Assembly: GCA_963965975.1 (NCBI GenBank)
Contig: OZ014411.1
Coordinates: 17,574,446 to 17,638,445, forward strand
Reading direction: 5' to 3'
Length of the DNA: 64,000 bases
Source of the DNA: Xestospongia bergquistia
Lineage: Eukaryota > Porifera > Demospongiae > Haplosclerida > Petrosiidae
Shown here: in pieces, positions 1 to 64,000 of the stretch
Numbering within the stretch: the stretch's first letter is position 1
Layout: every line of letters starts with the position of its first letter
Program-made: the position numbers and the translations under genes
The notes under the pieces: generated by a model
Database searches by the model: none
What the model saw: the letters and a program-made list of their open reading frames with translations, nothing else
What the model was told of the DNA's origin: nothing

Positions 1-2160
1 CCATAATCATGGAATTAAAATAAAGTTAACAAATTGACAAGAATACAAAAGATAATGTTAGAATTTATAACATATTATATCACAATTGCGTCCTATTATA
101 TTGTAAAGCACACATTAAGAAAGAGTTATTGAAGGATAAAAAAATGTTGACACAAAAAGGTTAGCAAAATGACAACAATTCATGAAATAAAATTAGAAAT
201 TACATTATCTAATATCACAATTATGTAAAAACAAAAGTAATTAAATGAACAAAATTAGAATGATGAATTTTAAAAAATTAGAATTACATTATATTGTATC
301 ACACTTACCAACTATTATATTGTAGCAACACATTGTTATGAAAAGTTATTACAGCACCATAATCATGAAAACAAAAATAAAGTTAACAAATTGACAAGAA
401 TACAAAAATAATGTTAAAATTTATAACATATTATATCACAATTACTTCCTATTATATTGTAAAGGACACATTTAAAAAAGTTATTGCAGGATAAAAAATG
501 TTGAAACAAAAAAAGGTTAGCAAAATGACAACAATTCATGAAATAAAATTAGAAATTACCCAATATAATATCACAATTATGTGAAAACAAAAGGAATTAA
601 GTGAACAATATTAGAATGATGAATTTAAAAATAAGAATTACATTATATTGTATCACACTTACCAACTATTATATTGTAGCAACACATTGTTATGACAAGT
701 TATTACAGCACCATAATCATGAAAACAAAAATAAATAAAGTTAACAAATTGACAAGAATACAAAAAATAATGTTAGAATTTATAACATATTATATCACAC
801 TTACCTCCTATTATATTGTAAAGGACACATTAACAAAGTTATTGCAGGACAAAAAATGGTGAAACAAAAAAAGGTTAACAAAATGACAACAGTTCATGAA
901 ATAAAATATGAAATTACACTATATAATATCACAATTACACGAAAAAAAAGAATTAAGTGAACATAATTAGAATGATGAATTTTAAAAAAATTAGAATTAC
1001 ATTATATTATATCACACTTACCAACTATTATATTGTAGCAACACATTTTTATGACAAGTTATTACAGCACCATAATCATGAAAAAAAAATAAAGTTAACA
1101 AATTGACTAGAATACAAAAGATAATGTTAGAATTTATAGCATGTTATATCATAATTAATTCCTATTATATTGTAAAGGACACATTAAAAAAAGTTATTGC
1201 AGGACAAAAAATGTTGAAACAAAAAAAGGTTAGCAAAATGACAACAATTCATGAAATAAAATTAGAAATTACCCAATATAATATCACAATAATGTGAAAA
1301 CAAAAGGAATTAAGTGAACATAATTAGAATGATGAATTTAAAAAAATTAGAATTAGATTATATTATATCACACTTACCACCTATTATATTGTAGCAATAC
1401 ATTGTTATGAAAAGTTATTACAGCACCATAATCATGAAAACAAAAATAAAGTTAACAAATTGACAAGAATACAAAAAATAATGTTAGAATTTGTAACATA
1501 TTATATCACACTTACTTTCTATTATATTGTAAAGGACACATTTAAAAACGTTATTGCAGGACAAAAATGTTAAAACAAAAAGGTTAGCAAAATGACAACA
1601 TTTCATGAAATAAAATTAGAAATTACACTATATAATATCACAATTATGTGAAAACAAAAGAAATGAAGTGAACAAAATTAGAATGATGAATTTTAAAAAA
1701 TTAAAATTACATTATATTATATCACACTTACCACCTATTATATTGTAGCAACACATTGTTATGAAAAGTTATTACAGCACCATAATCATGAAAACAAAAA
1801 TAAAGTTAACAAATTGACAAGAATACAAAAATAATGTTAGAATTTATAACATATTATATCACAATTACTTCCTATTATTTTGTAAAGGACACAGTAAAAA
1901 AAATTATTGCAGGACAAAAAAATGTTGAAACAAAAAAAGGTTAGCAAAATGACAACAATTCATGAATTAAAATTAGAAATTATATTACATTAAATCAAAC
2001 TTATGTGATACAAGAAGAATAGATTCAGCGAAATTAAAATGATGCATTGAATAACGTTAGAAATTACATTATATCATATCACACTAACCTTCTATTATAT
2101 TGTTATGACACATTTATATGACAAGATATTACAGCACCAAAATCATGGAATAAAAATGAA
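1..2160. repeat. 356-bp tandem repeat array, six units, running off the left edge
   Basis: The landmark ccataatcat (or a one-base variant) recurs at 1, 357, 711, 1070, 1426, 1780 and 2137, so the period is 354-359 bp. Each unit holds two or three diverged ~120-bp subunits, each built round a ctattatattgta core and a tail like agttattacagcacc. Copies are highly similar, differing mainly in A-run length and scattered substitutions, so homogenisation looks recent. The array lies beyond the last recognised exon of the minus-strand ankyrin gene, so it is either in that gene's next intron or in its 3' flank. Confidence 0.93.
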
Positions 2161-3240
2161 GTTAACAATATTCCAACAATACAAAAAAATAATGTTAGTA
2201 TTTATAACATGTTATATCTATTTTTTTGTAAAGGACATATTCAGATGAAAGTTATTATTGTAACATACGTTTAAAAATAATAGAGTAAATGAAAAAACAA
2301 CATTTCATTGAAAAAGTAGAAATTATATTACATTATATCACACTTACCTTTTATTATATTGTAAACAAGATATTAGCACATGAAATTATTACAGCAACAA
2401 AAACAAAGAAATAAAAGTAATGTTAGCAAAGTGACAACAATTTAAATTAGAAATTATATCACACTTACATGCTATAATGTTGAAATGGACACATTCAAAT
2501 AAGAAGTTATTACAGCAACACATATGTGAAAAAATAAGAACAATGTTGCTTCATTTACTCTATCAATTTTTCAAATTGAAACTTTTCATCTAAATATCTT
2601 TTTCACAATATACTAGGAAGTTAGTGTGATGTAATATGCTATAAATTGTATATGCTATAAATTTTTTGTATTGTTGTCATTTTGTTATTTTTTTTTCGTT
2701 TGACTTAATTTTAACCAAATTTTGTTGACTTTATTAAGTATAAATTATGCTCCATTATATCACGCTTACTTTCTTATTATATTGTAAAGGACACATTAAC
2801 AAAGAAGTTATTGCAGGACCAAAATGTTGAAACAAAAAAAAATTAGATTCAGATAAGAACTATTATAACACCACAAGTTTAATATCACAAAATAACAAGA
2901 ATGTATTGAATAAAATAAGAAATTATATCAAATTATAACACATTTTCCTTCTATTACATTGTAAAGGACATATTCAGATGACAAATTATTAAAGCACCAT
3001 AAATGTGAGCAGAAAGATGAAACAATCAAACTACAACAGTGTATGCCACAGCGTTAAAGGTTATTAAAATATGAAAAGTACCTAATGCTTAGGTTTATTA
3101 CTACCTCATTGTTAAGATAATGAATTTGTAGTATATATTCATCATTCTAAGTTTATTATTATATCTATGAAGTGTCTAGTTGATATCTTTTCACAGATTT
3201 AGTACATACATTTTTGTATGAAAATACACAATCATAGTTT
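2161..3240. repeat. Degenerate continuation of the ~120-bp repeat family
   Basis: The same cttac-NNN-ctattatattg core appears at about 2344, 2463, 2765 and 2940, with irregular spacing and diverged flanks. No exon was recognised on either strand in this stretch. Confidence 0.75.
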
Positions 3241-3247
3241 TAATTAC

Positions 3248-3346
3248 CTTAGTAACAATATTGATATCAGCTCCATGGTTGACAAGTACTTCAACAATCT
3301 CTGTTTGTCCTTCATAACTTGCATAATGAAGGGCTGCCCATCCTTC
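3248..3346 (-). CDS. Ankyrin exon A (GWAALHYA type)
   Basis: A 99-nt exon in phase 0, flanked by tataatag on the acceptor side and gtaatt on the donor side. It starts EGWAALHYASYEGQTEIVEV and ends in the typical NHGAD turn. It is nearly identical to exon C at 6416-6514. Confidence 0.88.
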
Positions 3347-6300
3347 CTATTATATAAACCATAAAATCATCAACTATAAATTAGAGCACTAATATACAAC
3401 AATAACAGTAGGAACATACACAGATATCATAAAAGTACCTTGTGTTATATATGTCCACAATGTTATCATATAACATACTACAATCATAAATTGTATACAT
3501 GCAGGTTTTTTGAACATCTATTACTAATAATTGTTTCTTTTTTGAAGAAGTCTTTGTACAGGTATTACCATCTATTCAATAAAGGTCAGGAGTATATATA
3601 GTATAATCTAAGTGACTAGTATATGACATAAAAGTATAAAACTATAACATTTAGGTATATACTATAAGCAAGCAGACTACACCTGACAATAAAATAACAT
3701 CCAAAAGTTAATGCCACTTTACTTATCAACTATTGCAACAACTCCTTTATTATATTATTTATAATACTACTTTGATAACCAATACTATCCTCTGATATTA
3801 ATATGACAAACTTTAGCTTATTAACAGTCTAGATATTAAAAGTTAGCTAATAACACAAAATTGTAAAGATTACAAAAAAAAACTATATACTAAGTAGAAT
3901 TCAACAATATATTGGTATTGTAATAATACTTAGCATCAAATAGCTCAATAATGTGAGATTTTGTAATTCCAAAATACCATTTTGTTGAATTTTAATAAAA
4001 ATTCATTTAAAATTATCAATTTTTATTTTCAACAAAAATACAAGAATATGATTTATATCATGACCGACCTTCACTATTGTAATATGTGAGTACTTGAATT
4101 GAACATTAATAATTATATTTAGGAAAATTGTTATTTTTATCATCTGTTGGTGGACAATAATTATCAAAAATGGTTAGGACACATGTTTAAAATTTTCACT
4201 TGTTTCTAATATAATAAAAAAAATTGTATTCTGATTCGATTCTGATACTTATTTATCTTCAACAGTCTTAAAAATAAATAATTCAGCTTTTATTATAACA
4301 AGATAGCAATTGATGACTGCCAATTATATATGGCTGTTGATATAACTTGTATACATGAAAACTTACTGCATCAAAAAGGTTTAAATTAGGTTCTTTCTTG
4401 ACTAAAATCATAACAATATCTTTGAACCCCTTCTTTGCTGCTAATATGACTGGGGTAAATCCATCCTATACATATAATAATAATTACATTAATATCAATT
4501 AATAGAATACATTATAACAGTTGTACATTACCTATAGTAACATTATTATTATATGTAGTCATATACAAACACATAAAACATTACAAAGCATCAGTCACAT
4601 CAACCACATACATGTAGAAAAACACTTGTCATTAATACAATTTAACACATTAGAGTGGTATATGCCCATACAAAAATTACTTATTTCTTAGTAGCATAGA
4701 TGAAAAACTAATGTACTGCAACAAGAATTTACAAAGTAATTTTATCACCACAAATGTGGAAACAAAACATAGGATAAAGTAAATGAAAACAATGCATTGA
4801 ATAAAACAAGAAATTCTATTAGATCACTTACAGACTATTATATTGTAGAGATGAAATAAAATGAGAAATAGTTATATCACCACACATTTGGAAACAAAAC
4901 AATAGGATAACAACAATGTATTAAATAAATATTACAAATTATATTACATTATAACAAACTTACTGGCTATTGTATTGTAAGGAACACATTCAGAAAACAA
5001 GTTATTGCATCAACAGAAAAAGAAAACATTAAAGTAAAGAAAATGACAACAATAAATTGAATAAAGTTAGAAATTATATTGCATTAAAACATACTTACTA
5101 TCTATTATGTTACAAAAAGCACATTCATATTAGATGTTGCAAATAATCACAGATATAGAAATGAAAACAAAAGAGGAAAATAATCAGGACAATGCTTTGA
5201 ATGATAATAAAAAATAGATTGCATTATATTTCACTTACAGTCTATTACATACATTGCCAAGAACACATTCAGATAACAAGCAATAAAGCATGACAATAGT
5301 TGAAAAAAAATATAGTAAACAGAATGACAACAATAGGTTGAATTAAATTAGATATTATATTCTATTATATCCCATTTACCCACTATTATATTGTAAAAGA
5401 CAAAATTCAGATGACAATTTATTACAGCACCACAAATGTGGAAAAATTAGAGCAAGCAAATGACAATAATGGATAGAATAAATTTGAAATTAAATTACAT
5501 TATACCACAACAGAAAAAAAAATTATTTTATTTAATTTCTTCTCATCTATTATATTATAAATGAATGTTCATATGACAATTATTATTTGAACACCACAAA
5601 TGTGAAAATGAAAACAATTAAGTCAAAAAATTACAACAATGAATTAAATAAAATTAGAAATTATATTGCATTATTGTCCCACTTACCCACTATAATATTG
5701 AACAGTACACATTCAAATCACAAGTTATTATAGCACCGCAAACATGTAAATGAAAATAATAGAGGAACAAATAGCAACAATGCCTTAAACAAGATTAGAA
5801 GTTATATTTTATCACACTTGTAAACTATTATGTATAAATGACACATACAGATGACAATATATTAGAGCACAAAATATAGAAATGAAAATAATAGCATTAA
5901 CAAAGTGACAATAATGTATTAAATAAAACTATATTTTTTATATCACACTTACAAACTATTATATTGCAAAGATCACATTTACATGACAAGTCATTGCAGA
6001 AACATAAATTTGGAAACCAAAAGGAGTGTAAACACAATGACAATAATATTTTTAATAAATTTTAAAATTATATAACTTTAAATTACACTTACTTTCTATT
6101 ATATTGCAGTGGACACATTCAGATGACAAATTATTAAAGCAATATAAATTTGAGCAGAAAGACAAAAATAATCAAATTACAACAGTGTATGCTACAATGT
6201 TAATGTTATAAAAAGATGTTATTTAATATGTTTACATAATACTTAAGAAAAGTACCTAATGCTTTGTTCAACAATTACCTCATTGTTAAGATATAATTAA

Positions 6301-9300
6301 TTTGTAGTACATATTCATTATTCTAATATTTATTGGGAGGTGTCTAATTGATATCTCTTTACACATTCAGGATATATATTAGAATAAGTGACAACATTCT
6401 AAAAATTTTAATTACCTCAGTAACAATATTGATATCAGCTCCATGGTTGACAAGTACTTCAACAATCTCTGTTTGTCCTTCATAACTTGCATAATGAAGG
6501 GCTGCCCATCCTTTCTATTATATAAACAAATAAAATTATCAACTATAAATTGGAGCACTAATATACAACAATAACAGTAGGAACATACACAGACATCATA
6601 AAAGTACCTTGTGTTATATATGTTCACATAGTTATGATTTAACATACTACAATCATACATTGTATACATGTAAGTTTTTTGAACATCTATTACTAATGAT
6701 TGTTTTTATTTTGAAGAAGTCTTTGTACAGGTATTTCCATCTATTCAAAGAAAATTAGCAGTATATATAATCTAATCTAAGAGACTGGTAAATAATGCAC
6801 AAGCATAAAATTATTATAATTTAAGTCTATACTATGAGCAAACAAACAATAAACTTGACAATAACATAAAATGTAAAAGTTAATGTCATGTTACCTATTA
6901 ACTATTGTCACAACTCTTATTATATTATTCACAATACTACTACAATAATAAAAATTACAGTCTACATATTAAAAAGACTAGCTTATAACATGAAACTTAT
7001 TAAAATTACAAAAAAGCCTACCAAGTGGAATATTCAACAATGTATATTGGTATTGTAATAATACTTAGCATCAAATAACTCAATAATGTGTGATTTTGTA
7101 ATTCCAAAATACCATTTCATAAATTTTAATAAAAATTCATTAAAAATTATCAATATTTAGTTTTGAAAAAAAATACTAGATCATGTTCATATCATGATTA
7201 ACCTTGACTATTGTAATATGTGAGCACTTGAATTGAACATTAATATGTTTAGGAAACTTTTTATCTTCTGTTTGTGGACAATAGGTAGCAAAAATGGTTA
7301 GGACACATGCTAGAAACTTTTCACCTTTTTCCAATGATATAAAATGTTTTTTATTCTGTTCCTATTCTGATACTCATTTAGATTTCATATCCTTAAAATA
7401 AATAATTTAACTATTATTGTAACAGTATTGTAAATGATGACTGTCTTTTAGGGAAAAATGAGTAACACTTTATCTTCAGTTATATATGGTTGTTGATATA
7501 CATGAACACTTACTGTATCAAAAAGGTCTAAATTAGCTTCTTTCTTGATTAATATCATAACAATATCTTTGAATCCCTTCTTTGCTGCTAATATGACTGG
7601 AGTAAATCCATCCTAAACATATAATAATAATTACATTAATGCCAGCTAATAGAATACATAGTAACAGTTGAACATTATCTATTGTAACATTGTTTTTGTT
7701 TGCATTACATGAGTATAGTATTAACATTACAAGCAAATAAAACATTACAAAGTATAGTCATATGAACTACTCTAATGCTAAAAAACTCTTAACAATTCTT
7801 ACAGTAATGTTATATTTATATACTTTGATACATCACAGTAGTATGTGATCATAAATTAGTGACACATTTTTTCTAGCACATTAAAAGAACAAGCATTTCT
7901 TACAAAGACTCAAAAATTTGGAATTTAAAAAAGAGATACATGATGACATCAATGCCATTGAGTAAATTTAGAAATTATATTAGAATATATCACTTACTTT
8001 CTATTTTATTATATAGGAACATTAAGATGACAGATTATTGCACCACAATATGTTTGGAAACCAAAAATAGAGTAAACACAATAACCACATTTATTCCATA
8101 CAAATAAGGGCTATATTAAATGAGGCTATATATTTGCTATGCTTTACTATAAATAATATATGTTTACTTAAATCTAATGCTTTGATCTACTACTACCTAA
8201 TCATTAATGTGACAATATTATAGTACAAATATATGTTAGTCTTGTACCATTCATATCTATGCTATGTCAAGTTAATATCTGTTCACACATGTAGCTTTAA
8301 AAATAGGCTAAAACACACTCATTATCATGATTGCAATTACCTTAGCAACAACATTGATATTCGCTCCATGGTTGACTAATACTTCAACAATATCAGTATA
8401 TCCTTTGTAACATGCGTAATGAAGGGCTGCCCATCCTTCCTGTTATAGAAACATCTTGTAAAAGTATCTTGTGTTATATCATTCCATTTGTCATAACATA
8501 ACATACTACACTCATACATTGTCTTTTTTTAAATTGATTCCTATAAAATTTATTTTGGAAGTTCTTTTACAGGTATTACCATTAATTCATTGAGTGTCAA
8601 GATGCTGTGAAGCAAATTGTGCAATCTAAGATACCAATTTACATCTATACTTTTAAGCAAATCATCGAGAGAATAACAAAAATATAATGTATATGTCAAT
8701 ATGTCACTTCACCTATCAACTACATATTATATCAAACAAAACCAGCTTGAAATTTGTGTAGCTCAATCTGTCGTCTTATCTATAAACTACATATTAAAAG
8801 CAAACAAGGCTAACATGAAACTTGTTAACAATACAAAAGCAGAATAATATGCTGGAATTGTAATGATACAAAGTATTAATTTGTCCACCAATGCATATTA
8901 TATTAGTCCAAAATTTACCTATGTCAAATGTTTAATACAAAATCATTAAACATTATTATTATTTATTTTCAAAAAAAAATATGAAGCCAAATAAGTCATC
9001 TTTCATACAATGTCTTGTCTACTACATTTTATGAGCAGTTGAATTGAATATTAATAAAGTCATAAAGATATCTTATCTATTGGAGTTCAATAATAAGGAA
9101 ATTAATTATAATGTAATTGTTACAAATTTAACACTTTTTCTAATATTGTAAAAAAATGTTTGTATACTGTTCAGATTTCAGTATTCACGTATTTTCCCTA
9201 TTCTTATAAAACTAATTCAACCTTTTTTATAAAGGTATTGTAACTGATGACTGAAATTTACAAAGAATGACTTATATTTTATCTTCAGATACACAGAGTT

Positions 9301-11798
9301 TGTCATATAAAATATGACATGAAAACTTACTGAATTAACAAGCTCTAGATTGGCTCCTTTGTTGGTTAAAATAAACACAATATCTTTGTGTCCATTCTTT
9401 ACAGCTAACATAACTGGTGTAGATCCCTATATATACAATAATAAGGCCATAAATGCCAGGCAATAATACATCATAACATTGTGAAGAAAGCATTAACATT
9501 ACAACCTAATTATAGAACTACAGTTTTATAAAAATTAAAACAACAGAATAAACAAAGTGACAACATTACATTAAGTAAAACAAAAATTATATGACATTAT
9601 ATGACACCTACAACCCATTATTTGTAAAGAGAACATTCAGATGACAAGTTATTACAACACAATAAATGTGCAAACAAAAAAGAGTAAACAAAATGACAAC
9701 AGTGCATTGAAAAATTATATTATAGTTATTGATCACGCTTACCTGCCATTATATTGTTAATCAGATGACAAGTTATTATAGCACCACCAATGTGAAAACA
9801 AACAAAAAATGGAGTAAACAAAATAACACCAGTACATTGAGTAAAATTAGAAATTATAATACATTCACTATTATACTGTAAATAAAACATTCTGATGACA
9901 AATCATTACAAGATCACAATTGTGGAAACAAAAACAATAGAGTAAACAAAATGACTACAATCCATTGAATAAATTTGCAAATTATGACATGTTTTGTCTT
10001 ACTTCCTGTAAAGTTGTAAAGGTCCAAAATCAAATGACAAGTTATTATAGCACCACAAATGGAGGAAAAAAACAGAGTCAAAAAAATACACAGTAAATTG
10101 AATAAAATTTGAAATTTTAATACATTATATAATACTTAGCCACTAATATATTGTAAAGAGCATATTCAAATAACAAGTTCTTTCGGCAACACAATTTCAA
10201 ACAAAAATAATAGGAAATTAGAAATTATATTACATTATTAAAGACTTACCACCTAATGTATTGTAAATGAAACATTCAGATGACAAGCCATAACAATTTC
10301 GAAATGAAAACAATAGAGTGAACAATAATGAATTGGATCAACTTAAAAATTATATTATGTTTTATTACACTTACTTTCTAATGATTTGTAATGGACACAT
10401 TGAGTTCACAAATCATTAGAGCATAAAAAATATGGAAATGAAAAAATAAAGTAAACAAAAGACAACAGTGCATTAAATGAAATTTAAGATTCTATTTTAC
10501 TGTATTAACCTAATTAACTATTAAATTGTAAAGACCACATTAAGATAAGAAGTTCTTACAGTACCACAAATGTGGAAACAAAAATAATAGAGTAAGCAAC
10601 ATGACAATAGCATAGTAAGTAAGCTTATAAATTATATTACATTATATCATACTTACTTTCTAATTTATTGTAATTGACATATTAAGACAACAAGTTATTA
10701 GACCCCAATAAATTTGAATGGAAAAAAATAAAGTAAACAAAAGATAACAGTGCATTAAATGAAAGTTAAGATTCTATTTTACTGTATTAACCTAATTAAC
10801 TATTAAATTGTAAAGACCACATTAAGATAAGAAGTTCTTACAGTACCACAAATGTGGAAACAAAAATAATAGAGTAAGCAACATGACAATAGCATAGTAA
10901 GTAAGCTTATAAATTATATTACATTATATCATACTTACTTTCTAATTTATTGTAATTGACATATTAAGACAACAAGTTATTAGACCCCAATAAATTTGAA
11001 TGGAAAAAAATAAAATAAACAAATGACAACATTGTTTTGTATACAGTCAAATGACATAACTTCATATATTGTTAATGTAGTGAAATTGTAGTATATATAC
11101 ACTACCATTATAATAATATCTTTCTATGACTAGTTAATATTTGTTCTTACATGTAGCTTAAAGATTACATTAAAGCATACTTATTTTCATGATCGAAATT
11201 ACCCCAATAACAATGTTGATATCAGCTCCATGGTCGACAATTACTTTGACAATACCTGTGTATCCATGATAACTTGCATAATGAAGGGCTGTCCATCCAT
11301 CCTATTATAGAAACAAACAAACCATCAACTTTAATTAGACCACTACAATAACAATACAAATATATATAAACCTCTTATAACTATCTTGTGCTATATCTTT
11401 CTATTTAGTCATGATATAAGATACACTCATGCTTATATACATTTATTAATAATAGATTCTTTTTTAAAGAAGTGTTTGTACAGGTATTATCATTAATTCA
11501 ATGTTTTACATGAAAATAAAATAATGGAAAAGTTTCAACTTAATAATAATAGTTCAGGAACTTTCCACAAGTTCTTAGTGATTTAGAGTACATAGATGAT
11601 TTTCATAGTAACTAAGACCACAATGTTGTTCATTTTTTAAAGAAATTTATACAGACTAACTGCTAAATTTATATTTTTTTTGTACAACAAAATAGGTAGA
11701 CTCACCAAATCTACAAAATTTGCATTAGCTCCTTTTGAGAGAGAATCTGTAACTCCAAATAAATCTCTTTTCAAAGCAGATACAATTAAACTCTCATT
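3248..11798 (-). CDS. Ankyrin-repeat gene, eight recognised single-repeat exons (partial)
   Basis: Eight minus-strand exons, listed separately, each encode one ankyrin repeat: 33 residues in six, 32 in one and 31 in the first. All start after AG and end before GT in phase 0, so they join in frame in the order 11798 to 3248. Two exon types alternate: one with the core GWAALHYA and one with the core GFTPVILAAKKG. Ankyrin arrays are protein-binding scaffolds; the partner is not visible here. No initiator ATG, non-ankyrin domain or stop codon was identified. The gene probably continues below coordinate 1, and its 5' end must lie above 11798. Introns are 0.4-1.9 kb, much longer than in the other genes here, because they are filled with tandem repeats. 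Ankyrin identity is secure; the limits of the gene are not. Confidence 0.85.
4367..4465 (-). CDS. Ankyrin exon B (GFTPVILAAKKG type)
   Basis: A 99-nt phase-0 exon with donor GTAAGT. It begins DGFTPVILAAKKGFKDIVMI and is the sister of exon D at 7514-7612. Confidence 0.88.
4740..6200. repeat. ~120-140 bp repeat array in an ankyrin intron
   Basis: About ten diverged copies share the blocks cacttac-NNN-ctattatattg, ggacacattcagatgacaag and attacagcaccacaaatgtg. Representative cores lie at 4828, 4957, 5092, 5234, 5375, 5680, 5945 and 6086. No open exon was found. The family is the same as at 1-3240 and 9540-11040. Confidence 0.85.
6416..6514 (-). CDS. Ankyrin exon C (GWAALHYA type)
   Basis: A 99-nt phase-0 exon beginning KGWAALHYASYEGQTEIVEV. 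The ATG-initiated 85-residue frame across it is a shadow in the wrong frame. The first codon is AAA where exon A has GAA. Confidence 0.88.
7514..7612 (-). CDS. Ankyrin exon D (GFTPVILAAKKG type)
   Basis: A 99-nt phase-0 exon beginning DGFTPVILAAKKGFKDIVMI, with donor GTAAGT at its low-coordinate edge. Confidence 0.88.
8341..8439 (-). CDS. Ankyrin exon E (GWAALHYA type)
   Basis: A 99-nt phase-0 exon beginning EGWAALHYACYKGYTDIVEV. The acceptor is cag and the donor gtaatt. It is more diverged from A and C than they are from each other. Confidence 0.87.
9331..9426 (-). CDS. Ankyrin exon F, one codon short
   Basis: A 96-nt phase-0 exon beginning GSTPVMLAVKNGHKDIVFIL. It has 32 residues: the leading Asp present in exons B and D is absent. 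The donor is GTAAGT. Confidence 0.85.
9540..11040. repeat. ~120-140 bp intronic repeat array with a near-perfect 284-bp duplication
   Basis: This is the same repeat family as at 4740-6200. Within it, about 10470-10755 is repeated almost base for base at about 10755-11035 (offset 284 bp), a very recent two-unit duplication. No exon is visible. Confidence 0.88.
11203..11301 (-). CDS. Ankyrin exon G (GWTALHYA type)
   Basis: A 99-nt phase-0 exon beginning DGWTALHYASYHGYTGIVKV, with donor gtaatt and acceptor tataatag. Confidence 0.87.
11706..11798 (-). CDS. Divergent ankyrin exon H, most upstream one recognised
   Basis: A 93-nt phase-0 exon encoding 31 residues. It begins NESLIVSALKRDLFGVTDSL and ends KGANANFVDL, the usual end of an ankyrin repeat, although the N-terminal half is weak. 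The donor is GTGAG and the acceptor ttag. I could not find an upstream coding exon, so it may follow a first exon that I missed. Confidence 0.7.
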
Positions 11799-12139
11799 CT
11801 AAGGTAAAAACAAAAACAACAATGATCAAAATTCAATTAACTTAAAGAAATTTGTAACTTGATGAAGAATTTAATTCAATAATAATTTAATTTACTTAAT
11901 AATTTTGCATATATGATATTAAAAGAACTATGTTTGAAAGAAAAAAATTGCAGAAGACAAAGTGAACTGCCTCAAACAACAGAGAGTAGAGACCTGGAGT
12001 GCAAGTTCATTCCACCATTTACTTATATTATTTACTGTTGACTGTTGTTTACTCATGGCAATTTCTTTGCTAAAAAATATCTTTAATGGAAGAATGGATC
12101 TTATGGGTCAATTAGCATGTATGTTCAAGTTGTTTTGTG

Positions 12140-12393
12140 TACGGAAGCCGTAGGCGGACATTCTAATTCCAATTTCAATGGCTCAAATGAAGTGAAGCGC
12201 GAGCACAACGAGCTGTTCTTAGAACGGAGCGAAGCGACATGTTTCCTGTTAGGGTAGAGATATAGTATTTAGTTGTTAAATATTCCATCGAAAGATAAAA
12301 AATAGAATTGGAATTGTAAAAATTTTTGAAAAACGTCAAAGCAGAATATGAAATTACGAAGTAAAATTGGATATCTGCCTTCGGCTTCCGTAG
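12140..12393. mobile_element. 254-bp MITE with ~35-bp terminal inverted repeats
   Basis: The left end acggaagccgtaggcggaca pairs with the reverse complement of the right end, ctacggaagccgaaggcaga, and similarity continues inward for about 15 bp more. The interior has no ORF of its own. A 63-residue plus-strand frame at 11962-12153 runs into the left end and is probably spurious. Related ends occur at about 49594-50600. Confidence 0.8.
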
Positions 12394-12445
12394 TTGTGGC
12401 ATATTAGCATTCTATTAATTAGCATAGATACATCTGTTGTTGCAG

Positions 12446-12530
12446 GAGTTTGTCCACAACTTCTGAGTGGTAATCTAACGGATGAGAAAGTATACATACA
12501 GTGTGATGATCAAAAGAAAAGAACGCCTGC
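12446..12530 (+). CDS. Candidate exon with Cys and N-glycosylation motif, unrecognised
   Basis: An 85-nt stretch follows an AG preceded by tgttgttgc and ends at a strong GTAAGT donor. Only one frame is open; it contains VCPQLLSGNLTDEKVYIQC, with two Cys and an NLT sequon, as expected of a secreted protein. Its phase does not match the obvious AG before the next ORF (12609-12610), because the spliced frame meets a stop. Either another acceptor is used or the exon is not real. Confidence 0.3.
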
Positions 12531-12591
12531 GTAAGTGCATAATTTTCTGCAATTTATAGAAGTATTGATGTCATAATTACATTTCTTTAAA

Positions 12592-12921
12592 ATGACAAAT
12601 CAACAGGTTGAGTTCATATTGATGGCATTAAATTCACTACATGAGTTTAAGCATAGTTTCAAACAGTTGATGGTAATATTGATAAAATTGGTCCAGCAGA
12701 CCTTTAAAAAGATCCCGTCACAAAATGTTTTGTCCAGGGATAGTCCACTAGTCTGGTTATTACAACACACTTTAACAAGTGTACCTATCAAGATACCAAT
12801 GGAGAACGAGCTGGATTGTGCAAATATAACGTATATTACTACAGGGCAGTGCTCAGATTGTACTGAAATCGAAAATCACGTTCTTAAAAAAATTGAAAAG
12901 ATTCTTAAGTTATTAGAATGA
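12592..12921 (+). CDS. Small helical ORF with Cys-rich amphipathic tail, unrecognised
   Basis: A 109-residue ORF; the true start may be an acceptor at 12610 (aacag before GTTGAG) rather than the ATG. Residues ~6-40 form a long predicted amphipathic helix. A linker carries one NIT glycosylation sequon, and the end is GQCSDCTEIENHVLKKIEKI followed by LKLLE and a stop. A C-x-x-C with acidic residues followed by an amphipathic final helix recalls helix D of short-chain four-helix cytokines, but this rests on one short stretch remembered without alignment. No signal peptide is attached. It lies on the strand opposite the ankyrin gene, just upstream of it. It could equally be a chance ORF or the last exon of an unknown secreted protein. 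Confidence 0.35.
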   Translation: MTNQQVEFILMALNSLHEFKHSFKQLMVILIKLVQQTFKKIPSQNVLSRDSPLVWLLQHTLTSVPIKIPMENELDCANITYITTGQCSDCTEIENHVLKKIEKILKLLE

Positions 12922-13119
12922 AGAGTTATACTATATGCAGAAAATGAATCAGGTTTGTTGTGACATTTCTAAGTTTATTTATTTTCAACCTGTATATGTG
13001 TTGGGTGCCGCATACGCTGATCTTTGATGTCTTTCACTTTACGCATTGCGTGGGTGGGCTGTGGTATATGCAAATTGCCATAATACAAAGTAAATTAACA
13101 GGAAGGGGATGGATCTCAG

Positions 13120-15910
13120 CTTTGATAAGTATTTTCTTAGGGTGCATGGTTAGTGCCCTAAAAACTGCTTTATGCCAAGAAGAGAGAGGATCCTTTTGAT
13201 AGACACAGATTGACCTGTTTGGAATGGTAACTATATTTTTTTGCTGGTTGATAACACTAGTGATGCGGACTACAATTTATCATAGTAGTTATACTCTTTC
13301 CCAGAGCATTGGTGTGTAGATGACATAATTCTTGTATTTACTTGACTAAGGAACCAAGTCTGGTGATCCAAGACTACCATTTATCATAATTTATAAGCAA
13401 ATAAACTAAGCATGTACTTAGCAATCTTTAACACTTTGACAATCGCTTTGAAAATTTTCAAAATACATGGTATGAAAACATAGGAAATTTGTTGGAAACT
13501 CTTTGTAATTTTTTCCTATTGTTCCATTGAATAGAGCTCAAAGACAGCTGCTAAACAAATACTTACTTGCATATATTAGCAGCTATAACAATTAAGATAT
13601 TATATATCAATTTAAAAATCGATATAAAGCATTTACATTAAATTTCCAACTATCGGATCTTAAACATTTTCCCTGTGAATTTAGGGTTTAACATTATGGA
13701 TATATTAGTACTAATTCTGAAGCGAGTGTAGAAACAAGTGTATAGTAATACAGTGTGGCAAAAAATAAACTTTGGACTACTATCTGGCACACTGCACATG
13801 CCAGAGAGAAAAAAGGTGGTGAGTATTATATTTGGTAAACCCCAAACATGTATGATTTGGAATATTGACGATTTCTTTAGTATTTAAGACTTGATGTACT
13901 TAGGATATCCTGTACACATTACAGAACGTAATCTTGTGTGTACAATACTTACATAAATTCATATTTGCACAGAATGACCATAAGTTTTAACAGTATGTAT
14001 GTACCTTTTGGAGAAACGTGACCTCTCTTATTCATACAGGTTCTTATGAAAATATTCATGAAGTGAGTGATATTTTCTAAGATTTCTTTGCATAACCCCT
14101 TTGACAACCTAACAGCTGTTTCGCAAAAAAAAGATAAGCAGCAGACAAATTATTGCCATATCAAATTTCGTGGGACAGTCAAGTTCTTCATTAAACAGTA
14201 AGGTTACAGAAAAAAAGCATGTATATAGAATAGTACTTAGGCTGTAATGATGAGAAAGTCTATTTTATGCAGAGAATGATATTAAGTTTTAAGAGTTTGT
14301 TGTACCTTTCGCAGATGCATGACTCCTCTTATTCTTATAAAGTTTCTTATGATAATATTAATGAAGTGGTTGATATTTTCTAAGATTTGTTTTTATAACT
14401 GTCAATTAATTATGCAAATAAAGATAAGCAGTAGACTACTTATTGCCATATCAGATTTCGTACAGGACACAGCAAAATCTCCACTCAACAACAAGGCTAT
14501 GCATACATAAGCTCTTAAGAAAATTGGCTTTGATAAGTATTTTCTTAGGGTGCATGGTTAGTGCCCTAAAAACTGCTTTATGCCAAAAAGAGAGAGGATC
14601 CTTTTGATAGACACAGATTGACCTGTTTGGAATGGTAACTATATTTTTTGCTGGTTGATAACACTAGTGATGCGGACTACAATTTATCATAGTAGTCATA
14701 CTCTTTCCCAGAGCATTGGTGAGTAGGTGACATAATTCTTGTATTTACTTGACTAAAGAAACCAAGTCTGGTGATCCAAGACTACCATTTATCATAATTT
14801 ATAAGCAAATAAACTAAGCATGTACTTAGCAATCTTTAACACTTTGACAATCACTTTGAAAATTTTCAAAATACATGGTATGAAAACATAGGAAATTTGT
14901 TGGAAACTCTTTGTAATTTTTTCCTATTGTTCCATTGAATAGAGCTCAAAGACAGCTGCTAAACAAATACTTACTTGCATATATTAGCAGCTATAACAAC
15001 TAAGATATTATATATCAATTTAAAAATCGATATAATGCATTTACATTAAATTTCCAACTATCGGATCTTTAACATTTTCCCTGTGAATTTAGGGTTTAAC
15101 ATTATGGATATATTAGTACTAATTCTGAAGCGAGTGTAGAAACAAGTGTATAGTAATACAGTGTGGCCAAAAATAAACTTTGGACTACTGTCTGGCACAC
15201 TGCACATGCCAGAAAGAAAAAAAGTTGGTGAGTATTATATTTGGTAAACCCCAAACATGTATGATTAGGAATTTTGACGATTTCTTGAGTATTTAAGACT
15301 TCATTTACTTAGGATATCCTGTACACATTACAGATTGTAATCTTGTGTGTACAATACTTACATAAATTCATATTTGCACAGAATGACCATAAGTTTTAAC
15401 AGTATGTATTTACCTTTCGCAGAAACGTGACCTCTCTTATTCATACAGGTTCTTATGAAAATATTCATGAAGTGAGTGATATTTTCTAAGATTTCTTTGC
15501 ATAACCCCTTTGACAACCTAACAGCTGTTTCGCAAAAAAAAGATAAGCAGCAGACAAATTATTGCCATATCAAATTTCGTGGGACAGTCAAGTTCTTCAT
15601 TAAACAGCAAGGTTACAGATACATAGAGGAAAGGACTTAAGGAGACTGAAGTATACAGTGTACTTCTATTTATCAGTATATATATAGACTGCCAATTCAG
15701 TAAAAAAATATACCTTTCGCAGATGCATGACTCCTCATGATAATATTAATGAAGTGGTTGATATTTTCTAAGATTTGTTTTTATAACTGTCAATTAATTA
15801 TGCAAATAAAGATAAGCAGTAGACTACTTATTGCCATATCTGATTTCGTACAGGACACAGCAAAATCTCCACTCAACAACAAGGCTATGCATACATAGAG
15901 AAAAGCTCTT
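13120..15910. repeat. 1.4-kb tandem duplication (13120-14515 and 14528-15910)
   Basis: The block beginning ctttgataagtattttctta at 13120 recurs at 14528 (offset 1408 bp) and matches almost throughout. Each copy is itself made of two related halves that end in a tail containing an aca-aggttacag or caaggctatgcatac block. On the minus strand each tail reads as a hydrophobic leader-like segment (for example FLYVCIALLLSG near 15880) followed by a Cys. No continuous gene results. A third, diverged copy lies at about 20460-21400. Confidence 0.85.
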
Positions 15911-16484
15911 AAGAAAATTGAAGTATACAGCGTATTTCTATTTGTCACCAGACTGTCAATTCAGTAATAAAAGATTTAATCTCGTACACCAAAATATAAT
16001 TAGATATGTTAATAAATAATTATGGTAATAAATCAATCAGTATGTGAGTATGTGAGTCATTTTTCAATATAGGTTATGCAATCACGGTCATGGAATTAGT
16101 TCATCTTGTGTCCAGATGCTCACTAGTTAATGGGGATGTTATTAATATGAACAGTAAACAATAATATACAGTAATATAGTTGGTCATTGGGGACTATTCT
16201 AATGTTCATGGGATGATCCATAAACTATCTAACAAAGCAAGATGAATATTCTCAGTATATTTATCTGTTACTTATGACATACAGACATAGTAATATAGAC
16301 CAATAAAACAATGTATAATGCACTTACCATAGTTTATGATAACAGCTCATATGCACAAACACAAGGACATCAAACGTTATAGTCGTCTAACAGGATTACT
16401 ACAAAGTAGAAGACTGAAGGTTGTCGAGCGAAATTATGTAGTGCCGTTTCCGAAGTTCGCAGCGTATAAGTAGTGATACGATAC

Positions 16485-16524
16485 GCATGCGCAGTCATTT
16501 TAGGTATGATTTTGACGCATGCGC
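16485..16524. promoter_or_regulatory. Two NRF1-like sites, possible promoter
   Basis: GCATGCGC occurs at 16485-16492 and again at 16517-16524, 32 bp apart, in otherwise AT-rich DNA. Each is preceded by AC and followed by A, close to the palindromic animal NRF1 motif. No convincing first exon was identified on either side, so the target is unknown. Confidence 0.35.
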
Positions 16525-17203
16525 AATGTTTTCTCAAAGGTTGAAGAAATAACAAGATTGGAGTCATCTTTTTGGGAGGATTGTTTCCTTATTTAGCTGA
16601 ATTTTTCCTGATTTACAAGAAAAAAGCAACAGTTACAACATCAAACAAAACCAGTTGTGTCTGCAAGAACGGTAAATATCCCATTTTCGACATTATCAGA
16701 CATCCATGGTTTGATGATACAATCAAGAAATATCTGTCCATAGAATTATTGTTTAAAATATAGAAATAATGATCAAAAAATTAGCAGAAATGAACGCCAC
16801 TTTAAATGAACAAGAGAAAGATTTCTAGGGCATATATCACAACAAAAACACTTACTTATAATTTCAGCAGATGTGCTACTTGAAAACAGTAGAAAAACAT
16901 TGTTAATCATCTAAATGAAAGTCACCTGTTTGCTTTACATTATGTTTGAATTGAAAATGATCCAGATGCTGTTGCTACAGAGAGAGATGAATTAGTGTAT
17001 GTGTTTACTATTACAGCCAACAAGGCATTGTTAAGAATCTTCAAAATTAATTATGGCATTAATCTGCATACTTAAACAATTCAATATTTAACCTCATTAG
17101 TTAATAAAATTTAATTGGTTGTGTTTTGCTTTAATGAATTTTATAAATGTGTCAACAAAAAAGATTAACTGAAATATGTTGTCTATATATAATGATGTAC
17201 GTA

Positions 17204-17256
17204 CCAGAATTTAAGGACAAAAGAACAGACTTACTCCTTTTGTTCTTCAATTCTGG
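17204..17256. repeat. Imperfect hairpin with ~21-bp arms
   Basis: ccagaatttaaggacaaaag at 17204 pairs with the reverse complement of ccttttgttcttcaattctg ending at 17256, with a few mismatches. It may be a short foldback or MITE remnant. Confidence 0.5.
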
Positions 17257-17899
17257 TCTAACCCGCTCTGTCTAAACGACATTGAGCACTCTTTAACAGA
17301 CTTAGATATTTTAGTATTATGATGTATGTATATAATTATCTATTGGATGGGTTAATGAATTGCTATTAAAAACATCATTCAATGAGTATATGAGTCATTT
17401 TTAACAGGTTGTTCAACAGTGGTTGTAGAAATAGTTTGTCTTGTGTCCAACTGCCTGCTAGTGAATAGCGATCTGGCACAAGACAAAAAACATGCATTTA
17501 GATAGAACAATAATTCAGCAGCAATGAATAAGTCAGTTATTAAAGAAACACTTACACTTTACTTGAAGTAGAAGAAATAGACTTCATTATATGCACTTCG
17601 TTTACAATACAAGATAAAGCTATTCTTCTAGAATTTAATATAAAATTAATAGTAAACAATAGCATGAAGTAATATTATTGGTTATTAGTGACTATTCTAA
17701 TGTTCATGGATGATTGATAAACTATCTAACGAACGTTCTAAATCCTTTCCTGTTACTTATGGCAGACTAATACATAGCAGGAATGTGTCTACCATGGCTT
17801 AAAATAACACCTCTTGTGTCCAACAACAAGGACGGCAAACATTATAATCGTCTAATAAGAGTAAAATGAATATAGAAGACTAAAATGTCACTCAAATAT

Positions 17900-20450
17900 G
17901 ACGCCTACACCATTTTAAGAGTAATTTGATCTGCGTTACAGTAATGATAACTGCCAATAGAGACAACTGGACCTTAACATAGTTAAAGGTGTACATGTTA
18001 GTTGTCTCTTTTTTAAAAGTAAGCAAATTTAAAACAGGAGAATTGGAAGTTGGAGAAGAACTACCTCCATAATTCAGTGCATGCATGTCTTGTTTCTCTG
18101 ATACAGTAAACATATTTATTCTACATTTCGTTTTCTATACAATAAATCCATGAAGTACATCACTACAGTTCATATGTCCATATTATCTTTAATTACTATA
18201 TCATTACAAAGAATAGAAATCCACTTTTTGTGTTTAGTCTTCAAAGAGTAGTTCTTGACACAAAAATACAATTTAAAAAAGGTTCAAAGAATATAATGAA
18301 GTCCGCACTCTAATTTAATTTCTAGATAGTGTATTTAAAAAATTCAGAAATTTGATTAAATGGATTCCAACATAAACACAAGTGATAGCACTTGTTAAAC
18401 CAAAATAATTTAAGAAAAAATGTTTAATATAAGATACATTATTCTTGGAGATTACAAGTGAAAAAGAACACAAAATTGTGCATTTTAAATTTGTACTTTA
18501 AATGCTATAACAAACCTGTTTCTTCCATATTAAGCTTCTTTGAAGTTACTGAAGTGGTTCTAAAGGGTTTATTCTGTCAACAGTTTAATGTATAAGTACA
18601 TACAAACTTTCATTGCTGATAAAAGGTTACTACAATATTTTCATCTTAAGTGCATGGAAGTAAATCATGTACCTTAATTGCTGTAACAAACCTGTTTTGT
18701 AACACAGAGCTAAGACCTTCATTGTTTGTAAAGGTGACTACATGATTTTTATCATCCTTTGAATTACATATATATAATTAGTATCAGGTTAAAAGATAAA
18801 TGATAATATACATATCCTCTTAGTAGGAGGTGGAGTGATAGCAATACTAGGATAATCTGTAACAAAAATATACATGCATGAATTATTTTCTAATTTGTCA
18901 TATATAGTTATAATAGTATATAATTAGTTTTGATGTGCCTATAAAGTGTGACACCAACAATTGATATACATAAGATTTTTAAATTTACCATGATCAGAAG
19001 AAAGAAATTCATTCCTGAGCCTATGTGTTACAAAGAATTGACATTGTATTCTATGTCCATATAACTGATGATCAACATTCTCCAAAACACTTCTCTTATT
19101 CATCAAAACTTGACATACTTCTGACAGTTTTGTGGTATGCAGATATGCCACATTGTATTCAGCAGACTTCACATTGCCAGGTCATAAAACATTAAGGTGT
19201 TTACTAACAATATTCTTTATAAAATTTATTGGGTCAGATAGCGTCATTATTTTTCTTTCTTAGACTTTTTATCTAATAATGAGAAAACAAGCAAGATGAC
19301 TCAATGAAAAAATCATCTGTTGACTTTCACTTTGCATATCTTACACAATAGTTCACAAATTCCTATAGTAGATATGATTACTACATATAGGCACACAAGA
19401 AGGATTACTGGTGGAGGTAGGTTATTACTGCAAGCATGCATACTTCCACCAGTAATTCTCCTTCTATCAATACGTAGTCATCATACAACTAAAGACTTAC
19501 ACCACAAAAATCATGCTAGAATGAGAAATATCTAAACTGCTGAAATAGTCTTGCAAACCACCACTGTAATCTGCATTTAGTCCACTCAGCATTCATCAAG
19601 TTCATTTTTTAAATTTCATTCTTTGCTTGTTAAATGCTTTCAAGACCATTATTTTTCATATACAAACAGTTTCGAGTTGTGTAAATTGCTGACTTATTTA
19701 TTATTAACCTAAATTTTAACATTGTTATGATAAATTTACTGAAAACAGAAGTAAAAGGCTATTAATTGCTATAACCATGGAAATCATTGGCTTAGAAAGA
19801 AGTATATAACAACTTATACACCTCTATGGGACGTGAATAAGTTATTTATTGAGCTATAATGGAGCATTCTGATTGGTCGAGTTAGACATAGCATGGCACA
19901 AGTGTAATGTGAATTCATGTCTAGCAGATAAAGGCAATTTATGTGACAACTATTATTCTCATTTGTGATCATATGTCTTCACTAAAAACAGTTTTATACA
20001 TGTCATATGATGTGACTGTTTACTTTAACACCTTATAACTACTAATTAGTTAATTACAGATTTGGATTTTTTGTTAAATGAATAACAACGGTTAGACTAT
20101 TTAATGATATTGTATTAAATAGATACTTTTTGAGGCTGACTAGTCATGGAAGCACACTAAGGACACTCAAGTTATTTTCTCACACCTTCATAATAACTGT
20201 AATCATTGTGAGAAACTAGATTATAATTATAAAACCATCCTAACTTTATTTTGATGGTACTGTTGTTTTTAAGGAATTTTATTGTGATAAGTACATATAT
20301 GAAAAATGGAAAGTTGAAAAGGCCATATGGTATAGTTCAAAATCAGGTCTAATCCACAATGTCAACTTCTCATTATGTTTGTTCCCATAGCATAAACTCC
20401 TAAAATGTGTGTATACCAAGATGGGATTCATTGTTACTAGGATTGGCTAA
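17900..20450. other. Non-coding stretch, one hairpin
   Basis: I see no supported gene here. ORFs are short and without recognisable motifs. At 19398-19465 there is a hairpin with ~22-bp arms (agaaggattactggtggagg and its near complement) round a ~22-nt loop. Confidence 0.5.
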
Positions 20451-20459
20451 GGAATCAAC

Positions 20460-21400
20460 TTTGGTAGGTTAAGGGCTTAAGGTTACAATTTATCATAGTA
20501 GCTGTACTCTTTCTTAGAATATTGGAGTGTGCTGAATTAATTCTTGTACCAACTTAGTTGAGAAACCAAATCTGGCCAAACAAGACTACATTTCATCTTA
20601 AATTTATAAGCAAATGCAATAAAAAATGGAATTAGTGAAATTTTGACAAATTGACAATTTAGGAGTTGACATTGTTAGAATGGACATTATGGCAGTTTGT
20701 ATATTAGTACTAATCTCAAAAACATGTGTTCAATAAAGTAAATATATAATTACAGTATAGGCTAGAATAATGTTAAGACTATCTGACACACTGTACATGC
20801 TTGACAGAAAAAAATGGTAAGCATTATATTTGATATAATTCAAATTTTCTAGAGTAGCTATACTAATAATTTTTTTTTTATTTTATATAAATCACAAAAT
20901 GAATTTTTAAACTTCATTCATATATGACAATTTGTACACATTACAGAATGCAATCTTGCTATGTAAAATAGAGTTACATAAAATTCAGAGAGTGAAATGT
21001 ACCCTAACTTTAAAGAGTAGACATTTACTTTCTGCAGAAACATGAGAACTGTTGGATTAAATAGCTTATGATTTGTAAGAATTGGATGCTTTAAAACTCT
21101 TGGAATGCTTTCATACGAGATAAATTCCATAGTCTAATTTACTGTTTGGCTTGACTTTCCAAATTATTTTAAATACATACTGCATGTTACAGAGTTTTTT
21201 TTAAACTATTGGATTCCTGTCATTTTTAATGTAATAAGAAAGTGACCGACATTTTCTAAGAATTTGATAATCTCCATTTAAATTATGGTTATAAAGAAAA
21301 GTTTAATTTACCATATCGATCCTGGTGCATTTCAAACTTTCCATTCAATAACAAGGTTATACGTATATGTATTTGTACAGGCACTAGCTGAAATAATAAT
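20460..21400. repeat. Diverged third copy of the 13-16 kb duplicated unit
   Basis: Blocks such as ttacaatttatcatagtag, tctttc.cagagcatt (here tcttagaatattgg), aaccaa.tctgg.caa and the aacaaggttata tail occur in the same order as in the 1.4-kb duplication, with much more divergence. Confidence 0.65.
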
Positions 21401-21559
21401 AACAATATAATCAACTATTAAAACTCAATCAATAATATAAATATTTTATCATACACTTAAAACAGGTATATCACATAATCTATACGTATATAATTTATAC
21501 ATACCTAAGTCATACCAAGGAATGAACGAGATCAAAGCAAAGACACAAGGAACAACCAT
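21332..21559 (-). CDS. Candidate two-exon small secreted peptide
   Basis: Exon 1 (21559-21505) starts with ATG and encodes MVVPCVFALISFIPWYDL plus one base, ending at a GTATGT donor: a short hydrophobic leader. A good acceptor (tattatttcag) opens exon 2 at 21387. Phase-1 joining gives a 37-residue product stopping at 21332, rich in Thr and Tyr. A CACGTG/TGACGTCA promoter-like cluster sits 12 bp upstream of the ATG. Exon 2 belongs to the duplicated unit also seen at 14-16 kb, where a different frame is better conserved, so the real downstream reading frame is uncertain. Family unrecognised. Confidence 0.35.
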
Positions 21560-21571
21560 TTTCAACAGCTT

Positions 21572-21583
21572 CACGTGACGTCA
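21572..21583 (-). promoter_or_regulatory. Overlapping E-box and CRE
   Basis: CACGTG at 21572-21577 overlaps TGACGTCA at 21576-21583. These are the core sites of USF/MiT-type and ATF/CREB-type factors. The cluster lies just 5' of the minus-strand ATG at 21559, a typical proximal promoter position. Confidence 0.45.
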
Positions 21584-21796
21584 TATAATTACTGGGCAAG
21601 GTTCTTTTGAGCCTTTAAATGTTAATTAGAAGTAGGAAAGAATTTCATTCAACCAACCTATGGTAGAACGAAAACAATAACCAAATCCTATTAAAGTAAT
21701 AATTTTGATTTAGTTACTTGCAAAACATTGATTGTTGAAGGTTAAAATATATATTACAATAATTTATAATCTATATAATAAGAACTTATTGTGTAT

Positions 21797-21877
21797 ATAT
21801 GTGTGTGTGTGTGTGTGTGTACATATATATACATATATACATATATATATTATTTATATATGCATGTATGCATATGC

Positions 21878-21910
<33 letters not shown>

Positions 21911-21985
21911 TGTATGCATGTATGTATGTATGCATGTATGTATGTATGTATGTATGTATGTATGTATTTATGTATGTATATAATT
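21797..21985. repeat. Compound microsatellite (GT)n, (TA)n, (TATG)n
   Basis: (GT) repeats from about 21797 to 21820 are followed by TA-rich sequence and then about 25 TATG/CATG tetranucleotides to about 21975. All ORFs across it are low-complexity artefacts. Confidence 0.95.
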
Positions 21986-21989
21986 ATAA

Positions 21990-22500
21990 TTATTATGATT
22001 ATATATATAAGCATTCAATTTCAGAATATACTTTTTCTAGCTTGGCCATGGAACATAAAATTTCAAGTGCATCACTTTATACTCTATCAGTAACTAAGAG
22101 CACTCTTCAAAAACTTTGTGAAAACAAGCTAAGGGTTTATACTGTTGTAAATATGTTGAATATAATAATTTATATAACGTGTGAAAATCTTGCTTTGACT
22201 AATTTTGTCCTAAACATTATTTTCACACTATCTTGAATTTTTAAAACTATTGTAATCTAATTCAGTGTCATATTTATCCAGAAGTAGTTACATAATTTCT
22301 AGACACTTCAGGATGTATCATGATACTGATGCCTCTATATATGAATTAAAACTTGTACGACAGGCCTCCTCACATGTATAAGTTCATACTAATCACACAA
22401 AAGTGTGCCATTTGACTAAATAAGTACTATAGCTAATTGTTTCTTTTGTTGTCTATTTGACGACAATAACGACTCGTTCCTATAACCAGATTATTAAATA
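21990..22500. other. Non-coding, nothing recognised
   Basis: AT-rich unique sequence; the ORFs extending from the microsatellite are not supported. Confidence 0.5.
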
Positions 22501-22529
22501 GTAGAGTAAATTACACAAGAACGGACATA

Positions 22530-22820
22530 TCACTTTCGGCCGCATCTAGCAGGATAAACTACCAAGAGAATTGGCATTTCTAAAATACTGAAATGAATTT
22601 CGCTGTTATCAAAACACATTGAAGGAATTATAAAAGATTCAGAAAGCTCTTCTGAGCAGCGACAGTCTTTTCCAAAAAAAATCGGAAGCATGGGTGCGTG
22701 GACAAGTATCACGTAAATTAATTCATCCAGCTCCTCAAACTCCTTGAAGAACAAAGCTGAGCAAGAGATATAGTCGTTGCTATCGAGTACTGACTGAGCT
22801 ACAACAATATACTCAAAGTT
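22530..22820 (-). CDS. Coding-like terminal exon, unrecognised
   Basis: An open frame of 96 codons ends in TGA at 22530, just downstream of an in-frame stop at 22821-22823 that overlaps a possible acceptor (aaaaatag). Composition is protein-like (acidic and aromatic residues, six Cys, e.g. FFGKDCRCSEELSESF and LLVVYPARCGRK), unlike the AT-driven frames around it. No initiator ATG precedes it, so it would be a last exon. I do not recognise the family. It is followed 970 bp downstream by the start codon at 21559 on the same strand. Confidence 0.4.
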   Translation of the reverse strand, partial: NFEYIVVAQSVLDSNDYISCSALFFKEFEELDELIYVILVHAPMLPIFFGKDCRCSEELSESFIIPSMCFDNSEIHFSILEMPILLVVYPARCGRK

Positions 22821-22829
22821 CTATTTTTA

Positions 22830-23452
22830 TGTTAACTGATGATAGTTTCTCGACAAAAATTAGTTGAGTGAGTGTGGTTGATAAAATCTTCCACGCTTGC
22901 AAGGTGCTTTTCTGGGCATTTTTTGTGCATTTAATTAGATGTGATTGCTTTTAAATGATTACTGAATTATTGGTTCAGAACTTATTGTGTTTCACTATCT
23001 GTAACTGTACTCTATTCATAATGAAATTATATTTACTAATTTTTCAAATTCTGAATAATACTTGATTACTAATAAGTCTCCTTCTCATTATAGGTAATTT
23101 TTGTTTTATCCATTATTATTATTGATTGATCTATTTATAATAGTCTCATAATCTAAATATATTGTCTACAACCAAAAGCTATGGCTATTTTTATCAAGTA
23201 ATGAGTGAACAATAAAAGTCATACAATTAAAACTTTACTATCTGAAAACAGGTTGTTGTTTAGGAAATCAGCAGAATAGGTGTGGCCATAATTATTCACT
23301 AACACATATAGGTAGATATAGGTAGGTAATGTATATTATAATAAAGTAAAGGCTGTTAAAAGGTTCAATGCCAACTGACAAGGTGTTACATTATGCAAGC
23401 ATATATGGTAACATGTTTCAGGTGGTCAATTAAAAGTTTCATTAAATGACAT
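22830..23452. other. Non-coding 3' flank of the PHD gene
   Basis: AT-rich DNA between the PHD exon stop and the unrecognised exon. No motif was found. Confidence 0.5.
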
Positions 23453-23628
23453 TCAAGAGTTTGGTTCATCTAGTTTAGATAGATTATTACATGTAGAACA
23501 ATACCAAGTCCCTCTTGGTTTCCTCTTAAGATTAGCACATTCAAAATGCCACCAGCCAATTGAGCAATTTGCATTGTCACAATAAATCATTCTGCCCAAC
23601 TGCCCCTGCCTGCAAATGCAGTACTTTT
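23453..23628 (-). CDS. Terminal exon: ING-type PHD finger
   Basis: The exon starts after gatgtag in phase 1 and ends at TGA. It reads EKYCICRQGQLGRMIYCD, continues CSIGWWHFEC, and ends with WYCSTC plus a short tail. The spacing C-x-C-x10-C-x4-C-x5-H-x2-C-x12-C-x2-C is the C4HC3 zinc pattern of PHD fingers. The MIYCD and WWHFEC stretches, with the Trp two residues before the His, are typical of ING-family fingers that bind trimethylated H3K4. About 52 residues make up the finger, followed by about 12 more. The phase matches every exon of the upstream array, which is the strongest evidence that the array is genuinely exonic. No ING N-terminal domain was identified upstream. Confidence 0.85.
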
Positions 23629-26600
23629 CTACATCAAATATTATTGCAAGTGAGCAATATATGTGTTATATATACCTATTGGGGACTCAACAATGGTTGT
23701 CATTTGAAATTCAGAACATGTTTGAAACTGAGAATGTGTCAGAGACAGAGTACCAGAGGCTAGATTATCATAACTATAAATAATACAGATAATAACAGAC
23801 AAACTGACCTATTAGAGACTTGACAGAGGTTGTCTTTTGAGACCGAGAACGTGTCTGAGATTGAGTACTAGAGGCTAGATTATTATAACAATGAATAACA
23901 AAAAAGATAACAGACAAACTGACCTATAGAAGACTTGACAGAAGGTTGCCTTTTGAGACCGAGAACATGTCCAAGATTGAGTACTAGAGGCTAGATTATT
24001 ATAACAATGAATAATATAAAAGAAATAGACAAACTGACCTATAGGAGACTTGATAGAGGTTGTCTTTTGAGACTGAGAACATGTCAGAGACAGAGTACCA
24101 GAGGCTAGATTATTATAACAATAAATAATATAGAAGATAACAGACAAACTGACCTATAAGAGACTTGACATTGGTTGCCTTTTGAGACCGAGAACATGTC
24201 TGAGATTGAGTACTAGAGGCTAGATTATTATAACAATGAATAATATAAAAGAAATAGACAAACTGACCTATAGGAGACTTGACAGACGGCTGCCTTTTGA
24301 GACCGAGAACATGTCTGAGATTGAGTACTAGAGGCTAGATTATTATAACAATGAATAATATAAAAGAAATAGACAAACTGACCTATAGGAGACTTGACAG
24401 ACGGCTGCCTTTTGAGACTGAGAACATGTCCAAGATTGAGTACTAGAGGCTAGATTATTATAACAATGAATAATACAAAAGAAATAGACAAACTGACCTA
24501 TAGGAGAATTGACAGTGGTTGTCTTTTGAGACCGAGAACATGTCCGAAATTGAGTTCTAGAGGCTAGATTATTATAATAATGAATAATATAAAAGAAATA
24601 GACAAACTGACCTAAAGGAGACTTGATAGAGGTTGTCTTTTGAGACTGAGAACATGTCAGAGACAGAGTACCAGAGGCTAGATTATTATAACAATTAATA
24701 ATATAGAAGATAACAGACAAACTGACCTATAAGAGACTTGACATTGGTTGCCTTTTGAGACCGAGAACATGTCTGAGATTGAGTACTAGAGGCTAGATTA
24801 TTATAACAATGAATAATATAAAAGAAATAGACAAACTGACCTATAGGAGACTTGACAGACGGCTGCCTTTTGAGACCGAGAACATGTCCAAGATTGAGTA
24901 CTAGAGGCTAGATTATTATAACAATGAATAATACAAAAGAAATAGACAAACTGACCTATAGGAGACTTGACAGTAGTTGTCTTTTGAGACCGAGAACATG
25001 TCCGAAATTGAGTTCTAGAGGCTAGATTATTATAATAATGAATAATACAAAAGAAATAGACAAACTGACCTATAGGAGACTTGACAGACGGCTGCCTTTT
25101 GAGACCGAGAACATGTCCAAGATTGAGTACTAGAGGCTAGATTATTATAACAATGAATAATATAAAAGAAATAGACAAACTGACCTATAGGAGAGTTGAC
25201 AGTGGTTGTCTTTTGAGACCGAGAACATGTCCAAGATTGAGTACTAGAGGCTAGATTATTATAACAATGAATAATACAAAAGAAATAGACAAACTGACCT
25301 ATAGGAGACTTGACAGTGGTTGTCTTTTGAGACTGAGAACATGTCCGAGATTGAGTTCTAGAGGCTAGATTATTATAACAATGAATAATATAAAAGAAAT
25401 AGGCAAACTGACCTATAGGAGACTTGACAGTGGTTGTCTTTTGAGACTGAGAACATGTCCGAGATTGAGTTCTAGAGGCTAGATTATTATAACAATGAAT
25501 AATATAAAAGAAATAGACAAACTGACCTATAGGAGACTTGACAGTGGTTGTCTTTTGAGACCGAGAACATGTCTGAGATTGAGTACTAGAGGCTAGATTA
25601 TTATAACAATGAATAATATAAAAGAAATAGACAAATTGACCTATAGGAGACTTGACAGTTGTTGCCTTTTGAGACCCAGAACATGCCTGTAACATAGTTC
25701 TAGAGGCTAGATTATTATAACAATGAATAATATAAAAGAAATAGACAAACTGACCTATAGGAGAGTTGACAGTGGTTGTCTTTTGAGACCGAGAACATGA
25801 CTGAGATTGAGTACTAGAGGCAAGATTATTATAACAATGAATAATATAAAAGAAATAGACAAACTGACCTATAGGAGACTTGACAGTTGTTGCCTTTTGA
25901 GACCCAGAACGTGCCTGTAACATAGTTCTGGAGGCTAAATTATTATAACAATGAATAATATAAAAGAAATAGGCAAACTGACCTATAGGAGACTTGACAG
26001 TGGTTGTCTTTTGAGACCGAGAACATGACTGAGATTGAGTACTAGAGGCTAGATTATTATAACAATGAATAATATAAAAGAAATAGGCAAACTGACCTAT
26101 AGGAGACTTGACAGTGGTTGTCTTTTGAGACCGAGAACACTTCCGAGATTGAGTTCTAGAGGCTAGATTATTATAATAATGAATAATACAAAAGAAATAG
26201 ACAAACTGACCTATAGGAGACTTGACAGTGGTTGTCTTTTGAGACCGAGAACATGTCTGAGATTGAGTACTAGAGGCTAGATTATTATGACAATAAATAA
26301 TATAAAAGAAATAGACAAACTGACCTATAGGAGACTTGACAGTTGTTGCCTTTTGAGACCCAGAATGTGCCTGTAACATAGTTTTGGAGGCTAAATTATT
26401 ATAACAATGAATAATATAAAAGAAATAGGCAAACTGACCTATAGGAGACTTGACAGTGGTTGTCTTTTGAGACCGAGAACATGTCTGAGATTGAGTACTA
26501 GAGGCTAGATTATTATAACAATGAATAATATAAAAGAAATAGACAAACTGACCTATAGGAGACTTGACAGAAGGTTGCCTTTTGAGACCGAGAACATGTC

Positions 26601-29600
26601 CAAGATTGAGTACTAGAGGCTAGATTATTATAACAATGAATAATATAAAAGAAATAGACAAACTGACCTATAGGAGACTTGACAGTTGTTGCCTTTTGAG
26701 ACCCAGAACGTGCCTGTAACATAGTTTTGGAGGCTAAATTATTATAACAATGAATAATATAAAAGAAATAGGCAAACTGACCTATAGGAGACTTGACAGT
26801 GGTTGTCTTTTGAGACTGAGAACATGTCTGAAATTGAGTACTAGAGGCTAGATTATTATAACAATGAATAATATAAAAGAAATAGACAAACTGACCTATA
26901 GGAGACTTGACAGTGGTTGTCTTTTGAGACCGAGAACATGACTGAGATTGAGTACTAGAGGCTAGATTATTATAACAATGAATAATACAAAAGAAATAGA
27001 CAAACTGACCTATAGGAGACTTGACATAAAGTTGCCTTTTGAGACCGAGAACATGTCCAAGATTGAGTACTAGAGGCTAGATTATTATACCAATGAATAA
27101 TATAAAAGAAATAGACAAACTGACCTATAGGAGACTTGACAGTGGTTGCCTTTTGAGACCCAGAACGTGCCTGTAACATAGTTCTGGAGGCTAAATTATT
27201 ATAACAATGAATAATATAAAAGAAATAGGCAAACTGACCTATAGGAGACTTGACAGTGGTTGTCTTTTGAGACCGAGAACATGACTGAGATTGAGTACTA
27301 GAGGCTAGATTATTATAACAATGAATAATATAAAAGAAATAGACAAACTGACCTATAGGAGACTTGACAGAAGGTTGCCTTTTGAGACCGAGAACATGTC
27401 CGAGATTGAGTACTAGAGGCTAGATTATTATAACAATGAATAATATAAAAGAAATAGGCAAACTGACCTATAGGAGACTTGACAGTGGTTGTCTTTTGAG
27501 ACCGAGAACACTTCCGAGATTGAGTTCTAGAGGCTAGATTATTATAATAATGAATAATACAAAAGAAATAGACAAACTGACCTATAGGAGACTTGACAGT
27601 GGTTGTCTTTTGAGATCGAGAACATGTCTGAGATTGAGTACTAGAGGCTAGATTATTATGACAATGAATAATATAAAAGAAATAGACAAACTGACCTATA
27701 GGAGACTTGACAGAAGGTTGCCTTTTGAGACCCAGAATGTGCCTGTAACATAGTTTTGGAGGCTAAATTATTATAACAATGAATAATATAAAAGAAATAG
27801 GCAAACTGACCTATAGGAGACTTGACAGAAGGTTGCCTTTGAGACCCAGAACGTGCCTGTAACATAGTTCTGGAGGCTAAATTATTATAACAATGAATAA
27901 TATAAAAGAAATAGGCAAACTGACCTATAGGAGACTTGACAGTGGTTGTCTTTTGAGACTGAGAACATATCGGAGATTGAGTACTAGAGGCTAGATTATT
28001 ATAACAATGAATAACAAAAAAGATAACAGACAAACTGACTATAGGAGACTTGACAGAAGGTTGCATTTTGAGACCGAGAACATGTCCGAGATTGAGTACT
28101 AGAGGCTAGATTATTATAACAATGAATAATACAAAAGAAATAGACAAACTGACCTATAGGAAACTTGACAGTGGTTGTCTTTTGAGACCGAGAACATGTC
28201 TGAGATTGAGTACTAGAGGCTAGATTATTATGACAATGAATAATATAAAAGAAATAGACAAACTGACCTATAGGAGACTTGACAGAAGGTTGCCTTTTGA
28301 GACCCAGAATGTGCCTGTAACATAGTTTTGGAGGCTAAATTATTATAACAATGAATAATATAAAAGAAATAGGCAAACTGACCTATAGGAGACTTGACAG
28401 AAGGTTGCCTTTGAGACCCAGAATGTGCCTGTAACATAGTTCTGGAGGCTAAATTATTATAACAATGAATAATATAAAAGAAATAGGCAAACTAACCTAT
28501 AGGAGACTTGACAGAAGGTTGCCTTTTGAGACCGAGAACATGTCCAAGATTGAGTACTAGAGGCTAGATTATTATAACAATGAATAATATAAAAGAAATA
28601 GACAAACTGACCTATAGGAGACTTGACAGTGGTTGTCTTTTGAGACTGAGAACATGTCTGAAATTGAGTACTAGAGGCTAGATTATTATAACAATGAATA
28701 ATATAAAAGAAATAGACAAACTGACCTATAGGAAACTTGACAGTGGTTGTCTTTTGAGACTGAGAACATATCGGAGATTGAGTACTAGAGGCTAGATTAT
28801 TATAACAATGAATAACAAAAAAGATAACAGACAAACTGACTATAGGAGACTTGACAGAAGGTTGCATTTTGAGACCGAGAACATGTCCGAGATTGAGTAC
28901 TAGAGGCTAGATTATTATAACAATGAATAATACAAAAGAAATAGACAAACTGACCTATAGGAAACTTGACAGTGGTTGTCTTTTGAGACCAAGAACATGT
29001 CCAAGATTGAGTACTAGAGGCTAGATTATTATAACAATGAATAATATTAAAAAAATAGACAAACTGACCTATAGGAGACTTGACAGTGGTTGTCTTATGA
29101 GACCGAGAACATGTCTGAGATTGAGTACTAGAGGCTAGATTATTATAACAATGAATAACAAAAAAGATAACAGCCAAACTGACCTATAGGAGACTTGACA
29201 GAAGGTTGTATTTTGAGACCAAGAACATGTCTGAGATTGAGCATTAGAGGCTAGATTATTATAACAATGAATAATATAGAGGATAACAGACAAACTAACC
29301 TATTGGAGACTTGGAGATACCTGCAGCACCTGATGTGGTATATAAACTAATTCAATAAATTAACACTATACCTTCATTTAAACTGTTCTCTAGTTCTTCA
29401 GGCATTGTAAACAATGAGAAACCTAATTACAGTATAATATAACAGTAATGATCTTTCTTCTTCTAAAATCTTTGAAAAAATGGATGATTTTTGAAGAACT
29501 GCAGATTGTGAAGGTTGTTCAAGAGGATGACAGACAAAAGGATACGTATTACTTTCAGCAATTGCAGTGGAAGGACAACTTTGAAAACGAGGATCAAATG

Positions 29601-31510
29601 TTGAGATAAAAAATGGAAAATATGGAAGAGTGTCTTGTGGGTAATATGGGTATCTAGTATCTGTTGGATAATGTGGGTATTGATAAAACATACGAGTGGT
29701 GGCATCATTAGCAACTGTGTCATTGTGGGACAATTGGGAACTCAAATCAAGCTCTTGATCAATGAATCCACTACCATCATTAGTTGATTGATGCTTTTTT
29801 TCCATTGGTTATAGCAATCATCAGAAGTAATATCATAACCTTCTTGAAACCTTTTTTGAAATCTTGATTCTTCCTCTTTTGTGAATACAGCTTCTTGAGT
29901 AATGGGAGGCCTGTATCGTTGTGCAGGGCTATATAGTGGTATAAATTTCAGTCCTGTGTGCTGTGCAAGTGTGCTTGTGGCATCTTTTCTCAATGGAACA
30001 ATAACATTCCTGTTCAAGAAGTAGATTCCTGTGTATTTGAATCCAGCTTGAATATTTTTCATCGTCATTGCACATGTCCATGCCTCACTAAATAGTTTTG
30101 AAAAGGTGAATGTTGTGACTACCTTGCCCGGATTATCCACTAAAATCTTTCAGCATACCTGCCTCCATGAAGACTTTAATGGTCCAAATGGACCTTTATC
30201 CAGAGGCTGGGTTTCATGTGATGAATGTGAGGGTAGACAAAAAATGATCACTTTCTTTTCTGCTGCCTTACTAATTAGAATGACCATCGAGTAGGAATAG
30301 AATTGGTCGTACAGTTGGGGTATGAGGCAAAAAATGATGGACAAACCATAAATCAAACAATTCACCATTGATCCACCCGGATTCTGAGAGACCATACATA
30401 GTCCCGGTGACTTCTCCATCAACCATTGCTTGTTTCAGACACTTTCGGTCAAATATCACAAATGGTGGCATGCAATATCCAGCAGCATTACATGATGCAA
30501 GAACTGTAATCTGTGTTTTATTTCCAGTTGTTATTGCTCTTGGATGTTTGACACCTTTAGCAGTCACATCCTTCGGAGGTTTTGGATCTAGTGGCATTCC
30601 AGTTTCATCGCAGTTGAACAATTGGGTGGGCTTTGAAACAAGGTCGTTTTCCTGAATTGTTTGCTCTAAAATATCGAAATAATTATTCAAGACATCTGGA
30701 GTGCAGGCTGAAGCACGATTGTTAGCAATTTGCTCAGTAATTCGGAGAGAAAGTTCTGAATGTCGTTTCCTGAATCCCTCCCACCAACCGCTAGAAACTG
30801 TCACATTCCTCTCTTTTCGATCAACTGTAGCTTGTACTAGCGATATCACTTCCTTCCTTGTACATGGAAATCCTATTTTTGCAGTTTCCAATAAAAATGT
30901 TACCAGTTCTTCTTCTTCTTCGTCTGTTAGATACTTTTGACCACTCTTACTACCACTTAAAACTTTTCCTGAAACATGATCTTGAATAGTAGATTTGGGG
31001 ATTTGGTACTCTTCTGCTGCCTGTCTCAAAGACAATCCACTCCCAACTGCTTGACATTCCTGTTCTAAGTTCTCAGAAGTCCAAGTTATATATTTTAGAG
31101 GTCGAGCAGAACAAGATTGTGGAATGTCATGTGTGAACTTGGATGAATAGAGTACACGCCCACTAAGAGGAAGTGATTTACTTGCTATTTGATGAGACTA
31201 CAGATAAGTATGTCAATGATAGATGAATAATATACACAACCTACCTATCAGAGATTCGTTACTAGCTGTCTTGAGATATTGAGAAAGTGTTTGAAAGAGA
31301 GTACTTGAGTTAAAGTGAGACACTAGGTGCATAACAACATCAAAGGATAATACAAAGGAAACTGACCTGTTGGAGACTTAACAGTGGTTGTTACCTTTTC
31401 AGATAGAGAATGTGTTTGAGTTATTATAGCGATAATATCGGTTGATGCAGGATAAATAACACTATAGAATTTACCTCTATATGTACTTGGTTGCCCAGAT
31501 CAAACATTTG
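23453..31510 (-). CDS. Mini-exon array gene ending in a PHD finger, with an embedded transposase exon
   Basis: The following minus-strand segments share phase 1 at both splice edges and join in frame in principle. They are diverged Ser/Thr-rich exons at about 31445-31367 and at 31322-31245; a pogo/Tigger-like exon about 31185-29398 (damaged); exon 29422-29372; exon 29320-29300; about 49 tandem 66-nt exons; an 84-nt exon 23759-23676; and a terminal PHD exon 23628-23453. Typical repeat peptides contain SSTQSQTCSRSQKTT and VKSPI. Introns are 44-48 nt and start GTCAGT, GTAGGT, GTTAGT or GTATAT. A C-terminal ING-type PHD finger predicts a nuclear protein that reads histone H3 tails, with a long Ser/Thr/Gln-rich spacer. 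The 5' end is not found; a 40-nt exon-like segment at 31510-31471 is tentative. Many array units have a 67-nt exon, which would shift frame if all were spliced in. Confidence 0.6.
23676..23759 (-). CDS. Last, diverged Ser/Thr-rich exon of the array (84 nt)
   Basis: It is flanked by ctag on the acceptor side and a GTATAT donor, phase 1 to phase 1, and is open throughout in the array frame. It contains ASGTLSLTHSQFQTCSEFQ and ends TTIVESPI. It is 18 nt longer than the array unit and clearly related. Divergence with the frame kept suggests past selection on the encoded peptide. Confidence 0.7.
23760..29299 (-). repeat. 114-bp tandem array, about 49 units, each exon plus intron
   Basis: The period is 113-114 bp, giving about 49 copies in 5.6 kb. 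On the minus strand each unit contains aataatctag, then a 66-nt block beginning CCTCTAGTACTCAATCTCAG, then ctatag and GTCAGTTTGTCTATTTC. The 66-nt block is a phase-1 exon and the other 48 nt are a T-rich GT..AG intron with a TAATAAT branchpoint-like motif. Because 66 and 48 are both multiples of three, unspliced units also stay open, which explains the long read-through ORFs such as the 449-codon frame at 25030-26379. Variants include a TMLQARSGSQ type and units with one extra base (67-nt exon). A higher-order repeat of 7 units (801 bp) is seen at 27656-28066 versus 28457-28867. Confidence 0.9.
29300..29320 (-). CDS. 21-nt phase-1 micro-exon
   Basis: The acceptor is gtgctgcag and the donor GTTAGT. 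The exon GTATCTCCAAGTCTCCAATAG gives GISKSPI in the array frame and matches the 3' third of an array exon. Confidence 0.55.
   Translation of the reverse strand, partial: VSPSLQ
29372..29422 (-). CDS. 51-nt phase-1 exon upstream of the array
   Basis: It is flanked by gtaattag and a GTATAG donor, is open in phase 1 at both ends, and encodes FSLFTMPEELENSLNE. It overlaps the tail of the transposase frame in a different frame. Confidence 0.5.
29398..31185 (-). pseudogene. pogo/Tigger-like transposase exon, damaged
   Basis: Domain order is that of Tc1/mariner-superfamily pogo transposases. First comes a Psq-type helix-turn-helix (TWTSENLEQE through LSLRQAAEEYQIPKST), then a CENP-B-type region. 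The DDE domain follows, with FNCDETGMP near 30605, LLDGHSN near 30285 and HETQPLDKGPFGPLK near 30205: all three acidic positions are present. Lesions are a frameshift just after LLDGHSN (about 30280), an in-frame TGA at 30150-30152, and a frameshift at a seven-T run, 29795-29801. The open frame extends upstream to about 31185, where an AG allows phase-1 joining with the preceding Ser-rich exon. No terminal inverted repeats were found. It is either an insertion or a captured exon of the PHD gene. The lesions argue against a working transposase unless they are assembly errors. Confidence 0.75.
31245..31322 (-). CDS. Diverged 78-nt Ser-rich exon
   Basis: Acceptor cacctag, donor GTAGGT, phase 1 at both ends. 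It contains FNSSTLFQTLSQYLKTASNE and ends SLI, alignable with the array peptide SSTQSQTCSRSQKTT..VKSPI. The next intron is 47 nt to one AG, or about 60 nt to a second AG that keeps the transposase frame. Confidence 0.65.
31367..31445 (-). CDS. Diverged Ser/Thr-rich exon (5' edge uncertain)
   Basis: The 3' edge is exact: SEKVTTTVKSPT followed by a GTCAGT donor in phase 1, and the next intron is 44 nt. Upstream the frame stays open to about 31500 and no clear acceptor could be chosen. Confidence 0.55.
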
Positions 31511-31514
31511 AAGA

Positions 31515-33050
31515 CTGATATAAACATAAATAATCTAATTGTAGCAGCAGTAGACAAAGTTTCAGTTGAACAAAAATTATTTAACAAGAGGCTATTACAA
31601 CACTAGTGCATTAAGGACTGGGTCCATCCACTTTGTTCTTAAAATAGTAATGTACACTTGTAGATCTCATTGGGTTTGCCAAGTATTTACAAATAGAATG
31701 AAACCACACATGACAATGACATAACATATGCTAGTCCCTATGCTTGTATAATTTGGCCTTAGATTTAGATATAGAACTATTATAAGGTAAACTCATCATT
31801 CACTGCAAAATTTTTGAAGAATATTTGTGAATTTTGCAAACTTATAAATTGTACAATTTTATGATGAGAGTGATAGGAAATTCTTGTAAATTTCCATTTG
31901 CAAATGCTCCCAAAGAAGCTATTTGTCAAATATTCTTCCTTGAAAATTTTGGCAGTGTATGATGTTATCCTGCTGTAATCTTGTCAGTGCTGGTCACGAT
32001 CACAACAAAAGCCCTTTTTGGGTTAAAATATTACTAAAAAGTCATATGGGAAAAACACTAGGCTATTATTATAAAAGCTGTAGCTTGCTATTGCACTTTT
32101 GGTTTTAATGTCAACAAAAAGTGAAAGACCTTAACATATGGTTTCTCCACAACTGTAAGTTCTCCAGTTTGTTTTGTCATATTTGAGAACACTGCCAATA
32201 ACTTTAGCACTTCAATCAGGTATATCTCAAATAAGAAAGCAGACATCAATAATATGTAAGTTAATTAGCCTCAACTCTATCAGATAGCTATTCTAGTTTT
32301 CCTTTAAAGTAACGGGAACACTGTCATAGTTAATTACTTTATTATGGAAACTGTTTCTTTTGAAGGTATGTGCATGAATATCTTGAATATGAATGTAAGA
32401 GAGATAGGAAAATCTCCAAGGTGTCTTATGTCATGTTTTATACTTATGGAGGCAATTAGTGTTGTTTTAGTAGACATAAGGTGTTTTAGTTTTAGTTTAG
32501 TTATAGCAAAAGGTAAAATTTAATTTTAGTTATAGTATTAATGTTAATTTTAATTTAGTTATAGTATTAATGTGAAATTTAATTTAGTTTTACTATTAGT
32601 TATAGTCATATTTAACAAGCAAACACTTTTTTCTTCAGGAAGATATATACTCCACTTTTTCTTGGCCTACCAGGACTACTAGCTGTAGGCAACTAGGTAT
32701 GCTTTCTAGTTAAGCTTAACTATAATAACTAGAAAATCACTCATGCGTGGAAGGTTAAATGCACAAACAACTCAGGCATGCACTACCTAACATGATAATC
32801 ATGTTAAATGCTTTAATATGAAGAGGTATAAAAGTTGTTATGAGTATTATTTCCTAACAACTCAGAAGTTGATGACCTGCCTTGTAATATATCAGAGTCT
32901 GTAAAATTATTTTACACAATTTATACTATTGTAGTGATTGAATTATGTAACAGAAATAACTCTTTCAAAATAAATAATATTGAATGTATTAGATGTAGTA
33001 GACCTGTTATTATTCACTACTATTAATTTCAGTAATCTACAACTGAGACA
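31515..33050. other. Non-coding, with a degenerate TTTAGTTATAG repeat
   Basis: No gene was recognised. At about 32470-32610 a degenerate tandem repeat of tttagttatagtattaatg occurs. Sequence from about 32945 onward is shared with 52835 onward. Confidence 0.5.
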
Positions 33051-33059
33051 GTCAAGTAA

Positions 33060-34950
33060 ATGTTCTTGTACTGTCTTGATAACAAAGTTGTTACTGCTGT
33101 AGTTTTGATTTATGGCTGCTTTGATCTTGTTTAAGATTTAGCTATGACTTCAGCAGAATATTCCTATAATACATTGAGAATATTTGAGTCAAAGATATTA
33201 TATATTAGGTAAAAAAATAGAAATTACTATCAAGGCCTTATGAGTTTGGAGTAAATACAATTAAAAAATAACGTCTGTATTCATTATATTCTTTCATAAG
33301 ATGAACTTTTAGAGAGATTTTACTAGCCAGATGATCTATCTCAACAAGTAACAATTTTGCTTCACTCATGAAACATGCCATTCTATCTAATTTCATTCTG
33401 GATCATGTGTAAGGAAATGTATACAACTACCATTTGTGGATTGTAGTACTCTTACTCTATTATTGTAGAATTAAAGTGTACACAACTCATCATTAATGTA
33501 CACTACTGTAATATTGATCAAGACAATCTTAGGACAATGTATTTAATAAATATAATCTTGTTCACTTTTTAACTAAACCTATATAGTACATTAATTTAAG
33601 TCAATGTGTGAATTTATTTTGTACTACACAATCTTCAAACTCATAATCAATGCACATAAAGTCATTATATAGTCTTCCCCATCAGTCTGTAGTTTAACTC
33701 CAACTATAACATTCACAAATATAAATAAATATAGTAGGAAATATTGACAATCATAAAATTTGACAAAAACCTTATCAGTTTTTTTATCACTGTCCTTTCT
33801 AAGCAACCACTAACCACTATAGAAGATTATTACACTCTCATAGTAACAAAAGAAGCTACAACTTTTAGTAATAGGAGAAGAAAATGTTGATAGATGTCTT
33901 GTGATAATAAGTCAAACATTGCAGTTAATGACAAACACTTCTCATGTTATGGGTGTGGTCAACATAAAATTGTTAGCAATTTCAATTTAATTTGTCAAAC
34001 TGCTAAACTAAATGACTTACCAATATTTCCTATTGTACAATAACTACAAAGTGGAAATCTAAAAACACATCATATGTGGAGTGTAACAATTTAGATTTGT
34101 TCACATTTATATTAGAAAACATAATAATAACTTATTATTGCTATTACCTTTTGTAATTCCATAGGAAATTTGTTCATGATTTTAAGAAAACAATCCAAGC
34201 AATATCTTCTCACATAAAATATAATGCAGTTCTATACAAAAGATAATATATGTTTTCAGTTGCAATTAACACATTTATATTTACTAGATCTATAACCTCC
34301 CATTGAGTTTTAAGACAAAATAACATTATACTAATTTCCTAAAAACTACATTCAAATATACTCTAAATGTATAGTGAACCTTACAAGGTTGATATTAGGT
34401 ATTATTAATGTCTTCACTAGATGATGTATCTAGTTACCATAAAGTGGGTTTTATTGATAAAAGATTGATTTTTGGTAAATTGATGAATTAAAATAACTTA
34501 ACAAACAAGATGATAGTCAAATTTAATTTTTAAGGCTTTCCTGCCACACCCAAGACATATGTACTGAAACTATCGATGTATAAATACTTTTAAAAGTGTT
34601 TGCCAGGAACAGTGACTACTGTAACTTAGCTCTGTTATAAAAGGTAGGATTTCTCTCTTAACGACATTCCTTATGCTCTGGTAAACACGACATCCTCTAA
34701 TAACACTTACAAAATGTAGTCTATTAAAAGTTGCTGTAATTATTGGTATATGCTTGATTTGTTAAATTGAATTTAATCTTAGCAATATACAAATTTTCAA
34801 TTTCAAAAAAATTTTCCTTACCAACAACCTACTATTAAGTTATGTCCATAATAATAGGTTTGACTATACATATATTATAATAGACTTACTTTACTAACAC
34901 AGAAAACTCTTTCACATACTACACAGTGTGATCCTAAATGAGTGGCTTAA
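33060..34950 (-). pseudogene. Duplicated 5' end and upstream flank of the JmjC gene
   Basis: 33060-33140 aligns with the first codons of the gene starting at 59329: the TRSKQ stretch is kept, but ATG has become ATA and in-frame TAA codons are present. The rest, to about 34950, matches 59330-60650 block by block, for example cctgccacacccaagaca at about 34540 and 60270. It is a non-functional segmental copy. A shorter third copy lies at about 52835-53330. Confidence 0.75.
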
Positions 34951-35825
34951 ACCTCTCAGAGAAAGGGTCTAAACCAATGAATGTACCTTCTAAATACTTG
35001 TAACATCAATGAAAACAAACTAAGACCTTGTTGTAATGATTATAACATGACAACATTGAAATATTTTACAAAATGTATTTCATACCATGACATTGACCTC
35101 GTGCTTCCTAACATTACTAACTAACAACAAACCTGGAGCCTTTTGTTAGCTCTTTTAATATTATATATAATGAACTTAGCAACTACAACATTAGCTATAA
35201 CAACATTGACAATAAATACTTGTTGCTCCTTATAAAATGGTGGCCCTATGCATGAAATTGATTTTTGTTGAAGCACTAAATTATTCTTAGAATTCCATAT
35301 TCTAGTTAATAATGAAATTAATAGTCAATAATTATAATATGGGTTTACACCTAACAATGAATTTTAAGGCTTTTCACACATACATATGAAGTCAAGCACT
35401 CAATGGGTGTGGAATACAAGACTGTATGTCTGGAGACTATGAGAATAGTTATCACTTATTCCAATATTGTTAGTGTATCAGTTAGTGTACAGTAAGATAC
35501 AATTTATTTTATGTGATAAATGATATTATACTATACAAAAAAAACATGTCCATAAAGTCAGTTTTTTTCAATCTTTACATAAATCCTCCCTTTACTTACA
35601 CTAATCCACTTGAAAATAGACAAGTACATCCAAAATCATATATAGCATCTGAAAGACCACACTTAAGGCAAAAAAATGTTCCCTTTTTTTAAACTTCTTT
35701 CTGAAGATATGCCCATCCAAGAACACTGACTGCTCCTAGACGGAGGAACTTAAATTCTAATGGGTGTGGCTTTCATTAATTATTATATGACATTTTTAAT
35801 GAATAATAAACAGTGATAAAACATA
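34951..35825. other. Non-coding, nothing recognised
   Basis: AT-rich; part of 35250-35350 is shared with about 42380-42480. No ORF supported. Confidence 0.5.
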
Positions 35826-37430
35826 ATGTACATAATACTGTGCTCAGTTGGGATTACTGAGAGCTGTGATGGATGCAAATCTTTCCTCAAGATTAACAAA
35901 TCTAGGAAACACTTGCTTTGCAAATGGAACTCTTCAGACAATCATGTTCCTCTCTTACATGAATATAAAAATAAACATGAAGAATGCAGTAAGAATTGTT
36001 ATTGTCAATATCATAATGATATAAATGTACTCTTAGCTACATTATGCTGCGTATGCTTGATAAAAAGATAGAAGAATCCCTGCATACAGCAGGGGCTAAC
36101 ATGATACAGTCAACAGGAATCTACTATCACCTGAATAGTAATTGATAAAACTAATATGAAGTAAATCACACTAGTCTCCAAGTGATCAGGAAGATGCTCA
36201 TGAATTTCTTACTCAAGTTTTTCTTCAAATTGAAGAGAGATATTTATAGTTAATATTAGTGCTTTTGATATATAATTATATACTGATATATCAATACAAA
36301 TGCAGTGAGGGCTATCCAGTTTCATTGTGCCTACGCAACAAAGAGAGAATCAAATACCACTGACACATTACTTTGAACACCTTAAGAAAAAGACCTGAGC
36401 AAGATCTCCAAAGTGGTTTATTTCTGATGACTTTGATGGATTCTATAATGCATGGATATCAGTATTCAATAGACATCCACAAAAAATCCTATATTTATGG
36501 CATGTGGATCATGTCTGGAGAGGTGCTTTGAAATTTTATCAGTGACAAAGACAGAAGTGTCAAATCTACCACACTCTCCACACACTTTTCAACAAACAGG
36601 ATGACAACAACTTTGAACTACTTTTCAACAATTTTAGGACATGTATTGACAATAATGAGAGTACACAACATTTAACTAAGTACTTCAAGCAAGAGTACAG
36701 TTAAATGAAACCATCAGTGGGCATTACATTACCCAAAAATATATAGATGAAAATGGCCAAAGACAAATCTTTTAAAAGACTAATAAAATTAGAGAAACGG
36801 AAGACATCTTATTGAATGGTATCACTAGCAGAAGACATGCAAATAACATAAAGCTTTCAATACAAGCTATAACAGAAACTTAGTATCATGAATGGACAGT
36901 TAACTCTACATCAAAACCTGAAAACCACTACACTATAAAAAACAACAAACAATGTTGTCAAAGTTGCTATCTACAATGCAAAGATGCAAAGTTTGTATAA
37001 TTGAGTATACATGTATACGTACATATCTCAATGTAACAATGTGTAAACATATTCATCTTTTATTAAGTATATTAGCTCTCACCTGAATAATATTCAAGTA
37101 GAATCATCAAAAAATGTCCTTATAAAGTCACTCAATGTTTGGAATGAAGAAATATTCCGTAAAGTAAAAATCTTAGGGGAATACACTACGACAGTTACCA
37201 TGAAAGAAGACACACAGAGAGATATGGATCATCTATATGTCTTATTAGATCAATGTACAGATGAAGATATCCTACGACAAATAAGAAAGAATATACAACC
37301 AGTATTAAATCTTGTTGAAATCAATATAATAGAAGCATTATCTAAATTTAATAGGATATCAAATGAACCATCAAAAATCATTATCTCCACAAAAACCATT
37401 CTTCTCAACTTGAGTACATTGTAAAACTCC
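35826..37430 (+). pseudogene. MULE-type transposase remnant
   Basis: In shifting frames the plus strand reads a Cys-rich N-terminal piece at 35826-36071 (ITESCDGCKSF). The MULE transposase core lies at about 36400-36540 (SDDFDGFYNAW, then LYLWHVDHVWRGALKF), and a downstream FKRLIKLEKRKTS segment lies near 36770. A SWIM-like Cys/His zinc segment follows at about 36940-37060, and a terminal helix-rich piece at 37200-37424. This matches the order in Mutator-like invertebrate transposases. Many stops and frameshifts are present, so it is dead. Terminal repeats were not found. Confidence 0.65.
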
Positions 37431-38635
37431 ATCAACAAAAATCACTAAACCTATCAACAAACAAAAACATAAGCTAAAACAGTCCCTTCTATCAAAACTC
37501 CAATCACTCAATTTACTTAAGTCAGTTGTAAGTAAGCAATAACTTACAGTGTTTACTTTCAATAAACATTGTATACACACACATTTTAGATGTAATGGTG
37601 AGATTAAAACTATAAACAATGAAACACTGTTGCATATGTAATATGAACAAAAATTTGATGATAATAGTTGATACTACAGTGATGACATGAACTATGAATT
37701 TGTTACTAAATTATATATAATTCTTGTGCCATAGAGATTCTAGTCATGACTCTCGATCAAAGAAGTATCAAAACCTTGTTGCAATAAGGACAACCAATTA
37801 CAACAAATAGTCTTTTAACATCATTACAAGATGAAGTCAATGACAACACCATTAATGATGTGAAGTATTATTGCACTGATCATGTCTGGTATGAATTACT
37901 ACAGAAAAGGTATATCAAATTATACAATGAAAAGAATCATTTTACTTGTTTTTTGATATAGTAAATGAAAAGAAATCTGAACTGGTCTGTAAATTATTCA
38001 ACAATGTTTCTACAACAATGAATAAGATAAAATGTGACATATGTTGAGTGATATCACTGGTATGTTTATCAAGCCAAATAATGTATAAATTAAACATGTT
38101 TTGTTTTTCAATAATCTTTAATGCAACATACAATTACAATAATTTCACTTATATTCAATAGGACATGCAAACATCCTTCCACTAATGAATGGTATTGTAA
38201 TACATGATTAACATCTAAGAAGACAAGACAAAATACATCATAAGTCTAACACAATCCATACTCAATACAACAATAGCTTCATTAACAGACTATCTTACCT
38301 TGAATATTATTTCATTAATCCATTATTACAAGATAGACAGTAGATGAACGTTCATATGATGACTGTAGTGTTCACGTGATGACCAAAATAATGAAATCAA
38401 CCTTATTAATATTAAGTGTTTCGTTCCTATGACTAATATTGACTAGCCGCTTTCCGTGTACGCTTTGGGCAAGGCCGGATGTTCGCCTTGTTGTCGGTCA
38501 CTGCCGAGATGAGTCAATTTGTGAAACAATAAGCAAGCCCACTGAGGGGTGGGCAACCATGGACATTTCCCCGGGGCCATCATTTGTTTTTCAACTTATT
38601 TATATTAGTGAATGGCAGTAACAATCAATAATGTC
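37431..38635. other. Non-coding with a GC-richer island at 38430-38600
   Basis: The first kilobase is AT-rich with no recognised gene. 38430-38600 is unusually GC-rich for this window and contains cactgaggggtgggcaacc, like the tip of a hAT-type element. A similar GC-rich patch with gccccgggcc lies at about 39235-39300. I could not pair the two as terminal repeats. Confidence 0.35.
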
Positions 38636-38644
38636 TGTTTTTCA

Positions 38645-38745
38645 CTCCAAAAATACATATATACATACATACATACATATACACATATATATGTGTGTAT
38701 GTGTGTGTAATATATATATATATATATACATATATACTTTAACGA
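38645..38745. repeat. ATAC/GT/TA microsatellite
   Basis: Simple (ATAC)n, (GT)n and (TA)n runs. Confidence 0.9.
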
Positions 38746-39362
38746 AGTTGTTACATTAGGTGTGCTTTTCTGGTCTTTGATGAGCAAAGGTGTCAAATAT
38801 AACGTTATCAAAGTTAAATGTTTCAGAAAGTTCACTCTCAATAGCTGAGATATCTATCTGTCAGTTGATCCAGTGTCATGGTTGAACATAGGTAACTTTT
38901 AATTAATTTTAGAAAATAAGTCATGACATAGGTTAGGAAAAAGAGGCTATAGCCTATAGCTTACATTTAAATTATGAAGAGGAGATCTGAGAAGTGGCAA
39001 AGACTCTTGCCCAAAATTTGACATATGAATTAATTTATGATTTTTGGCTTTTGAACAAGATCCTCTGAAACATCATTGCTGTAAGTTTGTATAAGACTTT
39101 TTTTTTGCTTGCAATACCTCATCTGTCAAGGCTATGGAGTGCCAAAGAAATGAGAAACAATCATTGATTTGACTTCCTGATTATTGATAACTTCATTGAA
39201 ATCCTCGCTATTAAATATTAAATAGATAAAGTTTGCGCGACAGGATCGCGTCAAGGGCCACAAATTTCATCGCCCCGGGCCTCCTGTAACCACTCAAGCT
39301 GCCTTGTCTATACTTGAGGGTTTTTGCTTTAACTTTTTTATACTGGGCCGTTATAGAAAGTC

Positions 39363-39411
39363 ATGGCTACTAATAAAGCAACTACTGTAAAAACAGAAAA
39401 GATTTTTGAAG
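39363..39411 (+). pseudogene. Orphan first exon of a DUF1917-like paralogue
   Basis: ATG opens MATNKATTVKTEKIFE plus one base before GTAATA, the same phase-1 first-exon layout as the intact gene at 43917. The intron behind it (about 39450-39850) matches 50600-50900, which precedes the dead copy at 51.7 kb. The only later coding trace is the C-terminal fragment at about 42100-42250; the middle of the gene is gone. Confidence 0.5.
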
Positions 39412-39544
39412 GTAATAAACATTGATAAAGTAGAATAAGCAATTGTGGGTTGGTTATGATTATTTTAATATAGAATTGACATTAATCCTCAGTGAACAGT
39501 GTCTCATTGATATTTTTATAACATTAAAGCACATGTAATGTGCT

Positions 39545-39561
39545 GTATGTGTGTGCGTGTG

Positions 39562-39632
<71 letters not shown>
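39545..39632. repeat. (GT)n microsatellite
   Basis: A long uninterrupted GT run inside the intron-like DNA. Confidence 0.97.
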
Positions 39633-39635
<3 letters not shown>

Positions 39636-40566
39636 ACATGTAAGTGATGTTGTTGGATATAATGAGTTTGTTTATGAAGCTGGCAGAGAATCCCATAATT
39701 TAATGTAAAATATAGTTAGGTTCAGTGTTTATGGTCTAAAGTTAATATTAATTTCATATGAAAGTACATTGTTCTCAGCCTGCTAACTAGACACAGCCAT
39801 TTATTTTAATGTCATGGTTTACCTAATGTATAGATAGTCTGCATTTCTGAAGTTTTGCTAAGATAGGAATGGTCTGGGTAGAAGAACATATAGGCACTGT
39901 ACAACCTGAAAAATTCTTGTTGGCCACAGAAATTTCGCATCAATTAAATCAGCTTCTCCTTTTTTCTTCTTGCTTATTCCACAGTTGACAATGGCTAACA
40001 AAGTGATTGACTCTGCTCAAACTCTCCTCTTAAACAATATATGACACAGCATTAGTTAGAAAAAAATGGTCTATGCTTCTATTCAAAAGATTGTCACTAC
40101 AGAGATCCAATACATATGATAACAGTCATTTTGCATTTTTCACTCATTTAACACATGCTCAGATCTAAATATGCTCTACTCATATATACATTCTTGATGT
40201 ACAAGTCCTACATACACTTGTCCACAGACTCTTTCTCTTATACTGAATGGTTAACAACACCAAACTAATAGACCCCTTGTAGCCGCTACCATTTTTGAAG
40301 TAATATCAATGAGTTATTAGAAATAATCCTATGCTCTGTGTGACGTGCCATTTGTCAAAATTAAATATTGTAGTGATAGGAGTGGCTCGATACTGGCTGT
40401 GTATCATATACTGAAGTGTCTAAGGTTTTGATTTTGGGATAAAATTTAATATCAGCATAAACCTGTTACTAATCTAAAACTATTCCCATTATTGCAATAT
40501 TAATTTTGACAGAAATGGCATGCCATAGCTCTGTCATGTTAGAGGAGAATTTGAGGGTATGGAGAA

Positions 40567-41025
40567 TATGAGCTCTTTTGCATATATAGTCAGTATGAAT
40601 GTAGCTATATTGAGTATAATATTTTGAAAACAAAGATTACAAATACACAGAGTGTATGATCACAAATACATAGAGTGTAGGTGAAGCATTATAGAAACTG
40701 GTATGGCTATAAGCAGTATATATATAATATATATATAGACTGTTTATATTAAAACATCTTAAAAAAACAGTTTTGTATACATAAAGTTGCCTAATATGCA
40801 CACTGTATGTATACAAACTTTTTTAGATTTTTTAATAGTGGTCCTTTACACACATAGACTACTTGTAGCCATACCAGTTTCTATAATGCTTCATATGTAC
40901 TCTGTGTTATAGACACCCATTATGGAAACCAACTATTTGGGTATTTGCAATCTTTGTTTTCAAAACATTATACTCAACATAGCTACATTAATACTGACTA
41001 TATATGCATATAGAAACTTGTATGG
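40567..41025. mobile_element. ~450-bp inverted-repeat element
   Basis: The left arm from about 40575 (catatatagtcagtatgaat) is matched by the reverse complement of the right arm ending near 41012. Similarity runs about 170 bp, through the shared blocks ttttgaaaacaaagatt and gcattatagaaactggtatg. The centre is AT-rich with no ORF: a foldback/MITE-like element. Confidence 0.75.
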
Positions 41026-41039
41026 CTGTAAGCAATCCA

Positions 41040-41095
41040 TATACATATATATATATATATTATAATATATTATATATATATATATATATGTATAC

Positions 41096-41138
<43 letters not shown>

Positions 41139-41160
41139 TACATACACATATACATATAGA
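41040..41160. repeat. (TA)n microsatellite
   Basis: An almost pure TA run interspersed with tatacg and catata. Confidence 0.95.
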
Positions 41161-41211
41161 TATACATATTGAAATGCTTATGCATATGCATATGGATATT
41201 CGGCCAAGTAC

Positions 41212-41958
41212 ATTAGTACTTGTACGTAAGTATTATAAGTACAGCTATGAAAGTACTTATACTTATACTTCCTTCATTTCTACACAATACTCGAGTACTG
41301 TTGTATGTACTTGCAAGTACTTAAATACTTGTAGTACTTTGAAATACATTTAAGTTCTTTTAATCTTATCATCAAGTTCATGTTGAGGGTAGTTTGAAAT
41401 CACATTCGAGAAGAACAAAACTTTATTTAGCTTCATGCCTGAGCCTGAGGCTGAAACTATATTTTTCCAGAGTCATTCAAACACAGAAGACTACTTAGCA
41501 GCTCCTTGTGTCTTCATGGACCCAAATCCATCTAAGTATTAAAACAAGAATCATAGAAAGCATCCATCTGTTGCAAAGTTTTCAAAAGAATTTTTTGGAG
41601 TGCTTACTGCTGAGATACTAATCAAAGATCCATATGTCAAATAGTATTATAATTATACTACATTATTGCATCTTACAAACATGAATTGTTTAAATGCATC
41701 ATCATTCTGTCTACATCTTTAATAAAGTTTTTCCCGCATTGCTGAACAACCTCTCTATACTAGTTAAGATAAAGAAGTACTACCAAATGCTTCCTAATTC
41801 ATTATACTTATCAGTTGAAAATTTGTACTTGTACTTAATTACTTTCAAAACTACTTGTACTTTTACTTAAGTATATATTCATTATTGCAGCTTGTACTTG
41901 TACTTAAAATTTTTCAAAAGTATTTGTACTTTACTTAAGTCCTTACTAATGTACTTGG
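41212..41958. mobile_element. hAT-derived element with transposase remnant
   Basis: The ends are ggccaagtacattagta at 41212 and its exact inverse complement ending at about 41958. Both are followed by many tacttgtacttaag-type subterminal repeats, as in hAT elements. On the minus strand about 41755-41690 reads ERLFSNAGKTLL and then a broken C-terminal tail ending near CNI-like residues; this is the dimerisation-domain signature of hAT transposases. The element is therefore an internally deleted, non-autonomous hAT copy of about 745 bp. Confidence 0.75.
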
Positions 41959-42089
41959 CCCCAGGCCTGAGTCATATACATATATATAACATATGTATAG
42001 GCATATGCTATGTATATATATATATATGCATATACAATTTAAAATAGCATGATTAAAAAACAATTAATTGTGTGTGGCTAAGAAATCAT

Positions 42090-42260
42090 AAGATTCGGTT
42101 GGTTATAAATAAATTGAGTTGGCTGAAACAAATATTGTATTTAAACAAAAAAGAAGTGATTCTGATAGGAGGAGATCTCATCATTATGAGACTCTATATT
42201 GGAACAATGGTGAATCAGCTTATTTGATTGTAAAATGACCTGGAATCACAAAATATTGAA
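42090..42260 (+). pseudogene. C-terminal fragment of a DUF1917-like paralogue
   Basis: It aligns with 52546-52695: VFKQKRS-like residues, then LYWNNGESAYLIV and PGIT. It has frame damage (cttatttgattgtaaaatga ends in a stop). It probably belongs with the orphan exon at 39363. Confidence 0.6.
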
Positions 42261-42269
42261 GTATTGAAC

Positions 42270-43900
42270 AACAAAGCAGAAATGCTTTATCAGCTTATTT
42301 GGGACTTTATGAAGAGTTAGGCAAGACATGTATTACAACTATAACAACAGTGACAGAATTATTTGTTGTTTCTAATGAAATTGATTTTTATTGAAGCACT
42401 AAATTATTCATAAACTTCTGTATTTTAATTAATAATGAGAGTGAAACTAATAGTGTAAACATATGCAAAATATAGATTTATACTGTCACAATAAAATTGG
42501 AACAGGAAAAAACTGAACCTTGAATGCAATTGTGGCCAAAAAATTGGACCAAAGTTCAAGCTTACATTATGGCAGCAAAAATGGACCAATTTTACCCAAA
42601 ATAGACCCAGTCCAGTTTTAGCAATCCAAAAGCAGACTGGCCCCTACAAAACTGTCTGAATTGTTTTGTAATTGTGAACTCATCATGACAAGTGATGACA
42701 TATATTTAGCTTTTGCCTCCTTCCTTAAAAGACTGCAAGTTTCAATCTATCAACAAATTAAATAATTAAATTACTAACAACTCAGTAACTATATAGACAA
42801 CAGACTATATAGTGCTAGATATTTGAGAGTGTTAATTTGTAGTTAAAGATTGTATGGAAAATCACCTTACTCCTTGAATGAGTGAAAGAGAAAGAGAGAC
42901 AGGAATATAGCAAATAAGAGTAAGCATAATGTAAATAATTAGTAGGACATGTAACTTGTTAAATCTTGGTAATGTTATTATTGATGTAATACATTGTATA
43001 GTTGATATGAAACAAGTTATTAATACAAAAGGTTCTAATAGATGAGTATCACTTCAATAGTCATGTAGTCATGTGGTAGGGGTTCTAATGTGAATTACAG
43101 AATTTCAAGGTTGGAGATTGGTTTTAATATTCATGAATCATAATAACCCAGATTTGTGCCTAATTAACTATTAATTGTATACAAGTAGAAGTAGTTGTAC
43201 CAAAAGAGGGAAATTTTTGAGGCCAATAATTTTGAAGTTTACTTCTAACAAAGCCAATTTGTAAAATAACTTTTGAATATTAATAATCTAGGCAAGCCTT
43301 GCTATTTTATTCTATTGTTGTATTATCATAGATAATAGATTATTTCTAACCTATTATTTATGATTGAAAATATTCAATCGTGTTTAGTTTTTTATGATGT
43401 TTGTGATGCTTGAATTACTGAGGAAATTACATGCACTAAACAATATACTGTTCATTTCTGGCTCGGCATAGGTGAGAGTAAGAGATACTTAAGACTTACC
43501 TCTACTAATTTAGAACATTCAGATTTGATTGCATTAAAGTGTAGAGATAAATATAATCAGCTCAGGTTTGCCAGATCTTGAGTTCAATAGTTTAGAAATA
43601 ACAATGTGTTATTAAATACCAAGTTATTGTTTAGTAAATGCACAATGTAGAGTTAAACCTATTCACATTAGACGTTAGTAAAATCATAGAAATTATATGA
43701 CATGATGCAAAACATGACAGAATACTAATGTTGTATAGTATCTATGGTAAAACTTAACTCTTAGTCTAAATGCTTAATATCTAGAAGTAAATGTGCGTGT
43801 TTACGGTGCAAACAGGCTCCATATATACACTAATAACTAGCATCAATAATGTATTCTAATTTAGTGTTGATGGGTGTTGAATAGCACTGAGCATTTCCCA
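42270..43900. other. Non-coding 5' flank of the DUF1917-like gene
   Basis: No gene was recognised. A short repetitive patch with accaaa..ttggacc lies at 42480-42650. Confidence 0.5.
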
Positions 43901-43907
43901 AAAGGGC

Positions 43908-45042
43908 ATGTTTACAATGGCTGCAAAAGCAAATTCAACCCAAACGACAGAGATTTACAGGGGTATGTTTAAAACTATTAAACGTTGTTAATTACTGTAG
44001 TTATTATCTTATGATCAACATGCAGACATGCAACTACACGACTATATTTTATTTACCTACCTACCTACCTACCATCTATCTATCTATCTACGTATATATG
44101 ATCTACTATGCTGTTTATATAGAGTATTCTAAAAGATATGACGAAAGTGTGGAAAGTCTGCAAAAGCCTACAGAAATCTACAATCACTTTTGGGTTCGCA
44201 CATCCACACCACGCCAAGCTGCAAGGTCTCGTATTTATGGCAAATGGCTCATATTTAGACATTTTGATAACATAGATGAACTATGGGGGAAAATTCGAAC
44301 TGCTGTTTTCACTAAAAATTTATGTGGGTGTGTGTTTGCAAAATGCTCAACAATGAAATATAATCCATCTCAAAAAGGTCCTGGGCCTTGCACTACATGT
44401 GTGATTCAAGTTTATACAGAAGAGCACAATATGGAGGATGTTGGCTTTAAGCTTGTTGAGATAGCAGAACAGGACATTAAATACAAACCTGAAAAACACA
44501 CTCTGGCCAAAATGTATGTACACACAGGTGCTGGTAAAACTACAATCAAAACGATATTCTGGAACAATGGAAAACCATCTTTGGATAACCAAGGTCAGTT
44601 TTGTTTTGGAGCTCCTGGATGTCATGATTCATGGCATCTTAATGTGGTCAAAGCTTCAAAGAAATTTGCTACTGAAGAAATTATTGGAAGGTGGATTATC
44701 CAGTTTAATAATGAAGACCTAACTCACTTTTGGCATGTCTTAAAGGAAAAGGTTGAATCTGACACTGAATACTATGGAGTTATTAAAATGGTATGTCCTT
44801 CAAAAGTGGATCATTATTCAGCAGAAGAGAAAGCTGCTTTTGAATTTTATGTCAGTGAAGATTGGAAAGATGTTGTGGGTCAAAAATTGATCAAGCTTGT
44901 TTCAACAGACATATCATTTGAACGAAAGTTAAAATATAGTACCGCAGTTAAGAGCAAATTCCATCCTTCTAAGATACTTTACTGGAATAATGGTGAACCA
45001 GGTTATGTCAAAATCCTTAAACAACCAAGAATTCCCAAGTAG
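43908..45042 (+). CDS. DUF1917/Bles03-like protein, two exons, internally duplicated
   Basis: Exon 1 is 43908-43962 (ATG at 43908 or 43917) and ends at GTATGT in phase 1. Exon 2 runs from the AG at 44121-44122 to TAG at 45042. The product is about 321-324 residues, starting MAAKANSTQTTEIYRGEYSK. Two similar halves are visible. Half one runs from GKWLIFRHFDNIDELW through MKYNP, YTEEHN and IFWNNGKPS. Half two runs from GRWIIQFNNEDLTHFW through VCPSK and LYWNNGEPGY. The GKW..F / W..I..AV / YT.. / W-rich pattern resembles the DUF1917 (UPF0696, C11orf68/Bles03) family, an eIF4E-like fold; molecular function unknown. No signal peptide or membrane segment, so probably cytosolic. The 160-nt intron holds a (CTAC)/(CTAT) microsatellite at 44051-44091. 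Three damaged relatives lie nearby, so this is the living member of a local family. Confidence 0.75.
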
Positions 45043-45360
45043 TGGTGCACATCGAAATGTAATAAATTGAAAGAATGTATTATATTATGTATGCCCACTT
45101 CAAGTGCTGTATTTGTAGTTTTATGAAGTTTATCACTACAATTGTAATTACTAATATACTATTAATTAATAATGTACTATAGGATTGACTGTTTACATAA
45201 ACTATCAATCTCATAGACTGTACATTAATAATGAAAATTTTGTTACATCAAAAATAATTATGTAACGAGTGTAAACCATTGTGCTATAAAATACTTTAAC
45301 GATTGTATTACAACAAACCTTGTCTGTTGAAAAAATTGTGTTATACAATACTATATTAAT
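45043..45360. other. 3' flank of the DUF1917-like gene, non-coding
   Basis: About 45040-45130 is duplicated behind the dead copy at 53850, showing that the duplication included the 3' flank. No further gene. Confidence 0.6.
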
Positions 45361-45361
45361 G

Positions 45362-45524
45362 TGTGAAATGTTATGTAATCTCTAGAACTCTCTAGAATGT
45401 TCTTTGTATTTAAGTAGACATGTCATCTCGTTGAAAGAGATAAGTTGATTTATATAAGTATTATTATTGAGTTTTTGTTATACCAAGAGATAGTCTACAA
45501 AAGTTAGCTCTCAAGCAGGTTACA
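45362..45524 (+). mobile_element. Candidate LTR of a Ty3/Gypsy-type element
   Basis: A ~163-bp block begins tgaaatgttatg and ends ggttaca. It is followed at about 45528 by ggtgcaatgggtagg, which looks like a tRNA primer-binding site, and then by gag-like coding sequence. No second LTR was found downstream. Confidence 0.45.
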
Positions 45525-45559
45525 ATTGGTGCAATGGGTAGGATCGTTTCTAGAGCAAA

Positions 45560-47200
45560 AAAAGTCAAAGAACAAACACAAGATGAGTAAGCCACCTGTT
45601 CTTCCTTAAACTATACTGGAGAAAAAAGCTGGGACGAATGGATAGACCATTTTTACAGCGTCGCAACAGTGTGTGAGTGGGATTACAAGGCCAAACTCAA
45701 GTGGTTGTGGGTACGATTGGCAGGTAGAGCTGGGACAGTGTTCAGGAGACTGCCTTAAGTTACTCGTAATAACTTCCAGGAGGCAATTGAGGCATTGCGG
45801 AAACGATTCAAGCCAGAGAGTAAGAAGGAACTTTACATGGTGGAGCTGCAGACCCTAATGAAGAAGAGAAATGAGGGTTGGAGTTTATTTGGGGATGATC
45901 TCAAACAGTTGGCAGACAAAGCCTATCCCAAGCTAGCAGAAGAAGGTAGAGAACGTTTTTCAATTGAACCAGTACCTGGCTCAATTCAACAATCCTCAAG
46001 TTGCATTTAGTATCAAACAAGCTAAATCAAGAACTGTGGATGAGGCAGTCCATCTAACATTAGAGATAGAGTCCTATCTACTATCCTCAAGACCAAGTAA
46101 GGTTGCGCAAATCTCCACCACTATGGATCAAGAATCGGAAGTTATCGGGATTACTTCCACAAGAAAAGACGATCCAGTACAACTCTTATTGGAGCGAATG
46201 GATCAAATTGAAACAGAACTAAGGGCTGTCCAATGACCTCACAGTGATCTGGAGTAACACAGAAGTTCTCAAAGCACCAGCAGTAATAGCTGTGGAGGAA
46301 GAAGACCAAGATCAAAACCCCTCAACTCTTGGAACTGTAGAACTGAAGGTCATGTCCCTCTGAGCTGTCCCTCTCTCAAGAAGAAATCATGGCAGACAGG
46401 AAACGAGAAACCCTCGGTGCTGTGAGCCGGGCAGGCGAGGGTGAACAAAAGGCTCATGTAAGTCAAACTAACATCCCTACCTTTTCTGTAGATACAGTGT
46501 CAGATTATGTTGATGAAGGGTGTGTTGACGGATATCCAGTTAACATTTTAAGCGGCAACTATTGTCTCCAGCGACGTATGGGAAAAAATAAGGTCTCCTG
46601 GAGCAGAACTGATAAGTGCCACAGGAAAGAAGTTAGTGGGTGTACAAGGCACCCCGCTTTAACTAAATGGTACCACACATATCGACATTGAACTGTGCAG
46701 TGAAAAGTTCTCATCTGATGTTTTTGTGGCTGATTCTCTTGCTACTGATGTCATCTTAGGACGAGACTTCTGAAACCACACAAGTGTACAATTGAAATGA
46801 CCCCAACAAAAGATCTTTTACACTTTAAACAACATGGAAAGGTTGTTCTAATTAAAAGCAAGCAGTCAAACTCCACACAAGACATACCTATTGACGTCAT
46901 TCTAAATAGTGATCTGGATATACCTCCCTATAGTGAGATGGAGATCATGGGAACAATTCCAAGATGGTTTGTCCACAAGATCTGGATCATAGAAGGAGAA
47001 AAGAAAGTACTGAACACAGCTATGGTTGCCAGAGCTATTGTCCAGCCTCAAAATGCACAAGTTCCTATATGACTACTAAACCCACGAGATGAAGTTGTAA
47101 ATATTTCTAAAGGCACAACAATAGCGAAGATGGAACTCCTGCCAGTTGATTCAGTTACAACAGTTAACAAGAAGGTAAGGGAAATTTCCAGAGTCACTGA
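45560..47200 (+). pseudogene. Decayed Ty3/Gypsy gag-protease fragment
   Basis: Broken plus-strand frames give a gag-like capsid region at about 45620-46236 (WDEWIDHFYSVA, then IEALRKRF, then FSIKQAKSRTVDEAV). A zinc-knuckle trace lies near 46335 (NCRTEGHVPLSCP). A protease-like tail lies near 46690-46775, ending in VILGRDF, the usual end of a retropepsin flap region. Stops and frame changes occur throughout, and there is no reverse transcriptase or integrase. It is a truncated, inactive retrotransposon between two DUF1917-like copies. Confidence 0.65.
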
Positions 47201-47231
47201 TGCTAAATGTAATAAAATTGTCAATCAGGTG

Positions 47232-47343
47232 ATAGACTAAACTTACAACAACAAGATCAACTTTTTGTACTACTTCTGGAATACCATTTGGCATTTTACG
47301 TGCTATGGACATGGGACTAGCACCAATCAATTCAGCTTGCAAA
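47232..47343 (-). other. Exon-like open segment, unrecognised
   Basis: On the minus strand an AG (aaaaatttgcag) is followed by an open stretch containing LIGASPMSIARKMPNGIPEV. It ends at a GTAAGTTT donor after GATCTTGTTGTT. The G.SP..IA...G.PEVV pattern loosely resembles a worn ankyrin repeat. No partner exon was identified. Confidence 0.3.
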
Positions 47344-47639
47344 TCTGCATTTTATGTAAAAATTTGCATCTCTACCACTACGAGAAAGTAGCAAACTAGA
47401 AAACTCCATACATTTCATTGGCATACCTTTCATGTCGTTCAAATTGCAGACCTTCGATGATTTAATAAATAACAATTTTCACCTTGAGAAGTCAGTCATC
47501 TCTCACATGAAAATTCTAATTTACAGTTCTAATTATATGAACAGATGTTCTATTATATAACAATCATTATTATTAAAATAATAACCAGGTATTGTCTTTT
47601 GCGATTTAAGACAGTTGTAAAGCCACGAAGGTTCTGTAA

Positions 47640-47836
47640 AAAAGTTTTAACAAAGAAGGAAGACTGATAATGCCTGATAAGTAGTAGATTTTCCATCTGA
47701 TGGCTTCACGATCAAAATCATCAACTAACAGGCCTTGTTTCACAGATTTTGAGTCCATTTACATCTGTTGAGTTCTTTGAATAGCACTCGCAATAACCTC
47801 CTTTGTATGTGACCTTAGTCTCTTTCTCTTAGGCAT
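47640..47836 (-). pseudogene. N-terminal fragment of a transposon-type protein
   Basis: ATG at 47836 opens MPKRKRLRSHTKEVIASAIQ, then an in-frame TAG, then VDDFDREAIRWKIYYL. A basic start followed by DDFD..AIR..IY is, from memory, common at the start of invertebrate proteins linked to DDE endonuclease transposons. It is broken by the stop and no downstream catalytic part was found. Confidence 0.45.
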
Positions 47837-48008
47837 CTTCACGAGAGAAAACGTGGTGTGTTCGCATGATATGCATGTGAACAAATAATGAATAAACTTA
47901 AAATGTACTTCAGTGCTAATTGTATCTAATAGGAGAGGAAATACCTTACCTTACATTCCATGCATAAAACACCTTTTTTAATGAGGGCTCTTCTCAACTC
48001 GGACAGAG

Positions 48009-49093
48009 TATAGTCTCACATACCCAGCCCCTCCCTCTATCAGGAAGGGTCTTGTCAACTGTAAGTATAGCTCTCATTCAGAAAACTACAGGAAATCTGT
48101 TCATCGATAAGTGGTGTTAATAGGTAGAAGGGCTAATACCCACTTTAAAATTGCTGACTCAACATAAGCACAATGCCAGATACATCAAGCTGTTCTTGCT
48201 ACAATGGCTTTTGGTATGGATATTGACGGCCAAGACATTGAAAGAGTAATTCAATGGTGGCCAGCCTCCACTTTGGAACAATATGTTCAAGAATTTGGAA
48301 AAGGTGGCAGAAATGGAAATGAAGCAAAAGCTCTAATTTATGTATGGCGCCAGAATAGATTTCTAGATGAAGATGTAAAAGCTTTTTGTTTAAATGGAAA
48401 TTATGTAGGTGTACATTACTATATAAGGACTTCATATTTGCTTCCATTATTTCATCTAATAATATAACTGGTTGTCATTGCTGTGATGTTTGTGAACAGT
48501 CATGTATTGTATCACGTGTATGTGTAAGACACAAGTTTTGTACTATCCAATCAAATGAAACTCAAACAATTTGTGCTCTATTCCAATTATGGCTAGTACA
48601 GTGTTTGAACCGTGTCTCTTGTGTAAAAGTGATGTCAGTCAAGGAACAGATAAAGTGAAAAGATAAAAAGTTATTGTTTAAAAGCAGGCAAAGTTAGCAG
48701 AAATAATAGTATCATTTATTTATTGCTCTTAATGTTATTATTTTTGTTCAACTCCTATTGAAAAGGGAATGGTAAGGACAGAAATGAGACGACAAAGAAG
48801 CCTGCCAGATATACTGCTTCATACCGATAAACTTCATGGCACTTTGCATAGGGCAGAACAAAGGAGCCTGCTGAACTCTTTTACACTGAAAAACTTGAGA
48901 GAACTGCTTGACGTATCTGGCATTGTGCTTCTATTCTGTTGAGTCAGCAATTTTAAACTGGGTGTTTTTGCCTTCCTACCTATTAACACTACTTATCGAC
49001 TACCAGATTTCCAGTAGTTTTCTGAATGAGAGCTATACTTACAGTTGATCAGACCCCTCCTGATAGAGGGAGGGACTGGCTACACGAGACTAT
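48009..49093. mobile_element. ~1.1-kb element with ~200-bp terminal inverted repeats enclosing a RecQ fragment
   Basis: The left arm (about 48009-48207) includes tagtctcacatacccagccc, ctgtaagtatagctctcatt and aaaattgctgactcaacata. All of these recur in inverse complement in the right arm (about 48896-49093) at high identity, with some indels. The interior contains the RecQ-like pseudogene listed separately. Clean target-site duplications could not be read. The structure is a foldback or pack-TIR type element that appears to carry part of a helicase gene. Confidence 0.75.
48190..48660 (+). pseudogene. RecQ-type helicase C-terminal fragment
   Basis: The open stretch has MAFGMDIDGQDIERVIQW, then LEQYVQEFGKGGRNG, then further on CHCCDVCEQSC. 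These correspond to helicase motif V, motif VI (Q-E-x-G-R-x-G-R-x-G, here Q-E-F-G-K-G-G-R-N-G, so the first Arg is Lys) and the RecQ zinc-binding Cys cluster. A frame change separates the last part near 48465. Only the second RecA-like domain and zinc region survive, with no ATP-binding domain. The left inverted repeat runs right up to motif V. Confidence 0.7.
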
Positions 49094-49109
49094 GCATTAG
49101 TATTAAAGT

Positions 49110-49590
49110 GGAAAATATGAGGAGAAGTAAGAATAGGGAAAAAGTAATAACAACATTAACAAAGGATGTTAGGCAGCTTGAGGACTCCAGCGACTTTTGG
49201 AGTGGATCAAGTCAACAGGAGAAAAGGAACCAGAAATGAACTGGAAGACCTCGGGCTGATCAAGCTCCCTGGAAACAATAGATGGGCAACTTCAGTAGAG
49301 AGAAACTGAGAGAGACTCCTGTAAAAGATGGTTGCTTCCTTACCCATTCCACTTGTAAGAGAAAACACCAACATGGAGAAGGTACTGTGTTCTATTTCAG
49401 TAGAATGATGCCAGTGAAGGTTTTCTGTTGGCAGGAGGGAAAGGATTAAAGACCAGAATATTTAAGTAGTTTCTCTTTCTTCCAGGGCCTAAAAAAACGT
49501 CTGCAGCAATGTCCAGGTGAGTCCCATTGTCCCTGTTTGCATGTTTCTATTTATTGCAAATTTACAAATTACAAGACAAGATACTGGACC
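49110..49590. other. Unrecognised sequence
   Basis: Moderately GC-richer than its surroundings, with short frames only. No function assigned. Confidence 0.4.
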
Positions 49591-49593
49591 AAA

Positions 49594-50600
49594 AGTAAGG
49601 AAGCCGAAGGCAGACATCCAGTTCTATTTCATAATTTCTAATAACTAAAATCCTATACCCCACCCTAACTGGAAATATGTCCCTTTGCTCCATTCTAAGA
49701 GACGGCTTACAGTGCTTATGCTCCTAGCTTAAATTCATTAATTACAATGAAAAATTTCAAAATTTCTATTAATTAGAATTACGGTATCCGAAGAGGAAAC
49801 CGTACTAATATAGCAAAATTAGAGTAGGCGAACCCAGACGATACCATATGCAAGTCGAGGAGAGACATTCCAATTCTCTTAATTCCCTGTACACCTTTGC
49901 CTATTTGAAAATTCCAAATAATGACCCCTTTGTTATGGAAGCCAAGAACAGACATTATAAAATACAGCCAAAATGAAAAAATCAACCAGAAACTATGGAA
50001 GTCTCAGATGGACATTCCAATTTCTATTTCCAATTTCAATCAAATTGGGTTATATGGAGCTGGAATATACATCCTTAGCTTCCATAAATGACAATACAGA
50101 TTGGAATGTCTGTCCTTGGTTATCATATATGACACACCTACAATATATAACCATAATCAGGAACCCAACCCAACTGAAAATGTTTCACTGATGCTCGATT
50201 TAAAGAGACGCCTGGTGGTACTCCCACTCTGTGTTTTATTAAGTACTCAGAAAAGCCTGGAAATGGAGGACATGCCAAGAATGGAATAAGGAATATGGAA
50301 TTAAATCCATCAATTGGGCCATTAATAGGAATTTTAACAATACATGAAGGTGTGTGGAAGAAATAGGAAATTGAAATTGGAATGTCTGTCTGCGGCTTCC
50401 GTAGGAAACAACTCTTTGACACTGGATTCTAAGAAATGGCTCACAATATTCACCCTCAGTGTTTAATTAACAAGAAAAGCATAATAAAAAATAGAAATGG
50501 CTCATATATCAAGAATGGAATAAGGAATCAAAAGTCATCAAGTGTGTGGAAGAAATTAGTAGATTGGAATTTGAATGTCCATTGTTAGCTTCTGTAAAGT
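49594..50600. mobile_element. Cluster of nested MITEs of the 12140-12393 family
   Basis: The tip ggaagccgaaggcagacatc at about 49598, its inverse near 50370-50405 (ggaatgtctgtctgcggctt) and weaker versions at about 49940, 49996, 50070 and 50560 indicate at least three partial or nested copies. All ORFs in it are shadows. Confidence 0.65.
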
Positions 50601-51000
50601 GTGGATAGATTATGCTTTTTTTAACGTGAAATTAATATTTAACATAGTAAATCATTGGTATTTTAAAATTAAAGCATTTGTTATATGCTATATATATAGC
50701 TGATGTGAGTAGAATGATTTTGTTTACAAAGCTGGCAAAGGATGCCATACTCAATGCAAAATTAATATAATTAGGTTCCAAGGTTTCCAGTTTAGGGTCT
50801 AAAGATTAGTGCAAATTTCACATTAATGTACAGTATTATGAGCCTCTTATCTAGATACAGCCGCTTGTTTGTAATGTCATTGTTTACCCAATTTATAGAC
50901 TGTTGCAACCACGCCCATATTTAATTAATATCAATGAATATTATTAGAGATATTTCATGCTCTACATGATGAAAGACAATTTTAAAGTGTGTATGTAATA
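50600..51000. repeat. Duplicated intron/flank block, partner of 39450-39850
   Basis: Shared blocks such as aaagctggca, attaggttc and ggtctaaag..tta occur in the same order in both places; the GT microsatellite is missing here. Confidence 0.65.
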
Positions 51001-51027
51001 ATTATTAAATGGGAAATTGCAGTAAAA

Positions 51028-51632
51028 GTCACATTCGGATTACATTTCAGTCACCACTTTGTTGTGTTTTAGTGCAGGTTTGAATGGAGAAACATTCATG
51101 TCTTTGAGATATCGTCCTTTGGATATAATACTATTCATTCCTATTTAAAAATAGTAAAAATAATATCATTCTTGACACTTCTAACCCTATAAAAAGAATT
51201 TGACACTGACTTGAGTGAGGAGCTATAGTTGACTCTGAATGCATACCTTCCACTCTAATTCTTTATAAACTCAAGGATTGCTGGTATTTGACATTAAGTT
51301 TAAACTCTAGTTACAAATGTAGTTAGATTGCCACAAGCTCAATGCACCAACTAGAGTAAAAAGATGAGCAGAACTGAAGTTGAAATTTATGTACTAGTGA
51401 AATCAAAAGTATAAGTAGATCTTATAGAGTCAACTGTAGCTCCTCACTTGAGTTAGCTTTTCTTGTATTTTTTACAAGATTGAAATGTCAAGAATGATAC
51501 TTTTTTACTATTTTTAAATAGGAATAAACAATACTATATCCAAAGGAGGTAATTTCAAAAAATGAATTTCTCTATTAGAATGTATACTAAAACACAACAA
51601 AATAGAGTCTGAAATGTGCTCCGGATGTAATA
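51028..51632. mobile_element. ~600-bp element with ~220-bp inverted repeats
   Basis: The left arm from tcacattcggattacatttc and the inverse of the right arm (tacatccggagcacatttca) match. Both continue through ttgttgtgttttagt, tcctttggatata and tcctatttaaaaatagtaaa to tcaagtgaggagcta. The interior of about 160 bp has no ORF. It is a MITE-like element directly upstream of the DUF1917-like pseudogene. Confidence 0.8.
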
Positions 51633-51690
51633 ATAGTTAATTGTATAGTTTAATTCTTATGATAAACTAGGCTATTGGTTACCTTACAAG

Positions 51691-52730
51691 ATGGTGTCTA
51701 TGACACCAGGTATGTATAAAACATTACAGAAACAGGTATGGGATCTCTTATATAACATCACAATTTACCTTTTTTATATTATACAGAACAATATTCACAG
51801 TATTGTTATAGAAGTAAAGAAAGTCTTTAAAAGCCATCTGAAATCTACGATCACTTTAATGTTATCGCAGATGTTTCAATACCAGACAAGAAAGTAAATA
51901 TTATTGGTAAATGGCTCGTTTTTAAACACTATGATGAAATTGATGACACCTGGGAAAAGATTCGAGCTTCTGTCGTGACTGATAATCTACAAGGCTGTAT
52001 ACATGCTGTATGCACCACTATGAAATACAACCCTACAAAGGAAGGTCCTGGACCCAGTACTACTGGTGTGATAGGCGTTTATACAGAAGAGCACAATATA
52101 GATGCAATTGGTTTCAAACTAATTGAAATAGTACAACACGATATCAAGTAAAAAACTGAGAGTGATTCTTTGGCAGGAAAATATGTGCACACAGGTTGTG
52201 GAAAAGTTACCATCAAAACAATTTTCTGGAATAATGGGAGACCATTATTTGTATGTGAGGATAAGCCATGCTATAGAACATCCAGATACAAGGAGGATAT
52301 ATGGCATCGCAATGTTGTTGAGGCTCCTAAAGAGTTTGTTCCACAAGAAATCTTTGGAAGGTGGATTCTAGAGCTGGAAAATAAAGGTCTGACTCAATTA
52401 TGGCACATTTTAAAGGACAAGATTGAATGTAAGACTAATAATTTTGGAGTTGCTAGAATGATGTGTCCTCCAAAAAGAAACCATTGTTCAGCAGAAGAGA
52501 AAGCTGTTTTTCTATTGTATGTGTCCAAGAGATGGAAAGATTCAGTTGGTTATAAATTAATCGAGTTGTTGAAAACAGATATAGTATTTGAACAAAAAAG
52601 GAGAAGTGATTCTGATGATAGAAGTTCTCATCGTTATCAGACTCTATACTGGAACATTGGTGAACCAGCTTATGAAATTGTAACACGACCTGGAATCACC
52701 AACAATTGGAGGACTGGAGAAGATATATAA
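51691..52730 (+). pseudogene. DUF1917-like paralogue with premature stops
   Basis: Exon 1 (51691-51709, MVSMTP plus one base, GTATGT donor) and the acceptor at 51810-51811 copy the intact gene's layout. From about 51825 one frame aligns end to end with the intact protein (GKWLVFKHYDEIDDTWEKIR, YTEEHN, IFWNNGRP, GRWILELENKGLTQLWHILK, LYWNIGEPAYE). It is interrupted by two TAA codons, where the intact copy has Gln (CAA) and Tyr, and the start of exon 2 is shortened so that the exon junction is out of frame. The second half is open for 186 codons (52170-52730). It appears to be a young pseudogene. Confidence 0.75.
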
Positions 52731-52834
52731 TATCCTGTATTTTCTGTGTAATATATATAAGTCTGTGTTAGTAGTATATATTTTTTATTTTTAAAATAAT
52801 TATACATAATGCATACTACTGCAGTTATTAAATT

Positions 52835-53330
52835 ATGTAACAGTAATAACTCTTATAAAGATGACATTGAATTTCCTATAAATAGTACATTGTGTTATCA
52901 TTCACTACTATCAATTTTAGTAATCTGCAAGTCCAGATAATTAAGGAAATGTTTTTGGACTTCCTTGATAATGAAGTTGTTACTGCTAAATTTTTTTGAT
53001 TTATGACTATTTTAATCTTGTTGCCATCATTTAGGCAGAATGTTCCTATATACATCGAGAGTATTTGAATCAAAGATATTGTAGATTTAGATAAAAAGAA
53101 ATCTTCACCTAGAAATTATCATTTTGGAATGAATATATTAAATAATGTCATCTACATTCTTTTATTAAGATGATCTTCAGAAATATTTTAACTGATCAAA
53201 TTGTCTAGTATTTAACAAATTATTTGTTAACAATTTTGCCTCACACACAAAGCATGACATTCAGTTCTAAATAACATTGTTTTAGATCATGTGTAAAATG
53301 ATGTTATACAACTATCATTCAGCTTGTTAT
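52835..53330. repeat. Shared flank block (also at 32945 and 59290)
   Basis: It aligns with 32945-33400 and, from about 53040, with 59335-59450. It is a degraded copy of the region round the JmjC gene start. Confidence 0.65.
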
Positions 53331-53334
53331 GACA

Positions 53335-53850
53335 GCAGAACAGAATATTAAATACAAACCTGAAGATTACTCTTTGGCCAAGAAGTATGTGATAAAAAAC
53401 CATCTTTTGATCATCAAGGTCAGTTTTGTTTTGAAGCATCTGATGTCATGATTCATGGGATCTTAATGTAAAACCTCCAAAGAAATTTGCTATTGACGAA
53501 ATTATTGGAAAGTGGATTATCCAATATAATAATGAAGATCTAATTCACTTTTGGCACTTCTTAAAGGTAACGATTGAATCTGACAATGAATATTTTGGAG
53601 TTATCAAAATGGTATGTCCTTCAAAAGTCGATCATTAATCAGCAGAAGAGAAAGCTACTTTTGAACTTTATGTTAGCAAAAATTGGGAAGATGTCATGCA
53701 TCAAAAATTGATCAAAATTGTTTTGACAGATATATCTTTTGAACAAAAGTTGAAATGGAGCACTGCAAGTTAAGAATAAATTGCATCCTTCTGAATAATG
53801 GCAAACCAGGTTATATCAACATCCTTAAACAACCAAGAAATGCCAAGTAG
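53335..53850 (+). pseudogene. Second DUF1917-like pseudogene, closest to the intact copy
   Basis: It begins mid-protein at TAEQNIKYKPEDYSLAKKYV. It has deletions, frameshifts and a TAA in place of a Tyr codon (HH-S-AEEK region, near 53637), and ends KQPRNAK like the intact gene's C terminus. The 3' flank is also shared with 45040-45130. Confidence 0.75.
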
Positions 53851-53859
53851 TGCTGTGCA

Positions 53860-55040
53860 TAGAGATATAGAAAATTAAAAGAATGTATTATATTATGTAT
53901 ACAAACATCAAGTACTGTATTTGTAGCTTCATGAAGTTTATTGCTATAATTGTAAATACCAATATCAGTGTAAAACTGTTTGGATGATTAAACCAATATA
54001 TGCTTATCAGACCTGGAGATTCCACCCAGACCTTTAGGCCATGACCTGGGCAATAAATAATTTGAGGACAACTATTTTTTCTTATAACTATAGTAATTAA
54101 ATTTGTGTATACAATAAACATCTATTTTATTCTTTTTTCAATGATCTTGAATTGCTGCAATTTTAGCACTTCATTTGCAATGCCCTGGGCAGCTTATTTG
54201 AACTTTCTCCACCCCTGGTTATACAATTTACATGATGAAAACTGAAAGTAAACAAAAGTTTTGACTAATATTGTTCTACAGAATTGATTGTTTATAATGA
54301 AAACGTTTTTATTCTAACATTTTGTAAACAGTTTGCATTATGAAATCTGTATAACTATATATTGGTTTAATCAATCAATCAGTTTTTACAGTATATATCA
54401 ATTAATAAAATGAAATGGGATTGACTGTTTACATAAGCAGTCAATCTGATAGACTGTAGTACATTAATTATGAAAATAGTGCTATGTAATTTAATAATTA
54501 TATGCAACCAGTAAAAATATACATTCTAACTTCGTAGACCTAATATGATTGTACTTCAATTGAAAAGCTTTGTTATCAATTGTCATCAAAAAAGTTTGTA
54601 AATTTTTGATGACAATGATCCCTTACCCCTATTGTCCACATAATACCCTTGCAATGAGACACCTACATTCAACACCAATGAAAATAATATAGTCATGGAT
54701 ACAAAGTTAAACTATCTACAAACCCAACATGAGAATTTTCGTTAAAATATCTCGTTTTGAAGTTAGGGGAAATTTTACTTACCTTGAGAGTCCAACTTAT
54801 TTGCCAACAGTTGTAGCGGTAAGTAGACAGATCTAGAAGGAGCTGTTGTTGTCGTGAGACTACCGATATAGTAAGTGTTACATAAACTACACTAAGACTA
54901 CAAAGGGTGTAGATTAGCAAAAACACAGTTTTATAAATTGACTGTGACTGTCACTGCCACACCCATATAGTTAAACTGACATTGCAACGCTTATAATTTA
55001 ACATCAACCATCCATAAATAAAGAATATACAACAAGTGTC
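53860..55040. other. Non-coding
   Basis: AT-rich, no recognised gene; the 3' flank of the JmjC gene lies at its right end. Confidence 0.5.
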
Positions 55041-55042
55041 TA

Positions 55043-58000
55043 TTATGTAAACTCAATAGCAATACCAACAGAATCTTCAATGTTAATCACAGCATGACCC
55101 CAATTGTCTGGAATGTATATACTCTCTCCAGGAAACTGTAGATACTGCATACAAGTATTGTTTAACTGAGACATCTAATATAATAAGACAACACAGTTAC
55201 TAAGTTTATGTATGGTTAGAGTCAAATACTTACTTTATTTGTTAATTGACTGATATGCTGAAATAAGAAGTATGCTTTACTTGGTTGCCAGAAGTACCAC
55301 ATTTTCAATCCATATATCAGTACATTGAGTACTTTGCCATGAAAATGAGGAGGAGAACCTGAATTCTTTGGACCAAGAATGAACTGCTTTAAATAAATTG
55401 ACCTATTAGTTAGAAACCTAGGAATAATGATATCATTTAAGAGGTTAGTCTGCTTCTCAAAAATCTGTCCATCAAAAAGATAGAGAGGTGTGTCTGTAGT
55501 TTTAGCAAAACTATCAACGTAGTCACTTAATGTCATGGATAGTGTTTCTGTTCTTTGAAAATATAGTTCTTCATATGGCATTCTTGATACTTTAATTTTA
55601 AGAGATCCATACCTAAGAAAATGAGAATAAACAATGTTCATATGCTATTTACTATACATACAATTGTTTTCAACTAGTCTGCACAATTTAAGGTTTCAGG
55701 ATATTGTTCCTATGAATTTTAATTAGCTCAAACAAACATCATATTTATTGGTTTGTAAAAGTTAGAACAAATCACTGAAAGATACATTGATTTACTAGTT
55801 CTTTCTGTACTTAATAAGCAAACTTGAGAATTGTGACCATAAAACTCAAAATATAGTCTTGGTAGTATAAGACACTTACTGCATCAAACATTCCATTACT
55901 GTAAAAGGCCTGGTTCCAAAACTTTTAAGAGATTCCAAGGGAATCGTTTAATTGTGATTGACAGAAGCTTTTCTTTCAGTTATGCTTTAAAGGAAGACAT
56001 GATATTTTATCTGTGTTTTAAATGGATAATACAAACTCAAGCAAATGTAAATCTTTTGAGGGACAGTATTTTGCAAAATTAAAAAGCATCTGTCATGTCT
56101 CTTGTCCACATATACATTGTCCCTTTGCATGCTATTTGCATATATCTAAAAAATTGATGCCAAAGATATAGCAATAGTATAGTATAGAGATTAGAACCTT
56201 ATAGCTTTGTATAATGTGATATTACTACAGTACAGCAACAGTATACTGTAACATTATTTCTATCCATGAAAAAATATTGTTATCAACATTTCTCTACATG
56301 CACTGTATAAAATTTAAATAGATTGCCTTTGTATTAATTGATCCTTTGTCCAGTGCTGTAAAGCAGGCCAGTCATTAGAAACATCTTGTAATACAATAGG
56401 AACATGATGTTTTTCAACTGTCATCAGAAACTGCTCTGAATTGATGTTGCTTGCTTGCACAGTTACCATATGAGAACAAATTAAGTTACTTATATCATAG
56501 TCTGACGATGATGTCCATCCACTGACTGACTGATATACATACCATGATAACAGGTTAAACTTGTTTTTTGAGTATACTGCACAGTTAGATGATAAAGTTG
56601 TACATATTGGGTTACTGTTCTTGTATTGCAAACCATTAACTTTAGACAACATATCTACTATTGAATCATGACCAGCCATAAAGGCTAAATCAATTGGCAA
56701 TAGTTCCATGTTATTTCTCTTGTTAATGGGTAATCCTTTATTTAGCAGAAACTCCACTGCTGCGTTTCTCCCAGCATAACTAGCCACATGTAGTAAGTTA
56801 TTACCATGTATATCAGTTAGGCTTGATAGATCTAAGTGTGAATGAAAATGATCCACTAGTAAGTTCAAGTCTTTGTGTGATACTACACTATTTAAAGATG
56901 ATAATGATAATTCTCCTGTAGGTAATATAGGAATCTAGAAAGTTTAAAGAACAAGAATCATAGTTGTATGCTTAGTTACCTTATTCAAATTTGATACTGT
57001 ATCTTATTGGGTATCAATATAAATTAAAATAGTAGTAATATTTTTTATAGGAACTCTTAAGTAGGTAAACAGAGTATACAAATATTATAACTGATAACCA
57101 CAATACATATTAATAAAGCTTGTAATCATACAGGATAATTTGGTAGCCTCACTAGCTCACTTTAAGAAAGCAAAAAGAAGCATAATTCAGTGTAGTAGGG
57201 TGCATGGGGAGGATAAAGAGGTTATATTCAAGTCACAAGAGGTCGTTCAAAATTCAAGGACACACACATATTTCATGTTCTTATGGAATCCAGATAATCT
57301 TTTTGAGTGGGTGTGACAATAAGACAATGGACTAACAATACAATAAAAAGTCATGATTCTACAGAGCTCATTGTAAGAAGAGCTATGATATGAAAAAGAA
57401 ACAAATGTGTGTATTATTTAATTGCAATAGATAACTTTCTGGATCTAGAAATCACTAATCAGGAAACATATAAAATGAAATGTACTAAAGTGCTTAATCT
57501 TGCTGCAGCTTATCCAGAGACTTCCTTAACTGTCATAACTTTCCAAAGAAGTATTTTTGCAAAAATTCTCACTTTAAAAAGTTAGAAAATGTCATAAGCT
57601 GTATGTAGGAGGTTTTTATTGAATTTTCAAGTCTTCACTGAAACATGTGCTTTTTTTCAAAGGTTTTTCAGACTTTTAAAGCTTTTTGTTCATTTGACGC
57701 TCCTTTTGGTAGTATTCTTAAGAAGTACAGACGTTTTGCTACAGTCCACTATAGTTCGGTGGTGCCTTGTTTGTGGAGTTAAAGCAGTTCAAAGCCATTT
57801 GCCCGGATAACAGAAACACACACACACTGACAGACCAAAGTAACTCTCGCTATGCGCCCACGCACAGCGAGGTTAATAAATAATGCCATTTCTACAACAA
57901 TCAATCTGTATTATATACCATAAGTAATACATAAATTCACATACCTTTCCTGACAGTCCTAATATTTTCATTACATTATCAGCAGGTCTATGCATTGTTC

Positions 58001-59329
58001 CATTTGTTGATATAAGCTTAGAATAAAATCGAGCAAATCCTGATGCCTTTGACCTCACTATAGCATGAAGGGCAGTTTCTCCTGAGCTATCTAGCTGTGT
58101 AATACATTTTAAAGAGTCTTCTATTGACATGGCATTAAGAAGAATTGGAAGCACAAGTAGATTACGATATTGGAGAGCATAATAGAGGGGACAGCCATAG
58201 CTAACGTTAACATGAACATCAGTGATGAGGTATGATATAATATCCTAAAAATAGAATATCATATATAAATTATTATTTTCCTAATAATTATAGCTAGTAA
58301 TAGTAATACCGTAAGGGTATAAATTTTTGTGGGGGATTTAATTTCGCTGTATTCGTGGGTTGTTGTTTTATCACGAAATTTAACTTATATTCCACCCACG
58401 CATAATCGCCCAAAGGGCTCCTGTCGGTTACTTCTTTCTCTTTTACAATGAAGTACTTCTCCATCGACTGCCTCCCAGATTTTCTAGTATATATGGTACC
58501 TTCTCACCATGGATTCATAGGAATAGCTAGCCATACTTCACGAAAATCACGCTTGTGTTCTGATACCACACCCATTAATTAATACTTCACACCCACTAAA
58601 CACTAAAGTTAATACCCATGAAATTTAAATAATAAAGCAAAATTTAAAAAACACGAAAATTTAAACCCTCGAAAATTTGTACCCTTACGGTATATATAAA
58701 GTAGTGTAGTAAACATAAGTGTGACATTTTTGTGTTTGTAGTAACTATTGGTCTGGCATCAGAACATCCACATTTTGTTGCGTATTACTTGTCATCTTAA
58801 TGAAGAATGGATCAATACAATATACAGTGAACATTAAAGGCATAATACTATAACAAGGCATAACATTAAAGGAGTGCATTATTAATTGCTGTATTTTAAT
58901 TTAACTCACTTCATGTTGTCCTATGACAGATGTTGATTGCAGCCTCCAACTGTCATGTCTGCCTCGAAGAGCACGATGAATAAGTGTATCAAATGGATGA
59001 GTCCCAGTATAGTTATCAATAATCTTCTTAGCTTTCTTGTTTTTAGTGAATATATCCTTCAAAGAATCAAAGTTACCACGATATGTATATATCAGAGCTT
59101 TAGTAATGATCACACTATCAGGTGTAGCTTCTTTTGTATGTGGTAGAGAGTTATTAATGGAGGTCTTACTACTTGTAGTACAGAGCAATATTCCAGTCAC
59201 TAATGATGCTATGATAGTTAATACACCTGGTATGAAGTAAATGTTCTTATATTTCCATGATGATGGAATTATTACTGTAGTTGATTTTGATTTATAACTT
59301 TGTTTTGATCTTGTTCGATATTTAGCCAT
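55043..59329 (-). CDS. Type II membrane protein with ankyrin-like repeats and a JMJD8-like JmjC domain (five exons)
   Basis: Exons: 59329-58910, 58244-57945, 56934-56327, 55612-55234 and 55174-55043. Junction phases are 0, 0, 2 and 0; all match, giving 612 residues. A basic N-terminus (MAKYRTRSKQSYKSKS) precedes one membrane helix at about residues 30-50 (IYFIPGVLTIIASLVTGI), so the bulk should be lumenal. Ankyrin-like repeats follow, clearest in exon 3 (NLLHVASYAGRNAAVEFLL, then PIDLAFMAGHDSIVDML). The JmjC part starts near HVPIVLQDVSNDWPALQ and has GSPPHFHGKVLNVLIYG and FPGESIYIPDNWGHAVINIE. The first metal site reads H-x-H rather than the H-x-D of active demethylases, as I recall for JMJD8, so catalysis is doubtful. 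Exon 3 ends AAAG/GCAATC, a likely GC-AG intron whose phase fits exon 4. Intron 1 carries a MITE. The 5' end has decayed copies at 33 and 53 kb. Confidence 0.88.
56940..57940. other. Second intron of the JmjC gene, repeat-like
   Basis: A GC-richer patch at about 57700-57870 contains a CA run and a small hairpin (tcgctatgcgcccacgcacagcga). It is probably a MITE remnant; ends not resolved. The ORF at 57619-57810 is not supported. Confidence 0.45.
58307..58692. mobile_element. 386-bp MITE in intron 1 of the JmjC gene
   Basis: The left end taccgtaagggtataaattt pairs with the inverse of the right end, taccgtaagggtacaaattt. Both tips begin with TA, consistent with a TA target site. The interior has no ORF. 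Confidence 0.85.
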
Positions 59330-60830
59330 AACTTATGCAGAATATTCCTATACACAATGAGAATATTTGAATCAAAGATATTGTATAATTAGATAAAAAG
59401 ATAGAAATCTTTACCTACAATGCATGATTTTGAGATGAATATAATCTAAAAATGTAAATATTGACCATCACTAAATTTGATAAAAAGGTTATCAGTTAGT
59501 TTATCATTGCTATTATTAAGCAACCACTACAAAAGACAATAGGTCATTATATCCTCATAGTAACAAAGCAAGTTATAGTTTATAGTAATTGGACAAAATT
59601 GCTGTAGATATCTTGTGATAATAAGTCATACATTGACACAAACTCATTTTATGGGTGTGGCTAATACAAAATTATTGCTGACATGTTTAAATTTTGTAAA
59701 CTTACTTCAAATCACCAATTTGCCAAACTAATTGCATCACCAATACTTCCCATTGTACAGTTAATTAAATGGAAAACTTAAAAATGGCCTGAAACTATTT
59801 AAGATCATTATACACACATATATTTACATTAGGTAACATAATGACAACATAACTCATGAATGTTATGTCTTACCTTTTGTAATTCAATAGGAAATTTGTT
59901 ATTATTTAATAAAACAATCCATGCAATATCTTCTAGTATAAAATATACTGAAATTCTACAAAAGAAGAAGCTATTATAGGTTTTTAATTATAATTAAATA
60001 CCTAGTACATCATTTACATTCACTACTTTTAGAGCTTGCTTTTGAGTTTTAAGGCAAAATGAGATATATCAATCTCCTATAAAAGTTACATTCAAATATG
60101 CTGTAACGATAAACTGAACTTTATAAGGTTGATATTAATATCTTCAATAGATGATATATGTAATTACTATATAGTGAGATTTATTGGTAAAAGATTAATT
60201 TTGGTAGATTAGTTTATTTATATAACTTGCCAAATTAAAAGATAGTCAAATTTAACTTTTAAGGCCTTCCTGCCACACCCAAGACATGTGTAACTGAAGC
60301 TGTCAATGTATATGTGTCTACCATAAACAATCACTAGTGTAATATGGCTCTGTTATAAAATGTAGGATATTTCTCATAACAGCATTCAATACACTCTTAC
60401 AAATCTGATATCTCCTCATAACGCTTTCAATGGTTACTTCATTAAACTAGGTGTGGTTATTAAAATATGCTTGATTTGTCAAATGTAATCTTGTCAATAT
60501 ACATATTTTCAATTTCAACAAACATTTTCCTTACCAAATTGCAATAAAACCAGCTATAACTTATGTCGAGGTTTGACTATATATATATATTATAATACAG
60601 ACTTACTTTATTAAGACAGACAACTCTTTTACATACTACACAGTGTTATACTAAAATAAGTAGCTTAAACCCAAAGCAGAAAATTGATGGTAGGGGTCCT
60701 GAAGTAGGCGTGGTTATTACAAAGGGTTAATGGTTATTACAATTAACAAGTATAGATAATTAGTTATGAAATTAATAAATAATAATTAATTTTTTAAATT
60801 AATTAATAATAAATTAATTATCAGTGACGT
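59330..60830. repeat. Upstream region of the JmjC gene, duplicated at 33.1-34.95 kb
   Basis: Block-by-block matches (for example gcagaatattcctat, caaagatatt, ctgccacacccaagacatg, acatactacacagtgt) occur in the same order and orientation. No gene was seen inside. An AT-rich patch of taattaat repeats lies at 60760-60825. Confidence 0.75.
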
Positions 60831-60954
60831 TTGATGCCCGGGCCCAGGTACGCCACAGAGTGAAAGGGTCTCTACAAATGAATGTACCTTCTAAATACCT
60901 GTAACATCATAATGGTTGTAAAATGAAATATTTTATAAAATACACCCTTAACAC

Positions 60955-60992
60955 TGGGGTTTAGGGTTTAGTGTTGAGGTTTAGGGTTTAAG
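60955..60992. repeat. Short TTTAGGG-like interstitial repeat
   Basis: About four copies of ggtttagggttta with interruptions. Too short to be a telomere. Confidence 0.6.
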
Positions 60993-61014
60993 GAAATTAT
61001 TCTTTGTAGGTGCT

Positions 61015-61981
61015 AGATTGGCCTAGCAGTGTATGAGTATCTCAAGAAACCTTTCTACAATCTTAAGTACTACCTCTAAGCAAAGATACGTGGAGAAAAT
61101 TATTTTGGCTGGTCTTTCAAAAGATTCATACTGTCCGCTAGATGAACATTGAGAACCCCCCCCCCCCCTCCCCAAGAATCTGCCATCAATATCTTGAAGC
61201 GATGTATTGATGTATATCATGGTATCCATACCAAGTCTATACACAAAGGAAGCAATTAAGGTAAGATTCTTCAGATAAAAAATGATTTGGTAACACAATG
61301 ACTGACTTTCAGGCATGAAGGGATGCTGGATTGAGATAGATTTGTATCAGCAGGGTGGGTACATCTAAAGGATCATATCAAACATAATGCTGGTACCTTT
61401 ATGATTTTCCTGTATATTTTGAGAGATGAAAGTTTAAATCGACAAGACTTACCTGACAAAATAATGTCTAAATGTAAAGGTATGACACCTTACGTGCTTA
61501 CTTTAGTAATTACTCTCTTTGCAGAATTGGTTACATGAAAGGAAACAAGAGATCACAAAGTTTATTTACTAATAAACAAACATCTTGCACACTTTACATA
61601 TTAAACACAATTATCATTGTATATTTCGTTTGTTATTTCAAGTTATCATATTTCTTACACTTAAAATTGTTTGAAAAGTTAAAATGCTCTAATTGAAAAT
61701 GAGTTTTGACCAAAAAATCAAATTACACTTTTTTTAGAATTGTCTACATTTAAGTAAAATAAGCAAAAAGATATTATTTTTATTTTACTATCAAACAAAC
61801 ATTTTACATCAACACATAGCTCCAAGATATTGATGGCAGATTCGTGGTTTTTTTCCCACTGTTCATCTAGCAGACAGTATGAATCTTTCGAAAGACCAGC
61901 CAAAATAATTTTCTCCACGTATCTTTGCTTGGAGTTAGTACTCAACTCCTTCAGATACTCGAACTTATAGCTTAACTCCAT
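61015..61981. mobile_element. Inverted pair of transposon-associated coding fragments
   Basis: On the minus strand 61981-61718 is open from ATG and reads MELSYKFEYLKELSTNSKQR, then KIILAGLSKDSYCLLDEQWE. The plus strand at about 61030-61200 has a broken copy (KQRYVEKIILAGLSKDSYCP, then a stop and a C13 run). The RY..K....G..PY..L...W pattern is, from memory, common at the start of invertebrate DDE-transposon proteins. The two copies face each other about 0.5 kb apart, forming a large inverted repeat. No catalytic domain is present. Confidence 0.5.
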
Positions 61982-61989
61982 GCTTCACC

Positions 61990-62885
61990 ATGTGGATCTT
62001 GACAACCAACATAGAGGACAGGATCCTCCGCCTCTCGTTGATTACTTCCGCACAACTGCCCTATAGGAATTATGTATCATATCAGGCAGTAAAAATCTCC
62101 TATGATTGTTTTGAAGCTGCTCAGTTTGTCAAAGCGTAGAAAAATTTGCTTTATTTGAGAGATTGAAGAGTTTGTAGAAGTTAAACAGTACACATGTAGC
62201 ATATATACAGTTGCCATGAAATATTATTAATCATATTCTTTGTTTTAGCAATTGGTGGAGAGTATATTAAGATATTGTTTGACATACGATAAAACAGTCA
62301 TAATTATATAGGATTGCCTATTATAAGGAATATTCCAAGAAAAAATGTTTTATAATGATAAACTTCTTGTGTTACTTATCATTATTAACCAATGAGGTTT
62401 ATTATAATGCCATATGACTAACTTTTGTCTGTTATATGTATGTTATGTATTTATTATCCCATACATGGTAATACTTTCATTATGATGTTGGATGGCTTCT
62501 TGAAAGCTCTTAATATTAGTATCAGAAGAAGTCTTAACAGAGTGCCCAGTTTGAGTTCACCTTGTTCAGTTTCTTAATAGTGATCAATGAAACACAATTC
62601 ATATTAGTAGCAGTGACCTTAATTAAAATAAGTATCCTCTAATGTTTCAATGCAACTGCTTTTGTTAAAATAAACCTTTCCATGTTAGAACAGGATGAAG
62701 CCATTAAAGTCACTAACAAGGTCAAAATTACATAAACAGCTTTTATATGTAGCCTTAGCCATGATTGCAAATAAATCATGTCATTTAATTAACCTAAGCA
62801 AAATCTAATGTTAGCAAGTTGTTCACTTAATTGTCAAAGTTAAGAAGTATGTTCAGTAGTGCCACAATGTGTAAATGGACTCCTG
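61990..62885. other. Non-coding, nothing recognised
   Basis: AT-rich unique sequence without supported ORFs. Confidence 0.5.
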
Positions 62886-62889
62886 CATA

Positions 62890-63420
62890 GTTTATAGTAT
62901 ACACAGTAACATTGTGATATGTGCACATACATGACATTGTATCTATGTACGTGCATACTATGGTAACCATGGATTACTGTATAATGTACAAATAGGTTGG
63001 CAACTATATACTTATCTGCATGGATGATACATTGTATCCATGTACATACCATGGTAAGAATGGATTACTAGTATACAATGTACCAATAGGGTGATGACAG
63101 TATACTTAGCTGCATCGATATATTATATCCATGTACGAACCATATTGATCATGGATTACTATAAAATGTACCAATAAGGTGAAATATGTATACTTAGCTG
63201 TATCCATGTATGCATACCATGGTAACCATGGATTACTGTAAAATATATCAATAGAGTGGAAGATGTATGCTTAACTGCATGTGTGCAATGTATCCATGTA
63301 CATATAATGGTAACAACAGATTACTATACAATATACTAATAAGGTGGCATGTATACTTAGCTGCATGGATACATTGTATCTATGTACATGCCATGGTACA
63401 TCATGGATTACTATACAAGA
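62890..63420. repeat. 75-96 bp tandem repeat, six diverged copies
   Basis: The blocks tgtatccatgtac, ccatggtaa..atggattact and tatacttagctgcat recur at about 62940, 63036, 63127, 63202, 63291 and 63377. Unit lengths vary by indel. The 63382-63606 ORF starts in the last unit and is not supported. Confidence 0.85.
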
Positions 63421-63424
63421 TCAG

Positions 63425-64000
63425 AATGTGTTAAAACCAGTATGAGTACTAGGGAAGATGTCTTACCTATTGATATTGAAAGTGCATCAGCTGGTCACTG
63501 GCATGTTTCTTTAGTGGCAAAAAAGGAAAAAATTATTCTTAGGGTTACAATAAGATTCATAGTGTACTTGGGATGGGAGAATGCTTACCAAATGAACAGT
63601 CTTTGAGTTCATACCAAGACAAGTACCAACATCTATTTCCTTTACTTCTGTCAGTTGTGGTTTTAAATATACACTTGCTATATTAAAAGAGTGGTTACTG
63701 TATTCTTGAGGATGTAATTGATATGGTACATTAGGCCCTGGAAATTGTATAGACCATTATGAACCCACTTTTGTACAAATAATAAATGACTGAAGAGTTT
63801 CTAGTGTTAGTGCATGATATGGTTACATAGACTTATTCTCACCAATGGTTCAATATAAACATGTGGCAAAGCTTCGGTTGGTGCTTTGAGATATGGCTAC
63901 AACTTGTCTGACAAACTCTATTGGACAATAGTCAAAGCATTGATCATTCCACATGGCCTTAACATTTGTTCAACAGGTGACCATCATGCCCATACAATTT
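63425..64000. other. Unrecognised right edge
   Basis: Slightly less AT-rich than the rest. Short open frames exist on both strands, but no splice-supported exon or motif could be assigned. Confidence 0.4.

Follow-up and report, generated by a model that had tools for sequence, protein, structure and literature searches.

At positions 23721-29313 of a genomic stretch of the sponge Xestospongia bergquistia lies a 114-bp tandem array of the kind that is normally masked, and the locus raises the question of whether this repeat is coding and, if so, to what sort of gene it belongs. The stretch analysed, called the window below, comprises 64,000 nt (contig OZ014411.1, positions 17,574,446 to 17,638,445). 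An earlier note, made from the sequence alone, had read its minus strand as a gene of about 49 mini-exons ending in an ING-type PHD finger, the product being a chromatin reader on a repeat stalk.

Exon structure of the array and the PHD finger exon

The array, its flanking exons and the final exon were located as follows.

23721-29313: 114-bp tandem array (repeat period)
23676..29250, minus strand: array of 49 phase-1 exons (36 of 66 nt, 12 of 67 nt, one of 84 nt) with 48/49-nt introns (exon parse)
23676..23759, minus strand: 84-nt terminal array exon, phase 1 (AG before, GT after)
29300..29320, minus strand: 21-nt exon, phase 1, ahead of the array (AG before, GT after); anchor for measuring array length
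29372..29422, minus strand: 51-nt exon, phase 1 (AG before, GT after; homologous exon in another copy)
31245..31322, minus strand: 78-nt array-like exon, upstream of the transposase exon (AG before, GT after)
23453..23628, minus strand: last exon, complete ING-type PHD finger (C4HC3) followed by a stop (pattern, Pfam, structure match)

On the minus strand, the array parses into 48 homogenised units plus the 84-nt terminal exon, and, with phase 1 as the starting point for every exon, none of the 49 contains an in-frame stop. The unit described earlier, a 66-nt phase-1 exon followed by a 48-nt GT..AG intron, thus holds throughout for phase but not for length: 12 of the 49 exons measure 67 nt and shift the frame, since each carries one extra base, and units 4 and 11 have 66 nt only if the donor is taken one base upstream. 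The introns begin with GT and are 48 nt long in 41 cases and 49 nt in 7; the one after unit 30 ends in TTG instead of TAG. The diverged exons of 78, 51, 21 and 84 nt proposed at both ends are all present, with AG before and GT after.

The final exon is read in the same phase as the array exons and encodes a complete C4HC3 finger with ING similarity, as had been proposed. Among solved structures it is closest to ING proteins, with ING4 as the best match (PDB 1wen, E 3.1e-16) and further ING-family matches to PDB 2vnf and 2g6q. The alignment to ING4 (49/58 residues) keeps the Y, M and W positions, which we take to be the H3K4me3 cage of ING. H3K4me3 binding is a prediction from this likeness, and the finger differs from those of the ING family in being attached to a transposase (see below).

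The phase agreement had been considered hard to obtain by chance. Within the window, the dominant 48-nt introns are themselves divisible by three, so that the array is also open without splicing, over 529 aa; the window alone is therefore unable to demonstrate splicing. It is the other copies of the same element that lend the argument its strength.

A decayed transposon copy

Between the 78-nt and the 51-nt exons lies a transposase frame of 308 codons, which the reading as a gene of about 49 exons had overlooked. The corresponding features are:

30271..31197, minus strand: N-terminal part of a pogo/Tigger-like transposase with HTH_psq, HTH_Tnp_Tc5 and the start of DDE_1 (open frame and Pfam)
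29398..30149, minus strand: decayed rest of the transposase exon, in shifted frames (comparison with other copies)
22504..22544, plus strand: terminal inverted repeat at the gene-3' end, GAGTAAATTACACAAGAACGGAC..., nominal length (homology among copies stops here)
22504..32815, minus strand: whole element copy, given as the extent of homology to other copies; 5' end incomplete

HTH_psq, HTH_Tnp_Tc5 and DDE_1 score above the Pfam cut-off both in the window copy, which represents family A, and in a second family, B. The DDxD spacing was read from protein P0001 (99% identical to B), where the invariant residues are D123, D230 and D266 with 35 residues between the last two; this lies within the range of 29-36 given for pogo/Tigger in the main text of PMC7386202. 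In the remainder of the window transposase, the final coding part present in other copies is absent and the frame runs into the 51-nt exon. A TA adjoins the terminal inverted repeat at 22502-22503, and the homology among copies ends at a common repeat, GAGTAAATTACACAAG..., beside this TA. A close variant of the window repeat begins the family B elements. The window copy has its terminal inverted repeat at the gene-3' end only, the other side being cut off at 32815.

We conclude that the locus is a dead, 5'-truncated copy of a pogo/Tigger-like DNA transposon. It combines neither an open transposase with an in-frame array nor two terminal inverted repeats, and it probably makes no full-length product, since 12/49 array exons are frame-shifted, the transposase is disrupted and the 5' end is missing. 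That this copy was domesticated and serves the host is hardly credible to us: the PHD exon is indeed intact, but the transposase is broken, array units are shifted in frame and the 5' end is lacking.

Copies of family A in the genome

Searching the genome (146.5 Mb, 21 contigs) returned 130 transposase matches, 73 matches to the PHD exon, 36 of them with at least 71% identity (window exon included), and at least 192 matching places for the array, many of which fall within the window array itself. Transposase, array and PHD exon follow one another in this order on one strand in 9/9 loci with two overlapping fetched stretches, and likewise at C2:14.046-14.051 Mb and in the window. By genome searches and Pfam, the window locus is not a single-copy gene outside transposons. 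A host chromatin-reader gene built of mini-exons would account for the phase agreement and the complete ING-type finger, but the transposase exon within the same gene, the 36 PHD-exon matches at or above 71% identity, the dispersed arrays and the terminal inverted repeat with its TA make this very improbable, and we rejected it for the window locus based on the transposase and the dispersed copies. Of the earlier interpretation, the symmetric phase-1 mini-exons leading into an ING-type finger and the variable array length stand; the host chromatin reader on a stalk does not, as array and PHD exon form the 3' part of a transposase gene present at dispersed loci, of which this copy is broken.

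Array length was measurable in 19 of the 30 other family A loci, namely those with both borders inside the fetched stretch, and corresponded to 1.7-15.7 units (115 bp each) compared with 48.4 in the window, although these loci are not all independent because some, namely three near C2:16.0 Mb and two on C1, appear to have arisen by segmental duplication. In the 30 other loci, 185/200 parsed exon rows are divisible by three, a few exon rows being parser artefacts, compared with 41/152 introns (after removal of 7 rows with negative length), the commonest intron length being 49 nt. These figures carry the claim of phase agreement beyond chance, which the window alone, open when unspliced, would not. 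Most introns of the window array are 48 nt long, and one exon in four is out of frame. Since the window copy has frame-shifted units and a long array, we infer a satellite-like expansion of that array following the loss of the copy's coding constraint or role.

Two observations on other parts of these elements were made. Transposase copies on C5, C6, C7, C10 and C15 are mostly 65-176 kb apart and have equal numbers of stop codons, which suggests large duplications carrying a dead copy. Further, families A and B both have array-like exons on the upstream side of the transposase exon as well (window 31245-31410; upstream part of L051); by eye, these resemble the array of their own family, giving the impression of a transposase exon lying within an older array.

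Family B, a young family with mostly open copies

The family B transposase exon is about 70% identical to that of family A in amino acids. Seven near-identical copies of 5168-5480 bp were found (including copies near C2:1.557, C10:3.795 and C1:1.800 Mb), all flanked by TA on both sides and bearing terminal inverted repeats of a type common to A and B; their transposase exons are 99.05-99.89% identical among all seven. Every copy contains an array, with a unit different from that of family A (54- or 60-nt exons, 49-nt introns). All 70 parsed array exons are divisible by three and free of stops, and all 63 introns are 49 nt long. With predicted splicing, five of the seven copies have an uninterrupted frame from ATG to the PHD stop (956, 970, 976, 978 and 1014 aa), including two upstream exons placed by eye (MAEGYTLT...); the remaining two are broken inside the transposase exon. 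The five open copies hold 10, 11, 11, 11 and 13 array exons. As these arrays differ while the transposase exons are 99.05-99.89% identical, unit number changes within the time of few substitutions.

The same design in eight families

Twelve further loci (L070-L081), hand-picked from the transposase matches and not a random sample, contained arrays in 12/12 cases. Altogether, in eight element families (A-H) a tandem mini-exon array separates the transposase from a PHD-type finger at the C terminus; each family has a unit of its own, and all are in phase 1. The six additional families are:

Family C (L070): 12/12 exons divisible by three, 0 stops
Family D (L071, L080): nine 57-nt exons and one of 48 nt; PHD finger partly broken
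Family E (L072): 9/9 exons divisible by three
Family F (L073-L077, L079): repeat unit holding two exons; 47/48 exons divisible by three
Family G (L078): 5/6 exons divisible by three; 51-nt introns
Family H (L081): 7/10 exons divisible by three, 3/10 out of frame; 54-nt introns

Left out of these counts were 12 false exons in C, four rows in D (35, 35, 67 and 126 nt) and one nested row each in E and F; the exons of family C come from a separate parser run, those of A, B and D-G from another parser. For 10/10 exon types, the commonest exon is divisible by three and has an open phase-1 frame, compared with 5/20 open among the other frames. A PHD-type finger after the array was detected by pattern or Pfam in 9/12 of loci L070-L081 and by eye only in L072 (family E, with an in-frame stop) and L081 (family H); in L076 it was looked for after the array and not found. 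The window finger scores 22.2 bits with the Pfam PHD profile, under the cut-off of 24 bits, and PHD scores lie under the cut-off in families A, C and D.

No clear similarity between the units of the eight families emerged from 28 pairwise comparisons with 200 shuffles each; the best pairs, D-F and A-B, were reached by 3/200 and 4/200 shuffles, respectively. An old common origin of the eight units may nevertheless lie behind this dissimilarity. In the family G locus (C4:5325000-5331000), extra open frames lie between array and PHD finger at about 3290-4112 in gene orientation; their look suggests Ulp1-like peptidases, and Pfam matched only the PHD finger in a search of this segment.

These families bear on another reading, in which the transposon contains an ordinary satellite that only by accident parses into exons and is never spliced. 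The window copy taken by itself would suit it, with 12/49 exons frame-shifted and an open unspliced frame of 529 aa, as would the greater variability of array exons over introns. Families G and H and mostly the window have introns divisible by three, and unspliced reading is compatible with length there. However, exons divisible by three alternate with introns that are not in family B and most other family A copies, eight arrays of differing sequence are all in phase 1, and the spliced family B frames run uninterrupted over 956-1014 aa. We regard an accidental exon parse as improbable. A continuous repeat protein translated without splicing was likewise considered, as a minor variant; it is compatible with the window, but family B and the other family A copies argue against it.

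Selection and homogenisation

The transposase is, judged by substitution patterns, under constraint; dN/dS between A and B is 0.13, a rough value since dS is about 1.5. For the array exons, N/S ratios are 1.15-1.39 in other family A copies, 1.44-1.5 in the window and 0.9-2.76 in family B (18.5 by cells for the 60-nt exons, with few changes), giving no sign of amino-acid constraint in A, the window or B. We make no claim of positive selection: counted on distinct changes, family A gives a weak ratio of 1.39 (87 N, 24 S), many of the copies are dead, and family B offers few changes. Variation per site in family A is 0.13-0.19 in array exons compared with 0.07 in introns. These patterns would fit a linker whose composition and frame matter and whose exact residues do not. 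The array repeat may also be filler, since its exons are without amino-acid constraint and, in A, more variable than the introns. Homogenisation locus by locus was rejected: mean unit identity within loci (0.784-0.870) is similar to the mean between loci (0.833), and units are hence not locus-specific.

A proposed length-variable tether

Building on the observed gene order, exon phases, repeats and open frames after predicted splicing, together with the variation in unit number, the terminal inverted repeats and the TA flanks, we are fairly confident that the window holds a dead family A copy and that intact members of the group consist of a transposase, an array of phase-1 mini-exons acting as a length-variable tether, and a PHD reader. 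An intact gene would comprise short upstream exons, the large transposase exon, a few small exons, the mini-exon array and the PHD exon. After splicing of the introns, predicted here from sequence, the array would encode a low-complexity linker with Ser/Thr and Arg/Lys, probably a flexible, disordered tether between the DD35D transposase and the histone reader. Unequal exchange or exon skipping could raise or lower the number of units with the frame kept intact, because each consists of an exon divisible by three and a tiny intron, phase 1 in and out; the tether between catalytic core and PHD finger could thereby change length very fast. The finger may then guide the transposase on chromatin. 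For family A, guidance to active chromatin is a natural guess, because its finger keeps the ING residues of the presumed H3K4me3 pocket.

The main rival to the tether is splicing control, in which the array acts at the RNA level: tiny introns would limit the production of full-length transposase, and partly spliced RNA would yield a shorter protein without the PHD finger. The P element is controlled by splicing. Retained 49-nt introns would shift the frame in family B and most family A copies, and family A introns are more uniform than the exons, as such a role would have it. Nevertheless, the kept exon frame and its lead into the PHD finger are left unexplained, and we consider this reading unlikely, though worth keeping in mind.

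Taking the tether further, we suggest, tentatively and at somewhat less than even chances, that a group of sponge pogo/Tigger-like transposons keeps a constantly renewed mini-exon array in which unit sequence turns over between families whereas position, phase and exon-intron design stay. Array length itself would be selected, as an evolvable tether setting the place or the strength of transposase action on marked chromatin. A normally masked tandem repeat thus appears to be the coding mini-exons of a transposase gene, in a design that recurs in eight families with dissimilar units. This makes it possible to test by what means selfish genes might select targets with histone readers, and also how tandem arrays of coding exons come into being, undergo homogenisation and vary in number between copies whose remaining sequence is >99% identical.

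Relatives and known systems

Homologues in related species had been suggested as a check. Among the 120 protein matches listed, three carry an organism name: Amphimedon, Dysidea avara and a symbiont assembly of the sponge Iophon. The Amphimedon protein (LOC109582507 isoform X4, P0036) shows the same layout of transposase, four repeats of about 20 residues recognised by eye (KPSGYSTRGSKTTNASNSSV...) and an ING-like PHD finger, whereas the Dysidea protein (P0037) has transposase and ING-like finger without an obvious tandem array. Both were read at the protein level. When the tail of the Amphimedon protein served as query, the only match was that protein itself, and no relatives were confirmed among GTDB genome contigs.

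Several known systems couple a mobile-element enzyme to a histone reader or use tiny exons. RAG1/RAG2 is a DDE recombinase working with a PHD histone reader via a flexible hinge. The present elements share with it, and with RAG-like transposons, the pairing of DDE enzyme and PHD reader, but RAG2 is a separate protein, the transposase superfamily is another and an exon array is lacking. Chromodomain integrases of chromoviral LTR retrotransposons likewise end in a histone reader, but enzyme class and reader differ and they have no exon array. Schistosome micro-exon genes contain many tiny symmetric exons permitting length variants; these, however, encode secreted host proteins, and their units are not a homogenised tandem array.

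The Tigger family of the pogo superfamily is reported from Porifera in the main text of PMC7386202. With pogo/Tigger as treated there, our elements share the DD35D spacing of DDE_1, N-terminal HTH domains, terminal inverted repeats and TA flanks; the C-terminal PHD finger and the mini-exon array set them apart, the words PHD and intron each occurring 0 times in that main text. In open-access papers, no description was found of mini-exon arrays in a transposase or of a PHD-tailed pogo/Tigger with such arrays. The element belongs to a known superfamily, and its PHD tail and mini-exon array are apparently undescribed in the open-access literature.

Other features of the window

Two further tandem arrays, both AT-rich, lie at window positions 1-2218 (354-bp period) and 10342-11031 (282-bp period). 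On the plus strand, the open frames at 43891-45042 and 52152-52730 are alike by eye, the first with a Bles03 Pfam match, and are perhaps paralogous host genes. On the minus strand, 55222-59332 holds several open frames, one that we would call JmjC-like in look (without a Pfam match) and one with ankyrin repeats, which perhaps together form one multi-exon gene.
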